Source: Branchiostoma lanceolatum (lineage: Eukaryota; Chordata; Leptocardii; Amphioxiformes; Branchiostomatidae). Taken from it: a DNA stretch of 64,000 nucleotides. The notes beneath the pieces are model-generated. The model did no database searches. It saw only the letters and a program-made list of their open reading frames with translations, and was not told where the DNA came from. Both the position numbers and the translations under genes were made by a program. Below, one piece after another: positions 1 through 64,000 of this stretch (positions within the stretch are counted from its first letter, which is position 1; each line of letters starts with the position of its first letter). Where the stretch lies: contig NC_089735.1 of assembly GCF_035083965.1 (NCBI RefSeq), positions 17,601,594 to 17,665,593 of the forward strand, given 5' to 3'.

Positions 1-74
1 CCTCTGCTTTGGGAGAGCAATCTATCTTGGTATATGTAATGACATTATACAATGTCCTTGTCACATTTGTTGAA

Positions 75-2709
75 TTAAAACCACTCGGAGTTCTTACGGT
101 ATTCCTCCAGGGCCCTCCTGACCCTGTTGTCATGACGACTGGATAACCCGGCCTGCGCCGCGCATGTCATGATGGCGGCCTCCACGCAGGTCTTATAGTC
201 GTCCTTGTCGCCCACACAGTCGTCAATCACAGCTGGAACAAACAACTAGAGTTCCACGACCTCATACCTTCGCCAAATGATTTTAACCTTAGTTTATGAC
301 TGACGTATTAAGAGTGTTTCTCATCAATTAAAAATCATATCAGTTGATTATGTTCTCCACCCAAATGACAGACGTTGTCTAAAGTATGACGTTAACAAAG
401 AAGATTATGCTATCATTTATCATCAGTTATGCAAATTAGGTCTTCATTTGCATATTTTCTATCAATCAACATTCCTCTCGTCATCAGCTACAAATGTCAA
501 ATATTTGAATAGTCATATCATGGAACGCAGCGGGTTTTTGAAATTGCCTCATTAATTATGCATTTTAGAATCTGATTTGCATAGTTATTGCTAAATCATA
601 CAAAGCATCACTTAAGCTATCTACATGCCAAACATCATGATGATTCGTCAACCCCATCTTGAGTTATAATATTTTCTCATTAATTATGCAAGTGAGATCT
701 TCATTTACATAGTTGATATCAATTAATATTTCTCCTCAGTTACGTATGTCACATGTTTGAGAGTCCTATCATGAAATGCATATAAACCTTTCTCATTAAT
801 TATTCAAATTAGATACAGATTTGAATGATAAGTATCTAATTATGTAAATCATCACTCAAGCTATCATGACCTTTCAAATCCTTTCAAAGTCTGAAGCAAA
901 ACCTGCTCCTGTGGTTCAAAAAAAGCCACTAGCGGGCCCAAACCTATACCACGTACTCTCTGTCCAAAGAGCTATTTACCACTCAAACATCAGGACCATA
1001 CCATGTCCAGAACACGAGATATCAAAATAGAAAGTTCCGCTGCAGTACCGTAACAAGCTGTTAAGGGGTCCAAAATCTAATCATTTTCAAATCTCATCAA
1101 GACCTACCCACCTACTAAATTCAAGACAATCCATCAGAGCCTTCTTGAGTTATGCTGGTCATTTACATACACACAAATGCTACCCAAAACATATAATCTT
1201 CTTGGCGAAGATATCGACCCGGGATCCGGTGGCATAATTTCACAAAGGCCAAAGGAGATGTACGTCCAAGGTGCAATACCACTATAATCCGTTTGGAGGC
1301 GTAGTAGGTCATAACAGACCAAATGCTAACATAAAATGCGCCCTTATTGGATGAGTGTATATATGAACCAAATACCAACACACCTTTCTCACAGACGTAG
1401 TGCTTGAGCTCGCCGCAGTCGTGGTTGTTCCAGTTGTAGCCGTACTCAGGGCGAATCTCCACACACTGTTCCGTGTCGGGGTTGTCCGGCTGGACACCGT
1501 CCCAGCTGCTGTAGTCGGCGGAGGTCAGAATGCTGCCGTCGCTCCAAACAAACTGGTGCTAAAAATACAAATTAGTATAGAAGGACACTTTAGAGAGAAC
1601 CTACCAATGCCACATTAATGACATGATCATCATGGTATTGATAGAGCACAAAATTCGCCAAAAACAGTCACTCAAGCAACTGGGTATGATTTTGGAAACG
1701 GTCAGTTGTTTCAAGTAGCTAGCATCCACCATTGCTCGTTAGGAACACTCCGATCAAAAAATTGCTTTTTGATTCTGCAAGACTTGAACATTGACAGTAT
1801 AGACCGCAGGGGATCCTATTATATGTGTTCTTGCATCTTTTACATAAATTATTCAAGTTATATTTGCTTACCGTTGGACTGTTTAAATCGTCCAGGCCGA
1901 TCCAGGTGTTGTCATTGTGGCTGTTTTTGATGGTGTCCCCGAGGAAAGCGTCCATTTCGGCTGTCTTCACCACGACGAGACGTGCCCCTTCCGCTTGACA
2001 TGTTGCCCTGGCGTCCGCGTACGGTTTGCTGTCGGTAGAGAACTTCAGGCACGTGCCCTGTGCCTCTACGTAACCAGCCGGACAAGCAGCTTAGAAAATA
2101 CAGATGTGTTTTAGATGGTGAATAATATTTGGACTTCGAAGTACCAATATGATCTGTGATTCAGACTCATCATTCAGTCAAGAATCAAGTTGATTAAACT
2201 TCTGAACAATGATATCGAGTCTCGATATATGACTTCATCAGAGTATGGCGACCAGGCAACGTTGTCATGCGTGTTATTGTTGTCAAGGTTCGCTTACAAC
2301 ATTCATCTGAACTTTGATACTTCCTCATGGAGGCACCTACGCCATCGTTGGTGTCACAAACATCGTAACTTAGTAGTGCAAGAGATATCAGAATTTGCAT
2401 TAAGCTACGTTCAGCCTTGCGAACGCAGCGAGAGTTCTGAATAGACATGCAAACGAACTACTCTGACTCTCTTAATTATGGGTGAAGGGGGTTGCATGAG
2501 CGAAAAGAGGACATGATTATGACCTGTGCGTATCGGTCTTTGTGATGGTGTCTAGATCAATCTTTGAAGACGACATCACGTCACTAACAAAAGCTTAAAA
2601 GGGGAACAAAACTATTTATACAAATCTATACTGTTGGTAGCAGCCTCTACTCACCAAGACTTTGCCCTACCAGTCCCAGTATAACGCTCAGCATACACAG
2701 GCGCGACAT
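75..2709 (-). CDS. Secreted C-type lectin with C-terminal three-cysteine/RVRR module (4 exons, complete)
   Basis: Coding exons on the minus strand are 2655-2709, 1872-2089, 1384-1558 and 75-232 (phases 1, 0, 1), giving 201 residues. Residues 1-18 form a hydrophobic signal peptide, so the product should be secreted. Residues about 20-149 are a long-form C-type lectin domain: CPAGY...GTC opening, WIGL core, QPDN at 114-117 and WNNHDC at 134-139. QPD is the calcium/galactose-type ligand motif, so Ca-dependent galactose-type binding is expected from the family. Exon 4 adds a separate module, C155-x2-DKDDYK-x-C165-x7-C173, followed by the furin-type site RVRR at 186-189 and a short tail ending in W-F-stop. 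This module is homologous to exon 8 of the three downstream genes. The start ATG is chosen because it heads the signal peptide directly before a GTGAGT donor. Confidence 0.88.
233..1383. repeat. Lectin intron 3: AT-rich interspersed repeat
   Basis: No coding sequence is seen. About 300-1200 carries an interspersed repeat with two parts. An AT-rich part repeats modules around CATTAATTATGCAAATTAG and a GAGAGTCCTATCATG block. A second part contains GGGCCCAAA-type and TTGAGTTATGCTG blocks. Related copies lie at about 10330-10620, 26390-26905 and 34930-35150 in the same orientation, and at 7100-7260, 44285-44440 and 44765-44850 inverted. It is a dispersed family of unknown class; no terminal repeats or ORF are visible. 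Confidence 0.6.
2090..2654 (-). other. Lectin intron 1, nothing recognised
   Basis: Lies between the signal-peptide exon (donor GTGAGT next to 2655) and the first lectin-domain exon (acceptor next to 2089). No repeat, RNA or additional exon was recognised. The 313-bp intron 2 (1559-1871) is likewise unremarkable. Confidence 0.6.
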
Positions 2710-2777
2710 CTTGCTTACGTGCGACGGTATCTGATGGAATCAAAGTGCACAGGCCAAGCTAATGTTTATCTTTAGGC

Positions 2778-2812
2778 TCCGCCCCTTTGTTTGCATGTGG
2801 TGATTGACCCTG
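2778..2812 (-). promoter_or_regulatory. Upstream promoter-like motif of the lectin gene
   Basis: The plus strand reads CCCCTTTGTTTGCAT at 2782-2796, followed by a TG-TGAT-GAC-like extension. It lies about 75 bp upstream of the lectin ATG. The same 15-mer occurs upstream of paralog B (16239-16253) and paralog C (24042-24056), with a diverged form upstream of A. TGTTTGC matches a forkhead-type core and, read on the gene strand, ATGCAAAC is octamer-like. A proximal promoter role is inferred from its position and its recurrence upstream of different genes. Confidence 0.55.
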
Positions 2813-3151
2813 GTATGGCGGCCACTCGCGGAGAAAACATCGAAATTTTGGCCGGGTAACACTTCCAACTGAAGGCAACATATTTCTCCTTCTTCTTTAC
2901 GATATTACCCTCGAACGGGCCCTAGTGGGGGGTATTACTGAGGGCGGAAATAAAACAACGTCAGCCTTATTTCACTCACTCACTCATCTCCGCCGCTTTT
3001 AGGACGCTCACTCCTCCAACCTTATTTAGGAAGCAGAAACCCACTTGGTCCAAATCATGTACAATGATATGTATTCAGCAACTTGCTATTAAACTATAAA
3101 ATATGATCGCTAGGAAAGATTGAAAAATAAAACGACAACAAAATACAGCAG

Positions 3152-3166
3152 TTTATTATGTTTATT
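3152..3166 (-). other. Polyadenylation signals of paralog A
   Basis: Two TTTATT hexamers (AATAAA on the gene strand) at 3152-3157 and 3161-3166 lie about 80-90 bp past the stop codon. Paralogs B (9873-9878) and C (19035-19040) have one at a comparable 110-120 bp. The rest of 2815-3243 shows nothing recognisable. Confidence 0.55.
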
Positions 3167-3243
3167 GTTCCACTGGACAATATCTAAAACTACTAAATCT
3201 CATTTACTGTTGCCATACATAAAAAAAATCTCTTGTGGGCCAA

Positions 3244-4711
3244 TCAGGCCGACAGGGGGCGCTTCTTCTGGAGGTGATACGTCATCACCATAACGGCGAC
3301 CATGACCACACCCACGGCGACGACAGCAATGGCGGCCACGACGAACTCCTCTGCCTCTGGAGCTGCACAGATAAAGAAACAACAGTACGGGCTTGACAAA
3401 CTCACTAACTTGAAAGGCAGCGTCTAGCTTGTAAAGCAAAAACCAAGACAAAAACCTCAATACTATCAAACAAAAAGGTATGTTGCGAAGTCTTTAGACA
3501 GAAGCAAAGGGTTGGCAAACAACAAGTGAAAATTGAAGGCTGTACAAACTAAATTCCTCGTGTGATTGTATATTTCGATCTTTCTATCTAGATTTTTTTT
3601 CTAATTTGGAGTTAGAACCAACCCGGGACCCGGTAACAAATAAAGCCGTAAGCTAATCGTGAGAACATCGAGAGGTAACCCCCGGTACCCGGCAGTCCAT
3701 CAGTACAAATTTGTCGCTTCAGAGCCAGGCCGGGGCTCCAGCCCCTACGGGTACCGGTGTAATTGTGACCATAGCATTACCGAAGTCCTCAGTGTCTTCC
3801 GCAGCCCTCCTGGCACGGTTGTTCCGAGCGGTGCGCCTGCTCTGTAGAGTCTCCAGGGCATTGTTGACGCAACCGGTGATCTGCTCCTCGACACAGTTCT
3901 TATACAGCCGCTTGTCGTCCTCGCACGGAACTGGTTGCTCTGAAAAGAATGGATAAGTTTAAATCCTACTGAAGGTCACGTTGAAGGGGTGATTGTTTGT
4001 AGTTACTGCTTACCGACTGTGCTGTAGTCGGTCGGATCAGCTGCCGATTGAATACCATGAGCTTCAACATGAAAAAAACAAACTTGATACCAATAATCTG
4101 TGTAACGGATTTGCTTCTAATAGCTCGTGGATTTATCATTCTTGACATTTTGAAGGAAACGTTTCAGAAAACATGTTCCAGTAGATGACAAATGGATTAA
4201 TGTCATAAACAGGCCGCAAAAACGTTCGATACTTTGGCCGTCGGGCGATCCGACCCGCGGTTTGACCGGTACCTCTGCCGTTACGGAATACCCCTTATTG
4301 TATTCTATATGTACACAAAAGTGCTCGATCTCACCTGCAGCCAGATCCTCATCGATTGCTCCGTCACCATCATCGTCCAGTCCGTTCGCCAGCTCCTCGT
4401 CAATCCGCCCGTCACAGTCGTTGTCGACGCCGTCGCCGGGAACGGTAGCGGTGGCCGCGCAGGGCGCAGCGATCTGGGCCAGCCTGAGGCCTCCCGGGTA
4501 GCCGTACGACTCGGGGGAGGTGAAGCCGTACACGGAGATCCCGAAAGTGACGATGGGGGAGGTGTGGACCAGGGTGTGGGTGCCGTCGGGGATGTCCAGG
4601 CGAGCCCCAGACAAGGCGGTCCCGGGGATGGGCGTCCAGGTGACGCTGGGGTCGAGAGGATTGCCGTTCAGACGCAGCCCGCCCTTCTCAGAGTCCTGGA
4701 GCAGTTTGAAG

Positions 4712-4743
<32 letters not shown>

Positions 4744-7700
4744 TACTGATATAAATCCATACATAAATGTATATATATGAGAAAGTCCACAGCATGGTCA
4801 TATAGGCAAAGACACGATGTTATTTCATGATAACTGGAGATAAAATTATGTAGACACATTTAAATGTCTTCTTCTTCTTCCAGTAATGTCCAGCGGCCGA
4901 GGAATCGGCCATCACTGCGCATTGACATCATGCACGCAGTTCAGCATTCAGCATGCTATCATCATACGCAGTTGTCATCATGCTAAGACTACCACTATGT
5001 ACCTGTATCGCAATGTTCAAATGGTGAGTCAGTGAGGAGGGGTCAGATATCAGCTGAGTGGTGGCGAAGGTGTAGTCAGCCGCGAACTGCTGCAGGGGCG
5101 GGATCATCAGCATGAAGGGGTCGGTGGCTGTGTTGTCGGCGTCACCGGTCTTACTGAAGGGTAAAAAAATAGGGGCAACTGAGCAGTCATAGGAACTAAC
5201 TTTACATGTGGTAAATTTATAGTAAGGAGCACTTTCGATCGTTCTCTAACATTAAATGTCAAATGCATAAAACACAAGGTAGTGCACCCAAAAAAGACTG
5301 ATAACCATCTATGCTATGTCTTATGAATACCTACCTGTATTGCATCAACATCACAGGCTCAGTTGCAAGGATATGAAGGTACTCGTCCGACCCTGCATCA
5401 AACTTCCAGACCTCACCGGCGTTCAGAGTCTGTGTGTTAAAGCCTGTGGCGTCGACCTGGAAGTAATGATATCTCAATATTAGAATTTTATGATTTGATA
5501 ATTTGTTACAATTATTTATCACAGTTTCTGGAAAGAACACACGTGCAACAGCTAGAATAGTCGTTGCTGATAGTGTTTTAAGGCTCTAGGGTTATGTATT
5601 CCTTACGTTGCAATGAAGCCTGGAGCAAAACATCCATGCATGTTCTTTGTCACATTTTAGTGATTAGAAATTAACCTGTGTGTTGTCCCTAGCGGCGATG
5701 ACCCTAAACTTGTCCCCCGACGACCTCTTTGCCAGCGGCACGGTGACGAACTCCTTCCCCCAGGTGTCCACGGGTGGGATCATCTCCACTATGTGGTCTC
5801 CTGTTCCAGACTGCCCGTTACCAACGACGACGAAGAGATTGCCACTCAGGACCGCAACGTTCTTGTCGGAGGTGATCTTGGACCCTACAAAAATGTCACA
5901 AAATGGTGCGTGTTATTGCATGACTCACAGTTGCGTGCCATTCATTAAATATCACCATTGCAAAGTTGTGCATTTTCTTTGTGTAGTGTAGTTATCTCTT
6001 GATTGTTTTCCACATTGTTCTTGCTTTGTGAACATCTCTGTCCCACTGACCTGTCAGATCAGCATCACTCTGCACCTGTAAAGTCCGCAGACGATCCAGA
6101 GTGACGGTGATGGTCTGTCCGGCCGTGTACGCTGTCCCGTCAAACGTCACGTCCTGTGTCGGAACGATGTTGACGGTCGTTCCGTCGTTGACGCCGACGA
6201 CACCGAACTGTGATGGCTGGTTGGAACTTGGATTGTAGCAGGACACGAAATACTCGGTCCCCAACACGTCGGTGGGGAGGGCCAGGAAGGCATCAGAAGA
6301 CGCCTGCTCAGCAAATACGCCGTAAACCACGATCTCCTCAGTAGCAGTGACGAGGATGCCGGTGCTCTGTGATGCACCACCGCGGAGCTCTACAGCTGCA
6401 CGCGGTAGATTCACGGTGTTGACCTAAACACAAGTGAAAACAAGTCAGAGTAGCGTGGATCCCGGGGTCTCACAAGCTGACCAGATTATCCTCTCCATAC
6501 GACGTCTTTTGTGCTAGAGTCACATTTCCAAACTGGGGCCAGGTTGGGCTATTTCCGGGAAAGAACGAACGTATGTTTGTTACGAAATATACGCGCGTAA
6601 TTTTGAAAAAAAAAGAAGTTTCGTGCGTTTTGTTATCTTTTATATCATCCTTTTTGTTCCTGCCCGGGCCCCGGTTTTGAAATGTGATCATAGCATTAGT
6701 TTGACAAATAGATAGATAAAGAGCAAACGTTATGCAGGCTTCATTCAGCATTCCGTCGGCTAACCAAGACAGTCAACCACACAGCTCGTACCCTAACAAG
6801 CCAAGAGCCACTGACCCACCTCTCCGAACCTGATGCTGAATGTGGTGGTGAAACCGACGCCTAGAACATCCACATAGACCGTGGCGGGAGTCTGAGTAGT
6901 TCCCGCCACCAGCAGCCTGGGCTCGTTCAGGTCACGCTGCATGTTCTCCGTGAACGTCAGGATGAACTCTGTGCCCTTGTTGTCGCGGACTCCTGTTGAG
7001 AATAATTCCGTCTGATTATTCTAACCACATTTGTCAAGAAGGGTATGTTTTTCGCCGCTGTGTGTCTGTGTGTCTTTCTGTTAGTGTATTGTGAAAAGTA
7101 TAATTCGAAAACTCGCGGATGGATCTTAATGATAAATGGTATGTTGGTAGGGGTTGGCAACATGAAGAAACGATTAGATTTTGAGCCCCCTGTCGGCTTT
7201 CTACGGTACTGCGTTGGAACTTCTGGTTTTGATATCTCGTGTTCTCGACATGCTGCGGTCGTGATCTTTTAGTGGTAGATAGCTCTTGGGTCAGAGAAAT
7301 GCTTAGGTCTCAATTGCGCCGGTGCCCTAAGGGGAAATAGTCCAGGCCGGGTCCCGAAGCCACCGGCACCGGGGGGTACCCCCCGATTTTTGTACGATTA
7401 GCTCACGGCATATTTTGTAATTGGGTCCCGCGTTGATTTTAATTGCGAGGTAAAGTAATTCAGGGTACCGGCCTGGCAAACAAAAGCCCAGCAGCCGCAG
7501 ACTGTCCCACGCGGCCATGTAACTTTAAAAGAGAATTGATGGAATTTCATTGCCTTTTGCGTGTAGTTACCTTAGATAATGATAAGCAGAATGTACGCGT
7601 ATTGTGCAAATAAGGACCTAATTTACATAACTAATAAAACGTTTAATTCGGCTACATTCTAGTACCATGCTAGGACTTTGAAACATGTGACGTACTTCAC

Positions 7701-8518
7701 GTGAAAGAGAGACAGATGTTCGACAGCAGGGGCTGGAATCTGGGTCAGCAGTGAGCCATAACAGTTCCCTGGTATCACTACAGTATCTGTCTGTTGCATT
7801 GTAATGGGACAATATAGTACAATGCTAAACTTTCTTCCACCGCTAAGGTATTCACGTATCAAATTGTCATAAAAGTAGTAATCACAGGACAATGTTAAAC
7901 TTTCTTCTAACACTAAGGTATTCACCGATCAAAATTTCAACGACCACTGCTGCCTTCTTCAGGATCAGTAATGACCAATCAATTGAGGTCATACATCAGG
8001 GAACTCCAGCCATCACTTAACAGAGACGGTGGGCGTTATAAACTTCCTGGCACGTTTGACCAATTGCTGACGTCACGTGTCCGGAAAGGCACGTGTCAAT
8101 TGAGGCACGTGTCTGTTACTTTGGCGAGTTTTACGTTCGGAAGGGATTGGTCATTACTGATCCTCAAGAAGGCAGCAGTGGTCGTTGAAAATTTGATCGG
8201 TGAATACCTTAGTGTTAGAAGAAAGTTTAGCATTGTCCTATGATTACTACTTTTATGTTATTATACATACAAATGTCATAATCATTTGACGGAGGTATGA
8301 GACCTCCGAACTCTAGTTTTCTGTATATAGTTTTCTGGCCGCAACGCTCTGTTGTACATAAAGTGTTTCTGCCAAACACATGACTGCATTTTAACATAAT
8401 GATTCAGTCAATTCAAGATCAATGTATCATAGACGTGAGAATGACCTATCTACATCTTACCTTGGCTCGCTGCAACCAGCACCAGCGTCAGAAGCGTAAA
8501 CGCCGATATGGTCCTCAT
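3244..8518 (-). CDS. Membrane-anchored IgGFc-binding-domain protein, paralog A (9 exons, complete)
   Basis: Coding exons: 8461-8518, 6820-6992, 6051-6423, 5676-5884, 5335-5456, 5003-5153, 4335-4695, 3781-3939 and 3244-3362, which sum to 574 residues plus stop. Residues 1-19 are a signal peptide. Exons 2-6 carry the domain found at the N-terminus of vertebrate FCGBP (IgGFc_binding family), recognised from the blocks STGI-VTAT, ALPTDVLGTEYFV, QFGVVGVNDGTTVNIVP, VAVLSGN and IPPVDTWGKEF. Exon 7 ends with two DxDxDG calcium loops, DNDCDG 453-458 and DDDGDG 469-474. Exon 8 carries C488, C498 and C506, then RARR 524-527, a furin-type site. Exon 9 is a transmembrane helix (about 542-563) with a short tail containing HLQKKR. 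Expected to be a type I surface protein. A is the most diverged paralog in exons 2 and 8 (exon 8 is 159 nt, against 150 nt in B and C). The ligand is unknown. Confidence 0.88.
3608..3692 (+). repeat. Repeat copy in paralog A intron 8 (inverted partner at 7360-7440)
   Basis: A stretch with CCCGGGACCCGGTAACAAA, AAGCTAATCGT and ACCCCCGGTACCC blocks matches, in reverse complement, the segment at about 7360-7440 in intron 1 of the same gene. It is a short dispersed repeat of unknown class. Confidence 0.45.
4200..4330 (+). repeat. Dispersed repeat fragment in paralog A intron 7
   Basis: Contains CAGGCCGCAAAAACGTTCGA and GGTACCTCTGCCGTTACGGA blocks ending in a TATTGTATTCTATA-like tail. Related blocks occur at 29690-30115, 32570-32860 and 55530-55850. 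The longest copies have inverted ends, so this is probably a foldback-type non-autonomous element. Confidence 0.5.
4709..4742. repeat. (TCAA)n microsatellite beside exon 7, paralog A
   Basis: A tetranucleotide run starts about 12 bp outside the exon 7 acceptor (next to 4695). The equivalent position in B (11871-11932, interrupted) and C (20479-20498) also has the run, so it predates or was copied with the paralog duplications. On the gene strand it reads as repeated TTGAT, which resembles a branch-point core. Confidence 0.85.
7100..7260 (-). repeat. Inverted copy of the interspersed repeat, paralog A intron 1
   Basis: Shares GATTAGATTTTGAGCCCCCT-like and GTACTGCGTTGGAACTTCTG-like blocks, in reverse orientation, with the copies at 300-1200 and 26390-26905. 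A second inverted copy is at 44285-44440. Confidence 0.55.
7866..8257. mobile_element. MITE with about 115-bp terminal inverted repeats
   Basis: The left arm 7866-7980 is matched in reverse complement by the right arm 8145-8257, with only scattered mismatches. The 164-bp centre includes three 16-bp tandem units, each starting with CACGTG (8074, 8090, 8106). A partial extra copy of the outer arm sits just outside at about 7806-7865. There is no ORF, so it is non-autonomous. It lies in intron 1 of paralog A. The superfamily is not assigned because no clean target duplication was identified. Confidence 0.75.
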
Positions 8519-9071
8519 TTTGTGCAACTGAAAATTCAGACCAACACATTAGTCTGCAAGCTGTTATGTCTAAAATATGGAGTACATTTATCACGGCTAT
8601 TCAATGCAGTCAGTGCAAATTACTATCAATAGTTAAACACAAGGAAATTTACGGTTTAGATTGAAAAAGATATTTGAAAACACGTTGGACTTTTCACTTC
8701 ACTGTGATATGGTTACCATGGGGTTGTTGGCATGCCCAAATCGATCTGTCACATGTCCTTTACATACGTAGTTTTCATGACAGTAACTCATCAATAATTA
8801 TAGTCGTCAGGTTTCAACGTGCTTATGACAATTCTTTCAGCAAACAAGGAATTTCGCAACCTGGCAGGTGCAAAATTTCATCACGATACAAGAGATTAAA
8901 CGCTTACATACCGATTAAATGTGTTTGATTCCGCCTTTCTACCAAACCTCATCCCAACATTCTGACGCAAAAGCTGACACAAAACCTTAAACACACCGTC
9001 ACAAACGTTAAATCTAATTGAAGTACATTCAGACAGTATATTCGGTAAACCGTATTTTATCAAGTATACTC

Positions 9072-9220
9072 ACCTAGGCCTTGTTATATATATTGTATAC
9101 TCACCTTCCTCCGCCCGAGTAAAACCATGCACCGTCACACCACCGTGATGCGCGTGTGATCTCCGGTTCTGCCAATCTAAACGATAACCGCGTAGACCCT
9201 GCCCTTTGTGTTTATGATAC
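9072..9220 (-). promoter_or_regulatory. Putative 5' untranslated exon and promoter of paralog A
   Basis: Two tandem GTGAGTATAC donors read on the minus strand (GT at 9072-9073 and 9103-9104). This matches the single conserved donor upstream of B (16129-16130) and C (23937-23938). A diverged promoter motif, GCCCTTTGTGTTTATGAT, lies at 9201-9218, about 97 bp upstream of the second donor; the spacing is 103-108 bp in B and C. The non-coding exon is inferred from donor conservation; its acceptor would lie just before the ATG at 8518. Confidence 0.45.
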
Positions 9221-9872
9221 AAACATACTTATTTGTCTAGACGTCTTCCCTTGATGACTTCTTGAATTCCGTTCTTCTGTTGTTAAGGTTTTTAGACTTC
9301 ACTTCACATGAAAAATATTTTCTTATTCTCGGGATTCGAAAACGCCAAGTTGGTTAACATCATAAGCCAATAAAATTGCAACTAAGATGCAGATAAAGCT
9401 ATCATAGCAGTCAATTACAAGTAAGCAAATCTTCCATTATGTAGCAGGTCCATTAAGTGGTCACGCGAGGAACATAAACAAGGAAACTCAGCCAGGGGCA
9501 ATCCATAAACAATGGAAGTTTTCACAGTCGTGTACCGTGAATATGCTAGTATTACGCACGCCAACCTGTAAATTAGCACCCGTCTATTCAACAGGACACA
9601 TGCAACTTCAACGACTAGCTGATTTAATCATTACGTAATAATTACGTAATAATTTCGACAGCACATACACAGCACCTATAGAAGAGCATCATGCTTCGGT
9701 ATCAGTATGTGATAGGCCGCTTGCCATACACATACCTTTGAGTGCATATTTTCAGATGGTTGGGCAACTTTCAGTATCCTTTATACATTTATCATAAGGT
9801 GGCCCAGTCCGGATGCCGGTACTCATTGAAATGTATAAAAAGCAGGTATGACAAAATTTAAGATTAAGTGTG
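9221..9872. other. Intergenic A-B, nothing recognised
   Basis: AT-rich sequence between the promoter region of A and the poly(A) signal of B (TTTATT at 9873-9878). A short ATTACGTAAT duplication at about 9631-9651 is the only local pattern. No gene was recognised. Confidence 0.5.
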
Positions 9873-9989
9873 TTTATTTCTGTAAGTATTATTTATCTAT
9901 GTCGCAACTATTGATAAGGCATCACGGAAATATTAGTAACGGGTACATGAGGTTCAAAGATGGAGCGTCTCGCATGCCTAGTAGATCAT

Positions 9990-11895
9990 TCAGGCCGCCA
10001 GGAGGCGCTTCTTCTGGACGTGATACGTCGTTGCCATGACGGCGACCATGACCACACCCACGGCGACGACAGCAATGGCGGCCACAACGAACTCCTCTGC
10101 CTCTGGAGCTGCACAGATAAAGAAACAAAAATGCAGGCTGTAAGTTCATCAATTCAGATCGCATGAAGAACCATCAAAAACCGAGCCAAAGGCACTATCT
10201 TTACCTGTATGTGTACATACATTAGTTTTACCGCAACATACATTTTCAGACGGAATCGAATGGTTGGAAGGGGTACAAAATGGTCCTTCTATTGTATCAA
10301 TTACAAAAACATTAAAAGAATCATGTTCATCTTCTCTACATAAAGAAATAAGGGCTTAATTTGCATATGTATAATTGCTATTTTTCGATATACCGCTCAG
10401 TTACATGTCACGTGTTTGAGAGTCCTATCATGGAATGCGGATTCCTAGACCATCCTTATCAATTATACAAATTAGTCGTTAGGGGGCCCAAAATCTAAAC
10501 ATTTTAGGTCTGTCAGGACCTACCCACATACTAATATAAATACCAAGACAATCCACCCAGGCGTTCTAGAGTTATCGTGTTCACACACAGAAACACAGAC
10601 ACACGGATGCTGCCGAAAACATAACATTATTGGCGAAGGTAAAGATAATTAACAATTCGTAAAAACACAAATGAACTTTGATGCTATGAAATTATCTTTC
10701 AGTAACACTATTCGCTATTGGCCCAGCAGACAATTGCTTCCCGTCTTACCGAAGTCCTCTGTCTCCTCTGCAGCCCTCCTGACGCGGTTGTTCCGAGCGG
10801 TGCCGCTGCTCAGGAGCGCCGTGACGACACAGTTGCCCAGCTCCTGCTCCACACAGCTCTTATAGTCGTCCTTGTCACTCTCACATGGAACTGGGGCTTC
10901 TAAATGAACGTCTAACATGACAAAACGTTTCGAGTTAGAATTTCAGAAATGGCTCAAGTTCATTCCACATTTTCACATGCTAGCCTGCAGCATAAAAAAA
11001 GCTGCTAGTTCAGTTTGACAGGTACCATTCTTACAATGAAAGTATTTTAATGCGGAGATAAGTAAATTAACATAAGTAAAACAAGAGTCCGGATTCAGGG
11101 TAGGTAATTGGCCCCAGCCCAATCTCTACCACACCTTCAAGATGGGGGTGTCATTCTGTAACATTACACTACCTAGAAATACTGCTACGGTGCCCAAAAT
11201 CAATGTGCATCATCTCGCCCATACTAGAAGACAACATGCATTTAGAAGTACATACAGATGCTTCAAGGGGATCTTGACTTATACAAGCTGCAACCACACA
11301 GACACTACAAACCGCAATACCCCTGTAAAGGGTAAACCTTCTTCACGTAGGTAATTAATTAGATCCTCTGCTTGTACCAGCTATGCAGCCATAATGTAGG
11401 TATAATACATGTACCTACATTGGCAAGGAAATATTTTTGGAAAATACGTTTTAGTAGATGATAAATGTATGGAGACAGAAGCACTTCTACCTGCTGCCAG
11501 ATCCTCATCGATCGCTCCGTCGCCATCATCGTCCAGCCCGTTCGCCAGCTCCTCGTCAATCCGCCCGTCACAGTCGTTGTCGACGCCGTCGCCGGGAACG
11601 GTAGCGGTGGCCGCGCAGGGCGCAGCGATCTGGGCCAGCCTGAGGCCTCCCGGGTAGCCGTACGACTCGGGGGAGGTGAAGCCGTACACGGAGATCCCGA
11701 AGGTGACGATGGGGGAGGTGTGGACCAAGGTGAATGTACCGTTGCCGATGTCAATGGTGGCGCCTGATAGGATGGTGCCGGGGATGGGCGTCCAAGTCAG
11801 GCCTGGGTCGAGAGGGTTGCCGTTCAAAAGCAACCCACCCTTCTCAGAATCCTAGAAATATCATTTTTATTAATCAATCAATCACCCAAACAATT

Positions 11896-11930
<35 letters not shown>

Positions 11931-14900
11931 TGAATATAACGTTATATCCACTCTTTTTCTTTAACACATTTTAGCGAGATAGCCCATAGCACTCAAGACC
12001 ACGAGTTATTAAGGTTATGACTGTCTGGGAAATGTTGCAGGCCTTAAGATGGCTCATTCATGTAAGCATATATTCACACAACGAAGAGGTATCAGTATCA
12101 CAACGCCCATGGCCATCTGTAAGATGCTAACATTCCCTCTGATGAGAGTTATGTGGTACAAGACCATTTGTGGCTTAAGGTTTTGTTAAAAAAGACATAT
12201 GCGTTATTACGCATGTACAATGTCGTTTTAAGTTTTCTTTTCTACACAATGTGTGATTCAAATGCTGGGGTGATCACCTCAATCGCTATGTTGACATGAT
12301 GCGTCAGTTTGTCGGGGCTGCTGACTAGCTGAGTGGTGGCGAAGGTGTAGTCAGCCGCGAACTGCTGCAGGGGCGGGATCATCAGCATGAAGGGGTCGGT
12401 GTCCGTGTTGTCGGCGTCACCGGTCTTACTGTGGATAGGTAAGGGAAGGACTTTTTTTTCAATTCTTATATCAAGGATAGATGTGCCAAAATTGTTATTG
12501 GGATAGAAAAGACCAGAGGAGATTGTTATTAAAACAGACCACGTCTTTATGAATACAAAATCAACAAAATTGTTGTGATGCCCCTTCATGAAGACCCATG
12601 GAGTGTGATGCATGATGGGAATCATCCCTTAAGTGTTAGTTCCTATGGGGTAATTGTTGAAGTTCCAGATCAATTTTGCGGTCAACTCAAACGAAGAATT
12701 AAGTTGCTAAGTTTGAGAAAAACTATTCAAACAAAGGCTACAAACATTATTTCATTGGACCTAGCTTTCCTAAGAGCCGCCAATATTTTGTGAGGGCCTT
12801 TTTTTCAAGTCGTATGGGTTTCAATGGGATGATTGACAAAGATCGAAGTCCATTTTCGACCCAAAGTAAGTGGAAAATATAGTTATCAAGGATGCAAGTT
12901 GACAAACAAGTATCCAGAAACAAATTGCAAAGGCAAATTTTAAGCTCAACGAAAGGTTTCTTAAGAGCTGCAGAGTTGAAGTTTGTCCAATGGTTATTCG
13001 TGATATAATATGTTACACCTGGCTTATTTCAATATTGATGCTGTATAATGTAACTGCTGCCTAATCCAGGTTCAAGGTCAAGTTGCCAATGCAATTACGT
13101 TCTTGGATTCAGAAAAATATTTTCAGCCGAACTAGAATACTCTCCTCTGGTCTTGTATATGGCTTTAAGGCAGCGTGATAGTGCTCAATGAAAAACTCAT
13201 TAGTGATACCAAAAGACACCTACATGTATCTGTACGTAACAGCGCACAGTAAGCGTGTGTCGTACAAAATCGGCTTCTGGCAGTATGTTTTCTTTTGCAA
13301 GTTTGAAGATGCATATATTATACGAAAGCAGAAAGAGTATCAATGACTCGAATAATTAGCTGTGAAATACACGTGTCTAATGCTCACAACAAACTACCGT
13401 ACCTGTACTGCATCAACAGCACCGGTTTAGTTGTGACGACATGAAGGTACTTCTTAGTCCCGCCGTGAAACTCCCAGAACTCACCGGTGTCGATAGTATG
13501 GGTGTTCATGTCTGTGACGTCAACCTGAAAGATAACGAAAAAAACATTTACGATTAAAGATTTGAAAGGAAGACTTTCCAAAGTATTTTAGCACAACCAC
13601 GTGAAAAGGACAGATACGAATGTGATACCTTATTCTAATCACATGTATAGCATTTTTAGATCCACGTTAGATTCCAAAGGTGCTATCTATTTCTGAAAAA
13701 AACCCCACATGCATCTGATTGTGTTAATGATCTGTGGCAGTGAAATATCACTAACATATCAATTTCATCTACAATTATCATGTTTATCTAACGGTCTACC
13801 ATTATCTTAGGTTCATGTACTAATGCTCAGATAAGCAATCAAGTGCATTCTAAGTTTCTTACCAATTCTAGTTGGTAACGTATTGTTTTATTTTTGTATA
13901 CCGAAGTTCTCTTCTGTTGGATTCCCTATGAGAGAGCCTAACCTGTGTGTTGTCCCTAGCAGCGATGACCCTAAACTTGTCCCCCGACGACCTCTTTGTC
14001 AGCGGCACGGTGACGAACTCCTTCCCCCAGGTGTCCACGGGTGGGATCATCTCCACTATGTGGTCTCCTGTTCCAGACTGCCCGTTACCAATGACGACGA
14101 AGAGATTGCCACTCAGGACAGCAACGTTCTTGTCGGAGGTGATCTTGGACCCTGTACAAAAATACCCAAAACAGTGCGTGTTGTTACATGATACAGATCA
14201 GAGAGGATAACAATGTTATTTTATTACTTTCAATTAGCCTACGGGCAGGAATTTAAAATAAACTTTCATCATTTATTCACAACCAAGACATACAATCACA
14301 GCCGACGTTTCGGTGACCGTCTATCACCTTCGTCAGGGCAATTCTGACTGCTATTACTGCACACAGCAGGCTAGGTGTCGCTGCTTACAATGCATTCCCA
14401 AACATATATGCGGCCCAAACGTAAAAATTGTCATATACATGTATACAATAATGATAACTACCGTTTTACGTTTTGGAATTTACTGTAAGCACCGACACCA
14501 TGCCTGCAGTGTGCAAGTCAAGAACTACACTGAGGCAGGTGAAAGACGGTCACCGAAACGCCGGCTGTGATTGTATTTTTGGTTGTGAATAATAACCTTG
14601 TTATCCAGTGGTTCCTCGACCTGATTGAATAATTCACGGATACAGAGTAGACAGTCTTCAAGCTATCATCATTACAAGGATGTGCATTTTCGTACACACT
14701 AGATTTCATAGCTTGGTTCCTCACACATTGCATTTCTTTTATATGAATATCCTGCTCCACTAACCTGTCAAGTCGTCATCACTCTGCACCTGTAGAGTCT
14801 CCAACCGATCTAGAGTGACATGGATGTGCTGTCCGGCCGTGTACGCGGTTCCGTTAAACGTCACGTCCTGCGTCGGCACGATGTTGACGGTCGTTCCGTC

Positions 14901-15786
14901 GCTGACGCCGACGACACCGAACTGTGATGGGTCGTTGGAGCTCGGACTGTAGCAGGACACGTAGTACTTCGTCCCCAACACGTCGGTAGGAAGGGCCAGG
15001 TAGGCGTCAGACGAGGCGCTTTCGGCAAACACTCCGTACACCACGATCTCAGCGGTGGCGGTGATGATGATGCCGGTGCTCTGCTTTGCGCTCCCGCGCA
15101 GCTCCGCGGCAGTACGCGGCACGTGAACGGTGTTCACCTAGAGAGACACACGTGAGAGTGAGTGAATCACTCTATCAAAACAAGAACGGCTGATTGTTTG
15201 GATAGATATTGAGACACCGGTTGCAGGCAGGCCTAGTCTTGCCAAACATGTCAGCCAGTCTAACAAAACATTTCTAGCCAGCGGGCCAATCTACCAGCCG
15301 ACAGCACAGAAAGGTACAAATTAAGGACCTACCTCTCCGAACTTGATGTCAAACGTTTGTTGAAACCCTGCAGCAGGTATTTCCACATTGACAGTGGCGG
15401 GAGTCTGAGTAGTTCCCGCCACCAGAAGCCTGGGGTCGACCAAGTCACGCTGCTTGTTCTCCGTGAACGTCAGAATGAACTCTGTGCCCTTGTTGTCGCG
15501 GGCACCTGACAGTGTATACAAAGGATCAAAGGTGTTCCGCGGTAACAGAGGACATTTTCTTGTAGCCGCGTTGCTGTTGATCTGATGCCAATGATTGCTT
15601 GGTTCAATGCATCTTCAGAAGAACAAATAAGACGAAAGAGAAAATAACATTTTTCTCATTCTTCTAGGCCCTGTCGGAATTTGTACATTTTGCGTCGTGG
15701 TACGTCCAACACACAAGCACAAATGATAACTCACCTTGGCCTGCTACAACCAGGATCAGAACAGCAAACGCAGAAATAGCCTTCAT
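9990..15786 (-). CDS. Membrane-anchored IgGFc-binding-domain protein, paralog B (9 exons, complete)
   Basis: Coding exons: 15735-15786, 15333-15505, 14765-15137, 13943-14151, 13403-13524, 12278-12428, 11491-11851, 10750-10899 and 9990-10108, for 569 residues. Every exon from 2 to 9 has the same length and phase as in paralog C, and as in A except exon 8. Signal peptide 1-17; IgGFc-binding-type ectodomain in exons 2-6; calcium loops DNDCDG 451-456 and DDDGDG 467-472; cysteines 486, 496 and 504; RVRR 519-522; transmembrane helix about 537-558; tail HVQKKRLLAA. Exon 6 ends at a weak donor (GTGATC) that the other paralogs do not share. The 5' half of exon 7 and the end of exon 6 are B-specific, while the 3' part of exon 7 is nearly identical in all three, which suggests gene conversion. 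Function is inferred as surface or shed recognition or mucosal binding; the ligand is unknown. Confidence 0.88.
10330..10640 (+). repeat. Interspersed repeat copy in paralog B intron 8
   Basis: Shares GTTTGAGAGTCCTATCATG, GGGGGCCCAAAATCTAA and TCTAGAGTTATCGTG-type blocks with the copies at 300-1200 and 26390-26905. Same orientation as the lectin intron copy. Confidence 0.55.
11871..11932. repeat. (TCAA)n microsatellite beside exon 7, paralog B
   Basis: Interrupted TCAA/TTAA tetranucleotide run about 20 bp outside the exon 7 acceptor (next to 11851). Positional equivalent of 4709-4742 in A and 20479-20498 in C. Confidence 0.85.
12429..13402 (-). other. Paralog B intron 5, nothing recognised
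   Basis: 974 bp between exons 5 and 6. No repeat family from elsewhere in the window, no RNA and no coding potential was recognised. It is much longer than the matching introns of A (181 bp) and C (217 bp), so an insertion is likely, but its borders are not visible to me. Confidence 0.5.
14229..14595. mobile_element. Inverted-repeat element with a LINE-like tail in paralog B intron 3
   Basis: Arms 14275-14340 and 14533-14593 are reverse complements; each holds TACAATCACAGCC, then GACGTTTCGG or GGCGTTTCGG, then TGACCGTCT. Immediately to the left, 14231-14265 reads CAATTAGCCTACGGGCAGGA and then an AATAAACTTTCA tail. That closely resembles the 3' end of the LINE at about 18588-18628. There is no ORF. 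It could be two adjacent insertions or a foldback element next to a LINE-tail fragment. Confidence 0.6.
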
Positions 15787-16128
15787 CTTGCGTCTCTAGA
15801 ATTCAAAAGATCTGACGTTGGAATTTTCAGTCGAAATGAAATGCACGTTTTCAAAAATCAAAGTATAATCGCACCCAAAGTACTGTATACGGTATAATCG
15901 CACCCAAAGTACGGTCCATTCACCGTGCATCATTTTGCACCTCATGGACCTGAGGCACCATGGGAATCAGAACTATTTGAATATAAGTGCAACTGTTGCG
16001 ATGTGTTTGATCTCGTCATTTAACCGGCCTTTACGACACCCTGCCCCACAAACTCAAACATCAACTATCAATAATCAGAAGAGCAGGTTTGGCTAACTAC
16101 TTGTTAGTGCATTTGATCAAGTGTACTC

Positions 16129-16268
16129 ACATAGGAATTGGTCTACCGGCGCCCAAGACAAACTGTGTAGCACCCCCAAGGCACGTGTAAACACAGTCAG
16201 TACCGAGGTAACGTCTCAACGTTAAGAAAATAGCCCCTCCCCTTTGTTTGCATTTGTGATAGACATTG
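16129..16268 (-). promoter_or_regulatory. Putative 5' untranslated exon and promoter of paralog B
   Basis: A GTGAGT donor (GT at 16129-16130) follows a segment with GGGCGCCGGTAGACCAATTC on the gene strand. A near-identical segment and donor lie upstream of C (donor 23937-23938). About 108 bp further upstream is the motif CCCCTTTGTTTGCAT (16239-16253) within a longer block conserved between B and C. No TATA box is obvious. A non-coding first exon is inferred. Confidence 0.5.
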
Positions 16269-16489
16269 CCCTGTGTGCCCATGGCTCTTGGTGCATCTAG
16301 ATCTTAAATTCCGTTGTTCCGTTGTGAAGGATTTGGAAACAGCTTGTATGATTTACCGTAACATGGACTGCAAAACGTCATAGTATATAAGTCGTTGTGT
16401 TATTGTATTCTCACGTTGCTCTTCTTTATCAAGTAGAAAGAGACTAAAGCGGCTATTACCACGTCGTGACGTACGTCTGGGGATCTAAA

Positions 16490-18640
16490 CCCTTTGGACA
16501 CTCCGATTAGTAAAAATGAAATCAAACAAGCAATCTCTAAACTTAAGAACGGCAAAGCCTCGGGTAGTGATCTCATTCGCAATGAGATGCTCAAATGCTC
16601 AGTGCACATCATTTTAGTACCGTTAGTCAAACTTTTTAATCTATTCCTGTCTGCAGGATACTTTCCCCAGGAATGGTGCAAGAGCCACATTGTTGCACTA
16701 CACAAAGGTGGTGCAAAAGATGACGCAAATAACTACAGGGGAATTTCGGTGACAAGCTGCTTAGCCAAGCTATTCACCTCTGTTATAAATACAAGACTTA
16801 CAACATATTTAGATGAATACAAACTAATCTCTCCTAACCAGGCAGGTTTTCGGAAAAACTTTGGTACAAACGACAACCCATTTGTTATGGACTCCTTGAT
16901 TGGTAAATATATATCCGGTAATAAACGGCTCTACGCCTGTTTCATAGATTTTAGAAAAGCGTTTGACTCCGTTTGGCGCGAGGGGCTCAGATTCAAACTA
17001 CTTAACTCGGGAATAGGGGGGAACTTTTACAACGTAATCAAATGTATGTACGAAAAACCCAACACTTGCGTCAAAACGCCTTCCGGCCTAACACCACCTT
17101 TCGTCACTAATGAGGGTGTTAGGCAGGGCTGTAATTTAAGCCTTACACTTTTTAACTTATTCATCAACGATTTAGTGCAGGAGTTAGACCATATAGAATG
17201 TTCACCACCCACTCTACATAACCTATTGGTATCTTGTTTGCTATATGCTGACGATGTCGTTTTATTTTCTGAATCCGATAAGGGATTACAGTGTACCATA
17301 GACAGACTAAATACGTTTTGTTCTAAATGGAAGCTGCAAGTTAACCTAAAGAAAACTAAAGTTATCATCTTCAACAAATCCGGACGATCCTTCCCAAAAC
17401 TAACTTTCTTGTTCGGACAGGACAAAATAGACATTGTTTCCTCATACTGCTACTTAGGCATAACAGTAACATCTTCAGGCAGCTTCTCTTTAGCCAAAAA
17501 AACAACTGTCAAACAAAGCCCGTAAAGCCATATACAGCTTCAAATGTCTAACTCGCTCATCAGTTTCGCCCGATAGTTTACTGAGGATATTTGACTCATA
17601 TTTCAAACCCATCCTATTATATGGATGTGAAATTTGGGGTACCGAGAGACTGAACGACACGTCACCGATTGAAATTACACATAACCGTTTTTGCACAAAC
17701 ATTCTTGGTGTTTCCAGGAACAGTAGTAATATAGCAAGTAGATCCGAATTAGGTAGACTCCCTCTGGACATTGAAATTTCTGTCCGTCTCATTAAGTACT
17801 GGTTACGCTTGATACAATTGGACATCGCCACGCACCCATTGCAGAGAGACGCACTCCTATTTCAGCATAGCTCTGTTACACATACTAATAGCCGTAGAAA
17901 AACATTGTTACAGCGAGTTAAAGAAATCCTTGATTGTAGCGGTTACTCATATCTGTTATACTCTGATAGCTCACTCTGTGACCCCAAATATGTATGTACT
18001 CTGATAAGGAACAGAATTTCTGATATGTATATCCAGACATTCCTTCATAATCTAAGTGCCGATACAGGTAAACTGAGATTTTATAAAACTTGTAAATCTG
18101 TATACACTAGAGAGAGGTACCTAGAACTTGCTGATTTTGAGTCGCGCTCGGCCATCAGCAAATTAAGAATCAGTGCTCACTCCCTAGAAGTAGAGAGAGG
18201 ACGATATAAGAGTTTACCAGTGTGCCAAAGAATGTGTAAATACTGTACGTCCAAGGCGGTGGAAGACGAAACACAATTTATTTCCAAGCGTATATTTAAC
18301 AGTGACGAAAGAACCGAATTATTTAAACAAGTTATCACGAAATATCCCTACTTTTGCACATTCACGGATGAACAAAAAGCTACCTTTCTCTTGAAATCAC
18401 AGAACCCACAAATACTAGAAAAAGTGGGACTTTTCGTCTTCCACTGCTTCCAAAAAAGAAGTCAAACCCAGCTAATTTAGATATAGCCAACAATTGTATA
18501 TAGTACCAGTAACCTATTGTTACAGCAAAGTCAGACACAGTTTACTGACGCATGTATGTTTTTCCTATGTTTTTATCATGTATTTGCAATTAGCCCACGG
18601 GCATGAACTTGCAATAAACTTCACTCTAAAAAGGAGCGTT
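16490..18640 (+). mobile_element. 5'-truncated non-LTR retrotransposon (LINE), frameshifted
   Basis: 16494-17525 encodes a reverse transcriptase with recognisable motifs: NYRGISV, FIDFRKAFDSVW, GVRQGC and YADDVVLFSES. The frame breaks in an A7 run at 17496-17502. Downstream, one frame stays open from about 17503 to the stop at 18480 and carries the thumb/C-terminal part with a CKYC-type cysteine pair. There is no endonuclease region, so the copy is 5'-truncated, and the catalytic YADD is intact. The 3' tail ends around TTGCAATAAACTTCAC (to about 18640). The clade is uncertain; the RT resembles marine-invertebrate L1/Tx1-like or I/Nimb-like LINEs. It is a pseudo-copy and is not expected to be autonomous. 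Confidence 0.85.
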
Positions 18641-19034
18641 TTTTGAATTTTCACATTGGAAATGGGAACGTGACCATGCTTGAGATCATCCTTCAAGAAA
18701 AAAAATGATATACATTTCTCATGACATGTTCAGGTGACGTTTCAAAGATGCATGGCACTTTTGAAATATCAACATTCCCTCAATGCTGTGCTGATTTTAC
18801 ATACCTACAAAATTGGCATTCTTAATTTCGTGTCAAAAAACCTACTAATTGTCGGTTTTTGGGGTCATTATTTGTTGAACACAAGGTACAAAATGTACCT
18901 CTATGTTGATGAACAAGGAAGTGATCAATATCTTCTAAAACCGTGACCGCAAATGATACCATCTATTAGCCACGATATTATCTATTAGTGAAATGTGCAA
19001 AAGAAAGTAACAACAAAGTTTGTGATTCAGTATG
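18641..19034. other. Duplicated 5' flank resuming after the LINE
   Basis: The stretch contains blocks (GATATACATTTCT, TGTTTCAAAG-like, TCAACATTCC, then ACAAGGTACAAAATGTACCT) with counterparts in the same order upstream of paralog C at about 24650-24900. It therefore belongs to the tandemly duplicated flank and marks where the homology resumes after the LINE. Confidence 0.6.
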
Positions 19035-19154
19035 TTTATTTATGTAATATGTTTTAGGCATTAATATAGGCAACTACGTATTAGTTCGTTCACCAGGTAT
19101 TATACCGAGATCAGTTTAGAATGTATATTGTTGAGTATTTTGCATGGAGGCCAA

Positions 19155-22100
19155 TCAGGCCGCCAGGAGGCGCTTCTTCTGGAGGTGATACGTCATCGCC
19201 ATGACGGCGACCATGACCACACCCACGGCGACGACAGCAATGGCGGCCACGACGAACTCCTCTGCCTCTGGAGCTGCACAGATAAAGAAACAACAGCACA
19301 GACTTTAGAATCCCATTAAGTCAACGCGCATGAAGGACAAAAACACTAGCCAATGATACTGTTACCTTATGACATACTGGTTCAGTTCACTTCAGTTCAT
19401 CCTCAATGAAGTGATACGAGACCTACTGGTATTACACTGATAGATGATGTAGTTTTTTTGTAGTTTCGCCACAACAGACATTTCCAGCCAGAGTCGAATT
19501 ATTGAAAGACATTCCGAGCAAAACAGTCTTTCTCTGGTATCCGTTACGAAATCCGCGTCAGGTAAATTTGGTACCAATCAGTAATGCAACAATTACTACC
19601 AATACAGATGAACGTTCATGCTTGCAAGAAACACTAATTGCCATTGGCCCAGCAGACAGTGTCACCCAAGGTTCCCGCCTTACCGAAGTCCTCTGTCTCC
19701 TCTGCGGCCCTCCTGACGCGGTTGTTCCGAGCGGTGCCGCTGCTCAGGAGCGCCGTGACGACACAGTTGCCCAGCTCCTGCTCCACACAGTTCTTGTAGT
19801 CGTCCTTGTCATCTTCGCAGGGAACTGGGGCTTCTACATTAATTGGGAACATTACAACAAATTCTAGTCAGAGTCTTTTAACAGGAACAAGTTCATTAAA
19901 CGTTTTCAAGCACATGACAAGCATCAGCTACCTTCATCAGATAGTAATGAACCTTTTCTATGTACCTCTGTGGCAATAAGGCGATCCCAAACTAACTTTA
20001 CTTCAGTTTAGTTGGCCATTACCATTCTCACTGTTAAGGTTTTTTTGATATCAGGGATGAGAAGATGAATTTTTGTATGAGTGATGTAAGGGAAATTGAT
20101 TCTTACGTGCAGCCAGATCCTCATCGATCGCTCCGTCGCCATCATCGTCCAGCCCGTTCGCCAGCTCCTCATCAATCCGCCCGTCACAGTCATTGTCGAC
20201 GCCGTCGCCGGGAACGGTAGCGGTGGCCGCGCAGGGCGCAGCGATCTGGGCCAGCCTGAGGCCTCCCGGGTAGCCGTACGACTCGGGGGAGGTGAAGCCG
20301 TACACGGAGATCCCGAAGGTGACGATGGGGGAGGTGTGGACCAGGGTGTGGGTGCCGTCGGGGATGTCCAGGCGGGCGCCAGACCAGGTAGTGCCGGGGA
20401 TGGGCGTCCAAGTCAGGCTGGGGTCAAGGGGATTGCCGTCCAAACGCAGCCCGCCCTTCTCAGAGTCCTAGAACCATCGGATCAATCAATCAATCAATGA
20501 AGCACATGTCTTTATAAACATTTGTGTGGAAATCAACACCATTGTCATCACCTAATCCACTAAACTAATTCCAAAGTGACGTTGCTCGTCTTCCCGCAAA
20601 AGAGTCGATGATTTATTACCTGCCAACCATCTTAAGTGTAGTAGTAAAGAAATGTGTCTATAGACAACTCGAATATGCAGCGCATTTAAGATTACGCACA
20701 CATATATATAGGGTCTTCAGCATCATATGCTGATTATATCGTACTGACTGTCGTTATAGTTCCTTACTTGTATGGCAATATTGACGTGGTGAGTCAGTGA
20801 GGAGGGGTCAGATATCAGCTGAGTGGTGGCGAAGGTGTAGTCAGCCGCGAACTGCTGCAGGGGCGGGATCATCAGCATGAAGGGGTCGGTGGCTGTGTTG
20901 TCGGCGTCACCGGTCTTACTGAATGAGTGAAGGAGGCAAATAGAGTGGTGACTAACAAACTCTAAAAACTATCAAAATTACTTCAAGGGTTGCTTTAGTT
21001 AGAGGATATATTAACTGAGATCGTTTTCTAGACTTCGAACGCACAAAATTCATAACGTTGACATTGTACAAAATGACACGATGCATCGTATGTACATTAT
21101 CATACGAGCAAATACGAGTAAAAAGACTAACCTACCTATATTGCATCAACATCACCGGCTCATTTGCAACCACATGAAGGTACTTGCCAGATCCCGCATC
21201 AAACTCCCAGAACTCACCGGCGTTCAGAGAGTGGGTGTTCTTGTCTGTGGCGTCGACCTGAAATACGGTTAATATTTGCAATCTAGACTTTCAATCACCA
21301 TTTTTGACAATCTATTTCAGCATAAACACATGGAAAGATGCCACTTATTCCAATAATATCATTGCTGAGATCTACGTTACATTTTTGTGGCTTGAGGAAG
21401 AAACTTGCAAACATGTAATTTTGTATACCAAAGTGCCCCATTACTTCTGTTGGATTCCCTGTAGGAAAGCCTAACCTGTGTGTTGTCCCTAGCGGCGACG
21501 ACACGGAACGTGTCCCCCGACGACCTCTTTGTCAGCGGCACGGTGACGAACTCCTTCCCCCAGGTGTCCACGGGTGGGATCATCTCCACTATGTGGTCTC
21601 CTGTTCCAGACTGCCCGTTACCAACGACGACGAAGAGATTGCCACTCAGGACCGCAACGTTCTTGTCGGAGGTGATCTTGGAACCTGCAGGATGCGGCAA
21701 AATCAAGCGTGTTGTTACATAATACATAGTAGATAGTCTTGTAGCTATTGCAATTACGTTGAAGTTATCTCTTGATGTCTCATACATTGCTCTTTCTTTT
21801 ATAATCCCCCCCTCCGTACACAAACCTGTCAAGTCTGCATCACTCTGCACCTGTAGAGTCTCCAGCCGATCCAGAGTGACGGTGATGGTCTGTCCGGCCG
21901 TGTACGCTGTCCCGTCAAACGTCACGTCCTGCGCCGGAACGATGTTGACGGTCGTTCCGTCGTTGACGCCGACGACACCGAACTGTGATGGTTGGCCGGA
22001 GCTGGGATTGAAGCAGGCCACGTAATACTCGGTCCCCAACACGTCGGTAGGGAGGGCCAGGAAGGCGTCAGAAGACGCCGATTCCGCGAAGACGCCGTAC

Positions 22101-23342
22101 ACCACGATCTCAGCGGTGGCGGTGATGATGATACCGGTGCTCTGCTTTGCGCTCCCGCGGAGCTCTACCTCAACACGCGGCACGTTAACGGTATTGACCT
22201 AAAGGGACACAATGAGAACGAATCAGGATGGAACGCCGGCAAAATCGCCCTCTGCTTTAAACTCTAAACGGCTGAATGGATGAAAGATGAGACACTGGTC
22301 AACAGGCAAGCCTAGTCTGGCCACCAATGTCAGTCAGTATAACGGACTACCTCAACGGACTAACTAGAGAGCTTTTTGTGTAGCACTTCTAGCTCTGCGA
22401 GACTAATTAGTGTAATTAGCCTTTTTATTAGATGTACATACTTGATTGTCATTAACATTTGCTTTTGTTTTTGCTTTGTTTTTGCTTTATGACTTTTTGT
22501 TAAATGTTAAGTGGTACTGTTGATATAAGTTGTTCAGCACCATTTTACCCATGTCATTGTATTGTATTATTTACTCAATAAAAAAATACAGTCCAGCAAA
22601 TCAAGCCAGTAACAATTCAAACCAGTAAGCCAAGTAGCCAGTCCTACAGAAAAGCAGGCCAATCATAGACCAACAACCCACCTCTCCGAATTTGATGTCA
22701 AACGTTTGTTTGAACCCTGCAGCAGGGACTTCCACATCGACAGTAGTGGCGGTCTGAGTAGTTCCCGCCACCAGAAGCCTGGGGTCGACCAGGTCACGCT
22801 GCATGTTCTCCGTGAACGTCAGGATGAACTCTGTGCCCTTGTTGTCGCGGGCACCTGACAGTGTATACAAATTACAAAGAGCAAAAGTGTTTCGTGATGA
22901 CAAATGAATTTTTCCATGTGACTAGCTTGTTGCTGACCTGATGCAATATAATAACAAACAAACGATAACCCTGTCGAAGCATAACATTCTATACTATATA
23001 TATACCCTATAGTGTGTACAAACTAGAGCCCTTTCTATGCCCCAAACAACGGAAAACAACCAACCCACCCCAACAATGTGAATAGACCGATTACGAAAGG
23101 TGTAGCCAAAAACAGGTCCCTAAGGATTGCGTTCACGGAATGTTTAGAACTCTTTTCGACTCGATCGCAGTACTATACTGACGATTCTGCACGTTAAGTG
23201 TTGCAAAGCATTTAATATCCCGTAACCCAATCGGAAGCAATATCAATATGCGTTGACCAACACACGAGCACAGATATCATAACAGCTCACCTTGGCCTGC
23301 TACAACCAGCATCAGAACAGCAAACGCAGAAATAGCCTTCAT
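19155..23342 (-). CDS. Membrane-anchored IgGFc-binding-domain protein, paralog C (9 exons, complete)
   Basis: Coding exons: 23291-23342, 22682-22854, 21826-22198, 21476-21684, 21136-21257, 20768-20918, 20107-20467, 19684-19833 and 19155-19273, for 569 residues. Signal peptide 1-17, nearly identical to that of B; IgGFc-binding-type ectodomain (blocks SKITSDKNVAVLSGN, MIPPVDTWGKEFVTVPL, TKRSSGDTFRV); calcium loops at 451-456 and 467-472; cysteines 486, 496 and 504 in the CEDDKDDYKNC context; RVRR 519-522; transmembrane helix about 537-558; tail HLQKKRLLAA. It matches B most closely in exons 1, 2, 8 and 9, but matches A in exon 6 and the 5' half of exon 7. Exon 7 ends GCA-C, so the junction codon gives Q instead of E. 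Exon 1 shares its GTGAGT donor with B. Expected type I membrane protein, possibly shed by furin-type cleavage. Confidence 0.88.
20479..20498. repeat. (TCAA)n microsatellite beside exon 7, paralog C
   Basis: Short tetranucleotide run about 12 bp outside the exon 7 acceptor (next to 20467), the positional equivalent of the runs in A and B. Confidence 0.85.
22370..22590 (+). repeat. Possible retroelement 3' tail in paralog C intron 2
   Basis: T-rich sequence with TTTGCTTTTGTTTTTGCTTT repeats, ending TTACTCAATAAAAAAATAC. It looks like the polyadenylated 3' end of an inserted retroelement. There is no counterpart at this position in introns 2 of A or B. No ORF. Confidence 0.4.
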
Positions 23343-23936
23343 CTTGCGCCTCTGGAATTCAAGAGATCTGACGTTGGAATTATCAGTCGTAATTGAATTT
23401 CTAACTGTCAAAGTATTCAAAGCGTCTAATGGTCCAAATCATATCGAGGTAAATATAGTTTAATCCGCCACGATAGAAACATTAATCGTGATATGTAAAT
23501 CAATATTAGTGTTGTCTTGTAAACAATTCTGTTCAATTCTGTTCGTATGTTGACTAGGTCTGTATGATATGGTTGTCTGGGGTCCTATGGCATGCCTAGA
23601 CCGGACTGCTACATGTCTTAGTTGTTGGGACATGAGCTCCGTCAGCGTCCACATACACATACAATAGGGTTTACAGGATTCACAGCATATAACTGTTTAA
23701 AACCACAAGATAAAAATGCGGTACAGATACGCCCAATGCATTTGCTACTCTGGGACTGTAGGTACTAAGAACAAGTGAACCAAAGTTACCCCAACAAAAG
23801 CTTGTGTTAATGTGTTTGATCTGACCGGCTGCTACACCTCGCAAGTTTGTCACAGAAATCTAACTAAAATGCTTTCAATAATGTGAAGAGGAAGTGTGGG
23901 TAACGTTTCACACTGTATAGTTGATCAAGTGTACTC

Positions 23937-24080
23937 ACCTAGGATTTGGCCTACCGGCGCCCAATGAAAAATCACAAACTGCGTTGCACCCCGATGTACG
24001 TGTGAGCAAAGTTGGTAGTCAACGTTAAATGATTAGCCCCTCCCCTTTGTTTGCATTTGTGATAGACATTGACCTGTGTG
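23937..24080 (-). promoter_or_regulatory. Putative 5' untranslated exon and promoter of paralog C
   Basis: The donor GTGAGT (GT at 23937-23938) sits beside a GGGCGCCGGTAGGCCAAATC segment on the gene strand. The motif CCCCTTTGTTTGCAT lies at 24042-24056, 103 bp upstream, followed by TTGTGATAGACATT, which is shared with B. Confidence 0.5.
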
Positions 24081-25240
24081 CCGATGGCACCTTAAAATTC
24101 CGGTGTTCCTTTAATTTGTTGAAGGTTTTTGCAACATTTCTTGGGCCAAGGTGCTTTACATCATACAATTACATTTTTCTTTATCATTGCATTCACCGGA
24201 TACTCTTGTACATATGTATGCCATGTAAAAAGTGTCCAAAAGCGGCTATTACGACGTATACGCATGGGGAACAGAAAAAAAACCTGTTTGTCAATATTTC
24301 ACAATTAGAAAGGAAACATGACGAGCGAGTCGCGTTATTGAAAGTCCGTCATATCATACATTATGTGGTAATTTACATGCAGTAACGATGACCTTTTTTT
24401 ACGTAATTGCGTTTATGTTTGGTACATGTTACAACACTGATTAACACAGCTTTGTCGTTTTTGTCATTTTCTCCTGGAGGCGTTGTAATAGAGGAATCGC
24501 CAATGTAACGCCGTATCTAGCTTGGTGGTATTGAGATACCATGTATTAGGTATTCTTTGGTTATTGGATAAGGTATTCTTTGGTCATTGGACACTCGCTC
24601 TAAGCATCATGCCTGGTATGGCAAATTATCAGATTTCATTTGGAGTACAATGGTGATGATTGAGACGATCCCTTAGAACAATATTGATATACATTTCTGA
24701 TGTTGAAATGTTAGGGTGATGTTTCAAAGTTGAACAACCCTTGGTAAACATCAACATTCCTTCAAAGATGTGGGCAATTTTCATAGTTGCAAGACCGACC
24801 CGTTCCCAAGTCTTTGTCTAACGCCCACTTTTGTTGGGTTTACGGTAATTCGTTGCTGTATACAAGATATAAAATATATTTCTATGGCGATGAAAAGGCA
24901 AATTTTGGACGGTCTCTCCCTCTCGCTGCCTATGTGCACGTGATTGGAACCCAAAGATCGTCCACATACTCTCCTCACCGAGCGCTGTGCAAAGAACGTC
25001 CAGCTCGATCGATCAGAGGTCAAGCAAAGATGACAAACTTTCCTGACCCCCAGAGCGACACTCCCGCGCAGAAAAAGATAAGGCACACATTACCTGACAA
25101 TGTAGGAATCACAAGCCGCCCATATCAGGCTGTACCTTACACCCACACATTTACACTGCGGTCTAAAGTCAGTCTGATGTAATAAGCACCGAGTTTGTCA
25201 CATTATCATAGTGGCTTGAAAAAGTTAAAATTCAAGAGTT
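24081..25240. other. Duplicated 5' flank of paralog C, no gene
   Basis: Homologous in blocks to 16270-16490 and 18641-18950 (for example AAAGCGGCTATTAC at about 24240 and 16448), but without the LINE. Nothing coding was recognised up to the SINE. Confidence 0.55.
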
Positions 25241-25480
25241 GTTTTACGTCGTTTTTGAACAGACAAGGACGACGTGGCACTACATTCACGTTTTTCATAA
25301 CTTATTTCAACAGTGCCACGTACAGAGAACAATATACCCATTTCTACACCTGGGTGGAGTGAGGAAAGTCGTGTAAAGTACCTTTCCCAAGGGCACAACA
25401 TCGGTGGCGTCAGAGGATTCGAACCTGGGACCGCTGGGTTCTGGACCGAAGACCCTGCCGTTACGCCACACGACACCAAA
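25240..25480 (-). mobile_element. tRNA-derived SINE
   Basis: On the minus strand a tRNA-like head starts near 25477, with an A box (TGGCGTAACGG, 25458-25468) and a B box (GGTTCGAATCC, 25415-25425). It is followed by GTTGTGCCCTTGGGAAAGGT, a sequence also present in the plus-strand SINE at 44430. No discrete CCA-type tRNA end or full acceptor stem was seen, so this is a SINE and not a tRNA gene. Confidence 0.65.
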
Positions 25481-25504
25481 ATTCAAGAGTGAAAGTTCTT
25501 CCCG

Positions 25505-25765
25505 ATACAGATGGTGAATATAAAGGGCGGAACCATCTCTGTTTCAATGGACCTTCGGCTAATTTTGTGCAATCACTACAGCCGGGGGTTCAGTCCACTG
25601 GTGTGTACATTTGTTAAACCCATACCCTTTCCCAAATACTTAGTGCTAAGCAGAGAAAGCAGTATCTACCATTCCAAAACCTTCGGGAAACGAACTCACG
25701 ATCTACCGTGTGCAATGCGAACACTCTACCGACTAGGCCATTGCACTAGTCAATGGCTTGAAAAA
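25505..25765 (-). mobile_element. Second tRNA-like SINE family, copy 1
   Basis: The minus strand begins with GCAATGGCCTAGTCGGTAGA (A-box-like), then a GAGTTCGTTTCC B-box-like block. The body includes the complement of ACCATCTCTGTTTC. Related copies lie at about 41170-41400 and 43905-44145 (shared CCATCTCTGCTTCTATAACC, CCACTAGGCCATTGCA). Confidence 0.5.
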
Positions 25766-26389
25766 AGATACGTAATTCTACTATGATAATTATGTTACAC
25801 TCTTTCTTTAAAGGCCAGTAACATAACTTATGGGTAACATTGGAGTAGACTGTAATTGGAAAACTGAAATAAGCACTGGAACTCAATTATGTGAGAAAGA
25901 AAGAAACCTTTAAAAAACTAATGGAAAGATGGTATATTCCATAAATCACCATTTTTCACCATCAACATTATCATCGCTGCTATACGTAATAAGCCTTCCT
26001 TGAAGTTCGGCACTTTTCAAATAAGTCATACAAAATTTGGAAGCCTAAGCCTAAAACTTGTAAACCCTTCTGCATGTAGCGATTTATCATCAACTTTTGT
26101 TTTTAATTTATCATCAGCTTACCATCGATAAAAAAATCATATCTTTTCAATACATTTTACGATAAATACATGCTTCATGGAAAGGACAACTTTGACTTTT
26201 GCAAAACGTCTCAAGACAAAACCTCATATCTCTATGAACTATACTATTTATGCAAATGACTTACACATTTACATAATATATGCTTAATCATTAACACCTT
26301 TATCTTACTTACACATGTTGCAATATTGACAGTGCTATAATTTTCCAATTTGATGAATTTCGGTGTTTTCGCATTAATTATACAAATCC

Positions 26390-26907
26390 GGAATTTATTT
26401 GCATAATTGGTATCTGTTGATGCTCCACTTTCCGTTAACTACATGTTACATGTATTTGAGTCTTATAACGGAAAACACTGCAAATATAGATTTTCCTCAT
26501 TAGCTATGCAAATTAAGTCCCAATTAGCCTAATTTGCACTTCATTGTGTCTATCTCTGTCTAAGCTACCTGCATACTAGATATCATGGAAATCCGTTATT
26601 CCTTTGTTCAGTTATTCTCCTTAGAAGATTTTCACAATAACGTCCCTGCAGTTCCAGAGCAAGCTGCTAGGGGGCCCAAACCTACACAACTTCTTTATTA
26701 CATCACAAGCTATCTGCCACCAAAAAATCAAGACCATAGCACGTCAAGGTCAAAAGATACAAAAATGAAGTTCTGCTGCAGTACCAAGGTCACATACCAG
26801 GGGGCCCAAAATCGACCTTGACCTTCGGCCTTACAACACCCGTCCATATACCAAATATCATTGTAATCCATCCAGAGGTTCTTGAGTTATGCTGACTACA
26901 ATAGTCC

Positions 26908-26960
<53 letters not shown>
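26390..26960 (+). repeat. Interspersed repeat copy ending in a (CA)n microsatellite
   Basis: The body resembles 300-1200 (GGGGGCCCAAACCTACACAA, ATCCATCCAGAGGTTCTTGA, AGTTATGCTGACTAC). It is followed by an uninterrupted CA run from about 26911 to 26958. A similar ACACAC-rich end follows the copy at 10330, so the microsatellite probably grew from the element's tail. Confidence 0.65.
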
Positions 26961-26962
<2 letters not shown>

Positions 26963-27754
26963 ACAACAACCAAAAACAATATCTGCATATTTCATGGAGA
27001 TAACCAGAAACTGGACGTTAAGAGTTGCATTTTAATAATTTAACGGGCATACATACACAACATATACAAATTATAGCATGATGCCAAATTTTGCTTCTAG
27101 CTTTACATTACAAAGCTGACAAAAAATCTGAAAATAAAGATTCGGAATAAACGTCACGGAAATAATGGGAAGGCATAAAAATATATAATTTTGTACCTTG
27201 ATTACATTTCTAAAATATACAAATGAGAACACATCACAAGAAAAGGAACATTAGTCCAGAAAATAAAGTAGAGTGTCTGACATAGAATTTCTTAATTGAA
27301 AAGAAATCTCTGGCAATCTGGATTAACATAAATTATGATTAATCTCAGCAGCAACAAGCAAAAGTAAGATCATAGTACACTATCCCCTCATAGGGGCTAG
27401 TGTACTATGGACACATATAGCATTTCTGTTATATTCTATTATAATGTATATCATTATCTACTCAATATTTCTCTCCACATAACTTTTAATAGAAACCAGG
27501 CATGTAGATTATAAAGGATCTAGTATGACCTATGTTTCCAAAGAATTCTTCCCAGTATCAAAAATACATCCCTGACATCTTTTTTTCCAGATTTTTCTAG
27601 ATTAGACCATTCAGAGTTTACATGTTTATAACATTATAATGTTTATAAGATGTAAGACGACTATTAGGACCTGTCATACAGGATATGTGTCAATCTTGAA
27701 TAAAATCACAGTTTAAGTTAAGAGCCAAACATTTTTACGCTGCTCACAGTAAAA
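26961..27754. other. AT-rich intergenic, no gene
   Basis: AT-rich sequence downstream of the CUB/CCP gene and upstream (on the plus strand) of nothing recognisable. The 3' UTR of the CUB/CCP gene should extend into it, but I did not find a convincing AATAAA on the minus strand near the stop. Confidence 0.45.
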
Positions 27755-30700
27755 TCACCCCAGCGTAGACAAACTTGTGCCTGTGAAAAAAAAAGAAGAA
27801 TCAGAAACTGATGTTGAGGACGTAGAGAACAATTGGAATACTATTCGATAATATGATCTGTACAAAAACAACCTGTTCTTAGATAAAATGATGATTTAAA
27901 TAAGGTACATGACTTTGTGTTTCATCGCATAATTTTGTATTGTCTACAAAAAACAATCCTTGGACGATATGTGTTCTTCAATTCCTAACTACCCAATTTG
28001 TATTGAACAACTCACCTCCTATTGGTCCATCCTTCATATTACCATACCTGAAAAAATTTAAAAAAACTCAGTTTACAAATCACACATGGAAGTGAATATA
28101 GATTGATAAACACAAATCTTTTCAAGTTTGCATGAATCACCAAGGTATACCTACAGGGGAGTTTTAAACCGCCAATGTATTCGAAGAAAGTAGACGACCA
28201 GTCCGGCAATGAGAGCAATGCCAAGTGCCGCACCAACAAGTCCCCCTGTACACAAGAAAAGAATCAGAAACTGGTCAAGTGGTGCATGTCTTAAACAAAA
28301 GTATTATTAAGCAACTGATGGAGTAGCCGAGGAAGAGGCGGGTCATTAACATTATTACCATATAGCCTATCCAAACTGACCCATATAAGAGTAGACAATT
28401 CCTGTATGACGCATAGATCCCTTATACTATTAAGAATGCATTTCAGAATTTACATTTGTCCTTTTTGAACAGAAGATGATAGATTTCATTTTGAAAACCA
28501 ACATTTCCACAGATAATATTTAATAACATTGCAATATTGGCATGTCAAATCTTTTTCAAATCTATCATCATCATTCCTCCCTGCTGGGTGTCCTTCTGAC
28601 AATGTGATAATAGATGTTAAAATCTAAGACAACTTAATAGATTATATACAAATGTAGCATTACGATATGGCAGTTGTACATCATATGCATATGATGATGA
28701 ATTCTATTATGATTTTGTCTACTTGTATGGAATCAATAATATCTTCTTGTTAGTAAACAAAAACGTCAGAATGATAAGTATTCAAAGGACACCAGTCTTA
28801 CCAATAACAGCTCCCACATTGACATTTGACCTTTGCTCTGTTCCATGTTGGTCCTGATTGGTGGAATCTGCAAACATTCACAAAGAATATCACATGACTT
28901 TGTCAAACAAAATGTACTTTTTTTGTCCACATATATGTGTGCTCTAAACACTGTGTGCTCTATAGCACACCAGATTAAGAGTACATGCACATACTACTGT
29001 CAATGCATTTAAGGTTGCAGGGATTAAATTTTGCAGAAGGGGGAAAATGGAGAAGTTGTGGTGGTTTTAAGTTTGTGGTTGAAACAATGGTGTGGACAGG
29101 CAAAAGACAGAACATTAGCGTGTTCCCAATGGAAGTTCATGGTGAAGAGGTCACCGTGAAAACCAAAACCAAAATTCAAACCGCTGCGAAAATTTCAACA
29201 TTTTATAGTATCCTTGACTCCAAATTTGATGATGATGAGAATTAATGTTGCTTTCCCTAATATGATAGAAGCATTTTACTGAAACTTATCATTCACATAC
29301 ACCACAACAGGTAGACTGATAATAAAAGCAGCATGCTTAAAAGGCATTCTCACAGGTTGGAGTAAGGGTTATCATTGGAAGCAGATGGTATAATTCTATA
29401 TCCCTCATACCTTTATATGCTGAGGTGGTCATTTTTGGAACAGTAGGGACTTTATCAGTCTTCTTTGATGTATATGCAGGACCAGGAGTCTGGGAGGGTG
29501 AAGACTGTGCCATTGTTGCTGGTGAGGACGTTGTCACCAAAGGAGACGTTTTTTCAGTGGTGGATTTTGTGGTGGGCACTGCTGTGGTAGTTGTTGTTGT
29601 TGTTGGAGGAAGCGGTGTAGTAGTTGTCTTGGTTGTAGTTGGGGTTGTCACTGTGATCATTTAAGGATTATGTTATAACCAGTTTTATGTCATACCTGGG
29701 CCGCAACAATGTTCAATACGGGTGTTCCGCATCGTGTGATCATTTACAGCATCACACGGGGTCTTTTATCCCACGGGGTTCCATAGAATACTTATAATGC
29801 ATTTCGAGTGCGCCGGTTGTGCCACTGTCGAAAATTCTAATACCAGATTTGGAGATTGGAATCGATGTTGTTACAATTTTTTTGTTTAAGGACACAAAAC
29901 TCTCTCAACTTCTGGCGCATTTTGCATTGAAATGTGTGTTTTTTCAGGTGGGTATGACATAAATAGAATACAACACATTGTTTTCCGCATCCCCCTCGGT
30001 CCCGGCCCTCCCACGGGTTTGCATCGCCCTCTGGCCTTGGGCCGATATGACCCGCCATCGGGCCGGTACCTCGGGCGATACGGAATACACCATGTTGTAT
30101 TCTATAATTATGTTTACTGCTAGTTCCATCAAAACAATCTGTTATTTGCACAGTGTTATGATTCTAGTGACAAACCAATGCAGTGCATAATCTCAACTAT
30201 GACAAGATATAAACTGAGTACTGTACCTGCATGACAAGACGTGGTGGCTCCAGTCAGTGACTCCACTTCTAATGCTCACTGTCTACAGAAAATCTAGTAC
30301 TATTTTGAACTTCTGCGTCCTCTACTTGATATTCTTGAGCACAGTCTAATATCTATATAATATACCACTTGTGGAGGGTGGAGCTAAAGTCAGCTCGACA
30401 GGGGCGCGGTCTTGCTTAATTAAACGATAGTGAGGTTACGTGCTATCACCAGGAGACCTCACACATTCTACGTTATAATGCGCCCATTAAACCAAGAACA
30501 TAGACAGTGAAGATGAGAGAAGGCAAAGAAGAAAATGAAATGAAAAGCACTACCGTAACAGTCAGTGTCAACAGGTCTCAACATAACAGACTGAAGAAAC
30601 ATGGTTGGTGACTGGGTGTGGCTGCTCCAGATAAGAGAGCCTTAACTATGCAAAATTGGACCAGAATGTTTTAATGTGGCTACAATTGTAGGTGGTGACA

Positions 30701-33700
30701 GTACCAGGTGGCTGTCCAGTTAGGTTTGACTGTATATAGTTTTGTTTCCATAGCACAAGTGGAGGTCCCATGTTTGAGGAGAGCCACACCTTGAGCATAT
30801 AAAAGAACTCACCACACGTATCGAAAATAAATCTGTGTCACTCTGCAGCTTGTACTGTTCAGTACAAACCTGGTATGTTATGCCATAAGGCGGTTTACCT
30901 GGTTTGCAGTACAAACAAACTAGTTTTATCATTAGAATGAAAATCTGTACCTTCCATGCATGTCGGCACATTCCCTTCCCATCCGTCAGAACCACACCTA
31001 ATCTGTGAGCTCCCAGACAGGATGTACCCATCATTGCATGCGAAACGTGCCATGTAGTTATACCGCCACTCTGCTTGTGGGTCCACAATGAAGCCGTTAG
31101 CTGGCGGGGTGGGCTCTGGGCAGGTGGAAGCTGTAGAAGTGCAAGTGTCAAGATTCAGCAGGCTACGAATACTTTCAGAGAATGTCCACAGATATTTCTA
31201 CATTGAACATACATACCTGCATTGTACATGTAAGTTCTTACATGAGAACTTTAAGAAATTGATTTTTTTCAGAATTAAGAACAAGATGATGTACAAGAAA
31301 AGCAGAAATGCCATGCAACCTATTAAATGCTCAGATGTCTTAACTTAAACAAGGTAGATAATCAAAATACTATGATACTACGGGCACATGTTAGATTTAC
31401 AAAACAATTAGAATGATGTGAATTTATCTACAACTTACGTATACAAGTTCGATCGTTTCCAGACCATGTTCCGTCTGCTTGGCACACACCGTAGATGGAG
31501 CCATTGACGGCCAAACCTTGGCCAGTACAGTAGTAAAACACGGTGGCACCATAGACAAAACCCCTCATGCTATCTAGGGTGCCGTTGACTCTGTTATAAT
31601 AGACTCTGTAGTCACTGTTGCGAGGGTATCCGCACGCTTTAACTTTTGAGAGAAAAAGAGAAGACACTTTTAAATTAGAAACAGCTTAAGAAGTAATTAC
31701 AGCCAATCACAAATTTACGATACATTCCTTTTTCTTTACAAACAATTTGTAAATATCATGAAATGAAAGGGCAAAGTTCAAGACAATAAGTATATTATTG
31801 ATAAGTCAAATTGTTCAGATATGATATACATAATATCAATATAGACCTTTCAAGTAGGTTTTCCCCATACAATATCGAGTATCCTTTAATTAGAGGACAT
31901 CATCCATAGAATTAGGCTCAAGTGGCCCTTAAGAATCTGATAAAAGATAGGAAAAGTACTCTTGTTCAAAGGATTTAAATCATCTGCAAATATGTTTGAT
32001 ACAAGAGAATCTTACTTCTGCACGTAGGTACGTTGTTGGTCCAAGTGCCGTTGGCACGACATGTCCTGGAGTCCTCACCCAGTAATTCGTAGCCGATGTC
32101 ACAGTAATATGTGGCATTGTTGTTGTAGGTTAACTCTGGTGCGGTAAAGTTTCCATTCTCGGGTACTCCTGGACTCCCACAGTCTACAGCTGCTCAGAAC
32201 ATACATGTGTGTATCAGGAATGTTATCATACATATGAATGAAGGTGCAGTTTTAAACATAGAACAGCCCAATGGTCAATATGTTGTAACACAGTAACCAT
32301 TATTTTAGATTATATTTCATGTTGTGTGATGCACTGTGCAGTAGCTCAGCTTGTTCTGTTCTTCCAATGCCCTATCCTTGAATATTATGCAAACCAATGG
32401 TAGTCAATAAGATTTTTAAAGATTAACAGTGGACTGGCCCCCTGTTGTAGTGTTTGAACAACTGTGTGACCAAAGGGCTATGGAGACAATGGTGGGGCCC
32501 ACCCAATCTATATATGCCCTGGTTTTAATCAACTTTAGATAACATTCGATACAGGCCATCCAGACAAGTGCATATGTTACGGCATTGCACGGTCTTTGAA
32601 GTTGTATTGCATGGGCTTCCATCAAATGATTTGAACACACATACAATGAATACCAGATACTGGATTTGGGAATTGATGTTGTTACAAGCTCGTGTTTAAA
32701 TACACCAGCTTTTCTCAACTCCTGGTGCATGTTGCATCAAAATGTATGCTTTTTGGGAGGGTATACATAAATAAAATACATGTGTATTCCACATCACCCT
32801 TGGTCCCAGCCCTCCCGCCAGTACCTCAGGTGATACAGAATACACATAATGTATTCTATATAATATTAGCTTCACAGCTTCATGCAATGCAAACATATAG
32901 ACTAACACTCCATAGTTCTACTTACGTTGACACACAGTTGGTTCGCCGTCCCAACTTCCTTCCTCGTTAGAGACATTACAAACTCGTGCTTCGGAGCCAT
33001 TCGCAAGAAAGTAGCCCACATCACAGGCAGTCACGGCAAAGAAACCAGTGCCCGGGACATCCATAGGGATGATCTGGCCATGCACAGGAGCCGGGGGGAT
33101 CTCCAGGCAAGGACTCGCTGTAAATATTATCATATGATTATGGGATATGAAATCAATTAAAGTTAATTTGTATTCTTCTATCCTATCTATTATGAACTAC
33201 AATTTCCAACGCAAAGAATTGCAATAATATATTGTGAACAGAAAAGTTTAGTTCTCATGATGTAATTTACAAGGGCATGCCCCTTTGACATTGTGCCTTT
33301 GGGAAATGTAACGTTGGGTAACCTAAATTCGGGATTTTTCCGATAATGGTTGACTGAAATCAATCTAGCAGAACAATAAACCATCCTTTTTTTCTATTAT
33401 TCTGTCAGTATCATGTACTATCTTTGCACTAATCATATATATGGTAGATTTTGTCTCCAGTCGTGCTGACACCATAATATTTCAACTTGAAACTACCGTG
33501 CGCCGCACGCACAATTACGGTGCTGTCGGACAGGGGGGCACATTAATTCGGGAGAGAAGATTCGTCTTGAATATCTTACCGCTAATCACATTTTATACAG
33601 CAGCTATTCGTTCTATCCTTGGCTTGAGGAGAGTGCTATGGATATAGACGTGTCCAAGTAAAAAAAATACACGAAAAAACGGCCGTACCGCACACATCAG

Positions 33701-36700
33701 GCCAGTTCAGGAACAACCCGTGTGTTGAGTCGGTAGAACTTCACTCAAAGTCGGCCCATCGTCATCATCGGGCAACGTGTAACGTTACATTATTCATGGG
33801 AAGTTAGCTGGATGCCGTAGCAATGGTAATACTACTATGTCCATGTGTTCCTTGTTGTGTTAGGAGCAAACTTTGAGGAAAATATCTTCCTCAGTCCACT
33901 ATCACACGCAGCATTTAGACAAAAAAGTGTTCCTCACAAACCTTTGTCGTCTGCTTGACAACAGGATTCTGGTTAACAATATGGCGGCGGGAAAATACAC
34001 GTGCCGTAGGTTGTAGCAACAGAGAGGAGTTTTGATGATTGATCACACTTAGAATCCAGTTGCAGGTTAGCAAAAGAGATTGTAATAAGTTGTCTTATAA
34101 ATAATTGTGTTTAGCAGGCAGGAGATGTGACATTTGTCTTATAAACCAGCGAACAACCGTGCTGGGTGATTCTCCCACGAAGCCCCCAGACTCTGTCAAT
34201 AAGGGACGGAGAGTTTTTGACGTCGCCAACTTCTAATGCATGGTTATCGAAGCTTTTCAGCCAGTGTTCTGAATACGTTAGTCTATCTGCTTTGCATTGC
34301 TGGCGTTATAACTGATTTTGCATCTAGCACATATCCCTAAATACCCCGTTTTCGAAAAATCCCGACTTTAAGTACCCCACGAATTTAGGTTACCCAACGT
34401 TACAATTTTTAGAGGAAACATTGCCACAGGGTGATTAGGGCCTTTGAGGCATACCATGTTGCCCACCTGAAGGAACGGAGAGCAGTCACAAACTTTTAAG
34501 GCTTAGACAACTTGCAATCATGCCAACAGGACTGCACGCACATGTGAGGGGTGGGGGAGGAGGAGAACCAAAAAATGTCACAGTGATCTACTAACTCAGA
34601 TGACCTTTCATGCCCATCTAAAAGTCTGCTTATTGGTCTACCATAAAGGACAGTTTCTGTAAGTCTCAATGGTTTTTATGTACAAAATTTAGGACAAGTA
34701 CATATCAGTGAAGTGTGACTCACAGACACATTCTGGCTGGACTCCAGTCCACTGTTGGTTGGTCCCACAGGTTCTAGCTGCTGAACCCCTGATGTGGTAG
34801 CCAACATCACACCAGAACGTCACCGTGCTGCCAACTGCACTGTTCGTGTCACTATGGTAACCAAAGGCCGGTGGTTGTGGTGCAGGACAAGGTGTGCTGT
34901 GTTCATCTACAGAAAAGAATTAAACAAGTCTTAGGGCTTAAGCCACCACTCAAAAATCATGACCATCCCACTTCCAGAAAAACTACATTTCTCAAACTTT
35001 GAAGTCACGCTGCAGTACCGTTGATTGCTGCTAGTAGGCCCATTATCACACGTGACCTTCATTTTCCCTACCCCTACCCACCTACCAAATACATGTATCA
35101 CGGCGATTCATCCACAGCTTCGACCGTTATGCTCAGGAAAGGCACGACTTTCCACACCTCACTCAGGTGAAAATGAGTAGTACATAAATGTATCTAGCTT
35201 CGGTTAGGGAAGTCCCTTGGATTGGACTTAAATGGAGGTCTCATGTTTAAGGAGAGCCAAATCTTGAGTATGTAAAAAACCCACCACACTTATCAAAAAG
35301 AGTACGGGACCTTCCCGGTGTGAGTGAATCATATAAATCTGTCCGGATATGTAGCTTGTACTGTTCAGTATGAACCTGGTGTGTTATGCCATGAGGCAGT
35401 TTACCAGGTATGTAACATTAAACAAACACAATTTAATTTTATTCTATGATGACAACCTACATGAAGTACCTACATTTACATATTGGTAGCTCGTAGTCCC
35501 ACTGATATTCATAAACAGTTCCAGGGACACATGTCAGTGTAGCGGTCCCCACCAAGTTATAGCCGACGTCACAGGAGAACGACACAGTGTCCCCTGGCTG
35601 GAAGCTGTCGCCTTGTCGCTGGCCATGTACGGGTGCCCCAGGGTCTCTACAGTACCCAGCTGGAAAAAAATGATCACATCATTTTGAGCATTCAGCACTC
35701 CAGTGTGCACTTGTAGTTAATGAAATATACATGTAAAACAAAATACAGTATATCAATTTGAAACAACCATTCTATATTCATCTTTTAACTTGACAAAGTT
35801 GTCTTCCAGCCCAGAATAGATATTTTCTGTATTTATAAGCTCTTTTGTCTTGTGCAAAGGCAGGGCTGTCTCCAACACCCATCCCTCCGTTCCGGGACAG
35901 AAATTTGCTTGTTGGGACGGACAAAAATTTCACCTAGTCCGTCCCAAAAATCTGAACCGAAAAAGACATGGCATGGATCAAAGTATATGTTTGCAAGCTT
36001 AAAATGACAGATTTAACAAGTTGAACAAAAATTAACAAAATGGGCTCCCAAACAATGAGTGGGACGGGAAAAGTTGGAGACAGCAATGTGCAAATTTTGA
36101 TGGCAATGTATTGAGTTATGATATGATGATACTCTGAGAGAGCATCTTTAGTCCAAAGTTTAATGATGTTGTCTGAATTTAACACAGAATCAGGGTTTAC
36201 ATGCAGTCAGGTTACAAAATTCTAATTTAAAAGCAATTTGCTTTAAAACGATATGATCACATTTGACATGACAGACTTACTGGAATAGTAGAGGTTCAGC
36301 GTGCTACCATGGATGTACTCTCCATAGTACACTATTTCAGCTACAGTGTTGCTACCACTTGTAGCATTGACGATGAACGGGTTGTGAGGTAGACGCCAGT
36401 TAGTTTTGGTCAGTCTTAATAGCTCTGAGCCATCTGGAGAGAAGAGTGCATTATTTGTATAATGTAGCAATATATCACAACAACAATGATGTACTGAAAC
36501 ACCCTTCAATGTAAGTTGTGACACAGCAATTAAGAGCAGAAGAAAGACTTCTCCGACATTTGAATGTACAAACTAAGCAAGAGGAGAAGGGGCAGAGAAG
36601 AAAACTTGCATCTGTCTAATATGTATATTCACTCCCTGAAACTGTGTACCTGCATGGCATAAACCTCCAGGTCTTATAAGGCTGGCTCTGTTTTCATTGT

Positions 36701-37342
36701 TCATCTCCCAGTTTAGCAAATACTAAGCAACCGATCAATCTAATTGATAAGAAGTTCATTCATTTCTTGCCATAAGGTTGGTTTCCCTCACCAAAATTGA
36801 TCTTAATTTGAACTTGAAACAAGAACAGCATGCACCATCATGAAAAATGAAAAGGGGATTTGGAAATGTAATGAATAGAAAAAGTCCAGACTTGGTTTTT
36901 GATTCTCTTTTCTGATAAACACCAACCTTGCATGACCTTGATATACTCGTACTGTGGCCAGGTCCAGAAGTATGTCTGGTTGAAGTACAGGTTGATGTTG
37001 TTTCCCGCGGCGGCGGTGATAGTCCAGCGGCAGCCCCAGATTCCCGTTGTTCCAGTCCAGAACCGTCTCTCCTGGTCGGGCCAGTTGGGACTCTTGATGG
37101 ACCCGTAACCCTCCTGCTGGGGGATCCCGTTAGCACACTTGGCTGGAAATGGAACAGAGAAGAATTAGGAGGGAAAGAAAGTGATAGTGATCTAGAACCA
37201 GTCTAGTTCACTGAAGTGAAGACCTATTCATCCACTGGGCGTGAAAGAGAAGACAGACGCCGTGTACATGACGGTATTTACAGGTTCATTGTGGGGGGGA
37301 TTTCCCTAGCTCTTTTCTACAAACACAATGAAGTGTGTGTGT

Positions 37343-37384
<42 letters not shown>

Positions 37385-40300
37385 TGTGAGTGAGTTGTGA
37401 GTGAGTGAGTGAGTGAGTGAGTGTGAGTGTGTGAGTGAGTGAATGATTGAGCGAGTGTGAGTGAGTGAGATTTAAAATTGTTCAATGATCATACTTCCTA
37501 ACACTGAGTGTGTGAGTGAGTGAGTGAGTGAGTGAGGTATAGAATTGTTCAATGATCATACTTCCTAACACTGAGTGTGTGAGTGTGTGAGTGAGCGAGT
37601 GAGTGAGTGAGTGAGTGAGGTTAAATTGTTTAATGATCATATTTCCTAACACTGAGTGAGTGTGGGAGTGAGTGAGTGAGTGAGGTTTAAAATTGTTCAA
37701 TGATCATACTTCCTAACACTGAGTATGTGAGTGTGTGAGTGAGTGTGTGAGTGTGTGAGTGAGTGAGTGAGTGAGTGAGGTTTAGAATTGTTCAATGATC
37801 ATACTTCCTAACACTGAGTGAGTGTGGGAGTGAGTGAGTGAGTGAGTGTGTGAGTGAGTGAGTGAGTGAGTGAGTGAGTGAGTGAGTGTGTGAGTGAGTG
37901 AGTGAGTGAGGTTTAGAATTGTTCAATGATCATACTTCCTAACACTGAGTGAGTGAGTGAGTGAGTGAGTGAGGTTTAAAATTGTTCAATGATCATACTT
38001 CCTAACACTGAGTGTGTGAGTGAGTGAGTGAGTGAGGTTAAATTGTTCAATGATCATACTTCCTAACACTGAGTGTGTGAGTGTGTGAGTGAGTGTGTGA
38101 GCGTGTGAGTGAGTGAGTGAGTGAGTGAGGTTTAGAATTGTTCAATGATCATACTTCCTAACACTGAGTATGTGAGTGTGTGAGTGAGTGTGTGAGCGTG
38201 TGAGTGAGTGAGTGAGTGAGGTTTAGAAATGTTCAATGATCATACTTCCTAACACTGAGTGAGTGTGGGAGTGAGTGAGTGAGTGAGTGAGTGTGTGAGT
38301 AAGTGTGTGAGTGAGTGAGTGAGTGAGGTTAAATTGTTCAATGATCATACTTCCTAACACAGAGTGAGTGTGGGAGTGAGTGAGTGAGTGTGTGAGTGAG
38401 TGAGTGTGTGAGTGAGTGAGTGAGTGAGTGAGTGAGTGAGTGAGGTTTAGAATTGTTCAATGATCATACTTCCTAACACTGAGTGAGTGAGTGAGTGAGT
38501 GAATGAGTGAGTGAGTGAGTGAGGTTTAAAATTGTTCAATGATCATACTTCCTAACACTGAGTGTGTGAGTGAGTGAGTGAGTGAGTGAGGTTAAATTGT
38601 TCAATGATCATACTTCCTACACTGAGTGAGTGTGTGAGTGAGTGAGTGTGTGAGTGAGTGAGTGAGGTTTGAAATTGTTCAATGATCATACTTCCTAACA
38701 CTGAGTGAGTGTGTGAGTGAGTGAGTGAGTGAGTGAGTGAGGTTTGAAATTGTTCAATGATCATACTTCCTAACACTGAGTATGTGAGTGTGTGAGTGAG
38801 TGAGTGAGTGCCCGAGTGAGGTTTAAAATTGTTCAATGATCATACTTCCTAACACTGAGTGAGTGTGAGTGAGTGAGTGAGTGAGCGAGTGAGTGAGTGA
38901 GTGAGTGAGGTTTGAAATTGTTCAATGATCATACTTCCTAACACTGAGTATGTGAGTGTGTGAGTGAGTGAGTGAGTGAGGTTTAGAATTGTTCAATGAT
39001 CATACTTCCTAACACTGAGTGAGTGTGGGAGTGAGTGAGTGAGTGAGTGAGTGAGTGAGCGAGTGAGTGAGTGAGTGAGTGAGGTTTAGAATTGTTCAAT
39101 GATCATACTTCCTAACACTGAGTGAGTGAGTGAGTGAGTGAGTGAGTGAGGTTTAGAATTGTTCAATGATCATACTTCCTAACACCTTTATTCTAAGTAA
39201 CACATTTATCCCTCAATCAATCTGATTTGAATCAGTCAAGAATGAAGCCATACATTTTCGTATTACTTAAAAGTTGATGTGGACAGTACTGACACGTGTA
39301 TAGTAGAGGATGGAGACATCAACATTAAACAATCACCTTCACATGAGGGTATTGTAGAGTTCCACTCAGCCAGCAGTACTCCCGCCATGACAGGCCCGTC
39401 TGTCTCCATGCAGGTTATGTACACATCTCCCACAAGTTCAAAACCGTCCTCACAACGGAATTCCAACTGTACATGTTAAAAAAAGGAGAGGCAAATAATG
39501 CAAAATCTCTAAAAAATAACAACCTCAGACATGTCCGACTGTTAACTGGTCAGGAATACACCATAATATACAATATCATAAAGAAGGTTGAAATATATAC
39601 AGAATGATTTGATGAATAAACAGAGCCGCTTGAAAGCGACTGCTGCCCACCCGTGTCAGGGACCCCAGCAGCAGTATAATCAAATAATGGATACATTTAC
39701 TAATAGTACTATGATAAATATTGCAGGTTACTATATTGGCATAAAATGAATGTATTTGGAAGTATGGCCTCAGGTCACACAAAATGATCTCCTTCTCAGA
39801 CATTTTAAGTGAGAATTCATCTAGAGGACATTCTTGATGGAAAAAGAGGGCTAAGAGAAAAACTTGCATCTGACTATATTCACTCCCTTAAACTGTGTCA
39901 GGAAACATAATAGAACCTGTGTTGTATGTTGTTTTAAGTTATGTTAGCAGTAGAATTTCAGATTAATGCTCTGAAGACAGGTGGTAAGGTTTGTTCTTAG
40001 GTTTTGCTGACATTTTACTTCATGTTATGTTGTGCACCAATTTTTTTCTCCAGAAAGAGAGGATAGCTACCGTGTCTCCGATCTTGTACGGACCCCTCTC
40101 AGGAAGCCGCTTGGCATGTTGTGGCGTGCCGGGGTCAACGCACTCTCCAGCTAAAGAAGTGCCAGCAGGGATGACTGAAAGGCAAAAGTCAGACCTTATC
40201 TTAACATCTTGAAATGACAGTCTCTTTCTTTTTTACAAGGCTATATCTGACAAGATTATGCTACTTCTTTTTTTTATAGAAATTCGTAAACAAATTGTCT

Positions 40301-43300
40301 TCCTTATTTTTCCTAATTGCATATACTGCTTTCACGTTACCTGAGTACTAGTTAAGCTGTTCATGTTCTAAAACTGTTCTACGTGTAGTTGGTCTCAATT
40401 TTGTCATATCGCAACAACCTCACATCCGGAGCACAACCAATTCTGTTGTTTGACGGTTGTGCTTGCAAAAATTCCCATTCAATCATCTTCATTACAGTAA
40501 ATTCAATGTATACCACCATTTGTGCACACTAAAGATAAATCTATTTTAGTTCTATACTAGATGAAGTTTAATTTTCATGTTTGTTTCACATACAGTCAAA
40601 ACTGTGCAAGAAGACCACTCAGAGGTCACATTGACCGGGAGGTCCTTATGTAGAGGTGGTCTCTGTCTTGTACTGTAGGGTTGACTGTACATGTATTACC
40701 GGTAAGAAAGTAGATTTTGCTCTAATGACTCACTGGGATCATTTATAAAATCATTTGAACTGCAATGCAGCCAAACCTAAATACAAGTGACCACCTCTGC
40801 ATAAGGACCACCAGTCTTGGCCGATGTGACCATTTTTTGGTGGTACCTTAGATAATTTTACCAAAAGACACAAACATTAAGAATCCTGTCTATAGTCAGA
40901 CCACCCGTCCACATAGACCAGATTCTGTGGTGTTCTTGTGCAGTTTTGATGGTACTAACATCTGTAATGCAGAAGGAATCCAGCGTTGTTGGAGGTGAGG
41001 TTGGCCGGACCGTACAGGGATGACCAGTACGTGCGCAGGATGAGGGAGATGTCGTTAGAGAAGCTGGTGATGGGGTCAGGGTGGGCGGGGTAGTCTCTCG
41101 TCTGGCGGCCTGTCCAACTGTGGAGGAAAAAACAGGAGGTTTTGGGTAACGTTAAAATTCTTCACATATAAGGGAATACAGGGGTGGTGCCGATCTCTGC
41201 TTCTACAGCCCTTGGGCCACACTGCAGGAGGCTAGTCCTCTCATGGTAGTGAAGTGTGCTTGACTTTTTGTCATATCTTACTGCTGAGTGCTGTCACCAC
41301 TCACATGAGAAAGCGGTATGTGTGCTACTATTTTTCAAGTCTTTTGTATGACCCAACTGGGGTTTGAACCAATTGCAAGTCCCCATCCTTCCAAATGCAA
41401 GGTGAGCACTCCCTATATTTCAGGCAATTGTACCAGTCTCACTGTCTGATGGGAGATTTTGACATTAGGCCACACCAACTTAATTTTATCAATGACATCC
41501 GCGCTCGCATTGATTTTCACCTGTTCTCAACAAACAAAAAACTCCTCCAGGGCTCCACAGAACTCCAGAACTTGCCAACTCATATTGCCCCAAAAGGCTG
41601 GTATTGTGCCGGCTTGTCGTAAACCTCGTTATGTACATGATGTACTACCACAAAATATGTCAGCATCAAAGTTCACAAGTCAAGAAAACTGGGGTATGTC
41701 ATCGATGTTGGCAAGGGGAATGATACGTTTGCACAGTTGTACGAGAGATTCGCGGCGGCCAGCGAGTATGACGCCCAGACAATTTCAAAGACGTCCTAAT
41801 GGTCCTCAGAGTGGCTCTATAACAAACGTTTCTTTTGCAACAATGAGAGAAATGGGAGAGCAAGAGGAGTTGAGGCATTGGTATAGAGGTCTCATAGTGA
41901 GATTTGTAAGGGCCCTGTCACACTTGTGCGTATATCATATCCGCATGAGTTGCGTAGTAACAAGTTTTTGGTTTAGGTTTAGCTTGCAGCCGAAGAAGGC
42001 ATTTTTTTGTTTGTTCGATAACTAGGCTGCACAATGGTGGGTCAAAGTATAAAATAACTTCTTCCCTGCAAACTTTACATAAACAAAAATAAATGTTCAT
42101 GCCCACCTCATACGCACTTGAACATACGCACAAATGTGACAGGGCCTTAAGTGTGAACCATGGAATGCTTAATATGGAGTTCAATGCCATGTATGTTGAA
42201 TATTCTCATCAGTCATATATCATCCACAGTCCTTGGAGCCAAATACCTTCTAATAGTGTACTTCTTTGATCGTTCTTGTCAATATATTTAACATGGATCA
42301 CATGAGCTGAGTCTGCTAGGATGAACAAGGCAATCTACATGTACCTCCTACAAATAAAAAAAGACCTGTTGCTTGCTTGATACACTGTGTTCTGTGGTTC
42401 AATTCGCAATACCAGCTTTGTAGTCCAGGACCTGTGGTTTCGCAGCATCTTTTTTGGCTGGATTTTTCTTTTTTATAAGCTCAGTCATGTTTGTTACTTC
42501 ACACAGCAGCAACGCCTAGCTGCAGTGCAAGGTAGAACCAGTAATTGTTGTCCTGAGGAAGGTGACAGAAGACCTGACCAAAACATCTGAGCTTGGTAAA
42601 AACTCTTGGTTGTGTACCAAAAACTTTTAAATTGTGACTTATCAACTGTGTGAAACAATTCATAGATGGAAGACAATATTATAAGGAAATTTTAGCATTT
42701 AACTAACAGTAGTGTTTTCCATATCATTTTACCAAGTGAACACAACAGTCCCCTGTGACTTCCTACCTGTACGTTATAACATCTCCCTCTCCAACTTGCA
42801 GAAAGTCATCATCAAAGTATGAATGAAGCTGTATAGTCTCAAACTCCAGCAGCACAGTGAAGCCCGCAGGCGCCTGGATGTTCCAGCTACAGTCCGCTGG
42901 GATCTCAAAATAGTCTGGGTACTGGCCGGGACTGGTGATGACGCCAGTAGGACTCGTCAGATTGCCACCGCATTCAGCTGTTGGATGTACAAACTTTGTC
43001 ATATTATCCTTATAATCCAATGATTCTGAATTGCAGAGAAAGCAGCAAAAAGCTGTCCACGCAGCCAGTGTGACAGAACTGATGATGTCGCTACTTTTCT
43101 GCATTCAATCAAAAAAAAAAAACTTGTTCATGAACTGCTTACAAGGAAAACATTTTGACTTAAACCTGAAAATAGAAAATTATTTTCAAACCTGTTCATT
43201 ACTAGTAACAAGAGGGTGATTTTTCGACCCCATCCCTGATTGCCCTCCTATGCAGACCCTTGTAATCATAAGTAGTTTACTGATCATTTGCATGTTCTAC

Positions 43301-46300
43301 AGGTAATATGGCAAAGCTTGATCCCTATGCCAAGAACCTTCTAGGATTGGCATACTGATCAGCCAAAAAAGCCATAGAAGACCTCCAGCCACCCAGAAGC
43401 TTGAAGAGGGTACTAGTATCTCACTGGATGTGCGGCACAGTGGCAACTTCGCTGCAATCAAGCAATTTCACAGAGCGCTCAATAAATTTTATTGATAATA
43501 TACTTTGCCTCTTTTGTTGTCTTTTCCACCATGCTCGTACATTTCGTATGATATTCCTATTATAAAGTCACGTGCTGCAGCCCAGTGAGATACCCGCTTT
43601 ACGTCTGTGAATGAGGCTACCCACCCCTGCAGAGTGCCCGTGGGTCCTGGTAGTCGCCCCATCGTGCCCTGGTGCCGTCAGACTGGGACTCACACAGCAG
43701 GGTGACGTGAGCCCGCCGATACGGCTGATAACCTTCGTCGCACGTGTAGTGAACAGTTTCTCCCGCGGGGTACGTGCCATTGAACAGGAAGTCTGGGACC
43801 AGACCGCCATTCACAGGACTCCCTGGTTCCTTACAGGTTTCTGAAGAGACAACTGAAGCAAAGAAAAAAGATTGAACAAGTCAAGTCCTTCCCACAACAT
43901 TTGATGTAGAGGGCAGAGCCCATCTCTGCTTCTATAACCCTTGGGCCACACATGTACAGTTTATGCTAGCCCTACAGGGGGCTAGTCCACTGGTAGTGGT
44001 GTGTACTCTTTCCCACAATTGCTGAGCTAGGCTAAGGAGAGAAATCAGCGTGAACCAATTTCCTTAATGCCTTTCGTTTGACTTGGCAAGGATCAAACAC
44101 AAAACCACTTGCATTCTACCCACTAGGCCATTGCAGTGGTAAACAGACAAAAGATAACTGTCACAATCAAACAGGTTCATGGAGTGCACAATACAGTTTT
44201 AACAAAAGCCATGCCTTAATTACCTTTGCCAAAAAGGTTATGTTTTAGGTAGCATTTGTATATGTGTAACATTATGTATGTGTGTATATAGAAGAGCATC
44301 ATAACTCAAGAAGGGCTGGATGGATTGTCTTGATATTTGATATGTGGGTAGGTGTTGATAAGACCTGGAAATGATTAGATTTTGGGCCCCCTAGGAACTT
44401 TCTAAGGTATTGCAGCGGAACTTGTAGTTGTAGTGGCGTCTGTGTAGCACAGTGGCAGAGCATCCGGCTATGAACCAATAAGACCCAGGTTCAATCCCCA
44501 GTGGAGTACCCAGACATGTCCGGACATGCACCCAGACGTTGTGCCCTTGGGAAAGGCACTTAACACACATTTCCCATGTCCTAAGCCCAGCAGTAGGGTT
44601 TGGGTTGGCGTTAGGAAGGGCATCCAGCCGTAAAAACTCTTGCTACAAAAAAGGACTTGCACTTGATGAGGAGTTCTGGGGCTTTCCCATCCATGTGCAA
44701 GCACCAGATGATGGGGAACAAAAGACGTTAAATTGGATAGAGATAGAGATAGCTTTTTGGAGGAAGACTAAGTCGTGTAACTTTGGGCCCCCTAGCGGCT
44801 TTTTTTTTAACTGCAGGAGCAGGTTTTGCTGCAGACATTGAGAGAGAATAACTGATGAAGGGGTTGATGGATGGTCATTAATCTTAGTATTAAGATAGCC
44901 TGAGTGATGATTCATATAATAAGATACACACAAGGAAACACACCTGTCCCTGGTGCTGAACACCATCCACACACAGGTAAACACACCTGTCCCTGGTGCT
45001 GAACACCATCCACACACAGGTAAACACACCTGTCCCTGGTGCTGAACACCATCCATACACAGGTAAACATGCCTGTCCCTGGTGCAGAACACCATCCACA
45101 CACAGGTAAACACACCTATCCCTGGGAGTATTGTCCAGTATCAGGGTGAAGTGGCAGAAGTTAGGGTGGCAGAAGTTGGCAGAAGTTGGCAGAAGTTGGT
45201 AGAAGTTACGATGATTACAGAGTAGTTTTGAGGCTTCCGTGAGTCAGATGTGATGTCATCTTAACTTCTGCCACTAGCCTGGGTAGGGTGGCAGAAGTTA
45301 GGGTGGCAGAAGTTGGCAGAAGTTAGGTGACGTCATCCAAACTTCTGCCACTAGCCAGGGTAGGGTGGCAGGTGGCAGAAGTTGGCAGAAGTTGGGTGAC
45401 GTCATCCTAACTTCTGCCACTAGCCTGGGTAGGGTGGCAGAAGTTAGGGTGGCAGAAGTTGGCAGAAGTTAGGTGACGTCATCCTAACTTCTGCCACTAG
45501 CCAGGGTAGGGTGGCAGGTGGCAGAAGTTGGCAGAAGTTAGGAAACGTCACCCACTGTTCAAAACTGTAGAACAGTTATGTTGTAAACTTCGCTAACTTC
45601 ATTAAAAAAGTTAGTTTCCTTTTCCATGCTTTTCCAAAAGACGGAAAGTCTTTTCATGACCAACCTTCTCTCTTTAGTGATTAACAATATTCAAGTTATA
45701 TATGTAGTTAAAGATATTCAAGACATATATTTTCAAAAGATTATCTAAAATATCCCCTGGCAAAAGTTAGGATGACTTCATCCTAACTTCTGCCAACTTC
45801 TGCCACCCCTAGCCACTAGCAGAAGTTAGGATGACGTCACTCCTACGTTCAGACAACATCGCATTTCTAACTTCTGCCAACTTCTGCCAACTTCTGCCAC
45901 CCCCAACAACTGGCAGAAGTTAGGATGACGTCACTCCTAAGTTCAGACAAATGGTATTTCTAACTTCTGCCAACTTCTGCCAACTTCTGCCACCCCCGGC
46001 CGCTGGCAGAGGTTAGGATGACGTCACTCCTAACTTCATACAGCATCAGATTTCTAACTTCTGCCAACTTCTGCCACCCCCCGCCGCTGGCAGAAGTTAG
46101 GATGACGTCACTCCTAACTTCGGACAACATCGGATTTCATCTGATGGCTGACGGAAAAATTCTGAAGTTATATATGACCGATTTCAACTTCTGCCAATTT
46201 CTGCCACTTCACCCTGATACTGGACATGCATGATCCCTGGTGCTGAACACCATCCACACACAGGTTAACACACCTGTCCCAGGTGCTGAACACCATCCAC

Positions 46301-49300
46301 ACATAATTAAACACACCTGTCCTTGGTGCTGAACACCATGCACACACAGGTAAACACACCTGTCCCTGGTGCTAAACACCATGCACACACAGGTTAACAC
46401 ATATTTACCTTATTGCTTAACACCATCCACATACAAGTAAACACATAAACCTTCTTAGTTAAGACAACTTCTGTTATTTGGGTGGAGAAGATGATCACTC
46501 GATATAACTTATAATCAATGAGAATCACTCATAATTTGTCAGTCGTAAAGGTTAAGATCATTTAGCAAAGGTATGATTTATGAGGTTGTGGAACTCTAAT
46601 TTGTATCTATGGAATGGACAAATGACAAATAAAGTTAGACTTAGGTCCAGGAGTCCCTGGTGCCTAGGGTCATATTGGGCAGCAAGCTGTCTCCATTCAG
46701 TACTGTTTTGGGCCATGGCTTCTGCTCTTCTCATGGTAATCCCCAATTGATTAAGGTCCTTCTATAGCATTTCTGGCCATGTAGGCTTTGGTCTTCCCCG
46801 CTTTCTTTTTCCTTCGTCAGGTTGCCAGTACAGTGCTGTTTTAGCATTCCACTGGCATTCTGAGAACATGTCCTGTGTATACATGTATGTACTTAATTCT
46901 TCTTTCTGTGACGGCGGTGCTAATTGGTAAGGGGTTTGGGGGTAATGATTTGACAAATGTAGCTGCCAAGAATTTCAGCTTTACATATGAGATAATCAGT
47001 GGCAATACTTACATCTGTAGTAAACCCGGAAACCTCGGCCTCTTGCGTACTGGTATGTTTTAAACTGGATTTCAAATTCGTTCAGAGCGCTCCAGTGTGT
47101 GTGGTTGGCTTCCAGGCCCTCCCTGCCCAGGCTGCCTTGATAACTGCAGGCAAAGCAACAAGGTGTCGTCACAAAGTCCTTGATTATCATTGTGGCTTCC
47201 TTCATTCATACATTGTTATGGGCCCAGTATCTATGGACGATGCTCGGTTATACTATTGTTGTGAAGGGCCGAGTTGTACCAGGGACATTGTATGTTCCGA
47301 CAGTCCTATACTGTTCCAACAGTTATATGTTCTGACACACATACTTTGGGACGTTTGTCAGCTCCTTAGCAAAATATGCTGCTAAATTTGTTGTTTTTTC
47401 ATTCATGACATTGTCGGAAGATAGGGCTGTAAGAACATAGGGCTGTCAGAACATAGGGCTGTCAGAACATAGGGCTGTCAGAACATAGGGCTGTCCGAAC
47501 ATAGAGGTGTCAGAACATAGGGCTGTCAGAACATAGGTCTGTCAGAACATAGGGCTGTCAGAACATAGGGCTGTCAGAACATAGGGCTGTCAGAACATAG
47601 GGCTGTCAGAACATAGAGGTGTCGGAACACAGGGATGTCAAAACATAGGGCTGTCAGAACATAGGGCTGTCAGAACATAGGGCTGTCAGAACATAGGGCT
47701 GTCAGAACATAGGGCTGTCCGAACATAGAGGTGTCAGAACATAGAGGTGTCAGAACATAGGGCTGTCAGAACAAAGGGCTGTCAGAACATAGGGCTGTCA
47801 GAACATAGGGCTGTCAGAACATAGGGCTGTCAGAACATAGGGCTGTCAGAACATAGGGCTGTCAGAACATAGAGGTGTCGGAACACAGGGATGTCAAAAC
47901 ATAGGGCTGTCAGAACATAGGGCTGTCAGAACATAGGGCTGTCAGAACATAGGGCTGTCAGAACATAGAGGTGTCGGAACACAGGGATGTCAAAACATAG
48001 GGCTGTCAGAACATAGGGCTGTCAGAACATAGGGCTGTCAGAACATAGGGCTGTCAGAACATAGGGCTGTCCGAACATAGAGGTGTCAGAACATAGAGGT
48101 GTCAGAACATAGGGCTGTCAGAACAAAGGGCTGTCAGAACATAGGGCTGTCAGAACAAAGGGCTGTCAGAACAAAGGGCTGTCAGAACAAAGGGCTGTCA
48201 GAACATAGAGGTGTCAGAATATAGAGGTGTCGGAACACAGGGATGTCGAAACATAGGGCTGTCAGAACATAGGGCTGTCAGAACAAAGGGCTGTCAGAAC
48301 ATAGAGGTGTCGGACACAGGGCTGTCAGAACATAGGGCTGTCAGAATATAGAGGTGTCGGAACACAGGGATGTCGAAACATAGGGCTGTCAGAACACAGG
48401 GCTGTCAGAACATAGGGCGTCAGAACATAGAGGTGTCGGAACACAGGGATGTCGAAACATAGGGCTGTCAGAACATAGAGGTGTTGGAACATAGGGCTGT
48501 CAGAACATAGAGGTGTCAGAACATAGGGGTGTCAGAACATAGGGCTGTCAGAACATAGAGGTGTCAGAACAAAGGGCTTTCAGAACATAGAGGTGTCAGA
48601 ACATAGGGCTGTCAGAATATAGGGCTGTCAGAGCAAAGGGCTGTCAGAACATAGGGCGTCAGAACATAGGGCTGTCAGAACATAGAGGTGTCGGAACATA
48701 TAGTTGTCAGAACATAAGGCTGTCAGAACATAGGGCTGTCAGAACATAGGGCTTTCAGAACATAGAGGTGTCAGAACATAGGGCTGTCAGAACATAGAGG
48801 TGTCAGAACATAGGGCTGTCAGAACAAAGGGCTGTCGGAACATAGGGCTGTCAGAACATAGGGCTTTCAGAACATAGAGGTGTCAGAACATAGGGCTGTC
48901 AGAACATAGGGCTGTCAGAACATAGAGGTGTCAGAACATAGGGCTCTCAGAACATAGAGGTGTCAGACACAGGGCTTTCAGAACATAGAGGTGTCGGAAC
49001 ATATAGGTGTCAGAACATATAGGTGTCAGAACATAGGGCTGTCAGAACATAGAGGTGTTGGAACATAGGGCTGTCAGAACATAGAGATGTTGGAACATAG
49101 GGCTGTCAGAACATAGAGGTGTTGGAACATAGGGCTGTCAGAACAAAGAGGTGTTGGAACATAGGGCTGTCAGAACAAAGGGATGTAACCATTGTAGCAG
49201 TTTAACAGTTGCAGCTGAGGTGTTGTGACCCAAAACCTGAAACATCTAAAGCTGACCTTATCACAAGAAAATGTTTCCAATTCTTCATTTCATCAATAAG

Positions 49301-51584
49301 TAACAATGTCACATTTAAACAAAAACATCAGAGCATGCTGTTGATACTGTAAATCACTTTAATATAGCGGCAGGAATATATAGCATCACTGTCTATAATG
49401 TTTGTGATCAAATATCAGCGATGATTTAATTTTTAGCGGTTGACTAGTGAGCGTTAAATTAGCTAAAATTACATTACAGACAACAAATCAAGAATAATCA
49501 AAAGTGATAATACCATGAATATGAAATAACTTACGTTCTCCATTCACAGCCACCACCACAAATATGGTGCCAGTTTACATCATGGAATATCAGCTCATCC
49601 GTGGTGCTCGTGTCCAGGTCTAGGATTGTCACTAAGATGGGTGCAGAATATAACTTAGAAGGATACATTATACAATATCTTTGGCAGCTTTTTTTTTGTC
49701 CTATGGTTGAACACTTTCATTAAGTCATGTACCAATATAGATTAACTTCCATGTTAAGACAATTGTATGATTACTATGAAAATATACAACTCTTATTAAA
49801 TCTATGAGTATGATCCATGTTTTTACAAAGGGAAAAAATTGTACAAAAACTCCTTTGTCCAAAAGTGTTAATCTGAACTCTTATAGGTGAAAATGAGACT
49901 TGTATTGAACTTAAAAAAGGGTCAGAACTGGCGAATGACCTGAGATTCTTAGAGGGTAACATTTCTTAACTTAGCATACACATTTTAAGATCATTTGTTT
50001 TTTATTTTATATTCATTCAATCTGAAGAATGCCCACCGTGGGTAATTGGTTACGAAGGACCCTGTCTCATACATTTCTGTGATGTCACTACTTCTGGATT
50101 ATTCACCATCGCCGTGATCTTTACCTCTTGCATTACTATATTTTCCCTCCCTGCCCTACCCGCGGGATCTGATTATTGATTGTTACAAAGAAAGAAACAT
50201 TAAACATTAAACATTCAACTGCCAACACCCAGGGCTCCTTGTTTGTCCTTTTCATAGAGGACTGAATTAGACAATTATTAATAATGCAATCTTTAAATAA
50301 TTCAAAAACAGACTTTAAATATTGAAACCCCCTACTTGCTATGACATTCCTCCATGGTGCCTGTATGTTCCATGTACAGCCGATACCAGGGTAGATTGAT
50401 GAGGGGTACCCAGGGCTCTCGATGAACCCTGTGGAGTTGGTCAGGGTCCCCCCACAGGCTTGGGCTGAAGAAAAATGAGGGGGAAATGTAACGTTACTGT
50501 TACAGCTATTTTAATGCAAACAAACAACATGGCTGTGCCAGCAAAAATAATATGGGCTTTGTTATTGCAACCCTGTAACAATGTATGCTATCTGAAAAAT
50601 GTGACTCTGTTAGAGAACTTATCCAGTTGTAAGCTTAAATTTTGAGTATTGCCAGTATCAGGGTGAAGTTGCAGAAGTTAGGGTGGCAGAAGTTGGCAGA
50701 AGTTACGATGATTACCGAGTAGTTTTGAGGCTTCCGTGAGTCAGATGTGACGTCATCTTAACTTCTGCCACTAGCCTGGGTAGGGTGGCAGAAGTTAGGG
50801 TGGCAGAAGTTAGCAGAAGTTAGGTGACGTCATCCTAACTTCTGCCACTAGCCTGGGTAGGGTGGCAGAAGTTAGGGTGGCAGAAGTTGGCAGAAGTTAG
50901 GTGACGTCATCCCAACTTCTGCCACTAGCCTGGGTAGGGTGGCAGAAGTTAGGGTGGCAGAAGTTTGCAGAAGTTAGGTGACGTCATCCCAACTTCTGCC
51001 ACTAGCCAGGGTAGGGTGGCAGGTGGCAGAAGTTAGGTGACTTCATCTTAACTTCTGCCACTAGCCAGGGTAGGGTGGCAGGTGGCAGAAGTTGGCAGAA
51101 GTTAGGAAACGTCACCCACTGTTCAAAACTATAGAACAGTTATGCTGTAAACTTTGCTAACTTCATTTCAAAAATAGTTTCCTTTTCCATGCTTTTCCAA
51201 AATACGGAAAGTCTTTTCATGACCCACCTTCTCTCTTTAGTGATTAACAATATTCAAGTTATATGTGTGGTTAAAGATATTCAAGACATAGATTTTTAAA
51301 AGATTATCTAAAATATCCCCTGGCTAAAGTTAGGATGACTTCATCCTAACTTCTGCCAACTTCTGCCACCCCTGGCCACTGGCAGAACACTACAACCAGT
51401 CCTTCTGTTAGAACGTGTTTACAGGTGTTTCAGCCCACTATGACTGATACATAACTATATGTGATATATGTGCAACCAACAACAACAATCGTCGGCATGT
51501 AAAGTCGCGCTCACCTGTTGTTTGTGGCACTCCACAGGTTACAACAACGATCAAAACAACAAGCAATAGTAGTCTATAGGTCAT
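27755..51584 (-). CDS. CUB/CCP (sushi) type I membrane protein, SEZ6/CSMD-like, 22 exons, complete
   Basis: Exons: 51515-51584, 50336-50464, 49535-49631, 47013-47143, 43625-43852, 42767-42977, 40960-41117, 40071-40174, 39337-39466, 36927-37142, 36281-36433, 35474-35659, 34724-34906, 32926-33117, 32016-32189, 31439-31636 (or to 31642), 30951-31130, 29411-29650, 28802-28867, 28155-28245, 28016-28047 and 27755-27780. Total about 1,064 residues. Signal peptide 1-23; CUB1 24-142, CCP1 143-218, CUB2 219-341, CCP2 342-419, CUB3 420-542, CCP3-8 543-913, one exon each; Thr/Pro-rich stalk 914-993; transmembrane helix about 1016-1038; short cytoplasmic tail. Evidence is the CUB starts (ACGGTLTNSTGFIESPGYP, ECGGNLTSPTGVITSPGQYP) and the CCP cysteines with C-D-x-GY and the late W. 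Alternating CUB-CCP followed by tandem CCPs is the SEZ6/CSMD layout; orthology is not established. A complement-control or synaptic role is possible from family knowledge only. Confidence 0.87.
29690..30115. mobile_element. Foldback-type dispersed element in CUB/CCP intron 18
   Basis: Starts with GTCATACCTGGGCCGCAA and contains ACAAAACTCTCTCAACTTCT and ATTGAAATGTGTGTTTT blocks. The outer right part inverts an internal one (AATAGAATACAACA against TGTTGTATTCTATA). Homologous to 55530-55850, 32570-32860 and 4200-4330. Confidence 0.6.
30750..30910 (+). repeat. Two-copy repeat, copy 1 (copy 2 at 35235-35412)
   Basis: Shared blocks include GGAGAGCCA, CTTGTACTGTTCAGTA and GTTATGCCAT. Both copies are intronic in the CUB/CCP gene and in the same orientation. 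The class is unknown. Confidence 0.6.
32570..32860 (-). repeat. Copy of the foldback-type dispersed element, CUB/CCP intron 14
   Basis: Carries TTCCATCAAATGATTTGAAC, TTTCTCAACTCCTGGTGCAT and ATTCCACATCACCCTTGGTC-type blocks that match 29690-30115 and 55530-55850 with many substitutions. The remainder of intron 14 (32190-32925) shows nothing else. Confidence 0.5.
33307..34404. mobile_element. Non-autonomous TIR transposon in CUB/CCP intron 13
   Basis: 25-bp terminal inverted repeats starting TGTAACGTTGGGTAACC at 33307-33331 and 34380-34404, with a second short inverted match (GGGATTTTTC) just inside. About 1.1 kb long; no transposase was recognised. The target duplication was not resolved. 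Confidence 0.65.
34930..35150 (+). repeat. Interspersed repeat copy, CUB/CCP intron 12
   Basis: Shares CTACCCACCTACCAAATAC, GCAGTACCGTTG and GGGCCCA-like blocks with the family at 300-1200. Confidence 0.45.
35858..36086. mobile_element. MITE with GCTGTCTCCAAC ends
   Basis: The left end, GGGCTGTCTCCAACACC, is matched inverted by the right end GTTGGAGACAGC at about 36074-36085. Internally GGGACGGACAAAAATTTCAC and GTCCGTCCC are also inverted. About 230 bp, with no ORF. Confidence 0.6.
37330..39187. repeat. TGAG/TG composite satellite with about 20 copies of a 31-bp spacer
   Basis: Starts as (TG)n at 37336-37380 and continues as TGAG/TGTG runs of variable length. The runs are separated by about 20 copies of a conserved block, AATTGTTCAATGATCATACT then TCCTAACACTGAG. 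Period about 60-130 bp. It fills most of CUB/CCP intron 9. Runs of ACTCACTCAC translate into meaningless His/Ser/Thr-rich ORFs on the minus strand. Confidence 0.95.
40593..40687. mobile_element. 95-bp TA-flanked pogo-like MITE
   Basis: Begins CAGTCAAAACTG and ends with its near-inverse GGGTTGACTG, flanked by TA on both sides (40591-40592, 40688-40689). The ends match the larger element at 53651-54984. A related degraded copy lies at about 40767-40950 (GCCAAACCTAAATACAAGTG ... GTGCAGTTTTGATGG). Confidence 0.6.
41170..41400 (-). mobile_element. Second tRNA-like SINE family, copy 2 (diverged)
   Basis: Contains CGATCTCTGCTTCTACAGCC and CTTGGGCCACAC, matching the copy at 43905-44145. The tRNA-like end (GGTTTGAACC, 41361-41370) is recognisable but decayed. 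Confidence 0.4.
41909..42149. mobile_element. MITE with GGCCCTGTCACA terminal inverted repeats
   Basis: Left end AGGGCCCTGTCACACTTGTG, then CGTAT; the right end in reverse complement is AAGGCCCTGTCACATTTGTG, then CGTAT. About 240 bp, non-coding, in CUB/CCP intron 6. The ends look hAT-like, but a clean 8-bp duplication is not evident. Confidence 0.7.
43905..44145 (-). mobile_element. Second tRNA-like SINE family, copy 3
   Basis: Shares CCATCTCTGCTTCTATAACC, GGGGGCTAGTCCACTGGTAG and the terminal CCCACTAGGCCATTGCA with the copies at 25505 and 41170. The minus-strand orientation places the tRNA-like head at the right end. Confidence 0.5.
44430..44750 (+). mobile_element. tRNA-derived SINE, plus strand
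   Basis: The head has an A-box-like TAGCACAGTGGCAGAGC (about 44445-44461) and a B box GGTTCAATCCC (44488-44498), then GTGCCCTTGGGAAAGGCACT, the shared SINE core also in the 25240-25480 copy. The 3' part runs into CATCCAGCCGTAAAAACTC and a GATAGAGATAGAGATAG simple tail. It lies between two inverted copies of the interspersed repeat (44285-44440 and 44765-44850). Confidence 0.65.
44936..45125. repeat. 43-bp minisatellite, left block
   Basis: Over four units of period 43 with core CCTGTCCCTGGTGCTGAACA then CCATCCACACACAGG. The array resumes at 46226-46440, beyond an inserted element, so both blocks were once one array. Confidence 0.9.
45134..46223. mobile_element. Inverted-repeat element with multiple TGACGTCA sites, copy 1
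   Basis: Ends TCCAGTATCAGGGTGAAG (left) and its inverse (right). Each arm is built of GGCAGAAGTT tandem modules in opposite orientation around a 200-bp unique centre (about 45560-45770). Seven palindromic TGACGTCA octamers lie at 45328, 45397, 45474, 45832, 45926, 46019 and 46103. No ORF. It is inserted inside the 43-bp minisatellite. Confidence 0.8.
46226..46440. repeat. 43-bp minisatellite, right block
   Basis: About five diverging units of the same 43-bp repeat as 44936-45125. The next 570 bp up to exon 4 of the CUB/CCP gene show no recognised feature. Confidence 0.85.
47410..49185. repeat. 16-bp satellite array, over 100 units, with higher-order structure
   Basis: Basic unit AGAACATAGGGCTGTC with a common variant AGAACATAGAGGTGTC and a rarer GGAACACAGGGATGTC/AAAACATAG pair. 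Variants recur in fixed order in larger blocks, indicating a higher-order repeat. It lies in CUB/CCP intron 3. Just before it (about 47290-47340), inverted forms such as ATGTTCTGACAC occur. Confidence 0.97.
50652..51388. mobile_element. Inverted-repeat element with TGACGTCA sites, copy 2 (right arm truncated)
   Basis: Starts CCAGTATCAGGGTGAAG and follows copy 1 through the left arm and unique centre (shared TTTCCTTTTCCATGCTTTTC and ACGGAAAGTCTTTTCATGAC), then stops early in the right arm. TGACGTCA at 50748, 50825, 50902 and 50979. Located in CUB/CCP intron 1. Confidence 0.8.
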
Positions 51585-51949
51585 TATTAATCTGTTTCCT
51601 CCGGCCAACCCTGTACCTGGGGGGCTGTGGTGGCGTACTTTAATCTACACCTAGTACCTGATGGGAGTGCCCTGCCTTCCGGTCACGGGTTCGACTCTCA
51701 GATCAACGTCCGACCCTGACCCCGGTCACTGCGCTTTTTGCAGTTTTAATTAAAACCGATAGATAACGCTTCAGCGCTGCTCTTTCTTCTTCAAATGTCT
51801 CATTTCACGACGTCAAAACCAATCAAAGTCTGAAAGACCCCTGCTGTTAATGACCATTAATAGGATAGAACCAACCTGAACCAAATGGCTCAAAAGCTAA
51901 CGTCACTAATCCTTACTTACTTCTTCCCACTCCGGAGTGGATCCGGCTG
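51585..51949. other. 5' flank of the CUB/CCP gene
   Basis: No gene. GGTCACGGGTTCGACTCTC at about 51681-51699 resembles a tRNA B box, but there is no matching A box or stem, so no tRNA is called. The promoter of the CUB/CCP gene should be here; no specific element is identified. Confidence 0.35.
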
Positions 51950-51958
51950 GTTTTTGAC

Positions 51959-52660
51959 TAGCCGTGGCGACTAACGAAGGGAGTTTTTGCTTGATATTAC
52001 ATATACTTTCCCTTCTTAGTCGTGGGGCAGTACACGATTTGACTTCTACTCTAGCGACGCCGGCCTTCAAACTTGCACGCCGGGCCCGATTCTTGTTCTC
52101 CCTGAACTCCTAACACCCTTACCTGCGACGCCGGTCACTAAAACGACGCCGGAAAACCCATGTTAATCCACAACAGGGCTTGATGCGGCAGAAGTCAATG
52201 GAAAACAACATCGGGTCCGCCATTTTTGGTCTAAATTTTGAAGGAGAGGAACGTCATCGCTACGTCAGCGCTTGTACAGCCTGATTGGTCAAGCATAGTC
52301 ATGTGAGTAAACGCACCAATCAGGCTGTACAAGCGCTGACGTAGCGATGACGTTCCTCTCCTTCAAAATTTAGACCAAAAATGGCGGACCCGATGTTGTT
52401 TTCCATTGACTTCTGCCGCATCAAGCCCTGTTGTGGATTAACATGGGTTTTCCGGCGTCGTTTTAGTGACCGGCGTCGCAGGTAAGGGTGTTAGGAGTTC
52501 AGGGAGAACAAGAATCGGGCCCGGCGTGCAAGTTTGAAGGCCGGCGTCGCTAGAGTAGAAGTCAAATCGTGTACTGCCCCACGACTAAGAAGGGAAAGTA
52601 TATGTAATATCAAGGAGGTTTTATATAAGCAAAAACTCCCTTCGTTAGTCGCCACGGCTA
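51959..52660. mobile_element. Palindromic foldback transposon with 9-bp target duplication (MULE-like)
   Basis: Left arm 51959-52289 and right arm 52315-52660 are reverse complements with no difference noticed by eye over about 300 bp, apart from a roughly 18-bp insertion in the right arm near 52613-52631. The spacer is 25 bp. The element is bounded by a direct repeat GTTTTTGAC (51950-51958 and 52661-52669). Long TIRs plus a 9-bp duplication are typical of Mutator-like or foldback elements. There is no transposase. Confidence 0.85.
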
Positions 52661-52870
52661 GTTTTTGACGTGTTTTTTGTTCTACAGGTTTTCTACTTTG
52701 TCCCGTTTTCTTTATAGCGATAGAAAGACCGACAAAACGCCTAAAAAGACGTAAAAAAACAGCCGGATCCATTCCTCTGCCTGGAGAGTAACTTAGATAT
52801 CCAAAACTTTTCATCACTTTCTCCAGAAGGTCTTTGAGGCCTTGAAGTTGTAGCGGCCGTACCTTGCGGT

Positions 52871-52972
52871 TTGGTATGAACTGTTAGAGGGCGCTTCTGC
52901 ACTGTTGGTATGAACTGTTAGAGGGCGCTTCTGCACTGTTGGTATGAACTGTTAGAGGGCGCTTCTGCACTG
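52871..52972. repeat. Three exact 34-bp tandem repeats
   Basis: Unit TTGGTATGAACTGTTAGAGG then GCGCTTCTGCACTG, three copies at 52871, 52905 and 52939 with no difference noticed. Function unknown. Confidence 0.95.
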
Positions 52973-53650
52973 TTGTTCTCGTATTGGGCCGGTTGACTGG
53001 CAACGGGTCACGTGAGCGAATTTCAAAATGTCGGACCCACAACTGGTTTCTGAAAGATGGCATTGACAAATTGTTTCGCCGCAGTTACGATATTCTGAAC
53101 CCTTGTTAAGCCAGAGAAACGTCAGGAAGTAAGGTAAGTTGTAAATTATTACAAACATCACCAATGATGCTGCCCCCTTCGCTTGCAAATGAATTTTAGA
53201 CGAAATTTTCGATCGGTCTCGTCTTTGTTTGAATAGAGGGAGGGGGGCATATTGTTGACATGTTGACAAGACTACTCACCTGGCACATTCCAAGATACAA
53301 TTCTAGTTTCTCTGCCTGACCTAAATTTCTGTCACTTCATAATTTGTACGAATTTATAAAAAATACTCTGCTCTTTATCACTATGTATTTTTCGGTGAAT
53401 CGGTATCGTCGCATTCCAAAAAAAGCGCTCAGATTTATACGAATTCCAAAATAAAATTCGAATAATTCTCCAGTGTGAGAAATTAGAAAATCCCATTGTA
53501 GAGTTACATTCAATTGTCCCACTTTAAGTTGATTGGGATCAACAGGGAGTCGGGGTCTAACTTTTTTGAGATCATAGATTCGATCTATTTAAAGCTGTCG
53601 AAGCAAAGATTATGATTATTTGACTGTGACAGAAAGATTTATACTGTATA

Positions 53651-54984
53651 CAGTCAAACCTGTATTAGCGGTCACCTTTGCATAGCGGCCACCTGCCCAT
53701 AGTGGTCACTTTTTGTCGGTCCCTTGGATTTTTCCCATTGACATAAGCATTAAGAATTAGGCTATAGCGGCCACCTGTTCAACGCGGTCGCGGCCAGACG
53801 ATTTTCGGTCCCGCGAGTACAGTAACACTGCCGATAACGGCCAATGTGCGCCGGTGGAAGCCGCATCGCCACCGCACGCCGGGTTCAAAATCTTCATTTT
53901 TTTAATGCAGTTATCAAGTTTATGTGAACTCAACTTGACAGGATAATAATAAAGAAAACAAGAATGTTTTATCTTCGTTAGATTATCCATGGTTTGACGC
54001 GAAGTCAAGTATTTCTTCACTATGGCTTGCGTTTGTACATCGTAGCATATTTGACTATTTCTGTGCATTTGGACTGGACAAAGATTACGGTAGTTTTTGG
54101 AAAATACAACTCGCACATGTATCTGATGCGCTAAGTTCGCGAATTATTTCAATGTCGGCCCAATATTTCCGTTTTCCCCGGGAATTCATCCGGAAATGTG
54201 CCCAAACACGATTTTCAAAATGGCGGAGCAGCATAAAGGTCATCGGAAGACACCACTGTTGCAGAGCTATAGTGTGTTAAATCTATTTTGCTGCAAACGA
54301 TCACTGAGGATAATTACTGAACCAAAAGCTTCAAATTAAATATGGATAACATTACTATATTGTAAAATTTGGGCTGTTGCAATTTTCTGAAAAGAAAAAA
54401 GCCCTCAAAAGAGGGACCTTCCTCTCATTACCCTATTAGCATAATGGTAGAAGCCGATCATGACAAGCAAACAACAACAGATTAGGAAAATTGTCGCCAC
54501 GATTTTATGTTTGAAAACGGTCGAAAACGAACATTAAGTGGCAACTGAGCAACATATATTTTGTTCTTAACTAACTAGGGGGCATTTTGCTGCGAAGGAC
54601 TTTGTTTCATATGATTAAAACTCGTTGACGGTGACGCGTGTGCCGGCAGCGAAGCAGTCGCGAACTCAAGAGTAGAGTATGGCGATGCTGGTCTGTTCAG
54701 ACATGAAGCTCGAGCAAGCCATGGATTTTGGAGTTGGCAGATACAATAATTCTTTTTTCAAGCCCATAATAGAAGTAGAAGAACAACAATCGAATTTCTA
54801 AAATGTGCCTTACCTATGTAATGTTTACATGTGTACTGTACGGTGAATAAATGTATCTCAGTGGGTACTGAAAACATGTGTCACTCGTGGTCAATTAATC
54901 AACATTTTCTCCATAGCGGCCACCTGTCCTTAGCGGCCAGTTTTGGCCAGTCCCTTGAGTGACCGCTATAGACAGGTTTGACTG
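53651..54984. mobile_element. TA-flanked pogo/Tigger-like DNA transposon, non-autonomous
   Basis: TIRs CAGTCAAACCTGTATTAGCG and CAGTCAAACCTGTCTATAGC (right end inverted), flanked by TA at 53649-53650 and 54985-54986. Subterminal GCGGCCACCTG/GCGGTCAC motifs repeat at both ends. No DDE transposase ORF was recognised in its 1.33 kb. Short relatives are at 40593-40687, about 40767-40950 and 58866-59156. Confidence 0.72.
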
Positions 54985-55091
54985 TAGTAACAGATAGCAT
55001 ATCATTAGGAAAATCCTTCTGATCTTTTTAACCATTGTTACAGAGGATCAGCTGAGCAGAGAAGGGTCACAACTGGTTCCCTCGCAGTGCT

Positions 55092-58000
55092 ATGGCCGTG
55101 ACAATGTCCGGTCACATCAACCGAGACCCCTGCTCCGGGACGGGACTGTACGCCTACGACGAGCACCGACCGGTCCCCAAGGTCCGACCAGAGGCGCAGA
55201 ACTATTACGAGAGCGGCACGAAGGGCAGTGTGGGTCTTCTGTTTGAGTTGCAGGGGATGTCCATACGACCCCGCTCTAAAGCACGTGAGTATCCAAGATC
55301 AGCATCAGGGCTTTTTCTTACTTGGATCTGAGATCATGCACCCCCTTACCCTGGGGTGTAGATCCTGACCTCAGAAAATCCCCACTGACCAGGGGTGCTA
55401 CTACTAGGTCACAAAACCCCTGCCACGGCACTGATGGCAGCAAATATTTCACATTATACATGTACCATATACTTGGGCCTTGGGCGTTTGATATGGGTGT
55501 TCCAGACCAGTCTGTATTTTAAGTTATGTCATACCTGGGCCGCGAAAACGTTTGATACGCCTGTTCCGGACTGTGTGATAATTGTCAGTATCACATGGGA
55601 TTCTAAGTTGTATCACACGGGCTTCCATAGAATATTGAGAATGCATTTCAAGCGCGCCGGTTGCAACGTCGTCGAAAATTTGAATACCGGATTCGGAGGT
55701 TGGAATCAAGGTTGTTACAGTTTTCTGTTCGAGGACACAAAACTCCCTCAACTTCTGGCGCATTCCGCATTGAAATGTGTGTTTTCTCGGGTGGGTATAA
55801 CATAAACAAAATACAACACGGGGTATTCTGTATCACCAGAGATACTAGCCCCTAGCCCGACCGATCAAATAATTATTGATCAAATAATTCAAATGTGCTT
55901 CATATGTATACTACCGTCAAAAAAGAATACCGGATTCGGAGAAAGGAAGGGATAGAATTATGGAAGCCAAATTGGTCAGACTCTACTTGACAATAGTATT
56001 ATTGACTACAGGTCACGCTAGGTAATAATGTCACACCTGTCCATTGTTGCAGGTGTCACAAATAATACTGAAAAGAGTGTTCACTGTTCAGGTGTTATAA
56101 TAGTGATGTCTTACTGTTCACCTGTTCCCACTGTTTTTTTTTAGAATACTAAAACTAGTGTATTACTATTAGTGATGGAAAATACTGCTTATTACTGGGC
56201 ATGTTTAAACTTAAACTAAAGCCAATTGAGACCTGTACGGTGACTGTATTGGTTTTGCATACTGTAATATCATCTAAATTCTAATATCAATATCATAAGC
56301 AGAGATACATTAACATGACCTGCTGAGTACTACTGTACCTCATCTCCCAAATAAACGTACCGGTACGTTTATTTTTTTCAGCCTCAAAATCCACCCAGTA
56401 CGTTCTTATTTTGGACGGTACGTTTATTGTTTTTTTGAAAATCAAAGTTTTGCTAACCTGGGACCCCCTTAAAATTTAAAGTTTGGGTTTTCCTGCCCAT
56501 ATTTCCCCGGCATTTTTGTTCATAATTCGCTATTTTTCGACCATGCGGTGTTGATATTACTACGTTGATATCCCGGCCGCTACAGAGGCCGCTATGACCC
56601 GGCCTTTGTGAAATTATCCTGGCGGAACTGGTAACGTATCGGTCGATCTCTATCAGTCTATGGACACTACAAAGTCAACGTTGTTATTGAGAGAAAATGA
56701 GACGCCAAACTGACGTTTTGAAATGCAATTCTTGTTTCATAAACAACTTTGACAGTCTCTGTTTACATTGTAAACCAAAGCACGCTGATCAGAAAAGAAA
56801 CATGCCAGCGGCGCACAGTAACATTTAACGCATGTAAATTTCTCTACTCACGTGAGATACAGTCTTTCCCAAAATGAAAATATAAAAACAACACCACGAA
56901 AAATCTGTGTCTTAGCATAAGAAATTGTATTATGTCTTTCAAAATATATCAAAACATTTCAATCCTACCACAAACAGGAAAACTTAGCGCTTGGAAAATC
57001 GCCACTGTGACTGTGACAATAACACAGGACGTGACTCTGGTGGGAAAGTTTTGTCATGGAAGAGCTCACATCGAAGAAGGGGAAACAACTCTTTTTGATC
57101 TACAAATAAAACTTCTTTGCCTTAGTCAGAAACATGTTTTGCATTTTTACAAAGAAACTTTCAATATTGAAGTCTATACATAAAATTGAATTGCAATCTA
57201 GTCACCGTTATTATCACTTAAAAATGCTTTAAAAAGATCACCCCTCTACAGAAAGAATGTTGCAATTTTCTAAGAACATCGATGTAGCTTTGTTAGCCCC
57301 GCCCCTTTCTGTCTTCGGCGCCAGCTACTGTCTGGCTCACTCTTTCAAGTGTAACATGAGAACCCTGTGGTTAAAATGTGCCAACATCGTAAGCCTGAGG
57401 TTTCTCACAAATTTGTTGACAATTTAGTTTCTCAAAATGAATGGGTTTTTTTCTACTAACAAGAGTAATTTCTGAATTTCAAATTATTTGGATTGCAACA
57501 ACAAAAACCAGAACATTACTAGTATATGATATTGTCCTTGATATTAAATGATTATGTCCTTGACACAACACAATAGTTTGTGGCATGTTATGTTTACAAA
57601 TCTATGTTTCTATGCATAGAAGATAAATGGCAAGTTGGGAAAGAAAAAGTTACATCATATACATTGTCAAATACACCTGATATTATTATTATTATTATTA
57701 TAATTATTCCTTTTCTCTATGGCTTTTACAAATAAGTGAAGAACTTTACCTGTGATGACCATATCTTCAGGATATTGTAATTTTGCTGTTCATGGTCTAA
57801 ATGTTGACCCAATTTTTCAACATGGCTACTATACTTTTTTTTTTGGCAAGGAAGATTACAATTTGAGCAAGATGTGTACAGTTATTCTGTTCAATATTTA
57901 TACACTTTACAGGTATGGTCCTCAGACAGGCATAAATGAATAAAGAGAACCTACAGCTACCTGCTTATCATTTTCCCTTGGACAGAAGTAGCATGGACAC

Positions 58001-59427
58001 AGTTTATCTGAAAATTTGGTTAATTTCCGGGGGGGTATGTTTATTCCGGGGGGTACGTTTATTAGATTTTGAAGATTTGTCCTGGGGGTATGTTTATTCC
58101 GGGGGGTATGTTTATTTGGGAGATGAGAAGTAGTAGTTCCTATCTATGTTGAGGTCAACTGTTGTTAATCCAAATGAAAAATTATTCAAATTGTTCAGCA
58201 GATTTGATCTACTGGAAGATTCAACTTATTTACTGGAACACTTTTTTAATGTTCTGAAAATGTCGTATATAAGTATAGGTAATTGTAGATAATTTTATGA
58301 AGCTAAATAATGTCAGGAGTCAAATCGATGTATTCCCAGTCCAGTTCAGTGCACGCAACACGTGCACTGCGAAACTGATATTTTTCAATGATATGAAATA
58401 AACCAAATCATCATCATAATGCAACTGCTGTATTGGACTTGTCTCATTCAAAATGAAATACAGAGCTGTCACATTTATCTTTGAAAAGAACAATGGTCGT
58501 CTGTAGATCTGATTTGGTCAATGGGAAAACATTGGAAATCTTTCAAAAGGCATCATTATCATTGTCCCTAGTTTAAATTGTTCATTAATTATTCAGTAAA
58601 TATCATTATATCTTGCCTGTATATCTCACAACATGTATTGTTTGAATGTGATTTCAGAGTCCTATTTTGTAAAGCGATATCATGAGCTTATAATATGAAA
58701 ATTGGAAGTAAACTAATCTTTACAAACAATTATTACTAGTACATGTACTAGATTGTTACCTTCCATTTGAAATTCTGAGTCAATCTTGTGTTGTGCATTT
58801 GCTTCACCTCTGAGTTTCCATACCAGCATAGCAGTAAAAGAACTTCCTCACCTATCATACATTCACAGTCAAAGGGGACAGAGAAAAACTGGTCTATATG
58901 GACAGGTGGTCACTATAGACAGGATTCTTAATCAGGGCCTGAAATTCATTTTTAGTAACAAGTGCACCAGTGCACTGTCAAGAATTAGTTGCACAGCTCC
59001 AATTTTTGGTGCACAGTGCACATGCACCTTGTGTTTTAAGCCCTGTTAATGCTTGTATCAATGGGGAAAATTATTGAACTCAAATCAACCATCAAAAAGT
59101 GGACTCACATTGGCCAGGTGGTCCTTAGAGGTGGTCACTCCTACGGGTTAAACTGTACATGAGTTCTCAATTTTGCTTTGGAACTTTGTATGTTCTCAAT
59201 TTTGCTTTGGAACTTTGTACGTTCTCAATTTTGCTTTGAAACTTTGTGTTGTTCTTGCTCCCCCAGCACCCAGACCAGCGGACCACATTCGCGAGAACGT
59301 GCGGCGGATGCGCCAGGTGCAACGGGAGAGCCGGCGGCGACAGGAAGAAGCCAACAAACCCATGAAACCGCTCTTCAAATCCACCAAGTGGGAGGGGGTG
59401 GAGTCAAAGGTCAAGAAAAAACTTGAG
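55092..59427 (+). CDS. Enkurin-domain-containing protein 1-like, first two coding exons (partial)
   Basis: Exon 1, 55092-55284, ends at donor GTGAGT (phase 1). Exon 2, 59267-59427, follows a CTCCCCCAG acceptor and ends GAG before GTAAC (phase 0). Together 118 residues: an N-terminal segment with GHINRDPCSGTGLYAYDEHR, then a basic helical stretch with ENVRRMRQVQRESRRRQEEA and KSTKWEGVESKVKKKL. The helical stretch resembles vertebrate ENKD1, a microtubule/cilium-associated protein whose enkurin domain is C-terminal and would lie beyond this window. Met5 (MSGHI) is an alternative start. No further exon was recognised up to 64000. The identity rests on remembered family similarity, so it is tentative. 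Confidence 0.6.
55530..55850 (+). repeat. Copy of the foldback-type dispersed element
   Basis: GTCATACCTGGGCCGCGAAA start, AAACTCCCTCAACTTCTGGC and ATTGAAATGTGTGTTTTCTC blocks; collinear with 29690-29990. Located in intron 1 of the ENKD1-like gene. Confidence 0.6.
56341..58125. mobile_element. 1.8-kb TIR element with repeated subterminal motif
   Basis: Left end CATCTCCCAAATAAACGTAC is matched inverted by the right end GTATGTTTATTTGGGAGATG. The GGGGGGTATGTTTATT motif is repeated four times just inside the right end and about twice, inverted, at the left. No transposase was recognised; the largest ORF (56932-57183) resembles nothing I know. Confidence 0.68.
58866..59156. mobile_element. Degraded pogo-like MITE with a nested small element
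   Basis: CAGTCAAAGGGGACAGAG at the left and GGGTTAAACTGTA at the right, with GGTGGTCACT motifs near both ends. A roughly 115-bp stretch (58932-59047) with AGGGCCTGAAATTC and inverted AAGCCCTGTT ends and repeated GTGCAC is nested inside. Confidence 0.45.
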
Positions 59428-60640
59428 GTAACACTAACAGTGAGCCTGAGTGAGGGGAAACAATTGACTGCGAACACTCAAAAACTAGTTTGGGTTATGT
59501 CTTGGCTTGGTCCATGCTTGTCACTTGACCAGTTACAAAAAACAAAGGCTTTTAGCAAAATGAGGTCTTAGTAACTCTTTTTTTCTGTTTCTGTTCTTTA
59601 ATCTAAACTCATGTTATCTTACATTAGGGGTGGCGCACAGACCGAAATTTATTCTCCGGGCCCGTCAAAACCGAAAAATGAGCCAAATTCAAGGCGTACG
59701 ATCTGATACATAACGGTAAAAAATCGCTTACATTTTTATATCAGTAGTTGAAGAAGGTTCTTAACTCAATATCTGTGAAAGATTTACTAAAATACCGTCA
59801 ACCATAAGCGAGAAATCGCCCATCGGGTTACGCGCGTTTCGCCCTCGGGAGCAGGCGGACCCACTTCCCGGTCACGCACTTGGGGAGGGCCGGCTTCGCG
59901 CCGGTCCAAATACGGAGCGTTACGTCACTCGTAAACAAGAAAGATAGTCGCCAATTTGTAGCCAACATTACGAGCTTCAAATTGATGTAAGTGGCCAGCT
60001 TGTGCGACTTCCATGGGTGAAAATATTCACATTTTAATCTTTCAAATCGAAATTCCGGACGATGGTACCCTTTAAAATTTTTTTAGCCACTTATATCGTC
60101 GGAAAATTCAAGAGATTGTCGTTATTTTGGTACCAAATTCGCATATATTCGAGCCAAGGTGGGCTCCGTAAATCGGCTGATACTTTTACCATTGCGAGCC
60201 AGATTGGGGAAGGAAGCAAGATGGCGGACGGCGGCCCGGTGTTACGCGCCGATTTGAGGCACAAGACATGGTCACGTAAAAACTCAATAGATCTCGCACG
60301 AAAGGCCAAATCATGCATATAAATGTGTCCCTGTAATGTCAAGAAGCTGTCTAAGCTCCTGCGATACACTTGGAGATCCAAATATAATTTTCGAACGAGA
60401 TTTGCACACTCAAAGTTGGCCCCAAATGAGCCTTCTTGTGTTAAATTCTGTCGTAGATTTCGCACTGCATGGGGGTTTCCGTGCTACCGTTTCAGCATTA
60501 CCAGGCGTAATTTACTTCCGGGTCGTAGCAGAAGGGCTTGCGGCCGAACACGGAAGTGTGGTCAATCTTCACGTTCTATCCAAAGATATGTTAGAATACT
60601 TTTCTTATTTTAGAATTTGTCATGCAGTGCAAATAAACAA
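59428..60640. other. Downstream of ENKD1-like exon 2, nothing secure
   Basis: No clear next exon. GC-rich patches around 59830-59930 and 60200-60290 give ORFs on both strands without recognisable domains. Confidence 0.4.
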
Positions 60641-60659
60641 ATGTAACCGGCTCCTTACT

Positions 60660-60848
60660 GGGCGCCCAGTACGGAACAGACGACACCTACCGGGCATACG
60701 TCACCAAAAGTGTCTGTGCTCGCTGCGGCAAGCTTGTACGTATATGCTCAGAAGCAGTTGAGACATAGGGGGCTGAGTTCCGGGAAAAGTTGGAGAAGCC
60801 CAAAGAAGACGGTGGCTTCGGCACTCTGGAGGCAACCTTCATGAAAGC
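60660..60848 (+). pseudogene. Unidentified coding-like block with an in-frame stop
   Basis: One plus-strand frame reads a compact segment with YGTDDTYRAYVTKSVCARCG, a CxxC pair, then hits a TAG at 60764-60766. Further downstream another coding-like stretch (EKLEKPKEDGGFGTLEATF) runs to the edge of the minisatellite. It may be a decayed retrocopy or exon fragment. I do not recognise the parent gene. Confidence 0.25.
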
Positions 60849-63180
60849 AGACCCAATTCTAAAATGAAAAAAATTTCCGTTTGACGTCCGTGCCTATATG
60901 GGTGTACACACGCCCTTGAGAAAGCAAGGTTGAAATTGGGTCTATGGAATGACCCAATTCTAAAATGAAACTTTTCCGTCCTACGTCCGTGCCTATATGG
61001 GTGTACACACGCCCTTGAAAAAGCAAGGTTGAAATTGGGTCTATGGAATGACCCAATTCTAAAATGAAAACTTTTACGTTTGACGCCCGTGCCTATATGG
61101 GTGTACACACGACCTTGAGAAGCCAAGGTTGACATTGGGTCAATGGAATGACCCAATTCTAAAATGAAAACTTTTCCATTTGACGCCCGTGCCTATATGG
61201 GTGTACACACGCCCTTGAGAATGCAAGGTTGAAATTGGGTCAATGGAATGACCCAATTCTAAAATCAAAACTTTTCCGTCCTACGTCCGTGCCTATATGA
61301 GTGTACGCACGCCCTTGAGAAGGCAAGGTTGACATTGTTCCAATTCAAAAAAAGGAAAACTTTTCCGTTTGAGTCCGTGACTATATGGGTGTACACATGC
61401 CTTCGAGAGGGCAAGGTTGAAATTGGGTCAATGGAATGACCCAATTCTAAAATCAAAACTTTTCCGTCCTACGTCCGTGCCTATATGAGTGTACGCACGC
61501 CCTTGAGAAGGCAAGGTTGACATTGTTCCAATTCAAAAAAAGGAAAACTTTTCCGTTTGAGTCCGTGTCTATATGGGTGTACACATGCCTTCGAGAGGGC
61601 AAGGTTGAAATTGGGTCAATGGAATGACCCAATTCTAAAATGAAAACATTCCGTTTGACGTCCGTACCTATATGGGTGTACACACTACATTGAGAAGCTA
61701 AAGTTGAAATTAGGGCCATGGAATGAACCAATTCAAAAATCAAAGATTTTTCTGTCCTACGCCGTGCTTATGTTGGTGTACACACGCCCTTGAGAAGCCA
61801 AGTTTGAATTGGGTCAATGGAATGACCCAATTCTAAAATGAAGTACTTCTCCATTTGACGTCCGTGCCTATATGGGTGTACACACGCCCTTGAAAAAGCA
61901 AGGTTGAAATTGGGTCTATGGAATGACCCAATTCTAAAATGAAAACTTTTACGTTTGACGCCCGTGCCTATATGGGTGTACACACGACCTTGAGAAGCCA
62001 AGGTTGACATTGGGTCAATGGAATGACCCAATTCTAAAATGAAAACTTTTCCATTTGACGCCCGTGCCTATATGGGTGTACACACGCCCTTGAGAATGCA
62101 AGGTTGAAATTGGGTCAATGGAATGACCCAATTCTAAAATCAAAACTTTTCCGTCCTACGTCCGTGCCTATATGAGTGTACGCACGCCCTTGAGAAGGCA
62201 AGGTTGACATTGGGTCAATGGAATGACCCAATTCTAAAATGAAAACATTCCGTTTGACGTCCGTACCTATATGGGTGTACACACTACATTGAGAAGCCAA
62301 AGTTGAAATTAGGGCCATGGAATGAACCAATTCAAAAATCAAAGATTTTTCTGTCCTACGCCGTGCTTATGTTGGTGTACACACGCCCTTGAGAAGCCAA
62401 GTTTGAATTGGGTCAATGGAATGACCCAATTCTAAAATGAAGTACTTCTCCATTTGACGTCCGTGTCTATATGGGTGTACACACGCTCTTGACAAGCCAA
62501 GGTTGAAATTGGGTCAATGGAATGACCCAATTCTAAAATAAAAACTTTTCCGATTGACGTCCGTGCCTATATGAGTGTACACACGGCCTTGAGAAGACAA
62601 GGTTGAAATTGGGTCAATGGAATGACCCAATTCTATAATAAAAACTTTTCCGTTCGACGTCTGTGCCTATATGGGTGTACACACGCCCTTGACAAAGCAA
62701 GGTTGAAAATCGGGTCAATGGAATGACCCAATATTCTATAATGAAAACTTTTGCCGTTCGACGTCCGTGACTATATGAGTGTACACACGCCCTTAAAAAG
62801 GCAAGGTTGAAATTGGGTCAATGGAATGACCCAAAATTCTATAATGAAAACTTTTCCTTCCTACGTCCGTGCCTATGTTGGTGTACACACGCCCTTGAGA
62901 GAGCCAGGTTGAAATTGGGTCAATGGAATGACCCAATTCTATAATCAAAGACTTTTCTTTCCTAAGCCGTGCCTATGTTGGTGTACACACGCCCTTGAGA
63001 AGCCAAGGTTGACATTGGGTCAATGGAATGACCCATTCTACAATCAAAAACTTTTCTGTCCTACGCCGTGCCTACGTTGGTGTACACACGCCCTTGAGAA
63101 GGCAAGGTTGAAATTGGGTCAATGGAATGACCCAATTCTAAAATGAAAACTTTTCCGTCCTACATCCGTGCCTGTAGGGG
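60849..63180. repeat. 100-bp minisatellite, about two dozen units
   Basis: The unit starts ACCCAATTCTAAAATGAAAA, followed by a CGTCCGTGCCTATATGGGTG core, CACACGCCCTTGAGAA and AAATTGGGTCAATGGAATG. Adjacent starts at 60851, 60952, 61051 and 61151 give a period near 100. A larger segment at about 61645-61860 recurs at about 62247-62460 (offset about 601), so there is a six-unit higher-order repeat. A single monomer in inverted orientation lies at about 63920-63985. Confidence 0.95.
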
Positions 63181-64000
63181 TATGAACACGCCCTTTAGAA
63201 TGCACGGTTGAAATTGGACCAGTGTATATAAACAATCCCTGTAGAGTGCAAAGTTGAAACCGCTTCAAAGGATCACAACAGTTCGGACATAAAAGAATTG
63301 TCCGTCCTAAGTGGGTGTATAACCAACGAGGCATATGATAAAAAAAGTCAATCTTCCCCCATGACCTCTGTTTGGAAAGTAGGTTATATGGGTATAAATT
63401 ACACAAAAGCCACTAAGAGTGCAAAAAACATTCCGTCCTTATAGTGTACGACCGTAAGTTCCTAACAATGAAAACTCACAGAATGGAAAAGAACTTACAA
63501 ACTTTTCCAAACAAGAGCTTCCCGTCTTAAGTTAGCGGATAGAACCCGCTTAATACTGCAATTCTAAACGTTCTTAAGGAACGCTCTTAGCTATGATTTT
63601 CAGGGTATAAGAGCTGAAAACAGTGTAAACTAGAAAGTGTGTTAGGACATTATATACAATGCCCTCGTTCTATTGACGCAATTTAACCTTGCCATCTTAA
63701 ACCCCCGTCACAAATCAAGAATTAAGCTCGGCCGACATGTCGGCGAGCTCCAAATGGGTATTTTCGGCCAAAGGACGGTCGACGTTCTGTCGATTACGCG
63801 GGCTTCGGTCGATTTTTAGAAATCAAATTGATCCAAATATGCTCCGGCGATTTTGAACTTCGGCGAGCTTTCGGAGATCTACGAATTCGGCCGACGCTCG
63901 CATGAATATTGACGCCGGCTTAAGGGCGTGTGTACACCCATATAGGCACGGGCGTCAAAGTAAAAGTTTTCATTTAGAATTGAGGTGTCAATTTATTTAT
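63181..64000. other. Window end, decayed minisatellite and inverted monomer
   Basis: 63181-63460 holds eroding minisatellite-like fragments. 63700-63900 is GC-richer with GGCCGAC/GTCGGC motifs and no gene. 63920-63985 is an inverted copy of the minisatellite monomer. Confidence 0.5.

Follow-up and report, generated by a model that had tools for sequence, protein, structure and literature searches.

The left end of the analyzed stretch of the Branchiostoma lanceolatum genome (64,000 nucleotides; hereinafter, the window) contains a C-type lectin gene that is probably a chimera carrying an anciently captured 3' anchor-and-release cassette of the type found in the adjacent IgGFc_binding genes. 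Under this reading, the signal peptide and the C-type lectin domain would be encoded by exons 1-3 of the lectin gene, and its two final exons would have their homologs in the two final exons of the IgGFc_binding genes that adjoin it in the same orientation. With phase-1 introns on either side, the 3' cassette could be joined in frame to either head; the fusion would be older than the divergence of the Branchiostoma species sampled, and the cassette could have spread by recombination in the tandem array.

The lectin gene and its IgGFc_binding-type neighbors

The lectin gene is located on the minus strand. Exon 1 (2655..2709), delimited from its splice sites and the gene model, contains the start codon and a signal-peptide-like segment, MSRLCMLSVILGLVGQSL, and ends in phase 1; its start is the same as in the orthologs P0001 and P0009. 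Exons 2 (1872..2089) and 3 (1384..1558) encode the first and the second part of the C-type lectin domain, the latter ending with CEK in phase 1; an alternative start of exon 3 at 1552 is possible, and 1558 matches both orthologs (HQFVW). Exon 4 (98..232; 135 nt, phase 1-1) encodes a three-cysteine module with an RVRR site and is bounded by the donor ACC/GTAAGA at position 98. Among the Pfam profiles, Lectin_C (PF00059) matches residues 39-149 of the lectin with an E-value of 2.3e-20 and a score of 73.8 bits, which passes the curated cut-off of 22.6. The canonical C-type lectin motif is WND; the window lectin contains QPDN and WNNHDC and, given WNN in place of WND, it is uncertain whether this protein binds sugar and calcium. 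Outside the signal-like segment, the window lectin contains nine cysteines, an odd number.

Of the two orthologs, P0001, from B. floridae x B. japonicum, is named "perlucin-like", and P0009, from B. belcheri, is named "CD209 antigen-like protein E". They are NCBI gene predictions of 233 residues each that combine the lectin domain, the module, the helix and the tail within one protein and in the same register. After the module, both continue with EEY-LPRE, a hydrophobic helix and the C-terminal QKKRLAA. Among the best 60 of 156 PDB sequences, residues about 20-150 of P0001 match domains of the mannose receptor and DC-SIGN. The window lectin is identical to P0001 in 42 of 45 positions of the module and 118 of 130 positions of the lectin domain, and to P0009 in 37 of 45 and 113 of 130; the two regions are conserved between species to about the same degree.

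Three genes with IgGFc_binding-type heads, denoted p1, p2 and p3, follow on the same strand. The paralog nearest to the lectin, p1 (3244-8518, nine exons), has a gene model whose 574 residues all coincide with those of P0006, the NCBI prediction for B. lanceolatum IgGFc-binding protein-like isoform X1. It consists of a signal-like exon and the IgGFc_binding head (exons 1-7, 4335..8518), a diverged module with DKRLYK and RARR in phase 1-1 (exon 8, 3781..3939), and a membrane helix with the tail QKKRPLSA (exon 9, 3244..3362). In our Pfam scan, which among the IgGFc genes covered p1, IgGFc_binding (PF17517) was identified with an E-value of 5.9e-76 and 256 bits (curated cut-off, 25.6); the heads of p2 and p3 were typed from their 569-aa models, both of which are free of stops. 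In p2, the head is encoded in exons 1-7 (11491..15786; aligned to the P0002-P0008 types), exon 8 is at 10750..10899 and exon 9 at 9990..10108; in p3, the respective positions are 20107..23342 (with exon 1 at 23291-23342), 19684..19833 and 19155..19273. In both genes, exon 8 encodes a module with DKDDYK and RVRR in phase 1-1, and exon 9 encodes a membrane helix and the tail QKKRLLAA. The IgGFc proteins typically contain six cysteines outside the signal-like segment (9 of the 10 sequences; P0002 has seven) and end in QKKRLLAA, QKKRPLSA or QKQRLLAA after a helix similar to that of the lectins. The database entry nearest to p3 is P0002 (NCBI B. lanceolatum FCGBP protein), with 564 aa compared to 569 aa in the window p3; the two differ around exon 5 (21136-21257), and P0002 has an extra cysteine, which could be either a model error or an allele. 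A search of PDB sequences with the IgGFc profile produced no match at E-values up to 0.1.

The window contains several additional features. Between p2 and p3, on the plus strand, there is a reverse-transcriptase open reading frame (16470-18477; RVT_1, E-value 6.5e-36) followed by a second open reading frame without a Pfam match, that is, a LINE-like element inside the array. Intron 1 of p1 contains an inverted repeat (7868-7980/8145-8257) with 113-nt arms that are 96% complementary and a 164-nt spacer. Further along, within 30898-50510, the minus strand carries Sushi exons (30898-31197, 31431-31685 and 43620-43880) and CUB exons (42766-43104 and 50139-50510, with 36841-37164 slightly below the curated cut-off), which probably represent further secreted or complement-like genes. 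Two tandem arrays are located at 47412-49186 (16-bp unit, about 111 copies) and 60850-63217 (100-bp unit, about 24 copies).

A common 3' unit under two unrelated heads

The preliminary description attributed to the module exons of all four genes a single pattern, namely C-x2-DKDDYK-x-C-V-E, a third cysteine eight residues on, LSS and NRVRRA-EE. This pattern is complete in the lectin (98-232), p2 (10750-10899) and p3 (19684-19833), all on the minus strand, but not in the diverged exon of p1 (3781-3939), which reads C-x2-DKRLYK-x-C-V-E ... NRARRAAED and lacks LSS. The phase-1 start noted at the same time is present in all four genes, and given the donor at 98 in the lectin, the module exon has phase 1-1 in every one of them. 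With lectin exon 4 as the query against the 2157 six-frame segments of the window of at least 20 residues each, phmmer placed only the query itself and the three paralog exons above the inclusion line (best-domain E-values of 2.8e-9, 6.2e-9 and 6.6e-4; the next segment, 2.9). None of 5000 shuffled versions of the lectin module reached the real score in any of the three comparisons (z of 11.0 for p1, 19.0 for p2 and 18.4 for p3). The preliminary description had staked the homology on a similarity above background, and both phmmer and the shuffles put the module exons clear of it. The comparison of lectin exon 3 (residues 92-149) with exon 7 of p3 is near background, with 120 of 5000 shuffles reaching the score, and the clear similarity therefore begins at the exon border.

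The similarity continues beyond the module. For the transmembrane segment and tail taken alone, six comparisons were made with 5000 shuffles apiece, none of which reached the real score (z 8.8-12.0). When the two whole lectins were aligned with seven whole IgGFc proteins using hhalign, a single match of 79 columns was obtained, between lectin positions 155-233 and IgGFc positions 488-574 (probability 98.3%, E-value 1.2e-14, 44% identity), and BLASTP of P0009 against P0002 gave 45% identity over 83 positions (E-value 4e-8). Judging from these alignments, the similarity between the lectins and the IgGFc proteins spans the region from the exon border to the C-terminus, and the common unit is two exons, one for the module and one for the helix and tail. 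The heads are unrelated, as originally proposed, one belonging to Lectin_C and the other to IgGFc_binding. What is found at this locus is a homologous exon with the same symmetric phase next to unrelated flanking domains, as expected of a shuffled 1-1 module. No Pfam family was found for the module in the scans of the lectin and p1.

The protein searches for other carriers of the module retrieved only two types of heads. With candidates of about 111-351, 314-999 and 219-696 aa chosen by exact 5-residue words, these searches yielded one match from one candidate, seven from 232 and nine from 8000 scored (the 8000 sharing the most words); the nine different proteins matched have Lectin_C (2) or IgGFc_binding (7) heads. 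All matches come from Branchiostoma, and the amphioxus origin initially assumed is supported; longer carriers, or diverged ones outside Branchiostoma, could escape searches of this kind.

The preliminary description viewed the module as a single exon shuffled between neighboring genes. The sharing and the lack of relationship between the heads hold, but the unit comprises the module, the membrane helix and the tail. For this reason, the acquisition of a whole 3' end, or a change of head in a duplicated neighbor, fits better than insertion of a single exon.

Predicted release, exon exchange and alternative readings

Each of the 13 proteins examined (12 distinct, p1 being the same as P0006) has a single RX[KR]R motif, which invariably lies in the module and is directly followed by alanine; the three module cysteines are likewise retained in all 13. 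The membrane helix is present in 12 of the 13, the C-terminus of the window lectin being outside the window, and in these 12 proteins, the distance from RX[KR]R to the hydrophobic stretch is 13-18 residues. The 19-residue hydropathy maximum is 2.27-3.15 in the five C-termini tested. Two AlphaFold2 models were too poor to be used (mean pLDDT 47.2 and 35.3). The sequences thus present R-x-[KR]-R outside the membrane helix, as do precursors released by convertases. From these features, we infer that the cassette would make the protein a type I membrane-anchored precursor, in which the three cysteines might form disulfides that keep a small stalk together or connect chains, and a furin-type proprotein convertase would cut after RXRR, 13-18 residues outside the helix, to release the head. 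The processing/anchoring role ascribed to the module from the outset is accordingly still a conjecture, albeit one favored by the RXRR site in all 13 proteins and by the hydrophobic helix.

The main rival to a released head is an uncut anchor: the chimera would be real, RXRR would stay uncut in vivo, and the cassette would serve as the stalk and anchor of two kinds of surface receptors. RXRR motifs occur in uncut proteins as well, and the hydrophobic helix and basic tail common to the lectins and the IgGFc proteins are compatible with such a permanent attachment. The spacing of R-x-R-R and the alanine that follows are, however, kept in 13 of 13 proteins despite the variability of the adjoining residues and of the loop length, and we consider a stable anchor possible but the less plausible outcome, at perhaps one chance in a few.

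The history of the IgGFc array appears to differ from exon to exon. We compared eight IgGFc proteins exon by exon, with P0002, a second model of p3, left out of this comparison and of the trees. Exons 1-2 group by orthology (exon 2 of lan_p1, flo_7 and bel_5 is 97-100% alike), exons 3-6 show mixed grouping, and the similarity among the belcheri-type copies of exon 7 is 98-99%. Grouping by species is seen in exon 9 and, for the most part, in exon 8: the two floridae copies of exon 8 are 88% alike, the three belcheri-type copies 98-100%, and lan_p2 and lan_p3 94%, with lan_p1 standing apart (62-64% to lan_p2/lan_p3 and equally to the floridae copies). A p2-type head is joined to a p1-type module in flo_8, and the reverse combination is found in bel_5; module types assort across head types. 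For groups picked after inspection of the sequences, the AU test rejected two clades, one of the lan_p1, flo_7 and bel_5 modules (p-AU 5.6e-13), the other of the flo_7 and flo_8 heads (p-AU 0.0071). A clade of belcheri-type heads was not rejected, and in the best whole-head tree, the three come together weakly (64/66); therefore, the heads are partly mosaic too. The simplest reading of these sequences is that the 3' exons of the neighboring genes have been exchanged or homogenized, exon by exon. At the DNA level, p1 is 91-95% identical to p2/p3 in exon 7, 72-73% in exon 8 and 93-97% in exon 9, a pattern that would fit either an exchange of exon 8 of p1 (3781-3939) alone or its separate retention.

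The module of the lectin looks old and outside this exchange because the lectin modules from the three sources form a clade of their own (100/100, 56 columns). The same clade leaves a recent wholesale conversion of the lectin exon by its neighbors unsupported. At the motif DKDDYK of the window lectin, to which a smaller conversion might have been limited, the two other lectins read DKDEYK. In its first 24 codons, lectin exon 4 has 10 or 11 residues in common with each paralog, 7 to 9 of these with the same codon, a coincidence that may be caused by codon preference. The longest contig for P0009 (two contigs) and for P0003 is equal, 17,093,916, which suggests linkage there too. A broader scenario, which we offer tentatively, is that the tandem array provides a common anchor-and-release cassette for varied heads, with ongoing recombination that exchanges and homogenizes the 3' exons of the IgGFc genes independently of the 5' ones, and with the lectin as a second class of head that entered the array and later escaped this process. 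If true, new shed immune proteins could arise in the germline by a swap of the head and retention of the membrane-release end.

The chimera itself could be an artefact of gene models: the lectin gene would have its end at another place, and the exons for the module and the membrane helix would be part of a downstream IgGFc gene that is decayed or separate. A comparable false fusion involving Lectin_C in lancelets was exposed by ESTs (PMC4967905). Against this reading, which we regard as improbable, the frame past CEK stays open for 73 codons without a natural end, and the lectin therefore needs a further exon after exon 3. The splice sites and phase agree with the chimera; the degree of conservation of the module would be unexpected for an orphan exon; and the same protein is predicted from two other lancelet sources, even if predictions, which P0001, P0006 and P0009 all are, can share errors. 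In addition, p1 has AATAAA 78 and 87 nt past its stop, before the lectin's own ATG, and these signals favor a real lectin gene.

The preliminary description had exon 4 spanning 75-232 as the C-terminal exon, which would give a secreted lectin ending in EEYRKNSEWF. The frame is indeed open to the stop at 75-77, and such a transcript could be an isoform with a retained intron. That span, however, crosses the good, canonical donor at 98, and both orthologs proceed from the module into the membrane helix. As the main form of the gene, the terminal exon is hardly credible: from the sequence, 98-232 is the more likely extent of exon 4, the read-through to 75-77 is probably intronic, and exon 4 is probably not the C-terminal one. 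Inspection by eye of the three minus-strand frames of bases 1-97 of the window revealed no membrane exon; in B. lanceolatum, exon 3 would be spliced to exon 4, and the last, membrane exon would be located past the left edge of the window.

Finally, chance or the common composition of short, charged, cysteine-containing exons is an explanation that can be practically dismissed, since, short as the module exons are (45-53 residues), no shuffle reached the real score in the three module and six transmembrane-tail comparisons, and the hhalign E-value points the same way.

Comparison with known systems

Each of the heads belongs to a known family: the lectin has the same Lectin_C domain as C-type lectins (PF00059; perlucin-like, CD209-like), and the neighbors carry the domain of the FCGBP-like IgGFc_binding family (PF17517), with which the relatives of p1 are annotated. 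In mammals, FCGBP is secreted as a large mucus protein, in contrast to the lancelet IgGFc proteins, whose C-terminal part consists of the RXRR module followed by a membrane helix. The lancelet lectin differs from CD209, a type II membrane protein, in having a signal-like segment first, a helix last and an RXRR site in between. Precursors of ZP-domain proteins contain a consensus furin site just outside the C-terminal membrane helix, and the position of the candidate convertase site in the cassette is the same. This likeness is one of working only: the cassette proteins lack a ZP domain, with no ZP family detected by Pfam in the lectin or p1 at E-values up to 10, and sequence kinship to ZP is not demonstrated. 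The candidate role of the cassette is to let immune-type proteins leave the cell surface in a controlled manner.

A search of the open-access literature, by titles and the openings of abstracts, found no paper on the cassette of module, helix and tail. Shuffling of 1-1 phase exons has been reported to be fast in lancelets (Huang et al. 2014, PMC4284660), and this has been disputed on the grounds that gene predictions converged on false lancelet fusions, one of them with a Lectin_C domain (PMC4967905). The speed of shuffling in lancelets is thus contested, the question being whether bad gene models are at fault, and a Lectin_C fusion is among the counter-examples. The locus described here is a well-delimited new case of the 1-1 shuffling already reported in lancelets. 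As in the cases described by Huang et al. (PMC4284660), a 1-1 phased exon is attached to unrelated domains; what differs here is that two exons forming the 3' end of a gene are shared, the probable source genes adjoin it, and the module has no Pfam family. The locus supplies the debate with a fusion that has exact exon borders, matching phases, a product predicted from two sources and probable source genes next door.
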